From Clostridiales bacterium (GTDB lineage Bacteria > Bacillota > Clostridia > Lachnospirales > Lachnospiraceae), in the NCBI GenBank assembly GCA_015655075.1, contig JAATFT010000035.1, positions 1 through 64,000 of the forward strand: a stretch of 64,000 nucleotides of DNA, written 5' to 3'. Position 1 is the stretch's first letter. Each line of letters starts with the position of its first letter. The translations under genes and the position numbers were made by a program. Below, piece by piece: positions 1 to 64,000 of the stretch. The notes beneath the pieces were generated by a model. The model saw nothing but the letters and a program-made list of their open reading frames with translations, did no database searches and was not told where the DNA came from.

Positions 1-160
1 GTGCTGACAAGTTGATACTTGGACTAATGGTGTAGAATGGATTTTCATTCTGCGAGGCGGAGGAATGAGGCGTAGCGGTGGCTACGTCGATTGACGACAA
101 CGAAGCAGATGGAAATTCAGGCAAGCCATTAGACAAGATATCAACTTGCCAGTGCACTAG
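1..160. repeat. Imperfect ~160-bp palindromic (MITE-like) element, may extend left of the window
   Basis: Left end gtgctgacaagttgatacttggactaatgg pairs with right end ccattagacaagatatcaacttgccagtgcac; right tip continues as ctag; core ggcggaggaatgaggcgtagcggt recurs near 49400. Confidence 0.7.
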
Positions 161-248
161 CAGAGGCCGGAATTTAGCCGTTTCTACTTCATTAAGACAA
201 ATGTCTGACTGAGACAGTTGAAGAAAGGATAAATAGAAAGGATACAAT

Positions 249-1025
249 ATGAAAAATGCCAAGAAAATATTTTTGAGTCTGTTTGTGCCGGTCTTTGTGG
301 TAATAGCCTGGTACTATGCATCGAATTATACAGACACACCGCCAAGTATATTGCCGGGTATTGGCAAAGTGGGTAAGACGTTTCAGAGTTTAATTGTTAA
401 TAATCAGCTGCAGCAGGATTTGTCAATCAGTTTTATAAGAGTTATCAAAGGATATCTGTGGGCAATTATCCTGGGAGGTTCCCTGGGAATTTTAATGGGG
501 ATGTCGTCAACCGTAAAAAATATATTTAATTTATCCGCCACTACAGTGCGTCAGATTCCTATGATAGCATGGATTCCGTTAATCATGCTATGGTTTGGAA
601 TTGGTGAAAAATCCAAAGTTATAATTATCGTAATTGCGGCATTCTTTCCAATTATGATTAACACTTTAAACGGTATTGAAAGTACTCCCGGCGGCTACAT
701 AGAAGTGGCAAAGCTCTACCGGCTAAGTAAGTGGAAGACGTTTACCAAAGTATATCTGCCCCATGCCCTGCCTTCTATTTTTGTCGGGTTAAAGCTGGGA
801 TTAGGGGCGTCATGGATGGCGGTAGTGGCTTCTGAATTAATTGCGGCGTCCCAAGGTATCGGCTATCGAATGAGCGAAGCAAGAAGCTTAATGAAATCGG
901 ATGTGGTGATTACCTGCATGCTGGTTATTGGTCTGGTAGGTATATTAATGGATAAATGCCTGATATATCTTTTCCGGTTTCTGACACCCTGGGAGAGTAG
1001 GAACGGAGACAAAACGAATGGCTGA
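249..1025 (+). CDS. ABC transporter permease (nitrate/sulfonate/taurine SsuC/TauC-like)
   Basis: ORF; BPD_transp_1-like EAA-type region (IEVAKLYRLSKWKTFTKVYLPHALPSIFVGLKLGLG); overlaps next ATPase ORF. Confidence 0.9.
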   Translation: MKNAKKIFLSLFVPVFVVIAWYYASNYTDTPPSILPGIGKVGKTFQSLIVNNQLQQDLSISFIRVIKGYLWAIILGGSLGILMGMSSTVKNIFNLSATTVRQIPMIAWIPLIMLWFGIGEKSKVIIIVIAAFFPIMINTLNGIESTPGGYIEVAKLYRLSKWKTFTKVYLPHALPSIFVGLKLGLGASWMAVVASELIAASQGIGYRMSEARSLMKSDVVITCMLVIGLVGILMDKCLIYLFRFLTPWESRNGDKTNG

Positions 1026-1791
1026 TGAAATATTAAAAATAAAAGGATTAAATAAAAAATTTAAAGTAGATAAACAGGAAATTCCCGTTCTGCAAAATAT
1101 TAATTTAAGTGTTGAAAAAGGTGAATTTATCACCATCGTAGGACATAGCGGGTGCGGAAAAAGCACTTTACTTAAAATTATTGCCGGACTGGTGGATTAC
1201 CAGGAAGGCGAAGTAGTAAGAAACGGGAAGAAAGTAGCGGAGCCCGCGCCGGATTGCGGAATGGTGTTTCAAGAGCATAGATTGCTGCCATGGCTTAAGA
1301 TAAAAGACAATGTAGGATTTGGGATAAAAAATCTGCCGAAAGCAGAACGGGAGGAACTAATAAAGAGCCACATTGAGCTGGTTAATTTAAAAGGGTTTGA
1401 AAATGTATATCCAAATCAGCTTTCCGGAGGAATGTCACAAAGGGCGGCGATAGCAAGAGGGTTGGTTGCCAACCCGAGTATTCTGCTGCTGGATGAACCC
1501 TTTGGGGCATTGGATGCCCTGACAAGAATTCAGATGCAGAAGGAGATTCTGCGTATTTGGAAGGAAAAGAAGACAACAATGATTATGGTGACACACGATA
1601 TTGATGAAGCTATCTATTTGGGAGAAAGAATTATTGTTATGTCGGCACGACCGGGTGAAATAAAATTTATTATGAAAACGGAAGCATCTGCGGCCAAGAA
1701 AAGGGGAAGCTCAGATTTTGCATATTATAAGAAAAAGGTTTATGATTATTTCTTTGAAGATGTCGAAAATGTGGAGGAATATAGTATTTAA
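1018..1791 (+). CDS. ABC transporter ATP-binding protein (SsuB/TauB-like)
   Basis: Walker A GHSGCGKST, signature LSGGMSQR, Walker B ILLLDEPFGALD. Confidence 0.93.
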   Translation: MADEILKIKGLNKKFKVDKQEIPVLQNINLSVEKGEFITIVGHSGCGKSTLLKIIAGLVDYQEGEVVRNGKKVAEPAPDCGMVFQEHRLLPWLKIKDNVGFGIKNLPKAEREELIKSHIELVNLKGFENVYPNQLSGGMSQRAAIARGLVANPSILLLDEPFGALDALTRIQMQKEILRIWKEKKTTMIMVTHDIDEAIYLGERIIVMSARPGEIKFIMKTEASAAKKRGSSDFAYYKKKVYDYFFEDVENVEEYSI

Positions 1792-1855
1792 TCGGCAAAG
1801 GGAAGACAAAATTTATTCATTACATGGAAAATATTTATATATTATTTGCAGGCGA

Positions 1856-1884
1856 TTGACATCTGAATAGTTACCAATTATAAT
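1856..1884 (+). promoter_or_regulatory. sigma-70/A-type promoter TTGACA-N17-TATAAT
   Basis: TTGACA 1856-1861, TATAAT 1879-1884, 17-bp spacer. Confidence 0.65.
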
Positions 1885-1890
1885 CGGAAT

Positions 1891-1972
1891 CACATAATTT
1901 ACCAATATAGGAAACGAACTGGGCAACCGGAGGTTTAAAAATGCTAAAAACATTTTTATGCCTCTTTTTTTA
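1891..1972 (+). ncRNA. Candidate ~80-nt small RNA or leader ending at an intrinsic terminator
   Basis: Consensus promoter directly upstream; terminator stem gagg(ttt)aaaaatg / cattttt(atg)cctc then 8 T; no ORF in between. Confidence 0.4.
1930..1972 (+). terminator. Intrinsic terminator
   Basis: gaggtttaaaaatg-ctaaaaa-catttttatgcctc followed by ttttttttatt. Confidence 0.7.
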
Positions 1973-2211
1973 TTCAATAGGGAAAGTGCATCCTATTCGA
2001 TAAAAAACCTGCAGGGGAATGCGCAGACGTCGCAGGGTATCATGTCGCGAAGCAACCAAGTGTCAGCACAAAGTTTGCTTTGCAAACTCTTTTTTGTTTT
2101 CACAGCCGGGATGAAAACTCGTAATACTTGATTTTACGAAATTCTGATGATATGATGTTATGGATATGATTTCAAAGTAATAAAAATGAATTGAAGCTAA
2201 AGGAGTAAAAA

Positions 2212-4356
2212 ATGGATATTATTAAACAACTAAGGGATGAGCTTGGAATTAAAACGGAGCAGGCGGAGGCGGCCGTAAAGCTGATTGATGAGGGAAATAC
2301 CATACCGTTTATAGCCAGATACCGCAAGGAGGTTACAGGCTCTTTAAATGACGAGGTTTTAAGAAATCTTCACGAAAGACTTTTATATCTTCGGAATCTG
2401 GAAGAGAAAAAGGCCAGTGTTTTATCCAGTATAGAGGAACAGGGCAAATTGACAGAAGAATTAAGGGAACAGATAGTAGCGGCGACTACTCTGGTGGTGG
2501 TTGAGGATTTATACCGTCCCTATCGTCCGAAAAGAAGGACCAGGGCGACCATTGCAAAGGAAAAGGGCTTGGAACCTTTAGCCAATATCATACTTTTGCA
2601 GATGACAAACCATGCTGTTGAGAAAGAGGCCGAAAGCTTTCTGGACGCCGAAAAGGAAGTCGGCACCGTAGAAGAAGCCATTGCAGGTGCCATGGATATT
2701 ATTGCGGAAGGCGTTTCCGACGAGGCGGATTACCGTATCCATATCCGTAAGGTTACTTATGAGGAAGGTTTCCTTACCAGCACGGCAAAGGATGAAAGCC
2801 TTGAGAGTGTTTATGAGATGTATTATAATTTTGAAGAAAAACTTACGAAGCTGGCGGGACACCGGATTTTAGCCGTTAACCGGGGGGAAAAGGAAAAAAT
2901 TCTTACCGTAAAGATTACGGCTCCAGAAGAGAAAATACTTTTGTATCTGGAGAATAAAATTATTGTCAGACAGAATCCATATACAACGGATATATTAAAA
3001 AACGTAATAGAAGACAGTTATAAGCGGCTTATCGCCCCGGCCATTGAACGGGAAATCAGAAACGAGCTTACGGAAAAGGCAGAGAATGGAGCCATAAAGG
3101 TATTCGGAAAAAATTTGGAACAGCTCCTTATGCAGCCTCCCATAGCAGGACAGGTGGTACTGGGATGGGACCCGGCATTCCGTACGGGATGTAAGTTGGC
3201 GGTCGTTGACGGAACCGGCAAGGTTCTGGACACGGTGGTCATTTATCCCACCGCCCCTCAGAATAAAGTGGAGGAAGCGAAAAGAATTGTCGCAGGGTTA
3301 ATAAAAAAATTCGGAATTACTTTAATATCCGTTGGCAACGGTACGGCTTCCAGAGAATCCGAAAGGATTATTGTGGATATGCTGAAGGAGATTAACAGTA
3401 AGGCCCGGTATATTATTGTAAACGAAGCCGGTGCTTCCGTATATTCCGCAAGTAAGCTGGCAGGGGAGGAATTCCCGAATTTTGATGTAGGGCAGCGCAG
3501 CGCCGCCTCCATTGCAAGAAGATTGCAGGATCCTTTGGCGGAGTTAGTTAAAATTGATCCCAAATCCATCGGTGTGGGGCAGTATCAGCATGATATGGAC
3601 CAGAAAAAGCTTTCCGAGGCGTTAACCGGTGTGGTGGAGGACTGTGTTAATAAAGTCGGGGTGGATTTAAATACGGCCTCCGCTTCCCTGCTCCAATATA
3701 TTTCAGGAATCACAAAGGCTATTGCGAAAAATATCGTAACCTACCGGGAGGAAAACGGCAGATTTACCGGCCGTAATCAGCTGCTTAAAGTGGCCAAGCT
3801 TGGTCCTAAAGCTTTTGAGCAATGCGCGGGTTTTATGAGAATCCAGGAGGGCAAGAATCCCCTGGATGCAACCGGCGTCCATCCGGAATCCTATGAAGCT
3901 GCAAAGGGTCTCCTTAAGAAGCTCTCCTTCAATACGGAGGATATTAAGGCCGGCAAACTTTCTGAACTAGGAAAACAGATTAAGGATAAAGGGGTTATGG
4001 CAAAAGAATTGGGAATCGGTGAGATTACCCTGACGGATATTATTAAAGAATTGGAAAAACCGGGAAGGGATCCCCGTGACGAGATGCCAAAACCAATCCT
4101 TCGCACCGACGTGCTGGAAATGAAAGATCTGGGGGAAGGTATGATATTAAAAGGAACTGTGAGAAATGTTATTGATTTTGGCGCCTTTGTGGATATCGGA
4201 GTCCATCAGGACGGACTGGTCCACATATCCCAGCTTACCAATAAGAAATTCGTAAAGCATCCTCTGGAGGTATTAAGCGTAGGGGATATTGTGGAAGTAA
4301 AGGTTCTAAGCGTGGATGCGGCGAAGAAACGTATCCAGTTAACTATGATAATGTAA
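2212..4356 (+). CDS. tex: Tex-family RNA-binding transcription accessory protein
   Basis: Full-length 714 aa; Tex N-terminus, YqgF-like domain (VVLGWDPAFRTGCKLAVVDGTGKVLDT), HhH region, C-terminal S1 domain (GTVRNVIDFGAFVDIGVHQDGLVHISQ). Confidence 0.97.
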   Translation: MDIIKQLRDELGIKTEQAEAAVKLIDEGNTIPFIARYRKEVTGSLNDEVLRNLHERLLYLRNLEEKKASVLSSIEEQGKLTEELREQIVAATTLVVVEDLYRPYRPKRRTRATIAKEKGLEPLANIILLQMTNHAVEKEAESFLDAEKEVGTVEEAIAGAMDIIAEGVSDEADYRIHIRKVTYEEGFLTSTAKDESLESVYEMYYNFEEKLTKLAGHRILAVNRGEKEKILTVKITAPEEKILLYLENKIIVRQNPYTTDILKNVIEDSYKRLIAPAIEREIRNELTEKAENGAIKVFGKNLEQLLMQPPIAGQVVLGWDPAFRTGCKLAVVDGTGKVLDTVVIYPTAPQNKVEEAKRIVAGLIKKFGITLISVGNGTASRESERIIVDMLKEINSKARYIIVNEAGASVYSASKLAGEEFPNFDVGQRSAASIARRLQDPLAELVKIDPKSIGVGQYQHDMDQKKLSEALTGVVEDCVNKVGVDLNTASASLLQYISGITKAIAKNIVTYREENGRFTGRNQLLKVAKLGPKAFEQCAGFMRIQEGKNPLDATGVHPESYEAAKGLLKKLSFNTEDIKAGKLSELGKQIKDKGVMAKELGIGEITLTDIIKELEKPGRDPRDEMPKPILRTDVLEMKDLGEGMILKGTVRNVIDFGAFVDIGVHQDGLVHISQLTNKKFVKHPLEVLSVGDIVEVKVLSVDAAKKRIQLTMIM

Positions 4357-4424
4357 TAAAGCTGCCAATTTCAATTAGCTTGCATAAATATGAGAATTAG
4401 CTGATTTTAGAGAGGATGTTGTTT

Positions 4425-4575
4425 ATGGTTCAATTGCAGCAGTTAATATTCTTTGAAACCGTTGCCGATATGAAAAGCATGAATAAGGCTGCCCAGGCGC
4501 TTTACATTAGCCAGCCTAATTTAAGCAAAGCGATTCGAAGCCTGGAAAATGAATTAAATATTAAGATATTTGAAC
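4425..4575 (+). pseudogene. LysR-family regulator, N-terminal HTH only (truncated)
   Basis: MVQLQQLIFFETVADMKSMNKAAQALYISQPNLSKAIRSLENELNIKIFER is a LysR HTH; homology stops where an opposite-strand AraC fragment begins. Confidence 0.75.
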
Positions 4576-5013
4576 GATACTTTGCTCGGGAACCTGGCTG
4601 AAAAACTGGCTGGTAAAAAAGGAGCGCCGAAAGACAGTATTAATTACGATATCGTTGGCACCTTTATATTCTGCACAGTGGATGACGTTAGAACCCAATA
4701 TACAGACATCCCCTTTTTCAAGAGAAATATTCTGTCCGTTGATAATAAAACGGCAGGAACCTTCATAAATATAATTCATTTCCATGTCTTTGTGAAAATG
4801 GGGCGGGATAATGGTATAACGGGTCTCTTTAATCAAGGCTATATTGTCATTCAAAAGTGTGTTTTTAAAATCGAAATAATAAACCTGCTGGTGATCTACC
4901 GTACAGACAGGAATGTTTAAATAAGCCGGACTTAAGATATTCGGATGAAGAATATGCCACGTTTCGCTGTATGTTTCCTGGTGAAGAAATTCTTCTAATT
5001 CTTTATAGTTCAC
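4561..5013 (-). pseudogene. AraC-family regulator, N-terminal cupin half only (HTH missing)
   Basis: IPPHFHKDMEMNYIYEGSCRFIINGQNISLEKGDVCILGSNVIH is a cupin sensor domain; ends at the LysR breakpoint with no AraC HTH. Confidence 0.7.
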
Positions 5014-5148
5014 AGCAATTTCCCTTTCAAAAAGTTTTTTATTATCTTTAATTCTAGCATATGTAAATTTGTTAGTCTACAGCTTTATTTATGACATTTT
5101 CTATGTGAAATATTGATAGTATTATATAATATAGGATGTATCTACTAA

Positions 5149-6645
<1,497 letters not shown>

Positions 6646-6661
6646 GGGAGGTCAAAGTATT

Positions 6662-8476
6662 ATGGGTAATAAAGAATTAGCTAAAAAAATCATTAATCTA
6701 TTGGGTGGCAAGGATAATATTCAATATGCACTACATTGTATTACCAGATTGCGGTTTAATCTTAAGGATGACTCCAAAGCAGACATGAAACAGATTGAAA
6801 AGCTGGAGGGTGTTATAGGTGTTCAGTCCCAGAACGGACAGCAGCAGGTTATCATCGGAAGCCATGTGGCCAGTGTATTTTCCGAAATAGAACCGTTATT
6901 AAATAACGGAACAAGTAATAGTGAAGGTAAAAGTGAAAATAACAGGAAGTTTTCACTTTCCGTAATAGTGGAAACGATTGCGGGTATTTTTTCACCTATT
7001 ATACCTGCATTAGTTGCCGCAGGTATGCTAAAGGGTGTTCTGGCGCTTCTGACAGGTTTTAATATTATCAGCGGAGAAGGCGGCACCTACCAGATATTTG
7101 ACATGATTTCCGATATTACTTTTTACTTTCTTCCGTTTATACTTGCAGTGTCCAGTGCCAGAAAGTTTAAAGTGAACGAATATCTTGGACTTTGCGTTGC
7201 GGGTGCATTGATGTATCCTACAATCATTAACGCTGTTGGGGATGAAGCGGCGAAGCCAATTATATTTATAAATATGGCAATCCCCATTTATAAATATGCG
7301 GACTCCGTATTTCCCGTTATTCTCGGAGTTCTTCTTTTAAGCATTATCTATAAATTTTTTGAGCGCATTATTCCTAATATTTTTAAGCTGGTTTTGGTGC
7401 CTATGATTTCACTGGTAATTACAATACCGTTAACCTTATTGTTCCTGGCTCCTATCGGCGCTATAGGCGGTATTAAGCTGGCAAGCGGCATTGTATGGTT
7501 ATTTCAGACATTAGGTCCCCTGGCAGGTTTCCTTTTGGGCTTTTTCATGCCGTTAATCGTACTTTGCGGCATGCATCAGTCAACCTCTCCAATCCAGCTG
7601 CAAAATATTGCAACTTTAGGATATGATTATCTTCTTCCGGTATCTTTCTGCCATAATATGGCCGAATCCGGCGCGGCATTTGGAGTAGGCCTAAGATCGA
7701 AAAGCAGCGCATTAAAGGCGATTGCATTTTCAACCAGCTTTTCCGCCTTCATTGGTATATCCGAACCGGCACTGTTTACTATTAATGTAAGAAAAAAACG
7801 TCCGTTGATTGCTGCGATGATTGGTAACGGTGTGGGTGGTTTTCTTACGGTTTTACTTGGCGTAAAATGCTTTGCCTTCGTAATGCCCGGTATTACGTCG
7901 CTTCCTGTATATTCCAACAATGGAAATATGATTAATCTTTTACTTATGACGTTTTGCATTGCGGTTTCATTCTTAGTATCCGCGGTTGCCGCATTTTTTT
8001 CGGGTTTTGAAGACGATCCGGTTTCTGATTCCGCTGCGGATGAAGTAATAATTTTAAGTCCGATGAAAGGAACATTGATACCCTTATCCGAAGTTAAGGA
8101 TGAGACTTTTTCCGGCGGAAGCTGCGGTGAAGGTGTTGCCATTATTCCAGAGGAAGGAAAAGTTGCGGCACCTTGCGACGCCACTGTGGAAGCGGTTATG
8201 GGACATGCCGTCGGCCTGAAAACAAGCACAGGGAAAGAATTATTGATTCATGTGGGCATCAATACGGTGGAATTAAATGGAAAGTTTTTCACTCCAAAAG
8301 TAAAGGTAGGAGAAAAGGTACGTTATGGCCAGGAATTATTACGCTTTGAAATGGCGGATATCGCGAATGCAGGTTATGATACTACCACAATGATAACATG
8401 TACAAACGGTACAATTAAATCGGAAAAAACATCAGGGAATATTTCCAGGTTAGAGCAGATATTTATCATTGAATAA
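6662..8476 (+). CDS. bglP: PTS beta-glucoside-specific EIIBCA
   Basis: EIIB CITRLRF motif, EIIC membrane region, C-terminal EIIA (LLIHVGINTVELNGKFF). Confidence 0.93.
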   Translation: MGNKELAKKIINLLGGKDNIQYALHCITRLRFNLKDDSKADMKQIEKLEGVIGVQSQNGQQQVIIGSHVASVFSEIEPLLNNGTSNSEGKSENNRKFSLSVIVETIAGIFSPIIPALVAAGMLKGVLALLTGFNIISGEGGTYQIFDMISDITFYFLPFILAVSSARKFKVNEYLGLCVAGALMYPTIINAVGDEAAKPIIFINMAIPIYKYADSVFPVILGVLLLSIIYKFFERIIPNIFKLVLVPMISLVITIPLTLLFLAPIGAIGGIKLASGIVWLFQTLGPLAGFLLGFFMPLIVLCGMHQSTSPIQLQNIATLGYDYLLPVSFCHNMAESGAAFGVGLRSKSSALKAIAFSTSFSAFIGISEPALFTINVRKKRPLIAAMIGNGVGGFLTVLLGVKCFAFVMPGITSLPVYSNNGNMINLLLMTFCIAVSFLVSAVAAFFSGFEDDPVSDSAADEVIILSPMKGTLIPLSEVKDETFSGGSCGEGVAIIPEEGKVAAPCDATVEAVMGHAVGLKTSTGKELLIHVGINTVELNGKFFTPKVKVGEKVRYGQELLRFEMADIANAGYDTTTMITCTNGTIKSEKTSGNISRLEQIFIIE

Positions 8477-8516
8477 TTGAATTAATCATTGAATCATCTA
8501 AAGCATTTTTATGTAA

Positions 8517-8565
8517 AAGAGTTTCAGATTTTGTATTTAATTGTGCAAATCTGGGACTCTTTTTA
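8517..8565 (+). terminator. Intrinsic terminator after the PTS gene
   Basis: aaagagtttcagattt ... caaatctgggactctttttaa. Confidence 0.6.
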
Positions 8566-8570
8566 AACTT

Positions 8571-8627
8571 ACAGGTAAGTCCCCCGCCTCTTAGGGAGGC
8601 TAAGCGGTGAATTTGGGACTTACTTGT
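8571..8627 (+). repeat. 57-bp palindromic repeat, copy 1
   Basis: acaggtaagtccc...gggacttacttgt; shares sequence with 9707-9763 and, inverted, 50939-50995. Confidence 0.75.
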
Positions 8628-8888
8628 TTGCGCCGGAGTTCAGAATAATGAACAAGCTCAAAGAATATAGTAAAATAAATTGCCATGCCGTAATATTTTA
8701 TATTGTACTAAGTAAAAATGTAATATTTTGCGATGAAAAGATGGTTAAATTTATAAATGCTGTATTGTTAATTATTAACAGGTGTTTTATAATTTTAAGG
8801 ACATGGTAAAGTTTTACTGTCATATAACTGCCGGTGAAGTTTACTTTTAAAAACCATGGGCTGTATTAATAAACAAAAGGATCAAGAC

Positions 8889-8957
8889 TAGAGTGTGTTT
8901 GAAAAATGCTTGTGCCGGGCATTCAGAACGGTGCGATGATTTTTCAAACACGCTCTA
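8889..8957. mobile_element. Short MITE (69 bp) with TA-flanked inverted repeats GAGYGTGTTTGAAAAAT
   Basis: tagagtgtgtttgaaaaat...atttttcaaacacgctcta; same termini and inner ttcagaacggt as 37467-37631. Confidence 0.75.
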
Positions 8958-8976
8958 AGACAGGGGAGATAATCGG

Positions 8977-9702
8977 ATGAATCAATGGATTGATATACAC
9001 AGCCATATTTTACCGGCTGTGGATAATGGTTCCGTTAGTATGAGCCAGACAAAAAATATGCTTAAGATAGCTTACGAAGAGGGAATTAGCCATATTGTAG
9101 CCACCCCCCATTACGGCGTGGGCTGCAGAAACCCGGACTTTCAGGAGCTTGAGAATAAGCTGGAACTGGTAAGACGGGAGGCGGAACAGATTGATAAGAA
9201 TTTCCGGGTTGATCTGGGAAATGAAGTATATTTTAGCGATGATATCATTGAACATCTGAGAAAGAAAAAAGCTTTGACGTTAGCAGGGACCAGATACATA
9301 CTGGTGGAATTTGCTTCCTGTGAAGATTATCGGATTATAAAAACAGGTCTGCACCGGTTGCTGATATACGGATACTTACCGGTTCTGGCCCATGTGGAGC
9401 AATACGAAGCTTTATACCAGAATTATGAAGGCATTTACGATATGATCCGGCTGGGGGCCTATATGCAGATGAATATTTCCAGTATTATAGGAAAAAGTAC
9501 GGACAGGAGGGTGACACACTGCAAAAAATTGATGGAATACGATTTAATACATATTCTAGGTACGGACGCTCATTCGGATTATGGCAGAACTCCCAGGTTG
9601 AAGGAGGGACTGTCAGTAATAAAAAAGAAATTCGGGGATTCTCTCGTCAATAAATTATTATTGGACAATACAAGAAAATTACTGAACAATCAATATATTT
9701 AA
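8977..9702 (+). CDS. CpsB/CapC-type PHP-domain tyrosine-protein phosphatase
   Basis: MNQWIDIHSHILPAVDNGS, ATPHYGVG, LAHVEQYEAL, LGTDAHSDYGRTP are PHP metal-site motifs. Confidence 0.88.
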   Translation: MNQWIDIHSHILPAVDNGSVSMSQTKNMLKIAYEEGISHIVATPHYGVGCRNPDFQELENKLELVRREAEQIDKNFRVDLGNEVYFSDDIIEHLRKKKALTLAGTRYILVEFASCEDYRIIKTGLHRLLIYGYLPVLAHVEQYEALYQNYEGIYDMIRLGAYMQMNISSIIGKSTDRRVTHCKKLMEYDLIHILGTDAHSDYGRTPRLKEGLSVIKKKFGDSLVNKLLLDNTRKLLNNQYI

Positions 9703-9706
9703 CCTT

Positions 9707-9763
9707 ACAAGTAAGTTCCCCGCTTCTTAGCGAAGTGTAAGCGGTGAGTTTGGGATCTACTTA
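9707..9763 (+). repeat. 57-bp palindromic repeat, copy 2
   Basis: acaagtaagttccccgcttcttagcgaagtgtaagcggtgagtttgggatctactta. Confidence 0.7.
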
Positions 9764-9791
9764 TTATGTTAAATTAATTTAGGAGAATGGT

Positions 9792-9900
9792 ATGGATGGG
9801 TTTATTGATATATATAGTCATATATTGCCTGAAATGGACGAGGGTTCCAAAAATGTGGAACAGACAATCAATATGGTTAAAATTGCTTATGAAGAATTTG
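9792..9900 (+). pseudogene. Second CpsB-like gene, N-terminal fragment only
   Basis: MDGFIDIYSHILPEMDEGSKNVEQTINMVKIAYEE aligns with the start of 8977-9702, then breaks. Confidence 0.7.
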
Positions 9901-9902
9901 TT

Positions 9903-10378
9903 TGCAATATTTTGTTTCACTGTTCTGTCTGTTCGGAGCTGTATAATCCAGAATGGATTTAAATATTTCGTTCAGGTATTCTTCGATTTCATCCACTGTA
10001 TCCTAGCCTGCAATTTCGGAGTAAATATTAATATTACTTCTGAAGATTTTGCTTGTATTAATATTATGCTCCATCAGATATTTAATTGTTGCACCGACTA
10101 ATTGATTAAAAATCAGAAGGATATTATCATTTGAAATATCCTTTTCCTCCTTTATCTGATTCACTGCTTCCTTAAGTTCTGTCTTTAAGCTGTCAAAATC
10201 CCCATTGTTTAAAAAATTGAGAATCTTTTTCTCACTGCTATACGAATAATGAAATTTTTGGTTCTCCTTTTCCTGTGAGCCCCAGAATATAATACTGTCC
10301 ATCCCGGTAATAATCTGTGTTTTACGGCTTCCGAAGTCTCGTAAACTCATTCTTTCATGCCCTCACAACCCGCATGAA
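9903..10378 (-). pseudogene. Internal fragment of a membrane AraC regulator, near-duplicate of ~35201-35680
   Basis: SIIFWGSQEKENQKFHYSYSSEKKILNFLNNGDFDSLKTELKEAVNQIKEEKDISNDNILLIFNQLVGATIKYLMEHNINTSKIFRSNINIYSEIAG nearly identical to the 786-aa regulator at 34883. Confidence 0.9.
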
Positions 10379-10555
10379 CTCATAATGTTTTAAATGAAAC
10401 AGGCAATAGTTTCTGGATCTCCCTATCCGCGGATTAAATTGATTTGAATTACTGCCTATTCTATTTATTATCACGGATGGGAGATTAATACAGCGGAGGT
10501 GGGATGAAACCCTTAAGCCGCTGTATTTCTGTCTCCTGCTTATGTGGAGAACGTT

Positions 10556-12037
10556 CTAAAAAACACTTTCCATTTCCCAGGCTTCCATGTATTTTACACA
10601 GACCATTCCGTCACAGGCCGCAATATAATTATGATTCTGAGTATTTTCTGCAAAAACATTACATGATATAATTGTCTGATAATCATCTGTATAAACTTCA
10701 ATTGAGCTCTGATCGGAATAAATATGTAATTTCATCTCATTCCTCTCCAGATATTTTAGATTAACATGTGCAATTCCCTTACTCCAGCTATCGGAGTTAT
10801 TTCGGTCAAATATAAGTTCTGAATGTTCCAAATCAACGGTTATGATACTTTCAAACATATCGTCACTGTGAAGAAACAGCTGAAACTTTTTGGCGGTAGT
10901 TTGCTTTAAGTCAATGTACAGCTCCATTTCATAAGCAATTCCGTCTCCGGCTTTTATCTGATAACGCTGATCCCTGATCAGTAGCATTTCAGCATTTATA
11001 CTTTCTTTGCGAAGATTTCGATACTCTTCTACAGGTTTAAATTGAATTCTGTTGTCCTCACACAACCTGGCCTCTCTGATTAAACTAAAAAAGCCGCACC
11101 AATGTTCCTTAAAACTTGGACCCCAATCCTTCCACCAAGGCATCCAATCCCAGGCATTTGCCCAGCCGATTAAAAGCCTCCGTCCCCGGTCGTCAGAAAA
11201 AGACTGCGGCGCGTAATAGTCGAAGCCGCTGTCAACTTCACCGATGGAATAATAATCAAACTTTCCTGTCTGGAAATTCATACTTCCCACAAGATAGATA
11301 CTCGTCCGGTTCTTTACACCCATGGGTGAAAACATCAGCACATACTTATCACCCAACGGATAAAAATCCGGGCATTCCCACATATATCCAAATTCACCTT
11401 TACTTTCTGCCATAACGTTCAGGTATTCCCAATGCCTAATATCATCTGATCTATAAATCAGGGCCTGGGCAAAATCTCCTTTTTTCGCTCCGCAGATAAG
11501 GTAAAAATATTCTCCGTGCCTAAATATTTTGGGATCTCTGAAGTTTGCGGCATCATAGCCCTCCGGAGCCGTGATTATGGGATTCAAATCATATTTTTTA
11601 AAATATACTCCGTCATCACTCCATGCCAAGCACTGTGTCTGAACAAAACCGTTTCCATAATTAGTTGTACCTGTATAAACCAGATACAGCCTGTCTTTAT
11701 ATACAATTGCACTTCCTGAAAAACATCCTCCTTCCGGATGGTCATCATAGTGTTCACTTGGAGCCAATGCATGCGGAAGGTGTTTCCAATGCATCAGGTT
11801 ATCACTGACTGCATGGCCCCAAAACATTCTGCCCCAGAAAGATCCAAAAGGATTATGCTGATAAAAGATATGGTATTTTCCCTTATAAAACACAAGACCA
11901 TTCGGGTCATTAATCCAACCTGCCTCTGCCATAAAATGATAATGCTGCCTCATTCTGGCATTCCTGATTATTGGCTTCATCCTTTCGGTTTGTGCATCTG
12001 CTGCCTGTAAATTCTGTTCAAATAATTGGCTGGACAT
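10556..12037 (-). CDS. Glycoside hydrolase family 32 (beta-fructofuranosidase/levanase type)
   Basis: WINDPNGLVFYKGKYHIFYQHNP, FRDPKIF, ECPDFYPLG. Confidence 0.95.
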   Translation of the reverse strand: MSSQLFEQNLQAADAQTERMKPIIRNARMRQHYHFMAEAGWINDPNGLVFYKGKYHIFYQHNPFGSFWGRMFWGHAVSDNLMHWKHLPHALAPSEHYDDHPEGGCFSGSAIVYKDRLYLVYTGTTNYGNGFVQTQCLAWSDDGVYFKKYDLNPIITAPEGYDAANFRDPKIFRHGEYFYLICGAKKGDFAQALIYRSDDIRHWEYLNVMAESKGEFGYMWECPDFYPLGDKYVLMFSPMGVKNRTSIYLVGSMNFQTGKFDYYSIGEVDSGFDYYAPQSFSDDRGRRLLIGWANAWDWMPWWKDWGPSFKEHWCGFFSLIREARLCEDNRIQFKPVEEYRNLRKESINAEMLLIRDQRYQIKAGDGIAYEMELYIDLKQTTAKKFQLFLHSDDMFESIITVDLEHSELIFDRNNSDSWSKGIAHVNLKYLERNEMKLHIYSDQSSIEVYTDDYQTIISCNVFAENTQNHNYIAACDGMVCVKYMEAWEMESVF

Positions 12038-12048
12038 TTCTATTCTCC

Positions 12049-13386
12049 CTATTTCTTTTCTTTTCTGAGTTTTTTGGCATATTCAGAATTAAGTTTAGAT
12101 TCACGTCTGCACTTATCTTCCTTTATCCTGATTTGTTCTTCTCTGGCTGGCTGGTACATACTCCAGCGTTTTTCATAGTTTTCCCGGGCCGCTTTCATTT
12201 CCTGAGTCAATTTCGGCTTAGACGGTCTTCTTTCCGGCATAACTGGTACGACTGGAATTCTGTCTTCCACTGGAAGAATCGATAACTTCTTAACGGTAGG
12301 CAATTTCTGATACCAGTAAGCAGTCGAACTCCAGTCATCCGATAGATGATTGGCATGCCCATGTTCAATCGTGACCCTAAGGCTTTTTTCAATTCTTACC
12401 GGATCAGTGATATGGAAGCGGTAGGATACCTGAAATCCGTCTGAATCGCCTTCATGTACTATGGTTCCGAAGAAGGGATATGCATTTCTCTGCATTCCCC
12501 ATGCGTGATTAAAATAATCCTCCGTTCCGGTCCCATTAAGGCTCGGATACTCCTCTCCATCAATGAAGAACATATCATTACCTTCTCCCCACCAGCTTCC
12601 CTGGAAATGCTTTACTGTAAGATTACAGCCCACATAATGCCCCATACCTTCCGTATCCAGCACCACATAATTTCCTTTACCATCCAGGTTTGTAACTGTA
12701 TTTACTTCCGCAGAATTAACCTGCAGGTCCGGTCCCCAGCCATCGCACGGGTTCTGGCGATGCCAGCAGGAATGGAAATATGCCGTTTCGGCCGGAAGTT
12801 CTTCCTGATATAATTCAAAATCAATATTAAAATATAAAATAAACGGGACCTCATTTTCATTTATGATTTCTATTTTGGCCTTCTTATTAAAAGGCATTGG
12901 AAAATAACAGGAAACGGAACATGGTGCTCCGTAAGCTCCTGCCTCCTCTGGCTTTAGGGAGACATTAAAAGGAAGTGATGAGAAATTGCCCGGATAACTG
13001 TTGCCGATGCAGAAAAAGTCACCTAAAGGTGCCAGTACACTCGGTGTATCCTGATCATCCCAGGTAATCTTGACCAATGCTTTTCGATAATAAAACGGAT
13101 CATATGCATCCCATATGACACCAAGGGCCGGATGTATTTCCATTACCGGCGCTGAATTAGCCTGCATTGCCGGGTCGAGAATTCCCGGTTTTACAGCCCT
13201 GCGGCAGGAAGATGTCATCCAGATATGGTTAATGCATCCGGGTCCTTCCACTTCACCCAGGGTAATGCTTTCCCCTGCGGGAATTTCCCAGTAATCCTGA
13301 TTCATTCCCCTTTGATCCCAACTGGCGAATCTGCCGTTTCTAGCCCTTTTAACTTTTGTTAAACTTTCAAATAAACCTGATACCAT
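12049..13386 (-). CDS. DUF2961 / GH172 family protein (difructose dianhydride- or arabinofuranoside-type hydrolase)
   Basis: DUF2961 hallmarks: SWDQRGMNQDYWEIPAGESITLGEVEGPGCINHIWMT, LNGTGTEDYFNHAWG, YRFHITDPVRIEKSLRVTIEHGHAN. Confidence 0.88.
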   Translation of the reverse strand: MVSGLFESLTKVKRARNGRFASWDQRGMNQDYWEIPAGESITLGEVEGPGCINHIWMTSSCRRAVKPGILDPAMQANSAPVMEIHPALGVIWDAYDPFYYRKALVKITWDDQDTPSVLAPLGDFFCIGNSYPGNFSSLPFNVSLKPEEAGAYGAPCSVSCYFPMPFNKKAKIEIINENEVPFILYFNIDFELYQEELPAETAYFHSCWHRQNPCDGWGPDLQVNSAEVNTVTNLDGKGNYVVLDTEGMGHYVGCNLTVKHFQGSWWGEGNDMFFIDGEEYPSLNGTGTEDYFNHAWGMQRNAYPFFGTIVHEGDSDGFQVSYRFHITDPVRIEKSLRVTIEHGHANHLSDDWSSTAYWYQKLPTVKKLSILPVEDRIPVVPVMPERRPSKPKLTQEMKAARENYEKRWSMYQPAREEQIRIKEDKCRRESKLNSEYAKKLRKEKK

Positions 13387-13403
13387 ATTTATCCCCTTTC
13401 TAT

Positions 13404-13570
13404 CTAGTACAACGTTCTTAAATTAACTGAACCATTATGCTGGTCTAAATCTCCGATAGCACTGGTCCACAAGCCTCGGCGTAGTACCACTACGCCTGCG
13501 TTTGTGAACCAGCACTCTTGAAGATTTATCCTCAGCCTAATAGCCAGTTATTTAGAGAATGTTGTACTAG
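13404..13570. mobile_element. ~167-bp palindromic MITE-like element, termini CTAGTACAACRTTCT
   Basis: ctagtacaacgttcttaaattaactg...ccagttatttagagaatgttgtactag; core cggcgtagtaccactacgcctg. Confidence 0.8.
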
Positions 13571-14418
13571 TTCTCAATAATAACGGAACCTTTAAATAAT
13601 TTTATTTTATTTTCTGTTACAGCAGCAATTTTCTCTACCTGATACGGGATAATATCGGTCATACAATCTTTACCGTCTTCATATGCCTTCTTTACCGCTT
13701 GGGAGGCAGCAATATTAATGTCCGTAAAAATATTGACCTTGCTGATTCCACAGGCTATGGCTTTTCTGAAATCCTTGTCCGAAAGACCGCTGCCGCCATG
13801 CAGTACCAACGGAACATCAATTATGTTTCTTATGGCTTCAATCCTCTCAAAATCCAGCTTGGGTTTGAATTTATATACTCCATGCACCGTTCCAACCGCG
13901 ATTGCCAGCGCATCAATTCCGGTCCGGTCCGTATAATCCTTAGCCTGTTCCGGATCAGTATAGAAAAATGACAAGTTATCCGGCTGTTCGTTTCCTTCCG
14001 CACCTCCAACATGTCCCAACTCACCCTCCACGCTTGCCCCAAAGCTGTGCGCAATGTAAGTCAGTTCCTTTACCTTCTTAACATTATCCTCGTAGCTGTC
14101 CATGGAACAGTCATACATGACGGAAGAAAAGCCAAGCTTTAATGCCTCAATACATTTTTCAAAGGTTAAGCCATGGTCATAGTGAACAACAACCTTTACT
14201 TTCGATTTTCTTGCCATAGGAAGCAGAAAATAAGATAATTCCTCCAGTGGTCCATAAGGCAGCAGTACCTCCGCCGTACCGATAATTACGGGAGAACCGG
14301 TTCTTTCTGCTGCCGCCAATACCCCCCTTGCCATCTCAAGGTTGACAGTATTAAACAAACCAACTCCGTACCTTTGCCGCTTCGCAGGTAATAAAACATC
14401 ATTTAAATTTACCAACAT
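13567..14418 (-). CDS. Class II fructose-bisphosphate (ketose-bisphosphate) aldolase
   Basis: VVHYDHGLTFEKCIEALKLGFSSVMYDCSM, VEGELGHVGG, VLHGGSGLSDKDFRKAIACGISKVNIFTD. Confidence 0.93.
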   Translation of the reverse strand: MLVNLNDVLLPAKRQRYGVGLFNTVNLEMARGVLAAAERTGSPVIIGTAEVLLPYGPLEELSYFLLPMARKSKVKVVVHYDHGLTFEKCIEALKLGFSSVMYDCSMDSYEDNVKKVKELTYIAHSFGASVEGELGHVGGAEGNEQPDNLSFFYTDPEQAKDYTDRTGIDALAIAVGTVHGVYKFKPKLDFERIEAIRNIIDVPLVLHGGSGLSDKDFRKAIACGISKVNIFTDINIAASQAVKKAYEDGKDCMTDIIPYQVEKIAAVTENKIKLFKGSVIIEN

Positions 14419-14431
14419 AATTTTTATCCTC

Positions 14432-15577
14432 CTATTTTTTCGTCTTATCCCACCCGTTTTGGATTTTCCTCTCCAGTTCTTTCAACGTCTTTAATCCACT
14501 GAGCGCATCATATGCTTCCACACAGGATGCGCCGGCTGCAGATGACAAATGGATACATTCTTCAAAAGAATATCCCATCAGCATAGCAGTTAAAAATGCC
14601 GCGATACTGATATCGCCCGCACCGGTAGCAGATAATACTCTTTCCGGGATATAACTTCTTTCAAAACCTTCTCTGCCTGCCCAATCACTGTAGTCTAATT
14701 TTAAATTGTCTCCTGTTTTTTTCAATGCCTCCCTAGAAGATGTCCAATAGTACATCCCCGGTGCTCCGCATTTCAACAGAAGAACTTTTACACCCAGCCC
14801 GGCACATTTTTCTGCCAAAGGCCTGATATCTTTTTCAATATCTAAAATTCCTGTAATATCCATACCATCAGCCCTTGCAGTCCATTCCTTAAAACGCGTC
14901 CGGTCCAACATATAACATAACTCCTCAATACTGGGAACAAAAAAATCCACATATGGAAGTACCTTTGAAAGAATCTTTTCCCAATCCGCCCGGCCTGCCT
15001 CCGATTTGGCATCCACCGCTGCCATATCAAGGGAAGTGGCCACCTCCATCGATTTCGCTTTTTGAAAGAGTTTAACAAGCTCTGCACCATTGTCCTGATA
15101 CATGGATTTCATCAATGGCGGATATCCAAAATGTAATAGTGCTGCTGATTCTAAATCCTCTTCCGTAATATCCTCCGATGTAAAGGTATCATTTGCACCG
15201 GAATTGTGTAAAAAAATACGGTCAATTCCGGGAGGTGCAACCACAATGGTATAGGAGGTGGAGGTGTTGTCTGCAAGAATCAGCCCGTCATCCGCCCCAT
15301 ATTCCCTTAAAAGTTCCTGTACAATCCTTCCAAAGGCATCGTTTCCTGCCTTACCAATCAGTTTAACATCCATACCCAGTATTTTCATGGCAAGACCTGT
15401 ATTTGCCACAGCTCCTCCGGTATGTACATTTGCTTCCTTCATATTGATTAATTTGCCGGGAACCAGATAATTTCGTAAAGAGTCCACCTTTTGAGCCATA
15501 AAAACCGGGGTGATGTCCAGGCAGATATGTCCTGCTATGATGACTTTGTTATTTTTCATTTTTTCACATTCCTTCAC
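14432..15577 (-). CDS. PfkB-family carbohydrate kinase
   Basis: ANVHTGGAVANTGLAMKILGMDVKLIGKAGNDAFG and LSATGAGDISIAAFLTAML (GAGD signature). Confidence 0.92.
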   Translation of the reverse strand: MKECEKMKNNKVIIAGHICLDITPVFMAQKVDSLRNYLVPGKLINMKEANVHTGGAVANTGLAMKILGMDVKLIGKAGNDAFGRIVQELLREYGADDGLILADNTSTSYTIVVAPPGIDRIFLHNSGANDTFTSEDITEEDLESAALLHFGYPPLMKSMYQDNGAELVKLFQKAKSMEVATSLDMAAVDAKSEAGRADWEKILSKVLPYVDFFVPSIEELCYMLDRTRFKEWTARADGMDITGILDIEKDIRPLAEKCAGLGVKVLLLKCGAPGMYYWTSSREALKKTGDNLKLDYSDWAGREGFERSYIPERVLSATGAGDISIAAFLTAMLMGYSFEECIHLSSAAGASCVEAYDALSGLKTLKELERKIQNGWDKTKK

Positions 15578-15675
15578 ATGCTTAATTACCCGTCTGACGG
15601 GATTATGAATATTTTAAACAAGTTTTACTTCCCAATTTATCAAAAAAATATTATAATTATATTTAGATTGAATTC

Positions 15676-16674
15676 ATGAGGAGGAAAACAATGGCAACAA
15701 TTAAGGATGTAGCAAAAAAAGCGGGGGTTTCAGTAACAACTGTATCACGTGTATTAAATCAAAAGGGGTATATTTCAAAAAATACCATTGAAGCAGTTTT
15801 TTCAGCCATGGATGAGTTGAATTATATTCCAAACCAGCTGGCAAGAAGCCTTTACAGTCAGAAAACTCATCTCATAGGATTACTGATTCCCGATATATCT
15901 CACCCATTTTTTGCCCAAATCACGCAGAAGCTTGAATCCCTGCTGTATCATGCAGGGTATAAACTCATGCTGTGCAGTACCGAAGCCGATGCCGATAAGG
16001 AGCATGAGCAGCTCTTAATGCTTCAGCAAAATCAGGTCGACGGAATTATTATCGGAACCCATATGCTGAAAAGGGCTGAATACGAAAAGGCAAAGCTGCC
16101 GATTGTTGCGCTTGATATCACACTTGGTGATTATATACCCACTATTTACTCGAATCATCAAAAAGGCGGCGAGCTTGCGGCAAGGATTTTTGTCGAAAAT
16201 AACTGCAAATTTGTGTTACAGCTAATTGGTGATATTACCATTCCGACACCTTCTTTGATTCGACATAAGGCCTTCTCCGAATATCTTCAAAAAAATAATA
16301 TCGGATGTATTAATTACTATATGAGCAAGGATGAGTTTAATTTTAGCAGTTACAGTACTATCATTGATTCATTACTGAACCAGTATTCGATGATTGACGG
16401 AATATTCTCAGTAGATTTGATTACCGTATATGCCTTACAGTGTGTTTCCTCCAAAGGTATCAGGGTACCGCAGGATTGCAAGATCGTCGGTTATGACGGG
16501 ACTTTCATTGCCGATACCGTCTATCCAAAATTGACACATATCGCACAGCCGCTGGATGAAATCGCCCAAACCCTGGTTGATACTCTGTTAAAAAAAATCG
16601 AAGGTGAGAATATCTTCAATGATATCTGCCTTGATAACATAAAGGTGGTAAAAGGCGGAACCACAATCGTATAG
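15676..16674 (+). CDS. LacI-family transcriptional regulator
   Basis: MATIKDVAKKAGVSVTTVSRVLNQKGYISKNT N-terminal HTH plus periplasmic-binding-like domain. Confidence 0.95.
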   Translation: MRRKTMATIKDVAKKAGVSVTTVSRVLNQKGYISKNTIEAVFSAMDELNYIPNQLARSLYSQKTHLIGLLIPDISHPFFAQITQKLESLLYHAGYKLMLCSTEADADKEHEQLLMLQQNQVDGIIIGTHMLKRAEYEKAKLPIVALDITLGDYIPTIYSNHQKGGELAARIFVENNCKFVLQLIGDITIPTPSLIRHKAFSEYLQKNNIGCINYYMSKDEFNFSSYSTIIDSLLNQYSMIDGIFSVDLITVYALQCVSSKGIRVPQDCKIVGYDGTFIADTVYPKLTHIAQPLDEIAQTLVDTLLKKIEGENIFNDICLDNIKVVKGGTTIV

Positions 16675-16708
16675 CCATAGAAAAACCAGGATCTATTGTC
16701 TAGGACTC

Positions 16709-19453
16709 TCATACCGGTATAAAAGACAGTTCGTGGTTTCCGCCACTGCCTGCCTTGATCCGGTAACCGTCCGTTCCGGTAATTCCGGCATATTCGCCAT
16801 CCATATATATTAGAAATCTTGTTCCTGATGCTTGAAAAATTAAATCGTATATTCCTTCCCCAAACTCTAGATTCTTCACGGAAAATGCCCCGATTTCCTT
16901 ATGGATTGCAGGGGTAAAATACATTCCTTCCGTATCGTAATGGATGCCACATAGCCCATAATAAATAATGGATAGGAAACCGGCTGCATGCCATAGCTGT
17001 CCCGGCCATCTCCATGCCTTTTCGCTTTGGCAGTCTATCACTTCATAAAACGATTTGTTCATGATGCACTGCCGTATTTGTTGCATTAAAATTTTCAAGA
17101 TTAATTCTGCCTTCCCACACTCTGCCGCCGCAGAACAGATTCCAGCGTTATAAACTCCCCATACGGAATGGACAAAATGGTTTGTCTCCGGTCTATATGG
17201 AAACAAATCAATTCCTGCTTCTTTAAGATATTTTTCATCTAATACCCTTAAAATTGATATTCTTTTTGCTTTCTGACAAAGCCCGAACCTCGGCCAAAGA
17301 ACGGCCTCTGTTCCCGATGTCTCCCAATACCCCTTTATATAAGCTTCGCTTCCGAAAGGACCGCTCGTAAAATATCCCACCGTTTTCTTCCAATATCTGC
17401 TGCGGATACTTTCTCTCATCCTTTGACCAGCCTGCCTCCAAGCAGATACCATGGAAGGAACTTCTCCACAGATTGCTCCCATACCTGCCATTGCCTCGAA
17501 GGCATTCATGTAATAGATTTCAGTACTTAAAGCATATCCGCCGTTTTCAGGTTCAGCAAATGAATCATTCGAAGTTGATTGGGCCGCATGGACCAAATCC
17601 AGGGACGCATCATATCTATCCAGCATTTCATTGGCATGAATGCGTAAATAATGCCAGGTTTCATAGATTAAGGAACGATCATTTGTACACAGATAATAAT
17701 CCCAGATACCCACAGCTGCCATAGCAGGTCCATCCGTTCCATTATTAAACCCCTGTTTCGACGTATAGGTCAGAGTTCTTCTGGCCGTACTGCGGTCCAG
17801 CAGATTTCCGCATCTGAGTGCCGTCTGCGTGCTGTCCCTGAGCCAAACGCCAAAACCCTCTCCTTTTCCCTGAAACAGGCCGGCACTCCACAGGCCGGTT
17901 TGGGACGGCAATGCATACAGATCACCGCTGCAGGCATATATCACATCAAGTGCCAGTCTGGCAGCACAATCCAGTATGGGAAGCGATGTATACAGCACCG
18001 GATATTTTGAAGTGTCATAGGATGCCCTCCAGACATTCGTCCTGTTTACATGCCGGCTCATATCACCCCATTTTGTATTACGCCATTCAAATTCTTCTAC
18101 GATTCTGACCGGTGAGATAATGTCACCCGCTTTTGTAATGAAAGCATCCGGCCCGCCATATTTTAAATCCTTTATATGGTTATTATAAATAGTAAAATGT
18201 TTTCCCTGATAAAGGATTTGTCCGCTTTCATTTTCCGAATATATTGTTCTGTATTCTTCTTCTTTCAGCCAGATGCTTCTGAGACCGTACACCGTAAGAT
18301 GATTAATCGTTATTTTTCTGCCTTTAATAGCACTGTAAATATGAATACAGGGAAACTGCATTTCCTCCAGATGAAAATATGCCTCATCACTGAAAGGATT
18401 ACCGACTATGACTTTTGAAGCATCTTCCTCTGTTTTAATTAAAAACGTGACTTTTCCACCACAGTAGATTTCCATGCAGTTCTGGTCCGTAAAAATCTTT
18501 AATTCTATTCTGCCGTTATCCGTTCCAACCGGCATCCAGACTCCATTTTTATCTCGAATTGACTGGTCCTTCAAATACAGTACCCATCCGTTTATGTCCA
18601 GAATAATTTCATCTTCATGCTTAAGTTGTATACATAATTGGAACTCATAAGCCTCCGCAGTGATATCGTCTGCTGTACAGTCAGGTTCCAGGATTCTTAT
18701 ATCCGGCCAGACACCGGGTGCAACCCGGAATCTGAGTTTCTGATGAAAACTCGCTTCCTCAAGTTGATTAAAGGTTCGCTTCCAAATCCGAAGAGAATCC
18801 GTACCGTCAACCGGAACAAGTTTTCCTTCCTTACGGTATGGTAATGTTAGTTGATTGACAGTCCGGCCCTCTTTTGTTTTGTACTGGCTGGAAACGCCGA
18901 TTTCATACTGGGCTCCATCGATCACAAAGCTATGTAAGGAAGATATATTCCCATACCAGCTTTCCGGTTCCAAAAGATATCCCGATTCTGTTTTTTCTAT
19001 GGGTACCTCTTCTATCTGTGTCTTCATCATATTCCAGTGAATGAGATCACGGGAATTAATACGGATGGCAATCGGTGAAGAATCCAAACCGCCAAATAAG
19101 CATCTTAGTTTTAATTCAATTTCGCCGTTTTTTGCACCGACCCTGATCACGCCTTCAATAAGACCATGGTCGAAGGTTAAATGTATCCCCCTGTATAAAT
19201 CCGGCCGGAACAGCTTCAGCAGATACTCCGGTATAAGACGACGAGTATTTACTGCATGTAGAAACATAGACGGCTTATCTGAAACCGCTGCTGCCATATT
19301 TCCTTGATAGGGATATGTTGCCCAGCCGTCAATTTTATCCAGAGCCAGCCTGACTTCATAATCAGTCCATCGACCCCTGTCATTTCGAACATGGACTTTC
19401 TGTAAATCCGCATTTTCTTCTACCGGAATCAATAAAATATTTTTTTCCTTCAT
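16709..19453 (-). CDS. Large putative glycoside hydrolase: beta-sandwich N-half and (alpha/alpha)6-barrel-like C-half
   Basis: C-half WSAGLFQGKGEGFGVWLRDSTQTALRCGNLLD...DGPAMAAVGIWDYYLCTND resembles six-hairpin glycosidases; embedded in the GH32/GH172 locus. Confidence 0.6.
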   Translation of the reverse strand: MKEKNILLIPVEENADLQKVHVRNDRGRWTDYEVRLALDKIDGWATYPYQGNMAAAVSDKPSMFLHAVNTRRLIPEYLLKLFRPDLYRGIHLTFDHGLIEGVIRVGAKNGEIELKLRCLFGGLDSSPIAIRINSRDLIHWNMMKTQIEEVPIEKTESGYLLEPESWYGNISSLHSFVIDGAQYEIGVSSQYKTKEGRTVNQLTLPYRKEGKLVPVDGTDSLRIWKRTFNQLEEASFHQKLRFRVAPGVWPDIRILEPDCTADDITAEAYEFQLCIQLKHEDEIILDINGWVLYLKDQSIRDKNGVWMPVGTDNGRIELKIFTDQNCMEIYCGGKVTFLIKTEEDASKVIVGNPFSDEAYFHLEEMQFPCIHIYSAIKGRKITINHLTVYGLRSIWLKEEEYRTIYSENESGQILYQGKHFTIYNNHIKDLKYGGPDAFITKAGDIISPVRIVEEFEWRNTKWGDMSRHVNRTNVWRASYDTSKYPVLYTSLPILDCAARLALDVIYACSGDLYALPSQTGLWSAGLFQGKGEGFGVWLRDSTQTALRCGNLLDRSTARRTLTYTSKQGFNNGTDGPAMAAVGIWDYYLCTNDRSLIYETWHYLRIHANEMLDRYDASLDLVHAAQSTSNDSFAEPENGGYALSTEIYYMNAFEAMAGMGAICGEVPSMVSAWRQAGQRMRESIRSRYWKKTVGYFTSGPFGSEAYIKGYWETSGTEAVLWPRFGLCQKAKRISILRVLDEKYLKEAGIDLFPYRPETNHFVHSVWGVYNAGICSAAAECGKAELILKILMQQIRQCIMNKSFYEVIDCQSEKAWRWPGQLWHAAGFLSIIYYGLCGIHYDTEGMYFTPAIHKEIGAFSVKNLEFGEGIYDLIFQASGTRFLIYMDGEYAGITGTDGYRIKAGSGGNHELSFIPV

Positions 19454-19462
19454 AAACTGTTA

Positions 19463-20857
19463 TCAGCTCTTTTCTCTGGAAATTCTCAGATTTAAAACCT
19501 GTAAACGTCCGTTGCAAACAAACAGGCTCAAATCCTGGCCTGGCTTTTCGTACATCCTGGTATTCAGCGCGACACCGTTTACATAAAGAGTTGCAATCGT
19601 ATCATCCACAATAAGCTGTATGTGATAATTTTCCTCCGGCTTAAGAAGAATAGGCCTTTCCAGGCCGATATTCATTATCGAAGGCCATTCCATATTGGGC
19701 TTTTTCTCAAATACATACTTATTCTCCAAAACATAAAATGAAAACTGGTAAAATTTACCTTCCTCTTCATTACCCATAAAACTGAGACCAAAAGTCCTTG
19801 TTCCCTCAGAAAATTTAAAATCACCTTCAAGTGAGAAAAAATCCGTACTGTCTCTGCAGCAGATTTGTCTTGTAATTCCGTCCGTTCTCTCGATCACCGT
19901 CTGCCCAAGGTATTTTCCTTCACCGAAGGCATTCCAGACCGTATCAGGAACTTTCACACCCAGGGTTCCATCCTTTCTTTGGAAAATTTCATGAGCCACA
20001 AAGGTTCCTCCCCAGATGAAATTACTGTGATCATCTTCCTCTGCCCTTGTCGGCACCCATCCGAACAGTATTCTTTGTCCGTTCATGCAAAAAGTCCTTC
20101 CCGCATAATATGCGCGGCCGTCAAAGGCATCATCAAAGGGTGCCGTCCAGGGTCCATACAGAGTTTTACCCATACGGTAAACCATTTTGCATTTGTCGCT
20201 GTATTCTGTCGTTATCAGATACCACCAGTCTCCAATCTGAAATAAATCTGGCATTTCATGCATGGTATAAAGATCCGGAGCCCAGAAATCACCTTTAAAT
20301 ACCCAGTCTCCAAAATTTTCCGAAGTAAAATAGACCGTCCTTCCGGTTAATCTGTTTTTATTTCCTGTTAATCGCGCTCCTAAAATAAGGACATATACCT
20401 TATTGTCTTCATCATATACAACAAATGGGTCTCTCCAATCGGTTTCATCATATCCCTTCTGGGGGAATAATTTTAGCGCTTCGCCTCTCTTTTCCCAATG
20501 GATCAGATCTTTACTGACTGCTTCCATCAGAACCTGAGAGGGTTTTCCATATTGGGGATATTCACGGTTATAACCTGTATAAAATGCGTGATACATTCCC
20601 TGAACCTCACAGATACTGCCGGCGAATATAAACTGGTCCTGTGCATCCGGAGCGCCGACAGGAATAACCGTATCCATATCCTTATAGCTTACAAAGTCCT
20701 TTGTAACTGCCAAATCCCATCCAAACGGTTCACAATCCGGTAACGGTTCGGGATTTCTCGTATCCCTCTGATGGAAAAGATAAAACTCACCGTCTTTACC
20801 ATAAGGCATACAATCTCCAAACCAGAAGCCTTCCGGCTGATAATATAACTGATTCAT
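19463..20857 (-). CDS. Divergent GH32-like glycosidase
   Basis: WFGDCMPYGKDGEFYLFHQRD replaces WMNDPNG; TDWRDPFVV retained; EMPDLFQIGDWWYL replaces ECPD. Confidence 0.8.
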   Translation of the reverse strand: MNQLYYQPEGFWFGDCMPYGKDGEFYLFHQRDTRNPEPLPDCEPFGWDLAVTKDFVSYKDMDTVIPVGAPDAQDQFIFAGSICEVQGMYHAFYTGYNREYPQYGKPSQVLMEAVSKDLIHWEKRGEALKLFPQKGYDETDWRDPFVVYDEDNKVYVLILGARLTGNKNRLTGRTVYFTSENFGDWVFKGDFWAPDLYTMHEMPDLFQIGDWWYLITTEYSDKCKMVYRMGKTLYGPWTAPFDDAFDGRAYYAGRTFCMNGQRILFGWVPTRAEEDDHSNFIWGGTFVAHEIFQRKDGTLGVKVPDTVWNAFGEGKYLGQTVIERTDGITRQICCRDSTDFFSLEGDFKFSEGTRTFGLSFMGNEEEGKFYQFSFYVLENKYVFEKKPNMEWPSIMNIGLERPILLKPEENYHIQLIVDDTIATLYVNGVALNTRMYEKPGQDLSLFVCNGRLQVLNLRISREKS

Positions 20858-20886
20858 TGTAATCTCCTTTCCCTTCCCTCAAATAT

Positions 20887-21780
20887 TCAACTGACAGCTG
20901 TTACTTCACAGCCCGTTTCCATAAAGAGCTCTTTGTACCGTAGCATCTTTTCCCAGGAAGGTGTTATAAAATCTTTAAATTCATATCCCAAATTTTCATA
21001 CTTTGTCTTGCCAAGCCTGTGATAGGATAATAGTTCTATTTTTTTCACATGCCTGCGGTTTTTAAGAAAATCCGCAAGATAAGGCAACTGGTCTGCATTC
21101 ATATCCTCCACGACCGGGATCCGCACAAATATATCCGCCTCCATTTCCAGCTTGTCAAAATTATCAAGGATTATCCTGTTAGATGCTCCCGTGCATCGGA
21201 TATGTACCTCTTCTTCCCATGCTTTTAAATCATAAAGGAATAAATCCGTGTAAGGAATTATTCTTTCAAAAGCCCTCCACGAAACCAGACCGGCCGTATC
21301 TACCGCTGTATGGATTCCTTCGGAATGTAATTCACGAAGTAATTCTTCTGCCGCATCCGGCTGAAGCAGGGGCTCTCCGCCTGATAAGGTAACTCCGCCT
21401 CCGGAGATCTCATACATTTTTCTATCCTTAAGAACTTCCGTTAAAATCTCAGATATGGGGACCATTTTCCCTACCTTCTCCAAAGCTTTGAAGTAACACC
21501 TGCCTACACAGGAAAAATCATATCTGCATTTCTCCCTGTCAAGCTTAAAGTGACCATCCCGCAGAGAACAGGCCTTGGCTTTGCAGGTATCAACACATTT
21601 GCCACAGCCGGTACATAGCTGTTGCTCTACCTTTAGCTCAAAAGCGCGGGAAATTGATTCCGGATTATGGCACCATTTGCAATTTAGGCTACAGCCTTTA
21701 AAAAATACAGTAGTTCTTACTCCCGGCCCGTCATGCATGGATATTCGCTGAATATTAAAAATAATTGGTTTCATCTTCAT
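20887..21780 (-). CDS. Glycyl radical enzyme activating enzyme (radical SAM, PflA-like)
   Basis: FFKGCSLNCKWCHNPES (CxxxCxxC), ferredoxin-like CTGCGKCVDTCKAKAC, GGGVTLSGGEPLLQP; 4-bp overlap with the GRE gene. Confidence 0.95.
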   Translation of the reverse strand: MKMKPIIFNIQRISMHDGPGVRTTVFFKGCSLNCKWCHNPESISRAFELKVEQQLCTGCGKCVDTCKAKACSLRDGHFKLDREKCRYDFSCVGRCYFKALEKVGKMVPISEILTEVLKDRKMYEISGGGVTLSGGEPLLQPDAAEELLRELHSEGIHTAVDTAGLVSWRAFERIIPYTDLFLYDLKAWEEEVHIRCTGASNRIILDNFDKLEMEADIFVRIPVVEDMNADQLPYLADFLKNRRHVKKIELLSYHRLGKTKYENLGYEFKDFITPSWEKMLRYKELFMETGCEVTAVS

Positions 21781-24023
21781 CTCGCATACCGAAGTGCCCT
21801 GTTTATCACTTCATTCTGCATCTCCTTATCCAGAGTAACAAATTTCGCTGAATATCCGCATACTCTGACCACCAGATTCTGATGCCTTTCGGGATGTATC
21901 TGTGCGTCCTTTAAGCTTTCACTGTCTACAACATCAAAATCAAAGGTATTTCCGCCGTTTGCAATAAAGTATTTAATGATATCTGCAAAAATGCGGCTAT
22001 TCCTATCTGCCAGCGATAGAGGCATCTCAAAATACATCACCGCTGATTGTGGAAACTTGCTCAAGTCCATCAGCTCCATTGAATGTATCAGCTCCATGAC
22101 ATTTGTTTCTACAAACTCGGAAGGATTCATCCCTCTTGATAAGGTCATTCCGGCCTTCCTGCCGTCCGGAGTTGCACCCGTACCTGCCTTCAGCCATTCA
22201 TATCCATAGAAGGACCATAAGGAAGCTTCGAATAAACCTCCCCGGGTATTTCGCATATAAGAAGTGACATCAGCCATGTCACTGCATATTCCTGCCGCAA
22301 ATTCATTCATTTCCTGATTGTCACTGCCGTACTTGTCTATCTTGTTTTTCAGGTAATTACAGTATAATTCCCCGTCTTCACACGAAAAGTCCGTTTCCAG
22401 AAGTTCCTTCATCTTATCCCAGGTGATGAACTTTTCCTCGAACACAGCTTTTTTTATCGCATACATTGAATCAATAAAAGTTCCGATTCCACTTAAAGCA
22501 TATCCACTGTCATTGTAAACCGCACCGCCCTGAGATACATCTAATCCTCTTTCAATACACCCGTCTATTGTAGACGAAAAAAACGGACACGGATTAAAAG
22601 TCTTCCATCTCAATTCAAAACGGTTAAAATGCCAGGTTATTGCATTCACAATCAAAGACAGGTTATGAAATACACGCTTATAAAAGCTGTCAAAATCCGG
22701 ACAATGTTCCAGTGAAACAGGTACGATATTTTCCTGTTCAAAAAAGCACTCTTTTTCAGGAAATATCATCATCAGCAGGTATTTGGAAGGGTTAAGGTAG
22801 CAGTAGGCCCTGGAGTTTACTTCTGTATTTGCCAGCACAGGTTCCTGACAGCCGCCGGAAACATATAACCTGCAGTCCTCCGTTTTTTTGCCCATTTTCT
22901 CCTGTGCGGCGATAATGACTTCATCATTGAAGACAGATAGTACATTCGTTCCCGATGCAGCCAGCTCTGAGATTAAATCATAATATTCCTGCGGTGCCTG
23001 TCTTGAAAAGCGCGCCTGCAGCTTAGGGTTTACAAATCGATATTTAATGTAGCAATTTATGATTGCTTTTGTAATCTCGTTAAAAACCACTCTGCCCCGA
23101 GCGTCACAGCCGCCGATATTAATTGTAGTATTGGTTCCATAAGGAGTATTGCTTAAATCCCATCTTGCATCCGTCAATGACACAAACCAGCAGATTAGAT
23201 CATCCGCCTCTTCCTTTGTAATTATCCCGTTTTTGATATCCCTGTCATAATATTCTTCCAGAATTCTGTCTACATGGCCAACAACAGCAAAACCCATTGC
23301 TTCTAGATTATTTCCAAGCTGATGGACATACCATATTGTATTTAAAGCTTCATAAAAAGTCTGAGGCGGATTGGCAGGGCATCTCTTTGCCGAATCCCTG
23401 ATTCTTTCCAACCGTTTTCTTATCACCGGATATTTTTCGGTTTCCAGCATCAATTCAGCCTTTTGAGAAAAGCGTTCTGTCAATTTTATTAACTCTTTCT
23501 GTGTTTCAATAATACTGGAAAGAAAAATTTTCTTTTCAGTATCATCCGTATGCATCAGTGCGTTTTCTGCTTTTGACATAATCCCATAAAAACCGTATTT
23601 AATAATATTTTCAGCGCCAAGAGCATGATGAGCTGAATCCACATACATAGTTGAATCAATGATATCCTGGTCCATATACGGATTAACCCATTTTTGGAAC
23701 TCCTGCAAAAATCCGGTCCTGTCACTTCTCATCAGCCAGCTGTCAAGTCCAGGCAAAGGTGGGAATGCCGATCCAACCGAGTTTCTTGGACGCCCCATTG
23801 CCACTTCAAAATAGAAGGGACAATGTCTAAATAATTTAACTTCACATTTTTCAGCTATCAAATGATAGACCCAAGTCTTTTTTATAAATGGAGATGCATC
23901 CGGCTGCATCTCATTCATGTGGTTTAATTCTGCTTCCTGGCTTGAAACATCAACCGGATAGGTTGAATAGAATACATCTGTTTCTTTCAGGAAATCATCT
24001 AATTCCGCTGTAAATTGTGACAT
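21777..24023 (-). CDS. Glycyl radical enzyme, eliminase/dehydratase-type (PFL2-like), substrate unknown
   Basis: C-terminal VRVCGYSAKF glycyl radical motif; active site SGGCQEPV (C-x-E-P) rather than the PFL Cys-Cys. Confidence 0.93.
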   Translation of the reverse strand: MSQFTAELDDFLKETDVFYSTYPVDVSSQEAELNHMNEMQPDASPFIKKTWVYHLIAEKCEVKLFRHCPFYFEVAMGRPRNSVGSAFPPLPGLDSWLMRSDRTGFLQEFQKWVNPYMDQDIIDSTMYVDSAHHALGAENIIKYGFYGIMSKAENALMHTDDTEKKIFLSSIIETQKELIKLTERFSQKAELMLETEKYPVIRKRLERIRDSAKRCPANPPQTFYEALNTIWYVHQLGNNLEAMGFAVVGHVDRILEEYYDRDIKNGIITKEEADDLICWFVSLTDARWDLSNTPYGTNTTINIGGCDARGRVVFNEITKAIINCYIKYRFVNPKLQARFSRQAPQEYYDLISELAASGTNVLSVFNDEVIIAAQEKMGKKTEDCRLYVSGGCQEPVLANTEVNSRAYCYLNPSKYLLMMIFPEKECFFEQENIVPVSLEHCPDFDSFYKRVFHNLSLIVNAITWHFNRFELRWKTFNPCPFFSSTIDGCIERGLDVSQGGAVYNDSGYALSGIGTFIDSMYAIKKAVFEEKFITWDKMKELLETDFSCEDGELYCNYLKNKIDKYGSDNQEMNEFAAGICSDMADVTSYMRNTRGGLFEASLWSFYGYEWLKAGTGATPDGRKAGMTLSRGMNPSEFVETNVMELIHSMELMDLSKFPQSAVMYFEMPLSLADRNSRIFADIIKYFIANGGNTFDFDVVDSESLKDAQIHPERHQNLVVRVCGYSAKFVTLDKEMQNEVINRALRYAR

Positions 24024-24061
24024 TAACCATAACCTTCTTTCTTTTGTAAATACCTGAAACC

Positions 24062-25090
24062 TTAAAATGTAAGCGCAACTTTCATTCCCTCTCTCGATTT
24101 TACCAATTGAATTCCTTCCATAAATTTTTCAACAGGAAGTCTGTGTGATACAAAATCCTTAAGATCTATCTTTCCTTCCATTATAGAGCTTATAACCCGC
24201 TCATGTACGGTTCTTTCTCTTAGGGCAATCGGCCATTGTACGGAATGAATATTAAAATTGTACGGAGCTATATCCCAATCAATCGCATCTCCCGTATGCA
24301 TTCCTATGCCATATAACGCTATTTTCCCTGTTTCCTTTGTTATCTGAAGACCCTGATTAATGATTTTGGCGCTTCCTACGCAATCTATAAGCAAGTCCGC
24401 CCCTTCAGGCATGATATCTCTTACTGCGTCGATTATTTTTACATCCTTGGTATTTATGGCAGAATCCGCGCCCAGTTTTCTTGCCGTATCCAATCGTGAC
24501 TGATGATGTCCTCCCATAATTATTTTAGAAGCACCAAGCAATTTGGAGTTGATTACCATGGCCAGTCCCACCGGACCGCAGCCGACGATAACCACATTCA
24601 TTCCAGGCTGTATGCCGACTCTGTCCAAAGCACTGGAGATTTCCTTAAGCGTTATAATCATAGTTCCGTCAACCGGATCTATCTCATGCGGAATGACCTG
24701 TTGGGTGCACCGTCCTTCTTCCGCACTTACTCCGTCTTCGATTCTTGCCTGATAATCATCAACCAGTCCAAATTCAGCAAATCCGCCCCAAAGACTTCTA
24801 TATTGTTCCGTGTCGTTTAATGTAGTTCTTAATACCCGGTCTCCAACTTTATAATTCCGTACCTTGCTTCCAATCTGTATTACTTCACCAACTGATTCAT
24901 GTCCAAGAACCGCAGGGTAAGTTGAAAATCCCCGCAGCTTTCCATCAATCAGTTTTAAATCCGTTCCATTACACAATGCACAGGCAATCGTTTTTGTCAG
25001 GCATTGATATTCATCTATTTCAGGCATAGGAATTTCATATTGCAGATCTATTTTTCCACCGCCATAGACAACTAAACCTTTCATAAGCAT
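24062..25090 (-). CDS. Zinc-type medium-chain alcohol/polyol dehydrogenase
   Basis: CALCNGTDLKLIDG, PAVLGHESVGEV, VIVGCGPVGLAMVINSKLLGASKI Rossmann motif. Confidence 0.9.
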   Translation of the reverse strand: MLMKGLVVYGGGKIDLQYEIPMPEIDEYQCLTKTIACALCNGTDLKLIDGKLRGFSTYPAVLGHESVGEVIQIGSKVRNYKVGDRVLRTTLNDTEQYRSLWGGFAEFGLVDDYQARIEDGVSAEEGRCTQQVIPHEIDPVDGTMIITLKEISSALDRVGIQPGMNVVIVGCGPVGLAMVINSKLLGASKIIMGGHHQSRLDTARKLGADSAINTKDVKIIDAVRDIMPEGADLLIDCVGSAKIINQGLQITKETGKIALYGIGMHTGDAIDWDIAPYNFNIHSVQWPIALRERTVHERVISSIMEGKIDLKDFVSHRLPVEKFMEGIQLVKSREGMKVALTF

Positions 25091-25102
25091 TCTCCTCTCT
25101 TG

Positions 25103-25981
25103 TCATCCTTTTACTGCACCTGCTGTCATGCCCTCCACAATGTATTTCTGAAAGAAGCCGAAGAAAATAATCTGAGGTGTCATTATAATAATACTTCCCG
25201 CAATAATTCCGCCGTAATCAATGGTATACTGACTTTTAAATAAGGACAAGCCAAGGGAAATAGTAGCCTTGGCATGAGCAGAAATCAGGGTTACAGCCAA
25301 GGGAAATTCATTCCATACATAAATAACATTAAAAACAAATACCGTAATCAATACGGGTTTAATAATCGGGGCAATTACCTGAAAACATACCTTCCAGATA
25401 CTGCAGCCGTCAATGACCGCGGCTTCTTCCACTTCAGTGGGAAAACCTCTTAAAAATCCGGTCAGAAGCAGAGTATTAAAGGATATCGATGTTGCTATAT
25501 AAGGTAAAACCATTGACATAAAGTTTCCATTCAGGTGAAGCATTATCGTTATCCGGTAGATTGGAAATAGTAGTACATAAATAGGTACAGCCAATCCGAC
25601 CAGTAAAAACGAATATAAATTAGCCTGGAGCTTTGGATGTTTATAAGGGATTCTTGTCAAAGCCACTGAACTTAGGAAGGTTATCACCATCTCTATTACC
25701 ATGGTTACTGTCATAATAACAATGGTATTTTTAAACAATAAAAGAGGATTTAAGGTTTTAAAAGCATTAATATAGTTAGTCAGATTAAGTTTATCCGGGA
25801 AGCTCAAAGGATTTATTATAATGTCGGAATTATTCTTTGTGGATAACAACAGTACAAAAAGGAACGGAATCAACATAATAAAGGTAAATATGGTAATTCC
25901 AATGTAAGTTAATATCCTTGCTCTCTTTTTATGCTGCTTTTTCATCTTTTTATCCATATTATTTGAGCCCTCCCGCTTCAT
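25103..25981 (-). CDS. Carbohydrate ABC transporter permease (MalG-like)
   Basis: EEAAVIDGCSIWKVCFQVIAPIIKP EAA loop; six-TM pattern. Confidence 0.93.
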   Translation of the reverse strand: MKREGSNNMDKKMKKQHKKRARILTYIGITIFTFIMLIPFLFVLLLSTKNNSDIIINPLSFPDKLNLTNYINAFKTLNPLLLFKNTIVIMTVTMVIEMVITFLSSVALTRIPYKHPKLQANLYSFLLVGLAVPIYVLLFPIYRITIMLHLNGNFMSMVLPYIATSISFNTLLLTGFLRGFPTEVEEAAVIDGCSIWKVCFQVIAPIIKPVLITVFVFNVIYVWNEFPLAVTLISAHAKATISLGLSLFKSQYTIDYGGIIAGSIIIMTPQIIFFGFFQKYIVEGMTAGAVKG

Positions 25982-26849
25982 CGTTTTTCCTGCGCAGTAT
26001 AAACAAATAGATTAAAGTGAAGGACATTGTGACGATACAGCTAAACACCGCAATCGACATACCATATCCATACCTGCTTGAAATAAATGTCGTATTATAC
26101 ATGTAGGTGGTCATAACTTCAGACATATGATTCGGGCTTCCGTTCGTAAGCTGATATACTAGTTCGAATATTTTGAAACAGCCGGTTATAATCAGGATAA
26201 TATTGATTGCAAATGTTTCTTTCAGCATGGGAACCGTGATATATCTGAAGGTCTGCCAGCCGTTCGCACCGTCTATCTGGCAGGACTCAAACAATTCATT
26301 TGGTATTGTTTTCAGACCAGCCAGGAAAATCGTTGCAATATATCCAACGTTCTGCCAGCTATAAATAACGCCAACACAATACGGCGTCAGTACAAGTCCT
26401 CCTATCCATGTCTGTTTCCAGGCAACTCTTCCCATTAAGTCCAGGGCGCTGTTAATTAAGCCCATCTCCGGGTCAAAAATATAGCCCCAAATCAAGCCCA
26501 CTACAATTGGAGCAATTATATTCGGAAGGAAATTTAATGCTTTATATACATTCGAACCCTTAAAGCTTCTATTTAATACAAGTGCCAATATCAAAGAAGC
26601 CGGCAGGAGCACCAATATGCTCATCAGTAATACAATTGCCGTATTTTTCACAGAAACTAAAAAATAACGGTCACCAAACATCTTAATATAATTTTTTATG
26701 CCAATAAATTCAGGTGTCACAATCCCTTTAAAATTCGTCAGGCTATAATATACAGCTACAAAAAGAGGAATAACAATATATAAACAGTAAATAAGAATTG
26801 TCGGTCCCAGCATAGCTATAAAGTTACGTTTTCTGTTAAACCAATGCAT
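25959..26849 (-). CDS. Carbohydrate ABC transporter permease (MalF/UgpA-like)
   Basis: FESCQIDGANGWQTFRYITVPMLKE EAA loop. Confidence 0.93.
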   Translation of the reverse strand: MHWFNRKRNFIAMLGPTILIYCLYIVIPLFVAVYYSLTNFKGIVTPEFIGIKNYIKMFGDRYFLVSVKNTAIVLLMSILVLLPASLILALVLNRSFKGSNVYKALNFLPNIIAPIVVGLIWGYIFDPEMGLINSALDLMGRVAWKQTWIGGLVLTPYCVGVIYSWQNVGYIATIFLAGLKTIPNELFESCQIDGANGWQTFRYITVPMLKETFAINIILIITGCFKIFELVYQLTNGSPNHMSEVMTTYMYNTTFISSRYGYGMSIAVFSCIVTMSFTLIYLFILRRKNDEAGGLK

Positions 26850-26959
26850 ACCATTCCTCCAAAGCTACAACACATTTTGGTAACAATGCACCGTTATACA
26901 TAAAACGATGCATTGTTAAGTATTGTTCAATTAATTAAACTAATTATTCATATGACAGA

Positions 26960-28327
26960 TTATTTACCAAGATCATCGTCAACTGCCGCCTGTACTGTAT
27001 TCATTGCTTCATCCGATGTACATACGCCGTTTATTACACCGTAAATCGAATCATATAGCGCATTGCCGAAAGCTTCCGTACTTACATTATCAGCCTGTGT
27101 CTTAATACCCTTATAGCCAAGATTGATCTGATCTATTACCGAAGCAAATGCAGGATGCTCGGATACAAACGAATCATCAATTGTTCCGCTATAGTTAGTC
27201 GGAGGTGTAACCAGATTATCTATCATGATTTTAGCTCCGTCATCGCTGTAATAGAATTTGAAAAAGTCAAGAATTACAGCAAGTTTGGCAGGATCTTCAG
27301 CGGCTTTTGCTGAAATCGCAAGCGGCGCATGCGCATAATTGGAACAAATCTGCTGATTTCCTACACCATTATCAAATGATACACCCCATGTAAACCCAAT
27401 GGCATTAGGATTTGAAAAATTTTCTTCAAGGTATTTTGATTCCCAGGAGCCTGAATCAAACATGGCAGCTTTTCCGGAACAAAACATTTCTTTTGCATCA
27501 TAATAGGTTGATGTAGCTACATTACCCGGAAATGCTCCCAGATCTCTCAATTCGCCAAGAGAATCATAGAATTTACGGAAATCATCGTTATTAAAGCTTT
27601 CGTTTCCGGCAAGTATCCCGTCAATTTTATCAAAATAGCCAAAGTGACAGAGCTCAGCCATCAATGCCCATACAGAGTAAGCATCCTGTGCTCCCTGTGC
27701 TATTGTAATAATACCATTTTCTGAAAATACTTTAGTACAATTAACCAGGTCATCATAGGTAGACGGAACCTCAAGATTATATTGGTCAAATAAATCCTTA
27801 TTATACCAGAAACCGGTTACCAACGCCTGATACGGAAGACCGTAGATGCGGCCGTCGACATCCACTGCATTAACCATATTATCATTCATAATAGATGTCA
27901 GATTATTATCCGCTATAAAATCATCGAGACAATACAGTAATCCCTGGGAAGCCATATCTTTATCGGATGCTAACAGGTTAAAGAATACATCAGGTAAAGT
28001 ATCTGCCTGCGCATTCATTTTCATTTTGTTATAATGTTCTGTCGTCTCTTCACCTGTAAGGTTAATAGTCACATTAGGATGAGCTTCCATATACGCCTGA
28101 CAGATCGCATAAATAGCAGGCTCCTGTTCCTCGACATTAGCTACATGCATGGAAAGATCAAATTCCACCGGTGCATCGGAATCAGTCGTTTTCTCAGTAG
28201 TTGCCGTTCCACCGGTGGTCTCTTCTGATGTGCCATTTTTTGAGGTGTCCGAACTGCTGCCGCAGCCTGTAAGCATTGTAACCGTCATAACCAAACACAA
28301 TATTACAGATAATACTTTCTTTTTCAT
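26960..28327 (-). CDS. Carbohydrate ABC transporter substrate-binding lipoprotein
   Basis: Lipobox MTVTMLTGCGSS; SBP_bac_1-like fold motifs; upstream of two permeases. Confidence 0.93.
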   Translation of the reverse strand: MKKKVLSVILCLVMTVTMLTGCGSSSDTSKNGTSEETTGGTATTEKTTDSDAPVEFDLSMHVANVEEQEPAIYAICQAYMEAHPNVTINLTGEETTEHYNKMKMNAQADTLPDVFFNLLASDKDMASQGLLYCLDDFIADNNLTSIMNDNMVNAVDVDGRIYGLPYQALVTGFWYNKDLFDQYNLEVPSTYDDLVNCTKVFSENGIITIAQGAQDAYSVWALMAELCHFGYFDKIDGILAGNESFNNDDFRKFYDSLGELRDLGAFPGNVATSTYYDAKEMFCSGKAAMFDSGSWESKYLEENFSNPNAIGFTWGVSFDNGVGNQQICSNYAHAPLAISAKAAEDPAKLAVILDFFKFYYSDDGAKIMIDNLVTPPTNYSGTIDDSFVSEHPAFASVIDQINLGYKGIKTQADNVSTEAFGNALYDSIYGVINGVCTSDEAMNTVQAAVDDDLGK

Positions 28328-28422
28328 AGTACCTTCTCCTTTTTGTATGTAATATTTGCCGGACCAGTATAATCATGACTCTTTTAATGATTATTCCTTA
28401 TCCTTATGTATCTATTATATAA

Positions 28423-28437
28423 TGGAAACGGTTGACA
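28423..28437. promoter_or_regulatory. Candidate LacI-type operator (weak) TGGAAACGGTTGACA
   Basis: Resembles TGNAANCGNTTNCA apart from a one-base offset; near a TATAAT on the minus strand upstream of the importer operon. Confidence 0.35.
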
Positions 28438-28595
28438 TGCAATATTTTTTTATATAATTTGTATATTTTATGTATTCTGTATATTTTCTCCCTTATATTT
28501 CTGCCTAATAAATAGCATTTATTGTGCATTTTGCTAATGCCATTAAACCGATTTAAACATGTTCTCTTTTTTAAATCTAAATACAATATATAATT

Positions 28596-28609
28596 TGGAA
28601 TCGTTTTCA
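28596..28609. promoter_or_regulatory. LacI-family/cre-type operator TGGAATCGTTTTCA
   Basis: Exact fit to TGNAANCGNTTNCA in the divergent SBP/LacI intergenic region. Confidence 0.6.
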
Positions 28610-28750
28610 TAAAATTTTGCCATTATATATATACCAATACATTATACTTGTCTTTTTACTATATTGAATTTATAATATGACTTAAACGAGGAATAAATTA
28701 TTAAGGATCTGCAAGGAAATATTTAGACCTAAAAAGAGAGTATAGGACAT

Positions 28751-29755
28751 ATGATGGAAAAACATATAACAATTAATGACATCGCCAGAATGGCCAATGT
28801 ATCCCGTTCTACTGTTTCACGTATATTAAACGGGAATGTTAATGTAAGCGAAAAAAAAAGAAATCTTATTATGCAGGTCATCCATGATAATAACTTTATC
28901 CCCAATGACTTAGCGCGTAATCTTGTTAAGGGTACAAACAATACACTCGGTGTCTTTGTCGGTGATATAGCCAACCAATATTATTCAGAAGTATTAAAAG
29001 GCATTGAAAAAGCCGTTTCCAATAACAACTATATTCCTATCACATGTTTTATTAACGGAAGCGAAAAAGAAGAATATTACATTGAAGAGATGATTAAACG
29101 CCGCTGTTCAGGTATTATTATTGTTAGTACAAGTATCCATAATATAAAGTTGGTAGAACGCCTTTCTAATTTTTCAAAAATTGTTTCAATTCAATCCGAT
29201 GTTCCTTCACTCTGTGAAATCAACTCTTCTGACGAATATGGCAGCTATCAGATTACAAACCACCTCATCCAACTGGGGCATAAGAAGATAGCCTATGTAC
29301 AGGTCAATAATAATCACAGTGTTCTTATCAACAGAAGGAAAGGCTTTGAGAAAGCCTGTTCAGACGCCGGAATTGCAATTCCTTCCAATTATATTATTTA
29401 CACAGATAATGAGGCTTTGCTTTGCCAGTCAGTTCAGGAACTTATGCATTGTAACACCCCGCCCACAGCTATTTGCTGCTGTAATGATTATATCGCTTGT
29501 ATCATTAATCAAAAATTAAAGGCAATGCAAATACAAATTCCAGAAGATGTTTCACTGACAGGTTACGATAATCTTCCTATTTCTTCAATAATGGAACCAA
29601 AATTAACAACAATATCTCAGCCAATCAGGGAAATGGGTAAAACAGCTGTTGAAACATTGATAAAATTGATTCAATCACCAAATACGACACGTTTTTTGTC
29701 CATAACTTTCCCTATTGAGATTGTTATTCGTGATTCAGTTGCCCCTCCGAAATAA
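28751..29755 (+). CDS. LacI-family transcriptional regulator
   Basis: ITINDIARMANVSRSTVSRILNGNVNVSEKKR HTH; divergent to the ABC importer operon. Confidence 0.95.
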   Translation: MMEKHITINDIARMANVSRSTVSRILNGNVNVSEKKRNLIMQVIHDNNFIPNDLARNLVKGTNNTLGVFVGDIANQYYSEVLKGIEKAVSNNNYIPITCFINGSEKEEYYIEEMIKRRCSGIIIVSTSIHNIKLVERLSNFSKIVSIQSDVPSLCEINSSDEYGSYQITNHLIQLGHKKIAYVQVNNNHSVLINRRKGFEKACSDAGIAIPSNYIIYTDNEALLCQSVQELMHCNTPPTAICCCNDYIACIINQKLKAMQIQIPEDVSLTGYDNLPISSIMEPKLTTISQPIREMGKTAVETLIKLIQSPNTTRFLSITFPIEIVIRDSVAPPK

Positions 29756-29993
29756 ATTGTAAAGCATTTAGTATATGAACACTCTAATACAAATGAAAAA
29801 GATGAGTCCCTCTCTCAAAACAGAGCAATTTCCTATCAAATAAAAAATGGCTTCAAGAATCCTTAACTAACTCTTCTATATGAATTCATATGAAGTATTG
29901 TTTTGATGGTTACTTATGGCTTTCAGTACATGGGTGAGGTAGCAATAAAGTCTTAAATGAATTTAATTTTGCTGTTCCCACAATACTATAGAT

Positions 29994-30179
29994 GCCGGCT
30001 ATTGCGGGGGATTCATTACTTCACCCCTTATGGCCGAAGAAACCCTTTCCAATGAAAGTGCTGATTTTATATTCCTGGGCAGAGAACTTCTTCGTAATCC
30101 TTACCGGCCTCTTTATGCAGCAAAGGAACTGGGGGAGGATAAGGAATGGCCGGTCCCATATAAGAGAGCAAAAATTTAA
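29994..30179 (+). pseudogene. C-terminal remnant of an NADH:flavin oxidoreductase (old yellow enzyme, YqjM-like)
   Basis: Alternate frame reads [61 protein letters not shown]. Confidence 0.75.
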
Positions 30180-30233
30180 GGTTAGAGCAAAATGATTTTG
30201 TATCCTTTTGACTCTTTATTTTTAGAGATAGAT

Positions 30234-30312
30234 TGGGCTGTTGCAAAATAGTCAAATTGCTGAACTTGTGCCTGGAATGTGGTTTATATTTCTTGGATTT
30301 TGCAACAGCCCC
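30234..30312. mobile_element. 79-bp MITE with inverted repeats GGGGCTGTTGCAAAAT
   Basis: tgggctgttgcaaaat...attttgcaacagcccc, 15/16 complementary ends. Confidence 0.75.
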
Positions 30313-30430
30313 AAATCTGTACGATAGAAGTAAATTACAATGTACATTTGTAATAGAATGTGACAAAGAATATCCGAAATTCACTGCTCAGAACAGTTCA
30401 TTGATACAGGATAATTCACCGATACAGGGT

Positions 30431-32095
30431 TTAATTATATTTTCCGGCTTCAACAGCTTTTGTTTTTTCGTCTAGAATTGCCTGATATCCCGCGTCTAAG
30501 AATTCCTGGCAGGCCTCTTTGTAAGTTTCTTCAAAATCGGCTTCTGAGCTCATGGCGCATTTTACATAGAGCTCTTTCCACAAATCATTTAAATCTGATT
30601 TATATTCTGCCACGGATTCCAGTACAACGGAAAACAGTGCGTCGGGGGTGGAATATTCCAGATAATCCTTATAATATTTATAAGAATCCTCAATCAGGTA
30701 TTCATAACCTGCCGGAGCCCAGTTGGCAACGTTTGCCTTGAAATTCACCTCTTCGTCCTCATATTGTGCGCTTTCCGCTACCAGGCACCAATAATCCTTG
30801 TTGTTATTGTCCGAAAGTTCTGATTCACCTGAAAAACCGGTATTCTTAACGGCTAACCCGCTTTCCTCCAGGGTATAATTCTTACCTTCCACGCCGTTTT
30901 GCAGGAAAAACAGATTATCAGGCTGGCTCATCCATTCTAAATACATCCAGACTGCTGCTCGCTCCTCCGAAGAAGAGGTTGAGTTAATGCCCATAATCAT
31001 TCCGAAAGGCCAGTAAGCCCGGGATTGGGGCTTATATTCGTCACCCTTTGGCACTAATGCCTTAGTGTCCAGTACGGAAACCTTGGCATCGGGATCGTTG
31101 GTTAACAGATTGTCAATTACCGGCGATGAACTTGATAAATACAGGGCATAAACTCCGGAGCTGCCGGAAACAAAATCTGCCTGGGTGGAAGCATCATCTG
31201 TATTTAAGTAAAATTCAGGATCAACCAGGCCGTTATTGCACTGATAATTTAAATTCTTTAAATATTTGTAGGTAGGTTCCCACGTAAAAGCCGGAACGGA
31301 AAGATCCGAATACAAAGCTCTTTCTTTTTCATCAATGGGCCAGGTACGGAAAGGATAATCATAGGTAAAATTGTTCTGGACTAAGTTACCGCCGCCGTTT
31401 CCAAGACCGGCTTCTTTCCAGGCCTGCAATAATTCATTGTATTCCTCTAAGCAGGTGGGCATCTTCATTCCCACGGCGTCAATCCAGTCCTGTCTGATCA
31501 ATGTCAGCCAGTTATAGGCATCCGGTCTGTCGGCAAAGAAAAAATAATTCCCGTCGTCAACCGTACCGTAGGTGGAAATGGTTTCTCCCATGTTTGTCCA
31601 ATAGGCAGGCGCATAGTAGGCTATTTCGTCCAGATCAAGTTTTTGCATGGCGCCTTCCCCGTAATATGCCAGAATCTGAGGCATATCATAGTGAAAAATA
31701 ATATCGGGCGCGGTATCGGCTGCCAGCATCTGCGTATAATCGGTTACCTCCGTTGTTCTGCCGATTGCAACAAATTTAACTGTTATGTTATACTTATCGC
31801 CGAATTGGGATTGAATCCATCTGGTATAATAATTATCGGTCACGTTCCAGCCTTCAAAGGCTCTGTCATATACAGGAATCTCAATTGTTACATTATCTTC
31901 GAATCCGGAGGAATAATCCGGATAAGCTCCCGTAGTTTCCCCGGCCTCATTATCCCCTGCCTTAGTTTCTGCCGTCGTATCGGCTGCTGTTTTTCCGGTC
32001 GGTTTTGTTTCATTGCCTTTACACCCTGCGGTTAGGAGTATTGTCAGGGTACAGATCAATGAAAGTGCTGTCAATTTTTTGAAATTTTTTTTCAT
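30431..32095 (-). CDS. ABC transporter substrate-binding lipoprotein (LplA-like, large type)
   Basis: Lipobox TILLTAGCKG; 554 aa; operonic with LplB/LplC-like permeases. Confidence 0.9.
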   Translation of the reverse strand: MKKNFKKLTALSLICTLTILLTAGCKGNETKPTGKTAADTTAETKAGDNEAGETTGAYPDYSSGFEDNVTIEIPVYDRAFEGWNVTDNYYTRWIQSQFGDKYNITVKFVAIGRTTEVTDYTQMLAADTAPDIIFHYDMPQILAYYGEGAMQKLDLDEIAYYAPAYWTNMGETISTYGTVDDGNYFFFADRPDAYNWLTLIRQDWIDAVGMKMPTCLEEYNELLQAWKEAGLGNGGGNLVQNNFTYDYPFRTWPIDEKERALYSDLSVPAFTWEPTYKYLKNLNYQCNNGLVDPEFYLNTDDASTQADFVSGSSGVYALYLSSSSPVIDNLLTNDPDAKVSVLDTKALVPKGDEYKPQSRAYWPFGMIMGINSTSSSEERAAVWMYLEWMSQPDNLFFLQNGVEGKNYTLEESGLAVKNTGFSGESELSDNNNKDYWCLVAESAQYEDEEVNFKANVANWAPAGYEYLIEDSYKYYKDYLEYSTPDALFSVVLESVAEYKSDLNDLWKELYVKCAMSSEADFEETYKEACQEFLDAGYQAILDEKTKAVEAGKYN

Positions 32096-32309
32096 AACAA
32101 ACTTACCTCCTTAATAAAATAATTATTTAAGAGAGTGCCGCAAATTTAAAAGGATTTCAACCGGAACAGGTGATAAACCTGGAACGATTCAGGTCCATAA
32201 ATTTTTGATTTACGGCAGCTTCCTTACTCCACTTATTAATATCATCCGTTTATCCCTTGCGGATCCCCATACTCCTTGGGCTAACGGTGATTTTCCATAC
32301 CGTTTACGG

Positions 32310-32447
32310 AATTGACCGGCTACGGTATAAACCGGCCAGGGTATTACTGGTTAGGAATTGACCGTTTATAGTATAAACCGGCTAGGGTATTACTGGTTAG
32401 GTATTGACCGTTTAAGGTTATTAACCAGCTGCGGTATTACCTCCCAC
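32310..32447. repeat. Three tandem copies of a 46-bp repeat
   Basis: aattgaccggctacggtataaaccggccagggtattactggttagg / aattgaccgtttatagtataaaccggctagggtattactggttagg / tattgaccgtttaaggttattaaccagctgcggtattacctcccac. Confidence 0.9.
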
Positions 32448-32480
32448 GATATGGCTGTTACGGTTGTTTCGTGCGGGCAG

Positions 32481-33470
32481 CTAACCTTTTACCGCACCTA
32501 TCATAGTTCCCTGTACGAAATATTTTTGTACAAAGGGATAAACACATAGAATGGGAACGGTGGCGAATATAATACAGGAAGCCTTTAAGACTTCGGGATT
32601 GGTATATTGTGCGGAACCTTCCGCCGCAGCCTGGAAGGATTCCGTTGCCGCGACGACCAGATAGTAAAGCTTTAACTGGAGAGGTCTTAAATCTATATTC
32701 TGCTTAATATAAAACAAAGCGTCCTGATAGGCGTTCCATCTGCCCACCGCGTAAAACAGGGAAAGGGTGGCGATAATTGGTTTGGATAAAGGAAGTACGA
32801 TACTTCTCAATATTCTGAACTGCCCCGCTCCGTCAATGACCGCCGATTCTATCAGGCTGTCGGAAATATTACTTTGCAGCGTGGTTTTCATTATCAGAAG
32901 GTTATAGGGACTGAAGGCCAGGGGCAGGATCATGGCCCACCAGGTATCCAGTAAATGCAGGTTATTTATCAGTAAATATTCAGGGATAATTCCACCGCTG
33001 AAATACATGGTAAACATAAACAGAAAGGTGATGACGGACCTGCCCTTTAAGCTCTTTCTGGAAAGCGGGTATGCCGCAAATATGGTGATAATCATACCTA
33101 AAACGGTAAATGTAACGGTAACGACTATGGATACATATAAGGATCTTAAAATACTTAAATCGGCAAAAATTTTTCTGTATGCATCCAGGGTAAAGCCCTT
33201 GGGGAGCAATACGATTTTATTGGCAATTACATAAGCTTCCTTGCTGACGGACTTAGAAAATACATGTATAAACGGCAGCAGGCAGGTTAATGCGGTAGCC
33301 GCTAAAAAGGCATAGATTAAGAAATCCGCAAGAAAATTATGTACTCTTGATTTTGTCCAGGTTTTTTTGTGGGATACAACGCTTATTGAAGTAACATTCG
33401 GCACAATTTTCATCTCCTTTTTTCTTTCCGGGCACTCCCAGAAACTCCCCTGTACACATCTTTGCGGCAC
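32481..33470 (-). CDS. Carbohydrate ABC transporter permease (LplC/YtcP-like); start probably MKIVPNVTS downstream of the ORF start
   Basis: ESAVIDGAGQFRILRSIVLPLSKP EAA loop; first ~19 codons overlap a palindromic element. Confidence 0.9.
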   Translation of the reverse strand: MPQRCVQGSFWECPERKKEMKIVPNVTSISVVSHKKTWTKSRVHNFLADFLIYAFLAATALTCLLPFIHVFSKSVSKEAYVIANKIVLLPKGFTLDAYRKIFADLSILRSLYVSIVVTVTFTVLGMIITIFAAYPLSRKSLKGRSVITFLFMFTMYFSGGIIPEYLLINNLHLLDTWWAMILPLAFSPYNLLIMKTTLQSNISDSLIESAVIDGAGQFRILRSIVLPLSKPIIATLSLFYAVGRWNAYQDALFYIKQNIDLRPLQLKLYYLVVAATESFQAAAEGSAQYTNPEVLKASCIIFATVPILCVYPFVQKYFVQGTMIGAVKG

Positions 33471-33503
33471 AAATCTGCATACAAAGAGTTTCCGAGAGTA
33501 CTC
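33430..33503. mobile_element. 74-bp mini-element with termini like the IS remnants at 40427 and 43033-43698
   Basis: GGGCACTCCCAGAAAC (left, 13/16) and GTTTCCGAGAGTACTC (right, 15/16) versus GAGCACTCTCGGAAAC. Confidence 0.55.
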
Positions 33504-33509
33504 CCTCCC

Positions 33510-34568
33510 TTAAAATATTCCTTCCTCACCAAGCTTTTTAGCAAAGAGATCAGAGCCTATGACCAACACTAATCCGACTATGGACTGGAATAGACCGATG
33601 GCGGTCGCTTCGCTGTATTTACCGTTGGAAAGCCCCAGACGGTAAACCAGTACGGGAATTGTATTGGTATACTCCGTAGTTGCCACATTCATCAAAGCAT
33701 TTACCGATTCAAAGGAACCACCCATAATTTTGCCCAGATTCATAATCAGCAGTATAACAATGGTACTTTTAATACAGGGTAATGTAACGTGGATACACTT
33801 TGCCAGTCTTCCGGCACCGTCCACAGTTGCCGCTTCATATAATTCTGTACTGACACTTGTAATGGCGGCCAGATAGATGATGGTTCCCCAGCCCATTGTC
33901 TGCCATACGTTGATAAGCACATAGGTAACAAGCCAGTGGTTATCCTCCTGCAAAAAAGGAATACGTGCGTGCCCTGCGGCTTCAATAAGATTATTTACGA
34001 CACCGTTTGCCAGACCGAAAATCTGATAAGCAATTGCACCTATGATAACAAAGGATAAAAAGTGGGGCAGGTATAATAAAGTCTGCGTTACTTTTTTAAA
34101 ATACTTATTTTTAACTTCATTTAATAAAAGGGCCAGTAAAATGGGAAAGGGAAATCCCAAAATAAGCGTCAAACTGTTTAACAATAATGTATTTCGAACG
34201 GATTTTCCAAAGTCCCTCATATGAAAGACTTTTTGGAAAACTTCAAGGCCGGCCCATTCGCTGCCCGAAAATCCCTTCAGGATTTTGTAATCTTTAAAAG
34301 CGACAATGATCCCGAACATAGAACCGTATTTAAATATCAATGCAAAAGCAATGGGCACCAGTAATAAGATATATAACTGCCAGTCTTTTCTTAAATAGAA
34401 AAATATACTTTTTTGCGTATTCCTGTTTTTTTTCCCTTTAGAAATTATCTTATCTCTTGAAATGATCTTATTTCCTGAAGCAAAAACAGGGTTGCCAGGG
34501 GCATCTGATTTTTTACTGGTAGAGCTGATGTATCCGGCAATTTTCATAAAACATTCCCTCCTCGTCAT
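33510..34568 (-). CDS. ABC transporter permease (LplB-like)
   Basis: LYEAATVDGAGRLAKCIHVTLPCIKSTIVILL EAA loop; family-typical C-terminus. Confidence 0.92.
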   Translation of the reverse strand: MTRRECFMKIAGYISSTSKKSDAPGNPVFASGNKIISRDKIISKGKKNRNTQKSIFFYLRKDWQLYILLLVPIAFALIFKYGSMFGIIVAFKDYKILKGFSGSEWAGLEVFQKVFHMRDFGKSVRNTLLLNSLTLILGFPFPILLALLLNEVKNKYFKKVTQTLLYLPHFLSFVIIGAIAYQIFGLANGVVNNLIEAAGHARIPFLQEDNHWLVTYVLINVWQTMGWGTIIYLAAITSVSTELYEAATVDGAGRLAKCIHVTLPCIKSTIVILLIMNLGKIMGGSFESVNALMNVATTEYTNTIPVLVYRLGLSNGKYSEATAIGLFQSIVGLVLVIGSDLFAKKLGEEGIF

Positions 34569-34635
34569 TCATTTTTATGCGTTTTACATAAGAGGTATAT
34601 GCTGAACTATATAATTATTTTTTTGATATGTAAAG

Positions 34636-34668
34636 TATCATTTTTGCTACGGATTATCATTTTTGCTA
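34636..34668. promoter_or_regulatory. Tandem 14-bp direct repeat TATCATTTTTGCTA, candidate AraC-type operator
   Basis: Two exact copies at 34636-34649 and 34655-34668 (19-bp period), upstream of the LplB-like gene. Confidence 0.5.
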
Positions 34669-34882
34669 TTGTTTAAACCATTGATTTTACTGTTTTTTAA
34701 CAAAAATTGTTAGACATAAATTTATAATTATGACAAAAAACCCCAACCTATTACGAATATTCAGGATATTTTCTTATCAGAAATGATAATATATAATCAG
34801 AATAGAATTACCCGTAATTTTCTTTTGAGAAAAAAATATCTATAAAATAGTGACAATGCATCTATTTTATAGATATTTTGTA

Positions 34883-37222
34883 TTAATTACTTTCCTTCTG
34901 CTTAAGATGTTTAAATTCACTTGGTGATATACCTTCATATTTTTTAAAAAAACGGATTACGCTTTGATTGTTCCGGTAGCCGACTTCCTTTGCAATTTGT
35001 GAAATGCTTAAATCGGAATGGAGCAGTAAGTTCTTTACCTCTTCAATACGCAGGATATTTACATTGTCAATTAAGCTTTTCCCGGTTTCCTCTTTGATAA
35101 GTTTTCTTATATAGGAATAGCTGATTCCTATTTCTTCCGCTATATCTTCCAGTATAATATCCTCCTTGTAATGCTCCCTGATATACTTAAGAATTTGCTC
35201 GCAATATTTTGTTTCACTGTTCTGTCTGCCGGGAGCCGTGTAATCCAAAATGGATTTAAATATTTCAATCAGGTATTCTTCGATTTCATCCACCGTATCC
35301 AGACCTGCAATTTCGGAGTAAATATTGATATTACTTCTGAAAATCTTACTTGTATTAATATTATGCTCCACCAGATATTTAATTGTTGCTCCGACTAATT
35401 GATTAAAAATCAGAAGGATATTATCATTTGAAATATCCTTTTCCTCCTTTATCTGATTCACTGCTTCCTTAAGTTCTGTCTTTAAGCTGTCAAAATCCCC
35501 GTTGTTTAAAAAATTGAGAATTTTTTTCTCACTGTTATACGAATAATGAAATTTTTTGGTCTCCTTTTCCTGGGACTCCCAGAATATAATACTGTCCCTT
35601 CCGGTCAATAATCTGTGCTTTACGGCTTCCGAAGCTTCGTAAACACATTCTTTAATGCCCTCACAGCCCGTATGAACCCCGCTTACTCCTATTGTTACGG
35701 TATATCCGAGAACTTCCCCGGCTATGGCTTTTATTTGGTTCAGAGTATTTTTTAAGGTTTTCGGCACTCTTACATGGTCGTAATGTTCTATATTTATAAT
35801 AACGGCGATGGTTCCGGCTTCGTATCCGGCGCAGCATACATGATAATCTTCTGGAAAGGCATTTTCAAATTTATCAAACAATAAATACCGGTAATAACTT
35901 CTGATTTCCGGATTCGCTTCCTTCAGATAGGATTTTATATTATCAATGGATACCAGGGAAACAATATAATGACTGTAGGGAAAGGTTTTTTTAATTTCTT
36001 CCAGTTCGGCGCTGTTGGCAATTTCTCCCGTGAGCAATTTATGTACGGCCAGATATTTCGTTTCCATTTCCCTGTCTTTTAACAATTTGTGGAGGTCTTC
36101 CTCCTGCTCTCTGATTTTATCAAAAGCGGCTGCAAGAAAGGCAAGCTCATTCTTATTTCCTTTATCTTCAAAGCCTGCCTGCGCTTTCATATTTTTTACC
36201 AGTTCTTTCATCGGTTTTGAAAATCGGATGGATACCAGCACGGTAATAACGGTTCCCACAGCGATAATTACAATGGTAAGTATTATAAAATTAGTTCTGA
36301 CCTGATTGGATTTTTCCAATAAAGCATCCATGGAATAGGTTGCAATATAAATCCAATGGTTAAAGGGAGATTTATTAAAGGTATATAAAGTTCTCTCGCC
36401 GTTTGCATCCACATATTCACAGCCGGAGGTTTTTTTGGTTTCTAAAATACGCTTCACATAATTATCATGACTTAAGTTCTGATGTATCATGGACTTATCC
36501 CAGTGGGAAATAACATTTCCTTTTGTATCAATGATGCAGCCGGCGGAAACCGAATTATGCTTATTGGAATTAAAGAAGCCGCATACCTTGGACTCGTTTA
36601 CGTTAACAACTATGGTGCCTTTTGTGGAGGTTGTGAGCCGGTTAAGCCGGTAAACATAGGATATTACGTGAATAGATTCGGAGTATGAAGTGCCCTTTTC
36701 AATTTCGGTAACGGTTGCTTTATTTAATAGCCTGGGATACCAGACGCCGCCTGCGCCGTTGATTTCCTTCATGGCTGCCTCCATCCAGTCCATGCTTTCA
36801 AAATATTTGAGACGGACAATCCCCTTATTGGTTGAAATGATATAATCCGCATTATCCAGATAAAAAATAATGGAATATATGGTATTGTCATTGGGCAGCA
36901 TTTCGTTCATGCTGTCAAGGATGTTAATTGCACTGTTAATTGTTTCATAGTCGGAATTTAAATCCGAATAAGAAGTTATGCTTTTTATAGTATTAAATTT
37001 ATTTTCTTTTACCAGTTTAAGTACATCGGCAATTACGTTATTCAGGGTAAATTCACTCAGAGCGATGTCCGAATCCAGTTTTGTCATGGCGGAATCCGCT
37101 ATTTCCTGTTCGGAATACCGCATCATGCTGGAGCTGCTGTAATAAGATATAATGGACATGGGGATAACCAGTACTAAGAACAGTATCATAAATAATTGCA
37201 GTTGAACCGGGATTTTCTTCAT
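34883..37222 (-). CDS. Membrane-anchored AraC-family regulator with extracellular sensor domain
   Basis: N-terminal TM, sensor region, TM, HAMP-like region, C-terminal AraC HTH (YSYIRKLIKEETGKSLIDNVNILRIEEVKNLLLHSDLSISQIAKEVGYRNNQSVIRFFKKYEGISPSEF). Confidence 0.92.
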   Translation of the reverse strand: MKKIPVQLQLFMILFLVLVIPMSIISYYSSSSMMRYSEQEIADSAMTKLDSDIALSEFTLNNVIADVLKLVKENKFNTIKSITSYSDLNSDYETINSAINILDSMNEMLPNDNTIYSIIFYLDNADYIISTNKGIVRLKYFESMDWMEAAMKEINGAGGVWYPRLLNKATVTEIEKGTSYSESIHVISYVYRLNRLTTSTKGTIVVNVNESKVCGFFNSNKHNSVSAGCIIDTKGNVISHWDKSMIHQNLSHDNYVKRILETKKTSGCEYVDANGERTLYTFNKSPFNHWIYIATYSMDALLEKSNQVRTNFIILTIVIIAVGTVITVLVSIRFSKPMKELVKNMKAQAGFEDKGNKNELAFLAAAFDKIREQEEDLHKLLKDREMETKYLAVHKLLTGEIANSAELEEIKKTFPYSHYIVSLVSIDNIKSYLKEANPEIRSYYRYLLFDKFENAFPEDYHVCCAGYEAGTIAVIINIEHYDHVRVPKTLKNTLNQIKAIAGEVLGYTVTIGVSGVHTGCEGIKECVYEASEAVKHRLLTGRDSIIFWESQEKETKKFHYSYNSEKKILNFLNNGDFDSLKTELKEAVNQIKEEKDISNDNILLIFNQLVGATIKYLVEHNINTSKIFRSNINIYSEIAGLDTVDEIEEYLIEIFKSILDYTAPGRQNSETKYCEQILKYIREHYKEDIILEDIAEEIGISYSYIRKLIKEETGKSLIDNVNILRIEEVKNLLLHSDLSISQIAKEVGYRNNQSVIRFFKKYEGISPSEFKHLKQKESN

Positions 37223-37237
37223 CTTAAACTCCATTCC

Positions 37238-37314
37238 GCGCAAGCTTGATCGTTCTCATTGCGAATTGATAGTCCACATTGTGAACTGATAGTTCGCAAG
37301 ACGAACGATTGCGC
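37238..37314. repeat. 77-bp palindrome in the leader of the AraC-type regulator
   Basis: gcgca/tgcgc, atcgttc/gaacgat, gcgaa/ttcgc and agtccaca/ttgtgaact arms nested. Confidence 0.7.
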
Positions 37315-37466
37315 AGTTGAAAAATATGCTTTTTATTTTTCAACTTAACCTCCTGTAATTTCTTAACGTTTTCTTATCCTATGGAAGGATGTATTATACT
37401 TCATATTTTCTTATGAAACATGGAGATATCTCCTGAAATCCCTTTATGGGAAGCACCTTATCCATC

Positions 37467-37631
37467 TAGGGCGTGTCTGAAAACTCCTTGTGCTGGACTG
37501 GGTGTTCCACTTTGTGGGAGACAAGGAGCGGTTTTGGGAGCGTAGTTTGGACTACGTTTCCAAAACCTCGACGCAGTATACCGCAAAGTGGAGCGTTCAG
37601 AACGGTACAATGAGTTTTCAGACACGCTCTA
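37467..37631. mobile_element. 165-bp MITE with TA-flanked inverted repeats GRGCGTGTCTGAAAACTC
   Basis: tagggcgtgtctgaaaactc...gagttttcagacacgctcta, 19/20 complementary; inner palindromes; long relative of 8889-8957. Confidence 0.8.
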
Positions 37632-38235
37632 GGCAGGAATCCATGTTTTCTTACATAGGTTTTTCACATAAGTGAATGATGCGATAATTAGTTTAGCATC
37701 TATAAAAGTATTTTACAATATTTTTAATAATAATTAAAGGGAGATATATTGTCATTTATGATGAAACATTATAGGGGCTGGCGAAAATCTTACCGGCAAC
37801 CGTTCCTAGATTGATACAGCGAAAATAATAATTACACCATACTATATGTTTGTAATATTAGAAAGTTGTTTTTAATTATAAAGGTATAAATAGCAGCCAT
37901 TGACTAAAAAACTGGGCACACGACTTTGCGAAGCAAAGTGTAGTATGTTCAGCGTTGCTGCGAAAATGCCGTTGCCGTCGTGGAGGGCAATGGCGTTTGA
38001 AGCAGCAGGAAAACGGGCGGGAATTTGCGGTATGGAAAGCCATAAATGGCAGTCCGTTTTCAGCAGAGGACAGGGCGTATATGAACCCCTCATCCATCGT
38101 ATTCCGTCAGATCTTCTGGCCGGATTGACTCAAAGCGGCAGAGCATTAGGAATGTCCTCAACAAACAGTTTTATGATCTCATCCAAATACCAGTAAATCA
38201 AGCGGCATATTTCGAATAAGCAATATTGTAATGCG

Positions 38236-38268
38236 ATAATTATTTATTGTAATACAATGAATAATTAT
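38236..38268. promoter_or_regulatory. 33-bp palindromic site upstream of the DUF2975/HTH cassette
   Basis: ataattatttattgta-a-tacaatgaataattat (15/16 arms); TTGACT 38268-38273, 17-bp spacer, TATAAT 38291-38296 follow. Confidence 0.65.
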
Positions 38269-38347
38269 TGACTTTTTGGGCTTGCGGATATATAATCAAG
38301 ATGGTTGGTGAAAAACCACATTATAATCCAGAAAAGAAGGGGATTTT

Positions 38348-38827
38348 ATGAATCAATCAGCACTGGCGAAATGGTTGAAGCTGATTATTATTATTATTGG
38401 GCTATGCGGCTTGCTTGTTTATGCGTGGGTTATACCATCACTCGGACAAATGATGGTAGCAAACTATCCGGAATTTGCGTTTTGCTACTGGCCTTGGCTA
38501 ATCCTTATATGGACAACGGCAGTTCCTTTTTATGTAGTTTTAATGTTTGGATGGAAGATTTCCCAAAACATAAGAAATGACCGCTCCTTTTCCACAGAAA
38601 ATGCAAAATTATTGAAATGGGTTGCTGTATTGGCTGTAGCAGACACCGGATTCTTCTTTGCGATGAACATTGTGTTTTTGCTCCTCAACATGAATCATCC
38701 GGGCATTGTACTGATCTCCCTGATTGTGTTAGTCATTGGGATTGCAATATCTGCTGTTTCGGCTACCCTTTCCCATCTTGTGAAGAAAGCCGCAGACCTT
38801 CAAGAGCAAAGCGACTTGACAATATAA
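38348..38827 (+). CDS. DUF2975 family membrane protein
   Basis: Four-TM small protein followed by a YozG-type HTH regulator, the usual DUF2975 arrangement. Confidence 0.85.
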   Translation: MNQSALAKWLKLIIIIIGLCGLLVYAWVIPSLGQMMVANYPEFAFCYWPWLILIWTTAVPFYVVLMFGWKISQNIRNDRSFSTENAKLLKWVAVLAVADTGFFFAMNIVFLLLNMNHPGIVLISLIVLVIGIAISAVSATLSHLVKKAADLQEQSDLTI

Positions 38828-38841
38828 GGGGGAATCTAAAA

Positions 38842-39057
38842 ATGGAAGATGAAATTATTATTAATATTGATGTTATGCTTGCCAAGCGCAAAATGAGTGT
38901 CACGGAATTAGCAGAACGGGTAGGTATCACCATTGCCAATATATCCGTTTTAAAGAATGGGAAAGCAAAGGCTCTGAAAATCTCTACTTTGACAAAACTA
39001 TGCGCCGCGCTTGACTGTCAGCCCGGAGATATACTGGAATACAGGAAAAAGGAATAA
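38842..39057 (+). CDS. Small HTH (Cro/CI, YozG-type) regulator
   Basis: IINIDVMLAKRKMSVTELAERVGITIANISVLKNGKAKALKISTLTKLCAALDCQPGDILEY. Confidence 0.92.
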   Translation: MEDEIIINIDVMLAKRKMSVTELAERVGITIANISVLKNGKAKALKISTLTKLCAALDCQPGDILEYRKKE

Positions 39058-39061
39058 TAAC

Positions 39062-39508
39062 GTGAAAAGACAAATCAGAATACTTACAATAGTATTAAGC
39101 GCGGTTTTCCTTTTGTGTCTTTGCAGCTGCTCTATTATTGACGAAGCATTTTCCCCATCAGAAATCGAGGACGGATTTAGCGACGAATGGCTCAAAACGT
39201 TAAGCGACAAATACAATCTTAACATCCCTGAATCTGCCATCTACCAGAAAGGATTTTTTGAACCCGGACAGGATTTCAGTGTCCACATGCTATTTACTGT
39301 AAGTGCCGATGATTTTGATAGCATGATCGGCGATGGCTGGACGAAAGACGCGGAAGGGCATTCTTTTGGTGACGAGTGGTATACAGATTTGACGGATAAG
39401 GAGCTTTCTCATTACTATGTATATTCCAAACAATACACGGTATTGTTCTTTTCGGACGCATCGGAAGACAGCACGATTACCTGCGTTTTTGTCGGTTGGC
39501 GTCCATAA
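39062..39508 (+). CDS. Putative lipoprotein (GTG start)
   Basis: Signal plus lipobox LLCLCSCS; immediately follows the HTH gene. Confidence 0.7.
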   Translation: MKRQIRILTIVLSAVFLLCLCSCSIIDEAFSPSEIEDGFSDEWLKTLSDKYNLNIPESAIYQKGFFEPGQDFSVHMLFTVSADDFDSMIGDGWTKDAEGHSFGDEWYTDLTDKELSHYYVYSKQYTVLFFSDASEDSTITCVFVGWRP

Positions 39509-39755
39509 CCGACAACCTTATTGAAAAAATGATGATATGGCACATTGTTTATGATTGGGAGGTTTTTTATGACAGAATATAATTTAGGGCTTGCTCTTTT
39601 TTAAGTTTTTACTTGGTGTCCTCTTTCTGTTCCTTGGAGGAGGCCGGGGGCGCGTGGGGGCAGAGCCACCGCATAAACCAACCGCTTGGCGGGATTGTTT
39701 CTTTTTATATTCGTAATCTTAATCATGGAATAATTTAATGCCAGATAAAGAGTAA

Positions 39756-39927
39756 GCCAGGATAAACGAAGAATACTTTGCCCGGTGCCTGGGAGTGACC
39801 AAGGAATATTTCAGTTATCTGTTTCATAAGGATATCGGAATAACTTTTACCAAATTTATTAAAAATTACCGCATACAGGTGGCAAAAGGCCTTCTGTTAA
39901 ATGAAGGCCTTTCAAAAGAGGATATCC
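39756..39927 (+). pseudogene. 172-bp fragment of an AraC-type response regulator, near-identical to 53383-53554
   Basis: gccaggataaacgaagaatactttgcccggtgcctggga...ctttcaaaagaggatatcc matches the YesN-like gene with few substitutions. Confidence 0.9.
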
Positions 39928-39929
39928 TT

Positions 39930-40427
39930 TTTTCTTACAATCACAGACTTTAGTGCCAAGAGCATCACAATGACTGTGGACACAGGTACCATCACCGGCG
40001 ACAGTAAGATTATCAACGGGGATAAGACCGAGGTCAATGGAAGGGACAAGGGCGATAAGGGAAAAAATCTCCTGAAGAAGTTTATGGCTGTAATAAGGAG
40101 CGAGATGGACGGCAAGAGGGTCAAGGTTAAGGGAAGCCAGTTTGGCAAGAGAAAACGAATAAGAAGTAAGTTTTTTACGGTGGGAATCATTCAAAGAAAG
40201 AACGGCGTCAGAAATTAAGTGCAGATAATCAGCATGAGAAGTCCAGTTTTTGAGCATAAGCAAAGCACCTCCAAAAATGTATTTTTAACAAAGGCTTCGC
40301 CACAAATTTTTATACATTTGTCAAGGGTTTTTTTGAAAGAATATGCAAAAAAGTTGGAGAAAAAATAAGAAATAAGAATCAATAGAAAAGAGCAAACTCG
40401 GGCTTTTCATAGTTCCCGAGAGTGCTC
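39930..40427 (-). mobile_element. Truncated IS remnant, transposase 5' part plus one terminal inverted repeat
   Basis: MLMLKNWTSHADYLHLISDAVLSLNDSHRKKLTSYSFSLAKLASLNLDPLAVHLAPYYSH; right end GTTCCCGAGAGTGCTC at 40427; parallel to 43033-43698. Confidence 0.8.
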
Positions 40428-40732
40428 CAATTGGATATGGAGAACAAACTTCAACAATTGTCCCATCAATCTGGAGATTGTTGTTATCAATTTAATAGTT
40501 AATCATCTTAAACGAACATAATTTAGCTTACTGTTCATAATAAACCAACTTAGCATCTCTAATTAAGACTATCAAACTTATCAGCACGTCTACAAACAAT
40601 CTGTTAATTGAAGGCTATAAAATTAACTCATTGGCATTTCCCGGATTCAAACTGCCTCCATATAAAACAGGGATTTCTTTTCCGTCTTTTCAGAAGATTT
40701 CGATCAAGCATGGAGGGTATATCTTTTACTCA

Positions 40733-40835
40733 TAAGAAAGAGTCTGGCTTGCAAGACTCTGGCGCGCTGTCACTTCAGTGACAATCTTCCTTTGGCGCGT
40801 CATGCGCATCCTGCCTTCACAAGTCTCGCTGTGTG
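40733..40835. repeat. Multi-hairpin repeat insert abutting a transketolase fragment
   Basis: agagtctggcttgcaagactct, tgtcacttcagtgaca and gcgcgtcatgcgc hairpins in series; coding homology stops here. Confidence 0.5.
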
Positions 40836-41022
40836 GGTTTACAGAGTCTATATTTATTTCTTTAAAATAGAGATAGGTGAAAATATCAGCAGCACCAAGA
40901 CTTTTGCCAGGATGGCCGCTTTTTGCAGCATGTGTAGTATCCAGTATTCCTTTTCGTACTTTATAGGCAATATGATTTAAATAGTTCATTTCTTGTACTG
41001 TCAACTGCTTAGCTTCGCACAT
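40836..41022 (-). pseudogene. Transketolase N-terminal fragment
   Basis: LTVQEMNYLNHIAYKVRKGILDTTHAAKSGHPGKSLGAADIFTYLYFKEINIDSVNP then unrelated repeat sequence. Confidence 0.8.
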
Positions 41023-41300
41023 TTTTGAACACTCTCCTATAATCTTCTTGAAATTTAGCAATACCGGAAGCTGTAAGTGGATGTCCTGCCATTTGTCGAA
41101 TGACATTATAAGGAACTGTAGCTATACTTTTAATAATCTCTATTCCTGGTGATGAGATGTCATCAAGACGACCAACATGAGGCCCCAGCTCGGGCAGCAA
41201 GGAACATTAGGCTGGGATTAGTTGTAACTCCACAAAAAACTCCTAACTCATCAGCTGTCCTAATCTCTTCAACTATTGTGTTTTTTGCATTTTTATTTAG
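41009..41300 (-). pseudogene. Transaldolase / fructose-6-phosphate aldolase-like gene with large internal deletion
   Basis: N-part NTIVEEIRTADELGVFCGVTTNPSLM joined to C-part AARAGA/HVGRLDDISSPGIEIIKSI...VPYNVIRQMAGHPLTASGIAKFQEDYRRVF. Confidence 0.8.
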
Positions 41301-41315
41301 TTTTTAATAAGTTAA

Positions 41316-42092
41316 TTATTTAGTTTTTTCTTGCCATATTGGCAATACATCGCGGATAATACGATTGAAGTTATGAGCATCCCAGGCACTGCGGCCAACA
41401 AATAAGCCATCGATATGCGGCTCTCTAATCAATTTAGCAGCGTTCATGTGATTTACGCTTCCACCGTAAAGTATTGGTATGATATTATGTCCTAGCAAAC
41501 TTTCCAGTGTTTGACGTATGTAAGCATGTCTATCTTCTGCATATTGAGAAGTAGCGGGTTCTCCCTTTTCACCAATTGCCCATACCGGTTCGTAGGCTAT
41601 CCAAATATTGGCTGCGTCCTCAGGTTTAATTCCATTAAGACCCTCTTCAATCTGTTTTTTTAAAACAGCATCGGCAATTCTGCCGTCTTTCTCCTGTTTG
41701 GTCTCACCAATACATAGAAGTGCTGTAAGGTTATTACAAATGCTTGCTTGTACCTTTGAGTTTGCCATACTATCTGTTTCACCAAATATCTGTCTTCGCT
41801 CTGAGTGGGCAATTTCAGCTATATCGACACCCACCTCGCTCAACATTACTGGCGAAACTTCTCCAGTAAAAGGCCCTTCATTTTCCCATGCCACATTTTG
41901 CGCACCAATACGGATATTGTATTTACCAGCCACTCTGACAGCCTGATCCAGGGTTGTAAAGGAAGGTATCACAAACAATTCTATACTGTGCCGAATATCA
42001 TTTGTCAGTTCACCTAGTTCCTCTAAAAAAGAAATGGTGTGAGCGATCCCTTTATACATTTTTGTATTGGTTCCGATCAACAACTTTTTCAT
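41316..42092 (-). CDS. Triose-phosphate isomerase family protein (possible tetrulose-phosphate isomerase)
   Basis: IGTNTKMYKG, AEIAHSERRQIFGE, AYEPVWAIG, LYGGSVNHMNAAKLI; paired with RpiB. Confidence 0.88.
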   Translation of the reverse strand: MKKLLIGTNTKMYKGIAHTISFLEELGELTNDIRHSIELFVIPSFTTLDQAVRVAGKYNIRIGAQNVAWENEGPFTGEVSPVMLSEVGVDIAEIAHSERRQIFGETDSMANSKVQASICNNLTALLCIGETKQEKDGRIADAVLKKQIEEGLNGIKPEDAANIWIAYEPVWAIGEKGEPATSQYAEDRHAYIRQTLESLLGHNIIPILYGGSVNHMNAAKLIREPHIDGLFVGRSAWDAHNFNRIIRDVLPIWQEKTK

Positions 42093-42099
42093 TATATTA

Positions 42100-42567
42100 T
42101 CACCTTCCAAAATTTTCTGCCTCAGTTTGGTTAATAGCGTCCACCTTTGGCGTGGACGGACCATCCACATATTCAAGTGGCAGCCACTCCGTTACAATAA
42201 GCTTTGCCAGTTCCGGTCCAATCACTCTGGCGCCGAGGCAAAGCACATTCCCATTGTTACTCAATATAGAGCGTTGTGCAGAAAAACAGTCGTGTGCAAC
42301 AGCAGCACGAATACCACGAAACTTATTGGCCGTAATACACATACCTATACCCGTTCCACAAATCAGTATCCCTCGTTTTTCATATTTACTGCCAATAATC
42401 TTTTCGCATACTCTTTTGGCTATGAATGGATAGGCGGTCTGATCCTTTATTGAGTGACATCCAACGTCCTCATATTCTACTCCAGCAGCCTCTAAACACT
42501 GACAAATAATGTTTTTCATATCCACTGCTGCATCGTCACAACCAATTACTATAGTTCGCATATTCAA
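42100..42567 (-). CDS. rpiB: RpiB/LacAB-family sugar-phosphate isomerase
   Basis: VIGCDDAAVDMKN, GILICGTGIGMCITANKFRGIRAAVAHDCFSA, NVLCLGARVIG. Confidence 0.93.
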   Translation of the reverse strand: MNMRTIVIGCDDAAVDMKNIICQCLEAAGVEYEDVGCHSIKDQTAYPFIAKRVCEKIIGSKYEKRGILICGTGIGMCITANKFRGIRAAVAHDCFSAQRSILSNNGNVLCLGARVIGPELAKLIVTEWLPLEYVDGPSTPKVDAINQTEAENFGR

Positions 42568-42593
42568 ATTCCTTTCCTATTGATTTATCAAAT

Positions 42594-42725
42594 TGTTCGT
42601 TTGTGATTTTAATATAAACATATTTTGTTTTTTTGTCAATATTATTTTTCTTTTTTTATTCTTTGTTCCATATAAAAGTGAATATTTAATTATATTTCAA
42701 ACATATTTTGTTTTTTGTTTGAATT
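42594..42725. promoter_or_regulatory. Repeated motifs TGTTCGTTTG and AAACATATTTTGTTTTTT in the rpiB/deoR divergent region (candidate DeoR operators)
   Basis: TGTTCGTTTG at 42594; AAACATATTTTG... at 42616 and 42699; TGTTCGTTTG again at 42994 and inverted AAAATATGTTT at 42977. Confidence 0.5.
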
Positions 42726-42984
42726 CACTATGCGAACTTTAACTTTTATTATGTTTTATTTAGGAGAATGCCAACCAAAAAAATATCATAGTAAAGACAA
42801 AAATTTAATTTAGTAGATATTCTGACATTTTAAAATCTTCATACTAAATATAATAATCGCAATATTTTGCATTACGGCTACTTTTCTTGCGTTACTCCAG
42901 TGAAAAAATATATAACATAATTTCTTCAATATTCATAAACCAAAAAATTTATCATTAAATTCGAACTATGATATAAAAATATGT

Positions 42985-43012
42985 TTGACATTATGTTCGT
43001 TTGATATATAAT
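42985..43012 (+). promoter_or_regulatory. Promoter TTGACA-N16-TATAAT facing deoR
   Basis: TTGACA 42985-42990, TATAAT 43007-43012 with TGTTCGTTTG in the spacer. Confidence 0.6.
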
Positions 43013-43032
43013 AGTGAATATAAGCAGTATAA

Positions 43033-43698
43033 GAGCACTCTCGGAAACGCAGGGTGACGGTTAGGAAGTTTATTCCCTTTGCCAGGTTTTTTGGAAGTGC
43101 GTTTATTTTTAGGGAAATGATAAAGATGCATCCGGTCAGCCTTATCAAAGTTCCTGTGACGTAACCATAAACGGTCAATGAAATCGTAATAGGAACCAAG
43201 GGGAGGAAGAGAATCGGGCATACAGCCAATGAGAAGAGCCAGGATGTCATCATTTATAAGAGTATTTACCTATAAATCAATGCTATAAACGCCGCAGTCA
43301 AGCATCAGAACGAAAGAGCGGAAAATCTCCGGTTGGTGAAGGGCGGGTCTTCCGGTATGGCTGTAATAAGGAGCGAGATGGACGGCAAGAGGGTCAAGGT
43401 TAAGGGAAGTCAGTTTGGCAAGAGAAACCGAATAAGAAGTAAGTTTTTTACGCTGGGAATCATTCAAAGAAAGAACGGCGTCAGAAATAAAGTGCAGATA
43501 ATCAGCATGAGAAGTCCAGTTTTTGAGCATAAGCAAAGCACCTCCAAAAATGTATTTTTAACAAGGGCTTCGCCACAAATTTTTATACATTTGTCAAGGT
43601 TTTTTGAAAGAATATGCAAAAAAGTTGGAGAAAAAATAAGAAATAAGAATCAATAGAAAAGAGCAAACTCGGGCTTTTCAGAGTTTCCGAGAGTGCAC
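43033..43698 (-). mobile_element. IS remnant (666 bp) with internally decayed transposase; 5-bp TSD TATAA
   Basis: Ends GAGCACTCTCGGAAAC / GTTTCCGAGAGTGCAC (15/16); TATAA at 43028-43032 and 43699-43703; transposase frames at 43270-43536 and 42991-43221. Confidence 0.88.
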
Positions 43699-43707
43699 TA
43701 TAAATGA

Positions 43708-44511
43708 ATGGAGAGTGTTTATTTGGGTAAAAAAGAAATGCGTGTAAGCCAGATTATGAAGCTTTTGTCTGAAAGGGGAGGCAGCATGATGGTTCGCCAC
43801 CTGGCCCAACATTTAAATGTTTCCGAGATGACAATACGGCGTGATCTTGATGCTATGCAAGCAGATGGGCTTTTGGAACGTGTACATGGTAAAGCACAAT
43901 TAAATGGGCTTGTTAGTGGGGAATTTGAAAATATAGAGAATGACTACGCATTAATTTCTGAAATCCAAAAAAACTTAGATAAGAAAACACGGATCGGTAA
44001 GTTTGCCGCCAGCCTAATTGAGGAAAACGATGTTATCATTCTTGACAACGGGTCAACAACCGACCAAGTCGCAATTAATATCGATGGTGAAAAGCAATTA
44101 ACAGTAGCATGTTTCAATTTGAATATCGTAGAGCATCTGTTCCGGCATAAAAAAATAGATCTGCTTTTAGGCGGTGGTTTTTTACACCGGAGTGACAAAA
44201 TGTTTGAATCAGCCGAAGGGGTTTCTTATCTAAAGGGCGTTCGAGCAAATAAGGTTTTTATTTCTGCATCCGGTGTTCATGAAAAACTTGGCTTAACCTG
44301 CGCACATCACTATGAAGTACTTGGCAAACAAGCGATTATTGAAACTGCGCTTAAGCGAATCCTTCTTGTTGACTCTAGTAAATTTGGCACAATTAAAACT
44401 ATTTATTTTGCACCGTTAAATGATATTGATATAATTATTACCGATAACGGTATAAGTGATGATTGGCAAGAAATTATTGCTAATCGAGGAATTGTATTGC
44501 ATATTGTCTGA
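43708..44511 (+). CDS. DeoR/GlpR-family regulator
   Basis: MRVSQIMKLLSERGGSMMVRHLAQHLNVSEMTIRRDLDAMQADGLLERVHGKA; DeoRC domain. Confidence 0.93.
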   Translation: MESVYLGKKEMRVSQIMKLLSERGGSMMVRHLAQHLNVSEMTIRRDLDAMQADGLLERVHGKAQLNGLVSGEFENIENDYALISEIQKNLDKKTRIGKFAASLIEENDVIILDNGSTTDQVAINIDGEKQLTVACFNLNIVEHLFRHKKIDLLLGGGFLHRSDKMFESAEGVSYLKGVRANKVFISASGVHEKLGLTCAHHYEVLGKQAIIETALKRILLVDSSKFGTIKTIYFAPLNDIDIIITDNGISDDWQEIIANRGIVLHIV

Positions 44512-44557
44512 ATATGATAATTGACTTTGTGCTGAACAGCAATTATATTTATAAAGG

Positions 44558-45334
44558 ATGTATTCTATGGGAATTAATGAAAGATTGGAACTTATATTAC
44601 AAGAAGTAAACACTTATGGCTCTGTAAAAGTAACTGACCTTAGTGAGCAATTTAATATTTCAGAGGTTACTATTCGAAATGATATTAGAAGACTTGACGA
44701 ACAAGGTCTGCTGAAAAAGATATACGGTGGTGCTGTAAAAACTGAAGAACGCTTGGCAGCAGAGTTTTTTCCTGGCGAATACTACCTGAATGCTGACAAA
44801 AAATTGAGGATTGCTGCAAAAGCTTATGAATACATAAATAATCGTGATTCAATTATCATTGATGATTCTACCACTGGCAGTTATTTGGCTGGATACATTC
44901 GTGAAAATACGGATAAGCGTTTGATTGTGGTAACAAACTCCATTTTATCGATTGCTCTTCTATGTGACTGCAATCATGTGGAACTGTTTGTAGCTGGAGG
45001 CCATGTTATCGGACACCCCCCAGCTTCGTTAGACAGCATTACAATCAGTGCTCTGGATAAATATCGGGTTGACAAGGCCTTTGTTGGCGTAAACGGTATA
45101 AACTTGAATTTGGGCCTCACCTCTATCGGCACGCCTCAAATGGATGTAAAGCGTAAAATAATAGATTTGGCTGGTCAAACTTTCGTATTGGCAGATAGTT
45201 CAAAATTTGGTAACGGTAATATGTTTACGGTATGCCCAATCGAGAAAGTACACAAAATAATAACTGACAGAGATATATCTCATTCTACTTTAAAAGTTGC
45301 AGCAAGCAAAGGTGTGGTAGTGGAAACAGTATAA
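44558..45334 (+). CDS. DeoR/GlpR-family regulator
   Basis: RLELILQEVNTYGSVKVTDLSEQFNISEVTIRNDIRRLDEQGLLKKIYGGAV. Confidence 0.95.
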   Translation: MYSMGINERLELILQEVNTYGSVKVTDLSEQFNISEVTIRNDIRRLDEQGLLKKIYGGAVKTEERLAAEFFPGEYYLNADKKLRIAAKAYEYINNRDSIIIDDSTTGSYLAGYIRENTDKRLIVVTNSILSIALLCDCNHVELFVAGGHVIGHPPASLDSITISALDKYRVDKAFVGVNGINLNLGLTSIGTPQMDVKRKIIDLAGQTFVLADSSKFGNGNMFTVCPIEKVHKIITDRDISHSTLKVAASKGVVVETV

Positions 45335-45392
45335 ATACTTTTAAGAACATAAACAAGAAAGTAACAATAATAATCTTAATACAGCTTAAGAA

Positions 45393-45430
45393 CAAAAAGC
45401 AATTCTATTAGTAGAGTTGCTTTTTTAATA
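45393..45430 (+). terminator. Intrinsic terminator after the second deoR
   Basis: aaaaagcaattctattagtagagttgctttttta. Confidence 0.65.
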
Positions 45431-45628
45431 TTTAAAAACTCTAAATAATACTATTTTAAAATCAATATAATCACATGTTTTGTGCAATTTTCACAAAATT
45501 ATATATAATTTTTTTACATTAAAACATCAAAAAAGTATTGTTAAAAACCAAAAGAGTATGTATAATGTTTGTATATCAATCAAAAGTTAAATACCATAAA
45601 TTGCATTTCAATCGAAAGGAACCAAGAT

Positions 45629-46642
45629 ATGATCAATCAAAAACCTATTATCGCCATTACACTAGGCGACCCCGCAGGCATCGGCCCCGAAATTATCATA
45701 AAGGCTTTGCAGGAAGAAGCTATTTATCAAGTTTGCAATCCTCTAGTAATTGGCTGTGAAAAAATTTTACAGCGCGCATATCAGGTTGTTGTTGGGCAGC
45801 CCATAACCTTCAATTCTATGAAGAATCCTGAAGATGCAATCTATAAGTTTGGAATCATAGACGTGCTGGAAACCGGTGATTACGAAATTTCAAATCTTGC
45901 TTGGGGCAAAGAGCAGGCTCTTGCCGGCCAAATAGCAATGGATGCAATAAACAAATCTATCGAACTAGGCATGCAAAGTAAAATCGACGCTGTAACAACT
46001 GCTCCGATAAACAAAGTTTCAATTAAAAAGGTGGGAGTAGAACAGGCTGGTCATACCGAAATATACCTTGATGGTACAGAGTCTCCTTACGTATTAACGA
46101 TGTTCGACTGCTTCAAAATGCGAGTATTCCATTTAAGCCGCCACATTTCTTTACTAAATGCGATTGCCTATGCTAAAAAAGAAAATATATTGAATGAAGT
46201 GATGCGTATTGACAAAGAATTAAAACGACTAGGAATTGTAAACCCTTTAATTGCTGTGGCAGGACTAAATCCTCATTGTGGCGAAGGAGGCTTGTTTGGA
46301 GATGAAGAGCTGCGGGAGATAATTCCTGCAGTTGAAGAAGCAAAAAAACGCAGACTAAATGTAGTCGGTCCAATATCTCCTGACACTCTGTTTGCCAGAG
46401 GAAAAACTGGTGAATTCGATGCTATTCTGGCACTTTTTCATGATCAGGGGCACATTCCTTGTAAAACTCTGGATTTGGAACGTTCGGTTTCTGTAACACT
46501 TGGTCTGCCTTTTATTCGTTGTTCCGTAGACCACGGTACTGCTTTTGACATTGCAGGTAAAGGGATTGCCACAAATACCAGCATGGTTACGGCTATTACC
46601 ACCACCGTCAAATATGCAAATGCACTTCAAAAAGAAATCTAA
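45629..46642 (+). CDS. PdxA family dehydrogenase (PdxA2-like, four-carbon acid-sugar phosphate type)
   Basis: PIIAITLGDPAGIGPEIIIKAL, TAPINKVS, GHTEIYLDG, NPHCGEGGLFGDEE, ALFHDQGHIPCK. Confidence 0.92.
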   Translation: MINQKPIIAITLGDPAGIGPEIIIKALQEEAIYQVCNPLVIGCEKILQRAYQVVVGQPITFNSMKNPEDAIYKFGIIDVLETGDYEISNLAWGKEQALAGQIAMDAINKSIELGMQSKIDAVTTAPINKVSIKKVGVEQAGHTEIYLDGTESPYVLTMFDCFKMRVFHLSRHISLLNAIAYAKKENILNEVMRIDKELKRLGIVNPLIAVAGLNPHCGEGGLFGDEELREIIPAVEEAKKRRLNVVGPISPDTLFARGKTGEFDAILALFHDQGHIPCKTLDLERSVSVTLGLPFIRCSVDHGTAFDIAGKGIATNTSMVTAITTTVKYANALQKEI

Positions 46643-46655
46643 GGAGGAAAGATCC

Positions 46656-47999
46656 ATGGCAATAATAGGCGCCGTTGCAGACGATTTCACCGGCACAGCA
46701 AGCGCTGGCACTTTGTTAGCACAACAAGGAGTGAAAACTGGTTTATTTTTTGATCCTGAAACTTTAGAAAATTTTGAGAGTACAAACACCCTGGACGCAA
46801 TATACGTAAGCAGTGGTAGTCGTCATTTATCTCCCGAAAAAGCTTACGACCAGGTTAACAGAGCTACAAAAAGTTTGCAGGCCATGGGAGTAAGGTATTT
46901 TTCGAAAAAAATAGATACCACCCTACGTGGTGGTATCGGCTATGAAATAGATGCAATGCTGGATTTACTGAACAATGATACTGTTGCTATTATGGTTACA
47001 GCTATGCCTCAAAGCAAACGGATTTGTGTAGGCGGATATTCGCTTATAGACAATGTGATTCTAACTGAAACACCAGTGGCAAATGATGTACGCACTCCTG
47101 TAAAGGAAAGCTATGTGCCTAGCCTTCTGCAAAAGCAAACTAATCGCAAAATAGCACTGGTGAATATTACTCAAGTTGCAGAGAGCAGCGAAGCAGCAAA
47201 ACAGGCTATGGCAGAAGCGCGGGAAAATGGTGCCGAAATTATAATTGTTGATGCAATAACATTGGAGCATCTTGATAACATTGCCAAAGCATGCTGCAAG
47301 CTAAACTGGAATGTGCTGGCAGTAGATCCCGGAGCCTTTACTATGAAATTGGCGCAGCATCGAAATTTAACAAAAAAAGTAACAGACAAAATCGTTCCTA
47401 AAACTAATTACAATAATGAAAAAACAGCTTTGTTTGTTGTTGGTACCCCAAACCCTTCTACTAGAACTCAGGTAGACAAACTTTGCAAAGACTGTGTGTC
47501 AAATAAGCGAATCACGGTCTCCCCTACAGCTTTGCTGGAGGGTGGTAAAACCGCAAAAACCGAAATTGATAAAGTAACAACCAGGGTTGTTGCGTTATTT
47601 CATGAACAAGAGAGAGCTCGTTCTATAGTCATTGAATCCATAAATAATGGCAATGTTTTAAACCTGGAGGAAGAGGATAAGAAATATGGCTACGAGGCGG
47701 ATGAAAGCTCTCGTTTAATCAACGAAGGATTAGCATTCATAACTAACGCAGTACTTTCCACTGTGGGCCAAGATCGCGTTGCCGGATTGATACTCACGGG
47801 TGGCGATACTATGGAAAGTATTTGCAGGAAAATAGGCGTGACTTGTATACAGGCTCTAGATAATATTATAGCACAAGTAGATGTAGGCAAAATAATTGGT
47901 AGATATGATGGATTACCTCTAATCGTAAAAGGCGGATTTTGTGGAACAGATGAAATTGCAACGCTTATGGTAGAACGCCTGTTCCTTGAGTCAAATTAA
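46656..47999 (+). CDS. DUF1537 / four-carbon acid sugar kinase family protein
   Basis: IGAVADDFTGTASAGTLLAQQG N-terminus, LILTGGDTMESICRKIGV and KGGFCGTDEIATLM C-terminal motifs. Confidence 0.93.
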   Translation: MAIIGAVADDFTGTASAGTLLAQQGVKTGLFFDPETLENFESTNTLDAIYVSSGSRHLSPEKAYDQVNRATKSLQAMGVRYFSKKIDTTLRGGIGYEIDAMLDLLNNDTVAIMVTAMPQSKRICVGGYSLIDNVILTETPVANDVRTPVKESYVPSLLQKQTNRKIALVNITQVAESSEAAKQAMAEARENGAEIIIVDAITLEHLDNIAKACCKLNWNVLAVDPGAFTMKLAQHRNLTKKVTDKIVPKTNYNNEKTALFVVGTPNPSTRTQVDKLCKDCVSNKRITVSPTALLEGGKTAKTEIDKVTTRVVALFHEQERARSIVIESINNGNVLNLEEEDKKYGYEADESSRLINEGLAFITNAVLSTVGQDRVAGLILTGGDTMESICRKIGVTCIQALDNIIAQVDVGKIIGRYDGLPLIVKGGFCGTDEIATLMVERLFLESN

Positions 48000-48097
48000 A
48001 TGCGGCTAACTGCACATTAGTAAATGGGGGTGAAATATATCTTAAATTCATAAGTAAGTTAAAAGTAACTAAATAATCGGTCAATGGAGGACACATT

Positions 48098-49057
48098 ATG
48101 AAATTTTTTTCAAAAATTCCAGCAGGGCTCATGGTTATCCCTCTCCTTTTAGGAAGTATTATTAATACATTTATTCCAGGAGCACTTGCAATCGGTGGAT
48201 TAACTACCGCATTATTCTCTAGTGCAGGCTCATCTACAGCATTAGGAATACAACTGTTTTGTCTTGGTACTACTTTAAATGTTAAGGATATGCCTACCGT
48301 AATTAAGCGTGGAGGTGTACTCTTAATAGCTAAGTTTGCAATCGGCACTATTATCGGAATTGCTATAGGAAAATTCTTTGGATTTGCGGGTTTCTTAGGT
48401 TTAACATCGCTTTCCGTAATTTCGGCAGTTACAAATGATAACGGAAGTATCTTCTTAACACTAATGGCCGAATATGGAGATGAAAAAGATGTTGCATGTA
48501 TGCCGTTACTTGCTGCAATTAATGATGGTCCTTTTTTAACATTAGTTGCACTTGGTGCAAGTGGCCTTGCTTCAATTCCTTTTATGGCTTTAGTCGCAGC
48601 AATTATACCTACTGCACTGGGTATGTTACTTGGAAATATTGACAAATCCTTTAAAGAATTCTTCGCTCCTATGGGTACAGCAATTATTCCGCTGATCGGA
48701 TTCATGCTGGGTGCTGGAATAAATCTTGGCAATATCTTTGCAGGCGGTATTTCAGGTGTACTGCTTGGCTTGATAACTGTTTTTATCGGAGGAGGTTTCA
48801 TTCTTATTTTTGACAGATTTGTAAGTAAACGCCCAGGTTATGCCGCATGGGGTGTTTCAACAACCGCAGGTAATGCAGTAGCAGTTCCGGCAGCAGTAGC
48901 ATTAGTAGATCCTTCATGGACTAATTATGTAGGAGATGCAACTGCTCAAGTAGCAGCTTCAGTTGTCTTGTCTGCAATTCTTGTTCCCATAGTAACCTCC
49001 TGGTGGGTTAAGAAATTTGGATCACCTAAAAAACCGAAAGAAGGGCTGGCACTATAA
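48098..49057 (+). CDS. 2-keto-3-deoxygluconate permease (KdgT)-family transporter
   Basis: IPAGLMVIPLLLGSIINTFIPGAL, LTSLSVISAVTNDNGSIFLTLMAEYGDEKD. Confidence 0.93.
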   Translation: MKFFSKIPAGLMVIPLLLGSIINTFIPGALAIGGLTTALFSSAGSSTALGIQLFCLGTTLNVKDMPTVIKRGGVLLIAKFAIGTIIGIAIGKFFGFAGFLGLTSLSVISAVTNDNGSIFLTLMAEYGDEKDVACMPLLAAINDGPFLTLVALGASGLASIPFMALVAAIIPTALGMLLGNIDKSFKEFFAPMGTAIIPLIGFMLGAGINLGNIFAGGISGVLLGLITVFIGGGFILIFDRFVSKRPGYAAWGVSTTAGNAVAVPAAVALVDPSWTNYVGDATAQVAASVVLSAILVPIVTSWWVKKFGSPKKPKEGLAL

Positions 49058-49227
49058 TGACTAAATTTGCGTCAATACCATATGCATATTCGTGCTCTAC
49101 AAAATATAATTGGGTGTAAAAAATTGACGACTGATACCTGCGGAAGATTCAGAGTGAAATTACTAGAAAGGCAGCGTAAAATTATTATAGTGGTTTGTAA
49201 AATAAACATAGAGCATTTAATCTCAAA

Positions 49228-49265
49228 TCACCTCGCAGGGTTGAAACGTTGCGAGGTGACTTTTT
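49228..49265 (+). terminator. Intrinsic terminator
   Basis: tcacctcgca-gggttgaaacgt-tgcgaggtga then cttttt. Confidence 0.8.
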
Positions 49266-49352
49266 GCAACTTGTCCAGTTAACATAGTCGAATTTAAAAT
49301 TTCCAAATAAGCAGAAATTTGGGTATTGAGTAAAAGAAAGATACTACTAGTA

Positions 49353-49425
49353 CAGCATTGCATAAATTTCGCTTAATATCAGTGCCTGATATTTGCGATG
49401 GGGCAAGGCGGAGGAATGAGGCGTA
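49353..49425. repeat. Truncated MITE-like element mixing terminus of 13404-13570 and core of 1-160
   Basis: ctagtacagcattgcataaat start; core aaggcggaggaatgaggcgtagcggt; no matching right end recognised. Confidence 0.55.
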
Positions 49426-49721
49426 GCGGTCAATGCCGTCAACTTAAGTAATACGTGTACTTTGAAAATTGAATAATGTAATTATTTTTCCGGATTGTGA
49501 ATCATTTTTACTGGATAAACGCATCAATTTAAAACAAAAATAAGAGGCCTCTAAAATTAAGTAAAGTGGCCCCCGTGTCCGAACCAGAGTACATACCCAC
49601 TTAGTCAGATTTTTTCTATCTAAGTGGGTTCCTTTATAACCTGAATTCCCGAAGACCGGAAATTATAACAATAGGAGGTTTTATAAATGCCGGGTAAAAA
49701 ATCAAACCTTATATTTATAGT

Positions 49722-50252
49722 TTAATGTGTATCTGTATAAGATGATATTTGAGTAAGTTCGGAAGCTCTTTTTAGGAGTTCTGTTCTGCCTGTATCATTT
49801 AGATTTAAATAGCAGCTTAACAGTAGTTTTACTCCTTCTATAGAAAAAGTAAGGTTTGATTCTGTATGTATAATTTTGCTTAACACAAAATCTAAACTTT
49901 CTTCAAGCACGTTTAAAGATAAAATCTGTTTATCCTGGGATGTATGCCCAAAAGAATCCCTAAAATCCAGAAACAGATTGGTAAGATTATTAAGTCCGTT
50001 ATCAATAGTATCACTATTTTTATGGAAAGTAACCTGGTCGATTTCGCCACGTAAGTAATCGCCGCTAACACAAAAAAATCGTTCCAGGGCAGCCATAGCT
50101 TTGGAATTTGGCTCCCGTAAGCCATTTTCATATCCGATAATTGAAGAGACACTCAGTCCGGTCTGTTTGGCTAATTCTTTCTGAGTTATTTTCTTATCTA
50201 ATCGCAATTCTTTAATTCTTCTCGCAATGATCAGTTTGTGATCATTATCCAT
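49722..50252 (-). CDS. XRE-family HTH regulator with C-terminal domain
   Basis: IIARRIKELRLDKKITQKELAKQTGLSVSSIIGYENGLREPNSKAMAALERFFCVSGDYL. Confidence 0.9.
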   Translation of the reverse strand: MDNDHKLIIARRIKELRLDKKITQKELAKQTGLSVSSIIGYENGLREPNSKAMAALERFFCVSGDYLRGEIDQVTFHKNSDTIDNGLNNLTNLFLDFRDSFGHTSQDKQILSLNVLEESLDFVLSKIIHTESNLTFSIEGVKLLLSCYLNLNDTGRTELLKRASELTQISSYTDTH

Positions 50253-50325
50253 GAAAACACCCCCAATTCTAAAAAAGTATATCAGAAAATTATACAAATG
50301 TAAAACAAATTATTAAATTTGAGCA

Positions 50326-50380
50326 TTGACTTTCACGATTGTATAATTTATAATTATTTTAAAGTTTTACGATTGTATAA
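50326..50380 (+). promoter_or_regulatory. Promoter TTGACT-N17-TATAAT with two ACGATTGTATAA repeats
   Basis: -35 50326-50331, -10 50349-50354; ACGATTGTATAA at 50335-50346 and 50369-50380. Confidence 0.65.
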
Positions 50381-50401
50381 GTAAAAAAGGAGCTGCTATC
50401 T

Positions 50402-50608
50402 ATGATGGTTATCGTTAATTCAAAGAAATTAATTGAAAAAAGAAGAGAAAAAAAGTTGTCACAGCATAAATTGTCTAAGCTTGCCGGGTTAAGCAATAAC
50501 GCTGTTTATAGAATGGAAGAATGTGAAAATAAAGTTAGTGAATTAAGAGTTAAGGCTGTAGCAGATATTCTGGGCTGCCCGGTTTCTGAAATTTGCAGAA
50601 AGGAATAG
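50402..50608 (+). CDS. Small XRE-family HTH protein
   Basis: KKLIEKRREKKLSQHKLSKLAGLSNNAVYRMEECENKVSELRVKAVADILGCPVSEI. Confidence 0.9.
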   Translation: MMVIVNSKKLIEKRREKKLSQHKLSKLAGLSNNAVYRMEECENKVSELRVKAVADILGCPVSEICRKE

Positions 50609-50938
50609 AAATGTGGAAGGGTTTTTAGATATAAATCAATATGCAGTAATATAAAAAAACTCATATAACGGATGATGAAAAGTTAAAGTTGATGATTGAT
50701 TGAACGATGCTTATGAAAGATATTTTAAAGGCTTACAGTAATATAACGGCCAAAGGAGAAGGCCTGAAGAAACCCATTAAGGAGCATAAAAATATTGGAC
50801 ATGCCGCATATTATCCCGAATTTTAAAACTATTTATATTTTAATTAGATACATAAATAAAGGGGACGGGCAATAATGTAATAATAAAGAAGGGATCTGCT
50901 ATGCAGGTATTTCAGTCGGCTCCCACTCTCCGACTGAA

Positions 50939-50995
50939 ACAAGTAAGTCCCAAACCGACGCTTACGCTTTACTAAGAAGCAGAGGACTTACTTGT
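50939..50995 (-). repeat. 57-bp palindromic repeat, copy 3 (inverted)
   Basis: Reverse complement acaagtaagtcctctgcttcttagtaaagcgtaagcgtcggtttgggacttacttgt. Confidence 0.75.
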
Positions 50996-51065
50996 AAGGC
51001 TAAAAAGAATACCGCCGATTCCACATAAAACATAAAACAATAAAATTTCCCGGAGAAAAGGTCAG

Positions 51066-52940
51066 GTGGCCCTATTGAAAATCATAAAAGCATCCGTATT
51101 CCAGAAACTGAAAACCTATTATCTGTCCCATATATGGTGCTCATTTGTATTTGTATTCCTTGTGCTGGTCATATTTACTTTTATTGTAATCCAAGGCTAT
51201 TTAAAGCAGGAATACAAGAAATATCTGAAGGATAAAACCTACAGTACCGAAAATGTGGTGCTTTCCTCTATTAATCAGAATCTGAATTTAATCATAAAAG
51301 AATTTATACAGATAGCGGCGGAGATATCCAATGACGATTATCTTTACAAACAGGTTGAGGCTTATGAATTGCAGGGCTTAAACAGCCCCCGAATCCGCAG
51401 GGATATTACCAATGCCTTAGGCCGGTATTCCCAATATTCCAGCTGGATTGAGAATATATGTATAGTCTCGGATAAAGGTATGTTATTGCAGTATGACCGC
51501 AAGAATTATACCAATTATAAACTTTGGAACGAAGAAAATATGGACCTCCTGTATCGGTTAAATGCCCGGTTATTTGCACTTTTAAAACAAAACCCGATGC
51601 ATAAGTATAAAGCTTCGGGCTGCAATCTGGCACACCCGGGGGATGATTCCCTTTATGTGTTTCATATTACGGTTCCGCTAAAAGGGGATAAAACCTTTGA
51701 AAGTGTAACCCACTCTGTAGTTATATCCTTTAACAGCGAGGTGCTGGGGAAATTTTTAGATACTGTGCATCAGGACAGTGAAGATCTGGCCGTGGGCTAC
51801 CTTACCGGTGAAGACGACATTATTTTATATCATAAAGACAGGAATTACATAGGGATGAGGCGGGAGGAATATTTATCCCGGGAAAATCTTCAGAATATCA
51901 GTGCTTCCATTGATAAAGCAGGCTGGGCAGTTAATATTGCCATTGACGAAATGAAAATGAAGCATCAGGTGGATGTGATTTATTCACGGGGTACGGTTTT
52001 TTATCTTATTATATTATTTCTTATGCTTGTATTTATGTGTTTGGTTAATATTCTGGTATTAAAGCCGGTGAATGCTATTAATCAATCTATCCTGAAGGTT
52101 AAAAAGGGAAATTTAAACCATAAGATCGTAATTGAAGGATACAATGAAATCTGGAAGCTGGCAGAAGAATATAACAATATGATTGATTCCCTGAAGGAAA
52201 TGAATCACCAGATTGAGAAACAGCATCAGGATAAGCTGATTTCCATGAAAAAACAGCAAAGAGCGGAAAGAGAAGCACTGGAATCCCAGATAAACGCCCA
52301 TTTTATCTGCAATACCCTGGGAGCAATTAATTATGAGGTAATGGAGGCGGGAAATCATAAAGTTTCCGTTCTGATTAAAAAGCTTTCCAATATATTAAGA
52401 TACACCTTTGACCAGAAACACCAGAATGTATATTTTTTTCAGGAGCTGGCGTGGATTGAACAGTACCTGTATCTGCAGAAATTCCGCCTGGGGGATGTCT
52501 TTGACTATGAGATTGATTTTCCGGAAGTCTGTGAAAGCTGGCCCTGCAGAAAGCTTATGCTGGAGCCCTTTGTAGAAAATTCCATACTCCACGGCTTTGA
52601 AGGGCGGCAGGAGGGAGGAAGAATATTAATCCGGGGTGAAACAGCCGACAGAAGGCTTAAGCTTACTATAGAAGATAATGGATGGGGAATGGAAGAAGGA
52701 AGGGAGGCGGTAATTCAGAATATTATTAAAAATCCCTTGGAAGCAGGAAAAGAAAAGGTGGGAATCGGTATTTCCAATGTAGTGACCCGAATGCGGATGT
52801 ACTATGGCAAAGCCGATGACTCTGCCATGGATATTATCCTTACAACCAAACCGGGAGTCGGAACAAAATTTGTATTTTACCTTCCCATGATGAGCCAGAA
52901 AGAGGAGGAAGAACATGCGTGTGATGATTGTGGAAGATGA
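51066..52940 (+). CDS. Sensor histidine kinase (YesM/LytS-type, His_kinase domain)
   Basis: Two TM, HAMP, ALESQINAHFICNTLGAINY, LEPFVENSILHGFEG, LTIEDNGWGM, GIGISNVVTRMRMYYG. Confidence 0.95.
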   Translation: MALLKIIKASVFQKLKTYYLSHIWCSFVFVFLVLVIFTFIVIQGYLKQEYKKYLKDKTYSTENVVLSSINQNLNLIIKEFIQIAAEISNDDYLYKQVEAYELQGLNSPRIRRDITNALGRYSQYSSWIENICIVSDKGMLLQYDRKNYTNYKLWNEENMDLLYRLNARLFALLKQNPMHKYKASGCNLAHPGDDSLYVFHITVPLKGDKTFESVTHSVVISFNSEVLGKFLDTVHQDSEDLAVGYLTGEDDIILYHKDRNYIGMRREEYLSRENLQNISASIDKAGWAVNIAIDEMKMKHQVDVIYSRGTVFYLIILFLMLVFMCLVNILVLKPVNAINQSILKVKKGNLNHKIVIEGYNEIWKLAEEYNNMIDSLKEMNHQIEKQHQDKLISMKKQQRAEREALESQINAHFICNTLGAINYEVMEAGNHKVSVLIKKLSNILRYTFDQKHQNVYFFQELAWIEQYLYLQKFRLGDVFDYEIDFPEVCESWPCRKLMLEPFVENSILHGFEGRQEGGRILIRGETADRRLKLTIEDNGWGMEEGREAVIQNIIKNPLEAGKEKVGIGISNVVTRMRMYYGKADDSAMDIILTTKPGVGTKFVFYLPMMSQKEEEEHACDDCGR

Positions 52941-53658
52941 ACAAAGAGCCAGAAGAGGACTGTATAATTTAATTGCTTCTATTTCAGAGGAGTATGAAGT
53001 GGTTTCGGAAGCAAGTGACGGCAGGAAAGGGTTGGAGCTCATATTGACAGTGAAGCCTGACGTGGTATTTACGGATATAAGAATGCCGTATATGGACGGA
53101 CTGGCATTAATAAAAGCGGTGAAATCCATGGGCTTAAAAAGCGAATTTGTCATTATCAGCGCCTATGAACAGTTCGAAACTGCCAGACAGGCTATTTCTC
53201 TGGGAGTTAAAGACTTCCTGGTTAAGCCGGTAACCTATGAGGAAGTGGAGGCAGTATTAGAACGGTTAAATGAAAGGGAGTACCGGAAATTAAAGGATTC
53301 CGTCAAGGATTTGGAAAAGCAGTACCCGGAGGCGCATCCCCTGATATTAAAAGCCTTGAGAATTATTGAAAATAATTACGCGGCCAGGATAAACGAAGAA
53401 TACTTTGCCCGGTGCCTGGGAATGACCAAGGAATATTTTAGTTATCTGTTTCATAGAGATATCGGAATAACATTTACCAAATTCATTAAAAATTACCGCA
53501 TACAGGTGGCAAAATGCCTTCTGTTAAATGAAGGTCTTTCAAAAGAGGATATCCCATACAGTGTAGGTTTTTCCGATTCCAAATATTTTTATAAGGTATT
53601 TCGGGATATTGCCGGCGTGAGCGTATCTGAATATCTTAAAAATTTATCCCGATATTAA
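52915..53658 (+). CDS. AraC-type response regulator (YesN-like)
   Basis: MRVMIVEDEQRARRGL receiver, FTDIRMPYMDGL phospho-Asp, C-terminal AraC HTH (SVGFSDSKYFYKVFRDIAGVSVSEYL). Confidence 0.95.
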   Translation: MRVMIVEDEQRARRGLYNLIASISEEYEVVSEASDGRKGLELILTVKPDVVFTDIRMPYMDGLALIKAVKSMGLKSEFVIISAYEQFETARQAISLGVKDFLVKPVTYEEVEAVLERLNEREYRKLKDSVKDLEKQYPEAHPLILKALRIIENNYAARINEEYFARCLGMTKEYFSYLFHRDIGITFTKFIKNYRIQVAKCLLLNEGLSKEDIPYSVGFSDSKYFYKVFRDIAGVSVSEYLKNLSRY

Positions 53659-53757
53659 ATTATTGCTCTAAATTTATCTCCGGAATCTTAAAAATCTGAG
53701 TTTTTAGGATTTTTCTTTTTCGGTATAATAAGCTGACACTAAAATATTGCTTACAAT

Positions 53758-53908
53758 TAGGTAATTGCAAAACAGGATTATTGTATTTATATACCATGCA
53801 GTTAATACAATTTCAGAGCTGAATCTTGCCCTAAAGGCAACTGAAGCTATGAAATTCGTATTAATTGTATGGTATATTCAGAAAACGATATAGTTTCGCA
53901 ATTACCTA
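53758..53908. mobile_element. 151-bp full-length palindrome, TA-flanked, termini GGTAATTGCRAAAC
   Basis: taggtaattgcaaaac...gtttcgcaattaccta (15/16) plus inner arms tataccatgcagttaatacaatttcagagct / agctatgaaattcgtattaattgtatggtata. Confidence 0.82.
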
Positions 53909-53942
53909 CTTACAATGAAAAACAAAAGGAGGTAAGGTTTAT

Positions 53943-55289
53943 ATGAAAAAATTCAAAAAAATGCTGGCGTTTTTTATGGCTTTTAGCCTGGCGGCGGCTA
54001 TGCTTGCGGGCTGTAAAAGCAAACCGGCGCAACAGGGAGGGGACTCAACGAAAGGGGGCGGTACAGAGAATACAGTTAAGGACGGGGGTGCGCAAAAAAC
54101 AGACGAGGCTGATTCCTCTCAAAATGCAACGGAGGTTTCTATATGGCATTATTTTGAAAACGAAGCGGATGCACTTGAAAAACTGGTGAATGACTATAAT
54201 GAAATGCAGGATGAAATTCGTATTACCTGTACTTATGTTTCCCGGGAAGAATTAATGAAACAGTATACCATTGGTGCGGTTTCCGGAGAGCTGCCGGATA
54301 TCGGCATGGTAGATTCACCGGATATGGCTTCTTATATTGCCCTGGGGGTATTCGAAGATATCACGGAGGATTTAAACGGGTGGGAGGATTTGCAGTATTT
54401 TTATGACGGACCTCTTAGCAGCTGTAAGGACGCAGAAGGACGGATTTACGGACTTCCCAACAACTCCAACTGTCTTGCCCTGGTCTGCAATATGGACCTT
54501 TTAAATGCGGCAGGGTATACAAAACCTCCAAAGACCTGGGACGAATTAAAGGAAATAGCGGCGGCGACTACGGATCCGGCTGATTCCGTATATGGATTTG
54601 CCATGTGTGCCATAAGTAACGAAGAGGGTACCTTCCAGTTTATACCGTGGCTGTATTCCGCAGGAGCAACCGTTTCCACCCTGGGTTCGGAAATTGCAGT
54701 GAAGTCTCTGTCTTTCCTGACGGAATTGGTAAATCAGGGATATATGAGCAAGGAAGTAGTCAACTGGAGCCAGGGGGATGCTTACAATGCTTTCTGCGCA
54801 GGAAAAGCGGCTATGCTGGAGACCGGAACCTGGCAGGTATCCACTATTGATGCGGATGTAAACGGAACTTTTCAGTATAAATATTCCCTTCTTCCAAAGG
54901 ATAAAGAATATTCCAGCGTAATCGGCGGCGAGAATTTCGGTGTCTGCGTCGGCTCTAAAGCCAAGGATGCCTGCGTGGAATTTTTAAAATATATGCAGTC
55001 GGCGGAAAATAATGCGGACTGGTGCGAAATAGCCGGCAAGATTCCGGTAAGAAGTGATTCGGCTACTTTAAAAGATATGTGGACCGAGGATGAAAGATAT
55101 GCCGTATTTACCGAAGGTATGAACTATGCGGTGGCAAGAGGGCCTCATGAGGAATGGCCTACGATTTCGGAAGCGGTTTATTCTGCTGTTCAGTCTGCCC
55201 TAATTGGTGAAAAAACGCCGGCTGATGCCATGGCCGGTGCAGCGGCCATAGTGGATCCCATTATTGCGGCAAATCCCATTGCAAAATAA
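53943..55289 (+). CDS. Carbohydrate ABC transporter substrate-binding lipoprotein
   Basis: Lipobox AAMLAGCKS; SBP_bac_1-type motifs; permeases follow. Confidence 0.93.
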   Translation: MKKFKKMLAFFMAFSLAAAMLAGCKSKPAQQGGDSTKGGGTENTVKDGGAQKTDEADSSQNATEVSIWHYFENEADALEKLVNDYNEMQDEIRITCTYVSREELMKQYTIGAVSGELPDIGMVDSPDMASYIALGVFEDITEDLNGWEDLQYFYDGPLSSCKDAEGRIYGLPNNSNCLALVCNMDLLNAAGYTKPPKTWDELKEIAAATTDPADSVYGFAMCAISNEEGTFQFIPWLYSAGATVSTLGSEIAVKSLSFLTELVNQGYMSKEVVNWSQGDAYNAFCAGKAAMLETGTWQVSTIDADVNGTFQYKYSLLPKDKEYSSVIGGENFGVCVGSKAKDACVEFLKYMQSAENNADWCEIAGKIPVRSDSATLKDMWTEDERYAVFTEGMNYAVARGPHEEWPTISEAVYSAVQSALIGEKTPADAMAGAAAIVDPIIAANPIAK

Positions 55290-55306
55290 ATACCCGCGAA
55301 TACTTC

Positions 55307-56224
55307 TTGACGGAAAGGGGTGTAGGAATAATGAAAATGAAAATGGAAGCAAGGAAGAGGCTGGAAGGTTTTGCATTTATTCTCCCCGGATTTTTATATA
55401 TAGTACTTATTCTGGGCTATCCTCTGTTATACAATTTTGTTTTAAGCTTTAAAAATATGGATGTTAAAAACTTTAAAACTGCAGCTTCCGTATTTATCGG
55501 TTTTAAAAACTATATCTTTCTATTTAAAGACGAAACTTTTCAACTGGTTTTTAAAAATACCTTTGTTTTTACCGTAGGGTGCCTGGTATTCCAGTTTGTC
55601 ATAGGGTTTGTGTTTGCTTTATTTTTCTCAAAGAAATTTACCCTTGCAGGACCTATCCGCGGGCTGATCTTAATAGCTTATATGATGCCCATGGCAGTTA
55701 CCGCACTACTTGGTAAAAATATATTTGGGGTTTCGGAAGGAGTGGTCAATGATATCTTAATGAAAACCGGCATGATAAAGGAACCGGTTGAGTGGCTGGT
55801 CAGTACAGGTACGGCCATGATAGCGGTAATAGCCGTAAACTGCTGGGTAGGGATTCCCTTTAACATGCTTTTATTAACTTCAGGACTTACAGGCATTTCC
55901 GATGAGATCTATGACAGTGCCGCAGTGGACGGCGCCAATTTCCGCCAGAGATTTTTCCATATTATCCTGCCCTTGATGCGCCCTGCCATTCTATCCGTAT
56001 TAATGCTGGGGTTTATTTATACCTTTAAAGCCTTTGACCTGATGTTTGTTATGACAAGCGGCGGTCCTTTAAATGCCACCGACGTACTTGGCACCTATGC
56101 GTATAATTTATCTTTTACCCAGTATAAATTCTCATTAGGCGCGGCATCCGCTATTGTATTATTTATCTGCCTGTTTGCAGTGGGGCTGTTTTATTTGAAG
56201 TTAATATCAAAGGAGGAGGATTGA
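55307..56224 (+). CDS. Carbohydrate ABC transporter permease (MalF-like)
   Basis: YDSAAVDGANFRQRFFHIILPLMRPAI EAA loop. Confidence 0.93.
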   Translation: MTERGVGIMKMKMEARKRLEGFAFILPGFLYIVLILGYPLLYNFVLSFKNMDVKNFKTAASVFIGFKNYIFLFKDETFQLVFKNTFVFTVGCLVFQFVIGFVFALFFSKKFTLAGPIRGLILIAYMMPMAVTALLGKNIFGVSEGVVNDILMKTGMIKEPVEWLVSTGTAMIAVIAVNCWVGIPFNMLLLTSGLTGISDEIYDSAAVDGANFRQRFFHIILPLMRPAILSVLMLGFIYTFKAFDLMFVMTSGGPLNATDVLGTYAYNLSFTQYKFSLGAASAIVLFICLFAVGLFYLKLISKEED

Positions 56225-56225
56225 G

Positions 56226-57086
56226 ATGAAGGGTTCTAAAATTAAGCATATTGGTTTTACAAAACAACGGCGGAGAAATATTATAGGCTGCTTTATTTCC
56301 ATACTGATTGCAATTGTATTTTTGTTCCCGATTTACTGGCTTATTATTATGTCCTTTAAGTCGGATACCGAGACTTTCGGCAAGATTCTTACCTATTATC
56401 CTCACAAATTTACAATAGATCCCTGGCTTGAAAATTTTAGGGATAAGGATTTCCTGGTATCCTTAAGAAACAGTGTCGTTATAGCAACCCTTTCCATGGC
56501 TCTGTCCCTTACCCTGGGTATTCCCGCGGCCTATGGGATGGGACGTTACAGGGTGCCGGGAAGGAAAGCACTTCTTTTAACCTTTTTAATTACTCAGATG
56601 CTGCCGGCCTCCTTGATGTTAACGCCCATGTATTTGATTTTTAATAATTTAAATATACTGGGAACTTTCTTTGCACCGGCTATCGCAATTGCCAGCGGTT
56701 CCATACCCTTTATTGTTATAACACTGCGCCCCTATTTTAAGAGCATACCCGTATCCTTGGATGATGCGGCCCGGATTGACGGCTGCGGAGTTTTAAAATC
56801 CTTTTTTAAAATCATGCTGCCAACAATAAAAACAGGTATTATTACCGTTACGGTCATATCCTTTTTAAATGGCTGGAATGACCTGGCATATTCCATGACT
56901 TTTAATGTTGAGGCGAAAATGCGTCCGTTAACGGCCAATATATATAAATTTCAGAGTAAATACGGTACCAGATGGAATTGTATCATGGCTTACGGCGCGA
57001 TACTGGTGCTCCCGGTTATTTTAATTTTTGTATTTCTGCAAAAACATATAATCGGCGGTCTTACGGCAGGAGCGGTTAAGGAGTGA
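56226..57086 (+). CDS. Carbohydrate ABC transporter permease (MalG-like)
   Basis: DDAARIDGCGVLKSFFKIMLPTIKTGI EAA loop; C-terminal GGLTAGAVK. Confidence 0.93.
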   Translation: MKGSKIKHIGFTKQRRRNIIGCFISILIAIVFLFPIYWLIIMSFKSDTETFGKILTYYPHKFTIDPWLENFRDKDFLVSLRNSVVIATLSMALSLTLGIPAAYGMGRYRVPGRKALLLTFLITQMLPASLMLTPMYLIFNNLNILGTFFAPAIAIASGSIPFIVITLRPYFKSIPVSLDDAARIDGCGVLKSFFKIMLPTIKTGIITVTVISFLNGWNDLAYSMTFNVEAKMRPLTANIYKFQSKYGTRWNCIMAYGAILVLPVILIFVFLQKHIIGGLTAGAVKE

Positions 57087-57431
57087 TGTAATCAGATGCG
57101 GCGGATAAAGTTTTGAAAAAGGAACAGAGCAAGGTTATAAGCAATGAAAGCCAGATAGTTCGGGAGCAATTATAGTGTCTCCGGCCGCCGCGCAGACTTT
57201 ACATGGTGTCTATCATGGCTTCACAATGCTTCACATTGCAAAGCATGAACAAAATCGGCACAAACGATGTCAAAACACAAATTTTTTTGACGCTGTATAT
57301 AGAAAGTTATACGGGTAAATTATACGGGAAAATATTTAGGCGGAGAGGATAATTCACAGGGGAAAAATGACAGAGGATGGGAAAAGCGGTTGCTTTGGAA
57401 AAAATAAATCAGAAAGAAAAGAGGTTTTATT

Positions 57432-59471
57432 ATGTCGGAACAGGATCACGGTCAAAATAAGAATTTTTTATTGGGGTATTTTAAAAAACTGGATAACAGC
57501 CTTTATTACCGTTATGATGCGGAAGAAGTACTTCTGGAACCATGGGGAGAAAACAGTTTAAGAGTTAGGGCAAGCAAAATGCCAGAGATGCCAAAAGAGG
57601 AATGGGCGATGCTTCCTCCGAAGGAAAAAAATGCAGTTGTAAACATTGAAAAATATCAGGCTTCCATACAAAACGGCAAGATAAAAGCCGTTGTGAATAA
57701 GATTGGGAAACTTACCTTTTATAATCAGAAAGGAGAGGTTCTTTTAGAAGAATATGTCCGAAACCGCAGGGATATGTATGCCGGCACCTGCAGTTCCCTC
57801 GAAGTGGAGGCCAGGGAATTAAAGCCCATAATCGGCGGCGATTATAAGCTTTCCATGCGGTTTGTTTCAAACCCGGATGAAAAAATATTCGGTATGGGCC
57901 AATATCAGCAGCCTTTCCTGAATGTAAAAGGGGCTGATTTGGAGTTGGCCCACAGGAATTCCCAGGCCAGCGTCCCCTTTGCATTGTCCTCTTTAGGATA
58001 TGGATTTCTATGGAATAATCCGGCCATAGGAAGGGTGAATTTCGGTAAAAATATCACTACATGGGAAGCTTATTCCACAAAGAAGCTGGATTATTGGATT
58101 ACGGCAGGGGATACCCCGGCTGAAATAGAAGAAGCCTATGCGAAAGCCACCGGAAATGTACCTATGATGCCGGATTATGCCATGGGTTTCTGGCAGTGTA
58201 AGCTCCGTTACCAGACTCAGGAGGAATTATTAAAGGTTGCTAGGGAATATAAGAGGAGGAATCTGCCTATTTCCGTTATTGTTATTGATTTTTTCCATTG
58301 GCCTGTTCAGGGCGAGTGGAAATTTGATCCCGTATACTGGCCGGACCCGGAAGCGATGATTGAAGAATTAAAGAGTATGGGAATCGAATTAATGGTATCT
58401 ATCTGGCCCACCGTGGATTACAGAAGTGAGAATTTCGAAGAAATGAGAAATAAAGGATTATTAATCCGTACGGAGAGGGGATTCCGCATTTCCCTGGATA
58501 GTCAGGGCAACACCGTCTATTATGATTCCACCAACCCCGAAGCAAGGGAATATGTATGGAATAAGGCGAAAGAAAACTACTATAAGAAGGGAATTAAAAT
58601 ATTCTGGCTGGATGAGGCGGAACCGGAATATTCCGTATATGATTTTGACAATTACCGTTATCATTTAGGCCCTAATTTACAGGTGGGCAATATTTATCCG
58701 GTGATGTATGCAAAAACCTTTTTTGACGGCATGAAGGAAGAAGGACAGGAGAATATAATTAACCTTCTTCGCTGTGCATGGGCAGGCTCCCAGAAATACG
58801 GCGCATTGGTATGGTCCGGGGATATTCATTCCACTTTTGCAAGTCTTAGAGATCAGTTTGCCGCCGGACTGAATATGGGGTTGGCAGGGCTACCCTGGTG
58901 GACCACCGACATCGGAGGTTTTTTTGGTGCCGATATCAGGGATACGAAATTCCATGAGCTCTTAATCCGCTGGTTTGAATACGGTGCCTTCTGTCCGGTT
59001 ATGAGACTTCATGGCTACCGCTGGCCTCTTGAGCCTCAATACGGAACCACCGGCGGTGCGGCCTGTGTATCCGGTGCGCAAAATGAGGTCTGGTCCTATA
59101 GTGACGAAGTGTATGAAATCTGTAAAAAATATTTAAATATACGGGAAGCTATGAAACCGTATATTACGAAAATAATGAAAGAAGCCCATGAGACAGGCAC
59201 TCCGGTTATAAGGCCTTTATTTTATGATTTCCCGGAGGATAAAGCGTGCTGGGAGAATGAAAGCCAGTATATGTTCGGACCGGAAGTTCTGGTCGCGCCT
59301 GTTATGGAGGAGGGGCAAAGAGAAATTAAAGTGTACCTTCCGGAAGGCGCCGGATGGAGACATGTCTGGACAAAGGAGTCCTTCCGGGGCGGCCGTACTG
59401 TACAGATACCTGCACCAATTGACCAGATCCCGATATTCACAAAAAATAATTATGAACTTAATATAGTATAG
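57432..59471 (+). CDS. Glycoside hydrolase family 31 (alpha-glucosidase/alpha-xylosidase type)
   Basis: KIFWLDEAEPEY nucleophile region, LPWWTTDIGGFFG, IDFFHWPVQGEWKFDPVYWPDPEAMI. Confidence 0.93.
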   Translation: MSEQDHGQNKNFLLGYFKKLDNSLYYRYDAEEVLLEPWGENSLRVRASKMPEMPKEEWAMLPPKEKNAVVNIEKYQASIQNGKIKAVVNKIGKLTFYNQKGEVLLEEYVRNRRDMYAGTCSSLEVEARELKPIIGGDYKLSMRFVSNPDEKIFGMGQYQQPFLNVKGADLELAHRNSQASVPFALSSLGYGFLWNNPAIGRVNFGKNITTWEAYSTKKLDYWITAGDTPAEIEEAYAKATGNVPMMPDYAMGFWQCKLRYQTQEELLKVAREYKRRNLPISVIVIDFFHWPVQGEWKFDPVYWPDPEAMIEELKSMGIELMVSIWPTVDYRSENFEEMRNKGLLIRTERGFRISLDSQGNTVYYDSTNPEAREYVWNKAKENYYKKGIKIFWLDEAEPEYSVYDFDNYRYHLGPNLQVGNIYPVMYAKTFFDGMKEEGQENIINLLRCAWAGSQKYGALVWSGDIHSTFASLRDQFAAGLNMGLAGLPWWTTDIGGFFGADIRDTKFHELLIRWFEYGAFCPVMRLHGYRWPLEPQYGTTGGAACVSGAQNEVWSYSDEVYEICKKYLNIREAMKPYITKIMKEAHETGTPVIRPLFYDFPEDKACWENESQYMFGPEVLVAPVMEEGQREIKVYLPEGAGWRHVWTKESFRGGRTVQIPAPIDQIPIFTKNNYELNIV

Positions 59472-59503
59472 TTATCAGAAATTGCTTTTCAAATTTCTGA
59501 TAA
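59472..59503 (+). terminator. Hairpin downstream of GH31 (probable terminator or 3' stem)
   Basis: ttatcagaaatt-gcttttc-aaatttctgataa. Confidence 0.5.
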
Positions 59504-59532
59504 AAGGCGCTGTTTTTGCGCCGTGCATCCGA

Positions 59533-60513
59533 TTATAGAAACGAACCCCATTGCCGGTTTACGGGAAAGAAGAAAACACCCACAATGATATGAATGAGAT
59601 TCAAGAATATTCCATAAAACAAAATAAATACAGTCATAGAGATAAACTTGGATTTCCACCATAAAAATCGTGATTGGAGCCGTGTCAAAATGAAAACATC
59701 ATAACTGCCTGCAAAACCAACTAAATGGTATGTATAAAGTAAAACAGGGACAATAACAGTGATCCATACTAACTGACGGCTATAACTATCATTAATAAGT
59801 ACCCCTCCCATAGAAAGCAGATAATAATCCCCTAAATGAATGCCTTGGCGATCTGAGTAGGTAAGCAGTGAGAGTGCCTGAAAAACGGATATCAAGATAA
59901 AAACCAGCGCAGTTATAAGAAGCATTTTGTTCTTCACCATTAATGACAAATTAATACGAATCAGCTGTTTCATAAATAATTAATTTAATCCTTTCTTGAT
60001 AAATTCATAGTTCGAATTTTAATTATAGTAATTACAAATGAAGTGACAAAAAAAATAATATTATAGGTTATAGACCACTGAGGAGTAAATAAATTCTCTG
60101 TAAGTTTATTAGGGAATTGTGAAAAAAACATCATTTGCGAAGTAGGAAACCATTTATAATAAGGCCGTAACACTAAGGATATCCAACTAAAATATCCCAT
60201 AACGCTTATTATTGCTCCGATAATCCACGTAATAATAACATTCCGCAGTAGTACGGATAGCATGAGAAGCCACATACCAAAAGCTGTGAAAGTAAGAATA
60301 TAGTTAATTAATACGGTAACAATAATTGCTGATGGGACAATTTGTATATCGAATAAAATTACTTCCCACCCTTTTTTTGTGGCAAACCCATAGTGAACGC
60401 CAGAATAGAATAAACAATGAAGCAAATAGCTGTAAATGTAAACGCAGCAGCAAATCAGGAATTATTTTTTTAAGTATATAGATAACTTTATGTAATGTAT
60501 ATTTATATGTCAA
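59533..60513 (-). pseudogene. Decayed ABC-2 type permease pair (membrane proteins in broken frames)
   Basis: Three overlapping/adjacent hydrophobic frames (59533-59973, 59985-60425, 60304-60513), each shorter than typical ABC-2 permeases; no ATPase nearby. Confidence 0.45.
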
Positions 60514-60708
60514 GATTATTATCCAACTTAAAGAGAATTAAACCCACATATATAAATACATCACTATATGAGAGGGGGTCAGGACATGGCCCCCTCAACA
60601 CTCAAAAAACAAGTTTTTACCACTCCACATCTCCACATCGAAATTTACGTTAAAAGAAGGTGGCATGCTTTTAGCCACTTTCTTACAGTATTAAATTGTA
60701 TTTATAAG

Positions 60709-61206
60709 CTACTCTTTTGCCGAAATATAACTACCACCAATATATTCTCCCGTTTCTGCGTCATAGAGTCCGGTGGCCAGACAATTTTCAATAAGTCCAG
60801 CTTTTACATGCTCAAACCCATCAGGATAATATATCTGAATCACATAAATAATACGATCTTTAGAAATTTCGGTTAATGGATCTTCATCATTGAGCTTGAG
60901 ATACTCCTCGTAAGTCATATATTCAGACAACTTAACTTCGGCATTATTCTTTGCCACAAACTCCTTATCGAGAATATTTTCTTCTCTAGCCTTATACTGT
61001 GTTTGATTAAGTTTGTCCGAATTCCCTTTCAATACAGGTTTAGGATTTTTATTAAGCGGTTTACTATCTGCCTTTAAAGTTATTTCTTCTCCTTGTTCTT
61101 CATTTGGTACTAAATCAGATGCATTGGCCTGATTAGCATATACAAAATAAATACTTAAAGAGCAAAGAACCATCACGCATAGAAGCACGTACATAATTTT
61201 TTTCAT
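60709..61206 (-). CDS. Putative exported protein with signal peptide
   Basis: MKKIMYVLLCVMVLCSLSIYFVYANQA; RBS gaaggaggtgag. Confidence 0.65.
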   Translation of the reverse strand: MKKIMYVLLCVMVLCSLSIYFVYANQANASDLVPNEEQGEEITLKADSKPLNKNPKPVLKGNSDKLNQTQYKAREENILDKEFVAKNNAEVKLSEYMTYEEYLKLNDEDPLTEISKDRIIYVIQIYYPDGFEHVKAGLIENCLATGLYDAETGEYIGGSYISAKE

Positions 61207-61228
61207 CTTTCTCACCTCCTTCTAGAGT

Positions 61229-61447
61229 TCAATCTTTTGACGTAAAAATGGAAGTATATCGCGAATCCCATGAAAGGTTGATTGACGATAAATTTGAACT
61301 GAGGCTACCGCTAGTCCAATCGTTCCATGAAGTACCATTATATGGCTGGAAAGCTTTTTCATTCCACTCATTAGACGTAGAACCCGTATAATTTGTTTCA
61401 ATCAATAAACAATTTTTTTTGTTAAGCAATAAAGCATTCATCTTCAT
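61229..61447 (-). CDS. Small Ser/Thr/Asn/Trp-rich peptide (72 aa)
   Basis: ORF with RBS GGGAGG; MKMNALLLNKKNCLLIETNYTGSTSNEWNEKAFQPYNGTSWNDWTSGSLSSNLSSINLSWDSRYTSIFTSKD. Confidence 0.5.
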   Translation of the reverse strand: MKMNALLLNKKNCLLIETNYTGSTSNEWNEKAFQPYNGTSWNDWTSGSLSSNLSSINLSWDSRYTSIFTSKD

Positions 61448-61575
61448 TAACCTCCCTCGCATAAAATTGACCTTCTTTTTTCAAGTAAGATACTGCATTA
61501 GGAAGGTCTATTTCCAAGCATACTCACTTACCCCTTTCTCGGTATATTATGCCATTATAGTAAGTTTTATATGGT

Positions 61576-61619
61576 TTACATCATGTAGTTGATTCAATAT
61601 GAGCTTACATCGCGTAGTA
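61576..61619. promoter_or_regulatory. Tandem TTACATCRYGTAGT repeats upstream of the small-peptide gene
   Basis: TTACATCATGTAGTT 61576-61590 and TTACATCGCGTAGTA 61605-61619, 29-bp period. Confidence 0.4.
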
Positions 61620-62120
61620 CAATATGTCAATATATTTTGGCGTTTTTTGCTTTATATAGAAAAAGTTAAAAAATAAATATAATGGAACGGAAAACGTAAA
61701 TAGAAATAATCTCACCAACATTATTCGACTTATGATCCGGCAACAGGACACAGCAGACGGATTCTTTATTTCAGATAAAAAGGCCGATACTGAAGTTGTA
61801 CTTCATAGCGGCATGTATATTTTTGAAACAGAGATATTGCAGGCTGCCATCTTCTATAATAAAACGGATTAAAAAGGTCTAAGTTATTATTAACAATTAT
61901 CATTTATAGAAAAGCAGCTTGCCTTATATATCAATCGCTTAATAGAATAAAACGAATAAAATATTAAACTATATATAAAATTCATGGAAGAATATCTTTA
62001 AATTGTTAATTTAACAAAATTCAACAATAAAAATGTGAATACAGATCAAAAATAATTACAATATGCATAATTAATTTAAATTAGATTCAAATAAAATAAA
62101 TCATATCATATAACAAGCGG

Positions 62121-62149
62121 TTGACATATACATAATTAAATGATAGTAT
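62121..62149 (+). promoter_or_regulatory. Candidate promoter TTGACA-N17-TAGTAT
   Basis: TTGACA 62121-62126; TAGTAT 62144-62149. Confidence 0.4.
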
Positions 62150-62225
62150 AAAGGACAATAATTCTAAATTAAAAAATACATAAATAGGCAGTTATATCAA
62201 TCTGGTATTTTTAGGAGGCTGTTTT

Positions 62226-62460
62226 ATGATAAGGAAAGAATTCGAAAGAGTGCCACCTGAATCGGTAGGTATTTCGAGCAAGCAAACTTGAAAGTAGCCA
62301 TACCGAAATGCATGGCATTATTATTATGAGGTACGGAAAAATATGTACAGAAGGCTGGTGGAACCCTTATGCGCCGGGTCTTATATGGTCAAGGCAAATG
62401 CTCCAGCGAGGGCTTCGGCCAAATCAATGGCTTAAAATATATAGCAAAAACAGATGTTCT
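62226..62460 (+). pseudogene. Serine hydrolase / class C beta-lactamase-like gene, decayed N-terminal fragment
   Basis: MIRKEFERVPPESVGISSKQ then, in another frame, ESSHTEMHGIIIMRYGKICTEGWWNPYAPGL. Confidence 0.65.
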
Positions 62461-62473
62461 AAATTTAGGAGGA

Positions 62474-64000
62474 ATGAAAATGAGATTAAAAGGATTTGTG
62501 GCAGTTTTAGTAACAGGTTTACTAATGGCTTCTTTAACAGCTTGTGGTGGTGGAGGAAAAAGTTCTTCATCAGATACAAAGTCAACAGGGGATGGTAATA
62601 CACAAGCAGCATCAAATGCAGACAGCGGGGATTACGATTTCTACATATTCAATGCAAAAGGGGAATCTGCAGATGCTCTTCAGAAAGCAGTTGATTCATA
62701 TTCTGCATCTACAGGAAAAAAGGTTAAGGTATTTTCATTAGGATCAGGAACAGACAGTACGGAAATGTTAAGAGCAGAAATGAACTCAGATCATATGCCT
62801 ACCATTTTTACTGTACAAAACGCGCAGAATTTAGTTGAGTGGGTAGAGGGGGGATTCGCTATGGATCTTTCCCAGGCGACAGACGAGAACTTTAAAAAAA
62901 TGGCAAATGAAGTCCCCCAGAACTTCTATTTAACAAGAGACGGTTCTGTAAATTATGGTATTCCGTACAACATCGAAGGCTACGGTTATATCGCAGATAA
63001 AAAAATGCTGGCAGCCTTATTTGGAGAAGATAAAGTGGAAGATTTTATTGCTGCCTATAAGATTGCACCTTATGCTGAATTTGAAGCTATGGTTACAGCG
63101 ATTGATGACTACATAAAAAACGGTACTGCAGCTGATGTTACATTAAGTGGAAAGACATTTTCTTTACTTGCAGACAAAACGGAAGAAGCAGCTAAGCTAA
63201 AAGGTGTATTCTCCGTGGCCGGTTCTGAAAAGTGGACTTATGGCGATCACCTCATAAATATAGCAATTGATGCGGTATTTAAAGATTCCCTTGCAACTGC
63301 AAATGCAACAAAGGAACAGATTGAAGCAGGCAGAGGTGCATGGGAAGCTTATGCAAAATTACTGGATTTTAAAACATCCCATGCAACCACGCCAAGAGGA
63401 CCTGAATTAATCAATGCATCCACAAACGGATATGATGCGGCTGTTGCAGCATTTGCAAACGGTGAAGCAGTCTTTATTAAACAGGGTAACTGGTGTTACA
63501 CCAATATTACCAAAGCAAATCCGGAGATTGGCAGTACTTTAACGTTTTTACCGATTAAGCTGGATGTAACACAGGAGGATATTAAAGCAGAAGGTCTGAC
63601 AGTAGACCACTTAAACAGCTCTATCCCGGTATTTGTACCGATGTACTACTGTATTAATACAAAGGCAGCTGATGAAGAAAAAGCAGCGGCAGAAGCATTC
63701 CTTGCATGGCTGAATACTACAGAAGAAGGACTTAAGTTTGTTGTTGAGGATATGGCATTTATTCCATACAATGCTGATCCGGATGTAACAAGTGCAGGAT
63801 ATAGCCTTGGTGATGACATTCTTTCTTATGTTAAAGAAGGACAGACAATTACAGACGCATATGCAGGTCTTCCGTCCGGATGGGCTACTAACGTATTTGG
63901 CCTCCAGATGCTTGAAAACTATTTAAATACTGCCGAATGGCCGGATTCTGCATACTCTGATATTGCTGATTTCATTATCAATAGCTGGGCAGAAGCAGCA
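62474..64000 (+). CDS. ABC transporter substrate-binding lipoprotein, runs off window end (partial)
   Basis: MKMRLKGFVAVLVTGLLMASLTACGGGG lipobox; open frame for 509 codons to the window end; RBS aggagg. Absent from the ORF track because it has no stop in the window. Confidence 0.9.
   Translation, partial: MKMRLKGFVAVLVTGLLMASLTACGGGGKSSSSDTKSTGDGNTQAASNADSGDYDFYIFNAKGESADALQKAVDSYSASTGKKVKVFSLGSGTDSTEMLRAEMNSDHMPTIFTVQNAQNLVEWVEGGFAMDLSQATDENFKKMANEVPQNFYLTRDGSVNYGIPYNIEGYGYIADKKMLAALFGEDKVEDFIAAYKIAPYAEFEAMVTAIDDYIKNGTAADVTLSGKTFSLLADKTEEAAKLKGVFSVAGSEKWTYGDHLINIAIDAVFKDSLATANATKEQIEAGRGAWEAYAKLLDFKTSHATTPRGPELINASTNGYDAAVAAFANGEAVFIKQGNWCYTNITKANPEIGSTLTFLPIKLDVTQEDIKAEGLTVDHLNSSIPVFVPMYYCINTKAADEEKAAAEAFLAWLNTTEEGLKFVVEDMAFIPYNADPDVTSAGYSLGDDILSYVKEGQTITDAYAGLPSGWATNVFGLQMLENYLNTAEWPDSAYSDIADFIINSWAEAA

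Follow-up and report, generated by a model that had tools for sequence, protein, structure and literature searches.

A stretch of 64,000 nucleotides of contig JAATFT010000035.1 (hereafter the window) from a Clostridiales bacterium, a gut-type anaerobe, carries a regulated sugar-uptake operon centred on a glycyl radical enzyme (GRE) of an uncharacterised family. The operon also encodes a dehydrogenase partner for the GRE and glycosidases of the fructoside type, and this combination suggests a radical step, as yet undescribed, in the use of an unusual fructose-containing sugar. GREs catalyse very hard reactions in gut anaerobes, such as the conversion of choline to TMA, the dehydration of hydroxyproline and the ring opening of anhydroglucitol, and a new GRE clade usually means a new substrate. 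We consider that the genes probably form a LacI-controlled operon for anaerobic sugar utilisation, in which the GRE removes an oxygen substituent from a fructoside-derived sugar or polyol. The step is most likely a radical dehydration or ring opening that has not been described before, with a non-phosphorylated, fructoside-derived sugar or polyol as substrate. Confirmation would place a radical step in the breakdown of fructosides or caramel-type sugars by Lachnospiraceae.

The minus-strand run from 28327 to 16709 encodes, in order, the SBP and two permeases of an ABC importer, a zinc MDR dehydrogenase (DH), a C-x-E GRE, its activase, a GH32-like protein and a six-hairpin glycosidase-like protein (6HG). 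Genes for a PfkB kinase, a class II aldolase, a GH172 enzyme and a second GH32 enzyme lie beyond a LacI gene (Table 1). The intergenic gaps of the run range from -23 to +110 bp and contain no terminator-like sites; the genes for the GRE and its activase share 4 bp. All open reading frames named in the initial annotation are present where it had placed them and fall in the families it had assigned. Its limits of 19463–28327 hold for the genes they cover but leave off the 6HG gene (16709–19453), which is part of the run; the "large GH" that it had listed exists, but its family match is weak (Bac_rhamnosid6H, 24.2 bits against a cut-off of 24.5).

Table 1 Features of the GRE operon and adjacent genes in the window.
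Feature	Position	Strand	Evidence and remarks
ABC importer SBP	26960..28327	-	First operon gene; SBP_bac_1 99.3 bits; same-position L172 orthologue 62%
ABC permease 1	25959..26849	-	BPD_transp_1; 70% to L172
ABC permease 2	25103..25981	-	BPD_transp_1; 66% to L172
Zn-dependent MDR dehydrogenase, GRE partner	24062..25090	-	ADH_zinc_N + ADH_N
GRE, GGCQE clade (H132, C392, E394, radical Gly in VRVCGYSAKF)	21777..24023	-	PF02901, PF01228; tree; active-site alignment
GRE-activating radical SAM enzyme	20887..21780	-	TIGR02494 325.7 bits (above cut-off); CX3CX2C and extra cluster cysteines
GH32-like glycosidase, D/RDP/E motifs	19463..20857	-	Glyco_hydro_32N 91.7 bits; L172 orthologue 61%
6HG, six-hairpin glycosidase-like, last operon gene	16709..19453	-	Weak Bac_rhamnosid6H
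LacI-family regulator	15676..16674	+	49–57% identity to GRE-adjacent LacI genes of other loci
PfkB sugar kinase	14432..15577	-	PfkB 100.5 bits; nearest curated family IolC (below cut-off)
Class II aldolase, YdjI-like, probable ketose-1-phosphate aldolase	13567..14418	-	F_bP_aldolase 298.9 bits
GH172, difructose dianhydride I hydrolase-type; adjacent module	12049..13386	-	892.9 bits to alphaFFase1 7v1v
GH32 beta-fructofuranosidase (ScrB family); adjacent module	10556..12037	-	TIGR01322 371.8 bits (above cut-off)
Second LacI-family regulator, divergent from operon	28751..29755	+	46% orthologue precedes GRE operon in L173
Putative operator half-site ATGTCAACCG	28429..28438	-	Upstream of SBP gene; left half of operator ATGNNAACCGGTTNNCAT

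The GRE exceeds the cut-offs of PF02901 (337.5 bits) and PF01228 (52.0 bits) and contains both motifs read in the initial annotation, VRVCGYSAKF and GGCQEPV, and the activase carries the radical SAM motif CSLNCKWC (CX3CX2C). In the active-site alignment, H164, C433 and E435 of glycerol dehydratase (GDH) are kept as H132, C392 and E394, the C-x-E arrangement of the dehydratase/eliminase type. Assignment of the GRE to a characterised family was rejected, since all NCBIfam equivalogs score far below their cut-offs: trans-4-hydroxyproline dehydratase (257.6 against 1100 bits), choline TMA-lyase (236.3 against 1050), sulfopropanediol dehydratase (232.0 against 1000), indoleacetate decarboxylase (170.7 against 1100) and hydroxyphenylacetate decarboxylase (145.8 against 1150). 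The top solved structures are nearly equidistant, and GDH, diol dehydratase, HypD and CutC lie at roughly the same distance from the GRE (347–367 bits). In the GRE tree, it belongs to a rare clade with the signature GGCQE and 37–62% identity, within a GGCxE superclade (support 1.0) that leaves GDH, HypD, CutC, PflD and YbiW all outside, and it groups with neither YbiW nor PflD. The GRE thus clusters with none of the characterised GREs tested, and the family scores and clade tree support the description in the initial annotation of an eliminase-type C-x-E GRE inside a sugar importer/GH operon. Judged from its sequence, the GRE is a member of an uncharacterised clade.

The best solved matches, B12-independent glycerol dehydratase (1R8W) and diol dehydratase (5I2A), share the fold family and the Cys, Glu and His positions with the GRE, but they are distant (best 232–236 bits over about 620 residues), stand in a different gene context and have IGCVE in place of GGCQE. 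These matches would agree with a divergent glycerol/diol dehydratase that clears the C3 products of a ketose-1-phosphate split, as would the glyceraldehyde that a ketose-1-phosphate aldolase would release and that would be reduced to glycerol. This role is improbable, since Ser282 and Asp447 of GDH, which we take to be the diol-binding residues of glycerol and 1,2-propanediol dehydratases, have no equivalent in the GRE or in any clade member aligned; clade A has no Ser at the Ser282 column and Ala at the Asp447 column. By these two residues the GRE falls outside the glycerol/1,2-propanediol dehydratases; the near-equal distance to GDH, diol dehydratase, HypD and CutC and the operons with no aldolase nearby also argue against this role. 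Five other residues, K334, R405, H250, R253 and Q393, are invariant in the clade and common to none of five reference GREs, and Arg405 falls at the His446 column of GDH. The clade combines invariant pocket changes with an importer, dehydrogenase and regulator that are strongly conserved, and its substrate is therefore open to direct test.

E. coli YbiW and PflD are GREs that open the ring of 1,5-anhydrohexitol 6-phosphates by C–O cleavage, as described in section 5.1 of PMC12441222. The window GRE may resemble them as a sugar-directed, C–O-cleaving, ring-opening enzyme, but it lies in a separate tree group, their substrates are phosphorylated and imported by a PTS, and no MDR dehydrogenase or GH gene adjoins them in E. 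coli K-12. Given this precedent and an ABC importer that would deliver the sugar unphosphorylated, the GRE could open an imported 1,5-anhydro-sugar to a 1-deoxyketose. However, the GRE is in neither the YbiW nor the PflD group, a 1-deoxyketose cannot take the C1 phosphate required for the class II aldolase product DHAP, and the GH32-type enzymes are left unexplained; this route seems no more probable than the clearing of C3 products. The initial annotation knew of no described fructan pathway with a GRE step, and the open-licence literature searched likewise yielded no GRE in the catabolism of fructans or difructose anhydrides, but opening of a sugar ring by a GRE is itself known (PMC12441222, section 5.1).

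The gene order of the window was compared with related loci in a set of 17 clade-A loci, the window included. Importer, GRE and activase occur together in 15 of them, and since they recur in the 14 loci other than the window, its gene arrangement is not a product of chance. Two clade members, L046 and L051, have no importer in the available sequence, the contig of L051 being short. DH is present in 13 of the 15 importer–GRE–activase loci (window included), with contigs that end early as the two exceptions, bearing out the GRE–dehydrogenase pairing drawn in the initial annotation. The DH proteins of the other loci are 39–62% identical to that of the window, which has the catalytic Cys and GHE motifs and lacks the structural-zinc cysteines. 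L172 is the nearest fully syntenic locus (GRE, 62%). Diplocloster agilis and D. modestus are cultured carriers, with two such operons. Regulation is shared as well: 10 loci, the window among them, have a LacI orthologue (49–57%) linked to the GRE, operators with a AACCGGTT core lie upstream of the SBP gene in seven loci, and the operator ATGNNAACCGGTTNNCAT occurs in pairs in related loci. The window has no complete LacI operator, since the full palindrome is absent and the half-site alone was found; this 10-mer, ATGTCAACCG, occurs twice in the 64 kb, against about 0.12 copies expected in random sequence.

We infer the reaction type, the direction of the dehydrogenase and the order of the steps as follows. 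The ABC importer would take up a sugar or small glycoside in unphosphorylated form, probably one containing fructofuranose, which the GH32-like enzyme and 6HG would trim. The activated GRE, acting on the sugar or polyol part, may expel water, or the alkoxide of a ring or ether, from the position adjacent to a hydroxyl-bearing carbon to leave a deoxy carbonyl product, and the adjacent zinc dehydrogenase would balance or complete this step. Ketose units would exit via PfkB as ketose-1-phosphates, which the YdjI-like aldolase would split into DHAP and an aldehyde.

The kinase and aldolase bear on how far this last branch belongs to the GRE. Orthologues of PfkB (49–61%) lie beside the GRE in L041, L052 and L171, and those of the aldolase (62–65%) in L041, L052 and L172. 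The best solved match of the aldolase is YdjI (6ofu), a ketose-1-phosphate aldolase; it exceeds the cut-off of TIGR00167 (ketose-bisphosphate aldolase, cbbA subfamily; 253.4 against 215.6 bits), and the C-terminal DPR segment of GatY/KbaY, which presumably binds the C6 phosphate, is absent both here and in YdjI. In roughly half of the other loci examined, PfkB has a xylose-isomerase-like gene as its neighbour. Of the genomes with the GRE, 6 of 7 have PfkB, as do 44 of 390 GRE-free genomes of the family, so an exclusively GRE-specific role for PfkB and aldolase was rejected. They form a wider Lachnospiraceae ketose module that is enriched in GRE-carrying genomes, in support of the ketose branch of the initial annotation. 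Since they are mostly found in genomes without this GRE, its product is not necessarily their substrate. The E. coli ydj cluster has the same trio of PfkB kinase (YdjH), class II ketose-1-phosphate aldolase (YdjI) and zinc MDR dehydrogenases (YdjJ, YdjL), but it has no GRE and identities are low (aldolase 38%, kinase 23%, DH 25–27%).

An independent ketose module is consistent with the scheme of the initial annotation, in which the glycosidases split a fructosyl-polyol or fructosyl-anhydro-sugar, fructose passes to PfkB and aldolase, and the polyol or anhydro part is dehydrated or opened by the GRE to a carbonyl that DH reduces. Loci with no PfkB or aldolase gene nearby also keep DH linked to the GRE, and section 5.1 of PMC12441222 provides the precedent of anhydrohexitol phosphates opened by a GRE. 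However, L052 joins PfkB and aldolase to importer, DH and GRE without a GH gene, no sugar-alcohol-specific gene was seen, and the GRE falls outside the PflD and YbiW groups; we regard this scheme as a tentative possibility. Alternatively, the GRE could act on a fructofuranose or fructofuranoside by removing H from C6 and expelling the C5 ring oxygen, giving 2-deoxy-5-keto-D-glucose, with any aglycone freed by collapse of the C2 hemiketal. DH would then reduce the aldehyde to 5-deoxyfructose, which PfkB and the aldolase would convert to DHAP and 3-hydroxypropanal. 2-Deoxy-5-keto-D-glucose would be the aldehyde counterpart of 2-deoxy-5-keto-gluconate, the substrate of IolC (5-dehydro-2-deoxygluconokinase), the curated family nearest to PfkB, although far below the cut-off (TIGR04382, 78.7 against 300 bits); a YdjI-like aldolase without the DPR segment that GatY/KbaY bisphosphate aldolases have and the precedent for ring opening (PMC12441222, section 5.1) also agree with it. 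Nevertheless, this alternative is unlikely, since the same kinase and aldolase accompany an isomerase without a GRE in other genomes, the gain over ordinary fructose glycolysis is little, and the scheme derives purely from chemical reasoning. Stated generally, a radical fructosidase or ring-opener that takes a fructan-derived sugar through a 2-deoxy-5-keto-hexose to DHAP and a C3 product via DH, PfkB and aldolase is slightly more doubtful still; if true, it would mean non-hydrolytic fructoside cleavage, with fructose as its own electron sink.

Returning to the operon with a dehydrating or ring-opening GRE, its glycosidases point to a fructoside. The GH32-like protein scores far above the Glyco_hydro_32N cut-off of 22.1 bits, the Asp nucleophile, RDP and Glu acid/base columns are present, and its nearest solved chains are the GH32 enzymes 6r3r, 8a9y and 7znr. 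GH32-type and 6HG genes recur among the GRE clade loci. On the other hand, L044, L045 and L050 have importer and DH but no GH gene nearby. The link to fructosides therefore does not extend to all loci, and the glycosidases may serve just as feeders of the pathway.

GH172 matches alphaFFase1 over residues 2–441 (self-score 1073 bits), but among the clade loci it lies beside the GRE in the window only. The GH172 and 10556–12037 GH32 genes, which the initial annotation had counted in the GRE locus, were therefore placed outside the conserved module; both are absent beside the GRE in every other locus, L172 included. Genome G027 has no GH172 and G029 has distant GH172s only. The stand-alone difructose dianhydride I operon of Bifidobacterium dentium comprises GH172, GH32, LacI and an ABC importer (PMC8605356). 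The window GH172 is an orthologue of alphaFFase1 and likewise adjoins a GH32 gene, but the B. dentium operon as described has no GRE, dehydrogenase, PfkB or aldolase (PMC8605356). The Blautia difructose dianhydride III cluster, with GH91, GH32, an ABC importer and in some cases a sugar kinase, is likewise a Lachnospiraceae system that imports a cyclic fructose disaccharide and hydrolyses it by GH32, but it has no GRE, and the text of the paper nowhere mentions a radical enzyme (PMC11538131).

AlphaFold models of 6HG reached a mean pLDDT of 32.6 (single-sequence) and 41.8 (four-sequence). A GRE does not belong to the 6HG/GH172 operon of genome G408, since the upstream activase adjoins a proline-racemase-like gene (named by eye) and both GREs of that genome lie elsewhere. 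6HG is conserved in L041, L047, L059, L172 and L173; it also adjoins GH172 genes in L152 and lies between two GH172 genes in one GRE-free operon elsewhere.

The best-supported interpretation, built from sequence comparisons, is that the glycyl radical enzyme (GRE) of the window would serve the breakdown of an unphosphorylated sugar, probably one linked to fructose, by a radical dehydration or ring opening that has not been described. Four models for the moiety attacked by the GRE are sub-models of, or alternatives to, this general explanation, and their probabilities do not sum to one. Since the GREs YbiW and PflD are already known to open a sugar ring (review PMC12441222), the mechanism class has precedent. 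In the open-licence literature searched, the GRE clade, its partners, and its sugar context are without precedent.

The window GRE belongs to a clade of its own. Its nearest relatives in 145 related genomes share 39–42% identity over the full length, the next ones approximately 30% over partial length, and no NCBIfam equivalog came close to its cut-off. When the GTDB genome collection was searched with four aligned clade members, two clades emerged. The first (clade A), mostly GGCQE, comprises Lachnospiraceae, among them Diplocloster agilis and D. modestus, further Clostridia, a Treponema MAG with GGCHE, and a MAG from a lake; the second is more distant and spans Victivallales, Kiritimatiellae, and Clostridia. 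In a FastTree phylogeny, in which the solved enzymes were represented by the segments aligned in the structure search, both clades form a GGCxE superclade (support 1.0), with glycerol dehydratase, HypD, CutC, PflD, and YbiW outside. Propanediol dehydratase and isethionate lyase, which are not in the tree, score 352 and 248 bits against the clade profile, far less than most clade A members, which exceed 900 bits, with L046 (774) and L051 (660) outlying (L-numbers denote loci outside the window). The uncharacterised second clade (L053–L064, L066) carries GGCWE, GGCDE, GGCQET, and variants, and some members adjoin AraC regulators, short-chain dehydrogenase, GH127, or GH4 genes. Separately, L039 (3988–7188, C24 of the window's own genome) holds another GRE and activase beside mannose-type PTS-like genes, assigned by eye, a setting resembling that of anhydrohexitol-phosphate GREs. 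The further GRE homologue in L040 (5923–8160, C27 of the window's own genome), whose match crosses two in-frame stops (TGA, TAA), is probably truncated or decayed.

In the alignment, His164, Cys433, and Glu435 of glycerol dehydratase are retained in the window GRE as H132, C392, and E394, whereas its diol-binding Ser282 and Asp447 are not, the 282 column lacking Ser and the 447 column being Ala. Residues including H133, H250, R253, K334, and N360, and also Q393, R405, R630, Y664, and D695, are invariant in 14 clade A sequences and absent from five reference GREs. Since the known chemistry of C-x-E GREs is radical C-O elimination, we infer that clade A enzymes would perform this reaction, on a substrate unlike the known ones.

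The initial annotation had proposed an eliminase-type GRE with a dehydrogenase in a fructan-type importer and glycosidase locus, and both of its GRE motifs were found in the window sequence. Gaps are short throughout the GRE run, and no terminator-like site was found between its genes.

Features of the window
Feature	Position	Strand	Remark
GH1 beta-glucosidase, then beta-glucoside-type PTS EIIBCA gene	5179–8476		
GH32	10556–12037	-	adjacent module
PfkB, class II aldolase, GH172		-	beyond LacI
LacI	15676–16674	+	between GRE run and the PfkB, aldolase, GH172, and GH32 genes
GRE run: SBP (solute-binding protein), permease, permease, DH, GRE, activase, GH32-like, 6HG	28327–16709	-	
6HG (six-hairpin glycosidase-like)	16709–19453	-	
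GRE activase		-	CX3CX2C motif
GRE	21777–24023	-	
DH (Zn-dependent MDR dehydrogenase)	24062–25090	-	
Second LacI	28751–29755	+	divergent from GRE operon
DeoR regulator, PdxA-like dehydrogenase, SBD_N/NBD_C sugar-acid kinase, KdgT permease	43708–49057		resembles a cluster for four-carbon acid sugars; directly preceded by TIM and RpiB-like genes
Second half-site ATAACAAGCGGTTGACAT	62110–62127		

Among 17 clade A loci (window, L041–L052, L059, L171–L173), with neighbourhood ORFs mechanically called and several of the compared loci being MAG fragments, the GRE occurs with the importer and activase in 15; DH is also present in 13 of these, and the other two (L042, L043) end inside the activase. The nearest fully syntenic locus, L172, matches GRE, DH, SBP, and aldolase at 62%, GH32 at 61%, and 6HG at 37%, and GH172 is absent from it. 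The LacI adjoining 6HG has orthologues (49–57%) in nine other loci, and the second LacI has one (46%) in L173.

GH32-type enzymes occur in the window, L048/L049, L041, L047, L059, L171, and L172, and 6HG genes in the window, L041, L047, L059, L172, and L173. The window GH172 is an orthologue (893 bits) of αFFase1, a difructose dianhydride I enzyme (PMC8605356). In L152 (4638–13799; genome G408, same family), a GRE-free operon comprises GH172, SBP, two permeases, 6HG, LacI, and a second GH172. Its position between two GH172 genes connects 6HG with this class of sugar, and the operon suggests 6HG as a new partner in the use of sugars of the difructose-anhydride type. Since L044, L045, and L050 have the importer together with DH and GRE but no GH that could be recognised, the GRE target may be a small imported sugar.

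PfkB and aldolase orthologues (49–61% and 62–65%) adjoin the GRE in L041 and L052, PfkB without aldolase in L171, and aldolase without PfkB in L172; the Diplocloster and G610 genomes carry the pair elsewhere. Of 397 family genomes, 50 carry PfkB, namely 6 of the 7 that have the GRE and 44 of the 390 that lack it (Fisher P = 2e-5; by genus, the sole relatedness correction, P = 2e-4). Since PfkB also occurs in GRE-free genomes, and lies near a xylose-isomerase-like gene in 8 of the 16 loci inspected that were GRE-free or unlinked, the two genes form a general ketose module. Judged from homology to YdjI, this module probably acts through a ketose 1-phosphate; where the operon has a GRE, DH/GRE or fructose released by the GHs would supply the ketose. 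L188 and L196 represent an uncharacterised sugar cassette that recurs in Lachnospiraceae and has no GRE; in it PfkB, and in L188 also aldolase, accompanies an AraC regulator, a Gfo/Idh/MocA dehydrogenase, an IolE-like TIM barrel, and a xylose-isomerase-like protein.

The palindrome ATGNNAACCGGTTNNCAT, a putative operator, lies upstream of SBP in L042, L043, L047, L048, L049, and L059, as two copies 54–55 bp apart in all but L043, whose contig begins there; a related site is in the L172 SBP/GH32 promoter region. The window carries the half-site ATGTCAACCG upstream of SBP, one of only two occurrences in 64 kb. The other lies upstream of an SBP-permease-permease-LacI operon (L162, 2370–8671), which ends in a sucrose-phosphorylase-like gene, judged by eye from the translation, and whose LacI has a DNA-binding helix similar to that of the GRE-linked LacI.
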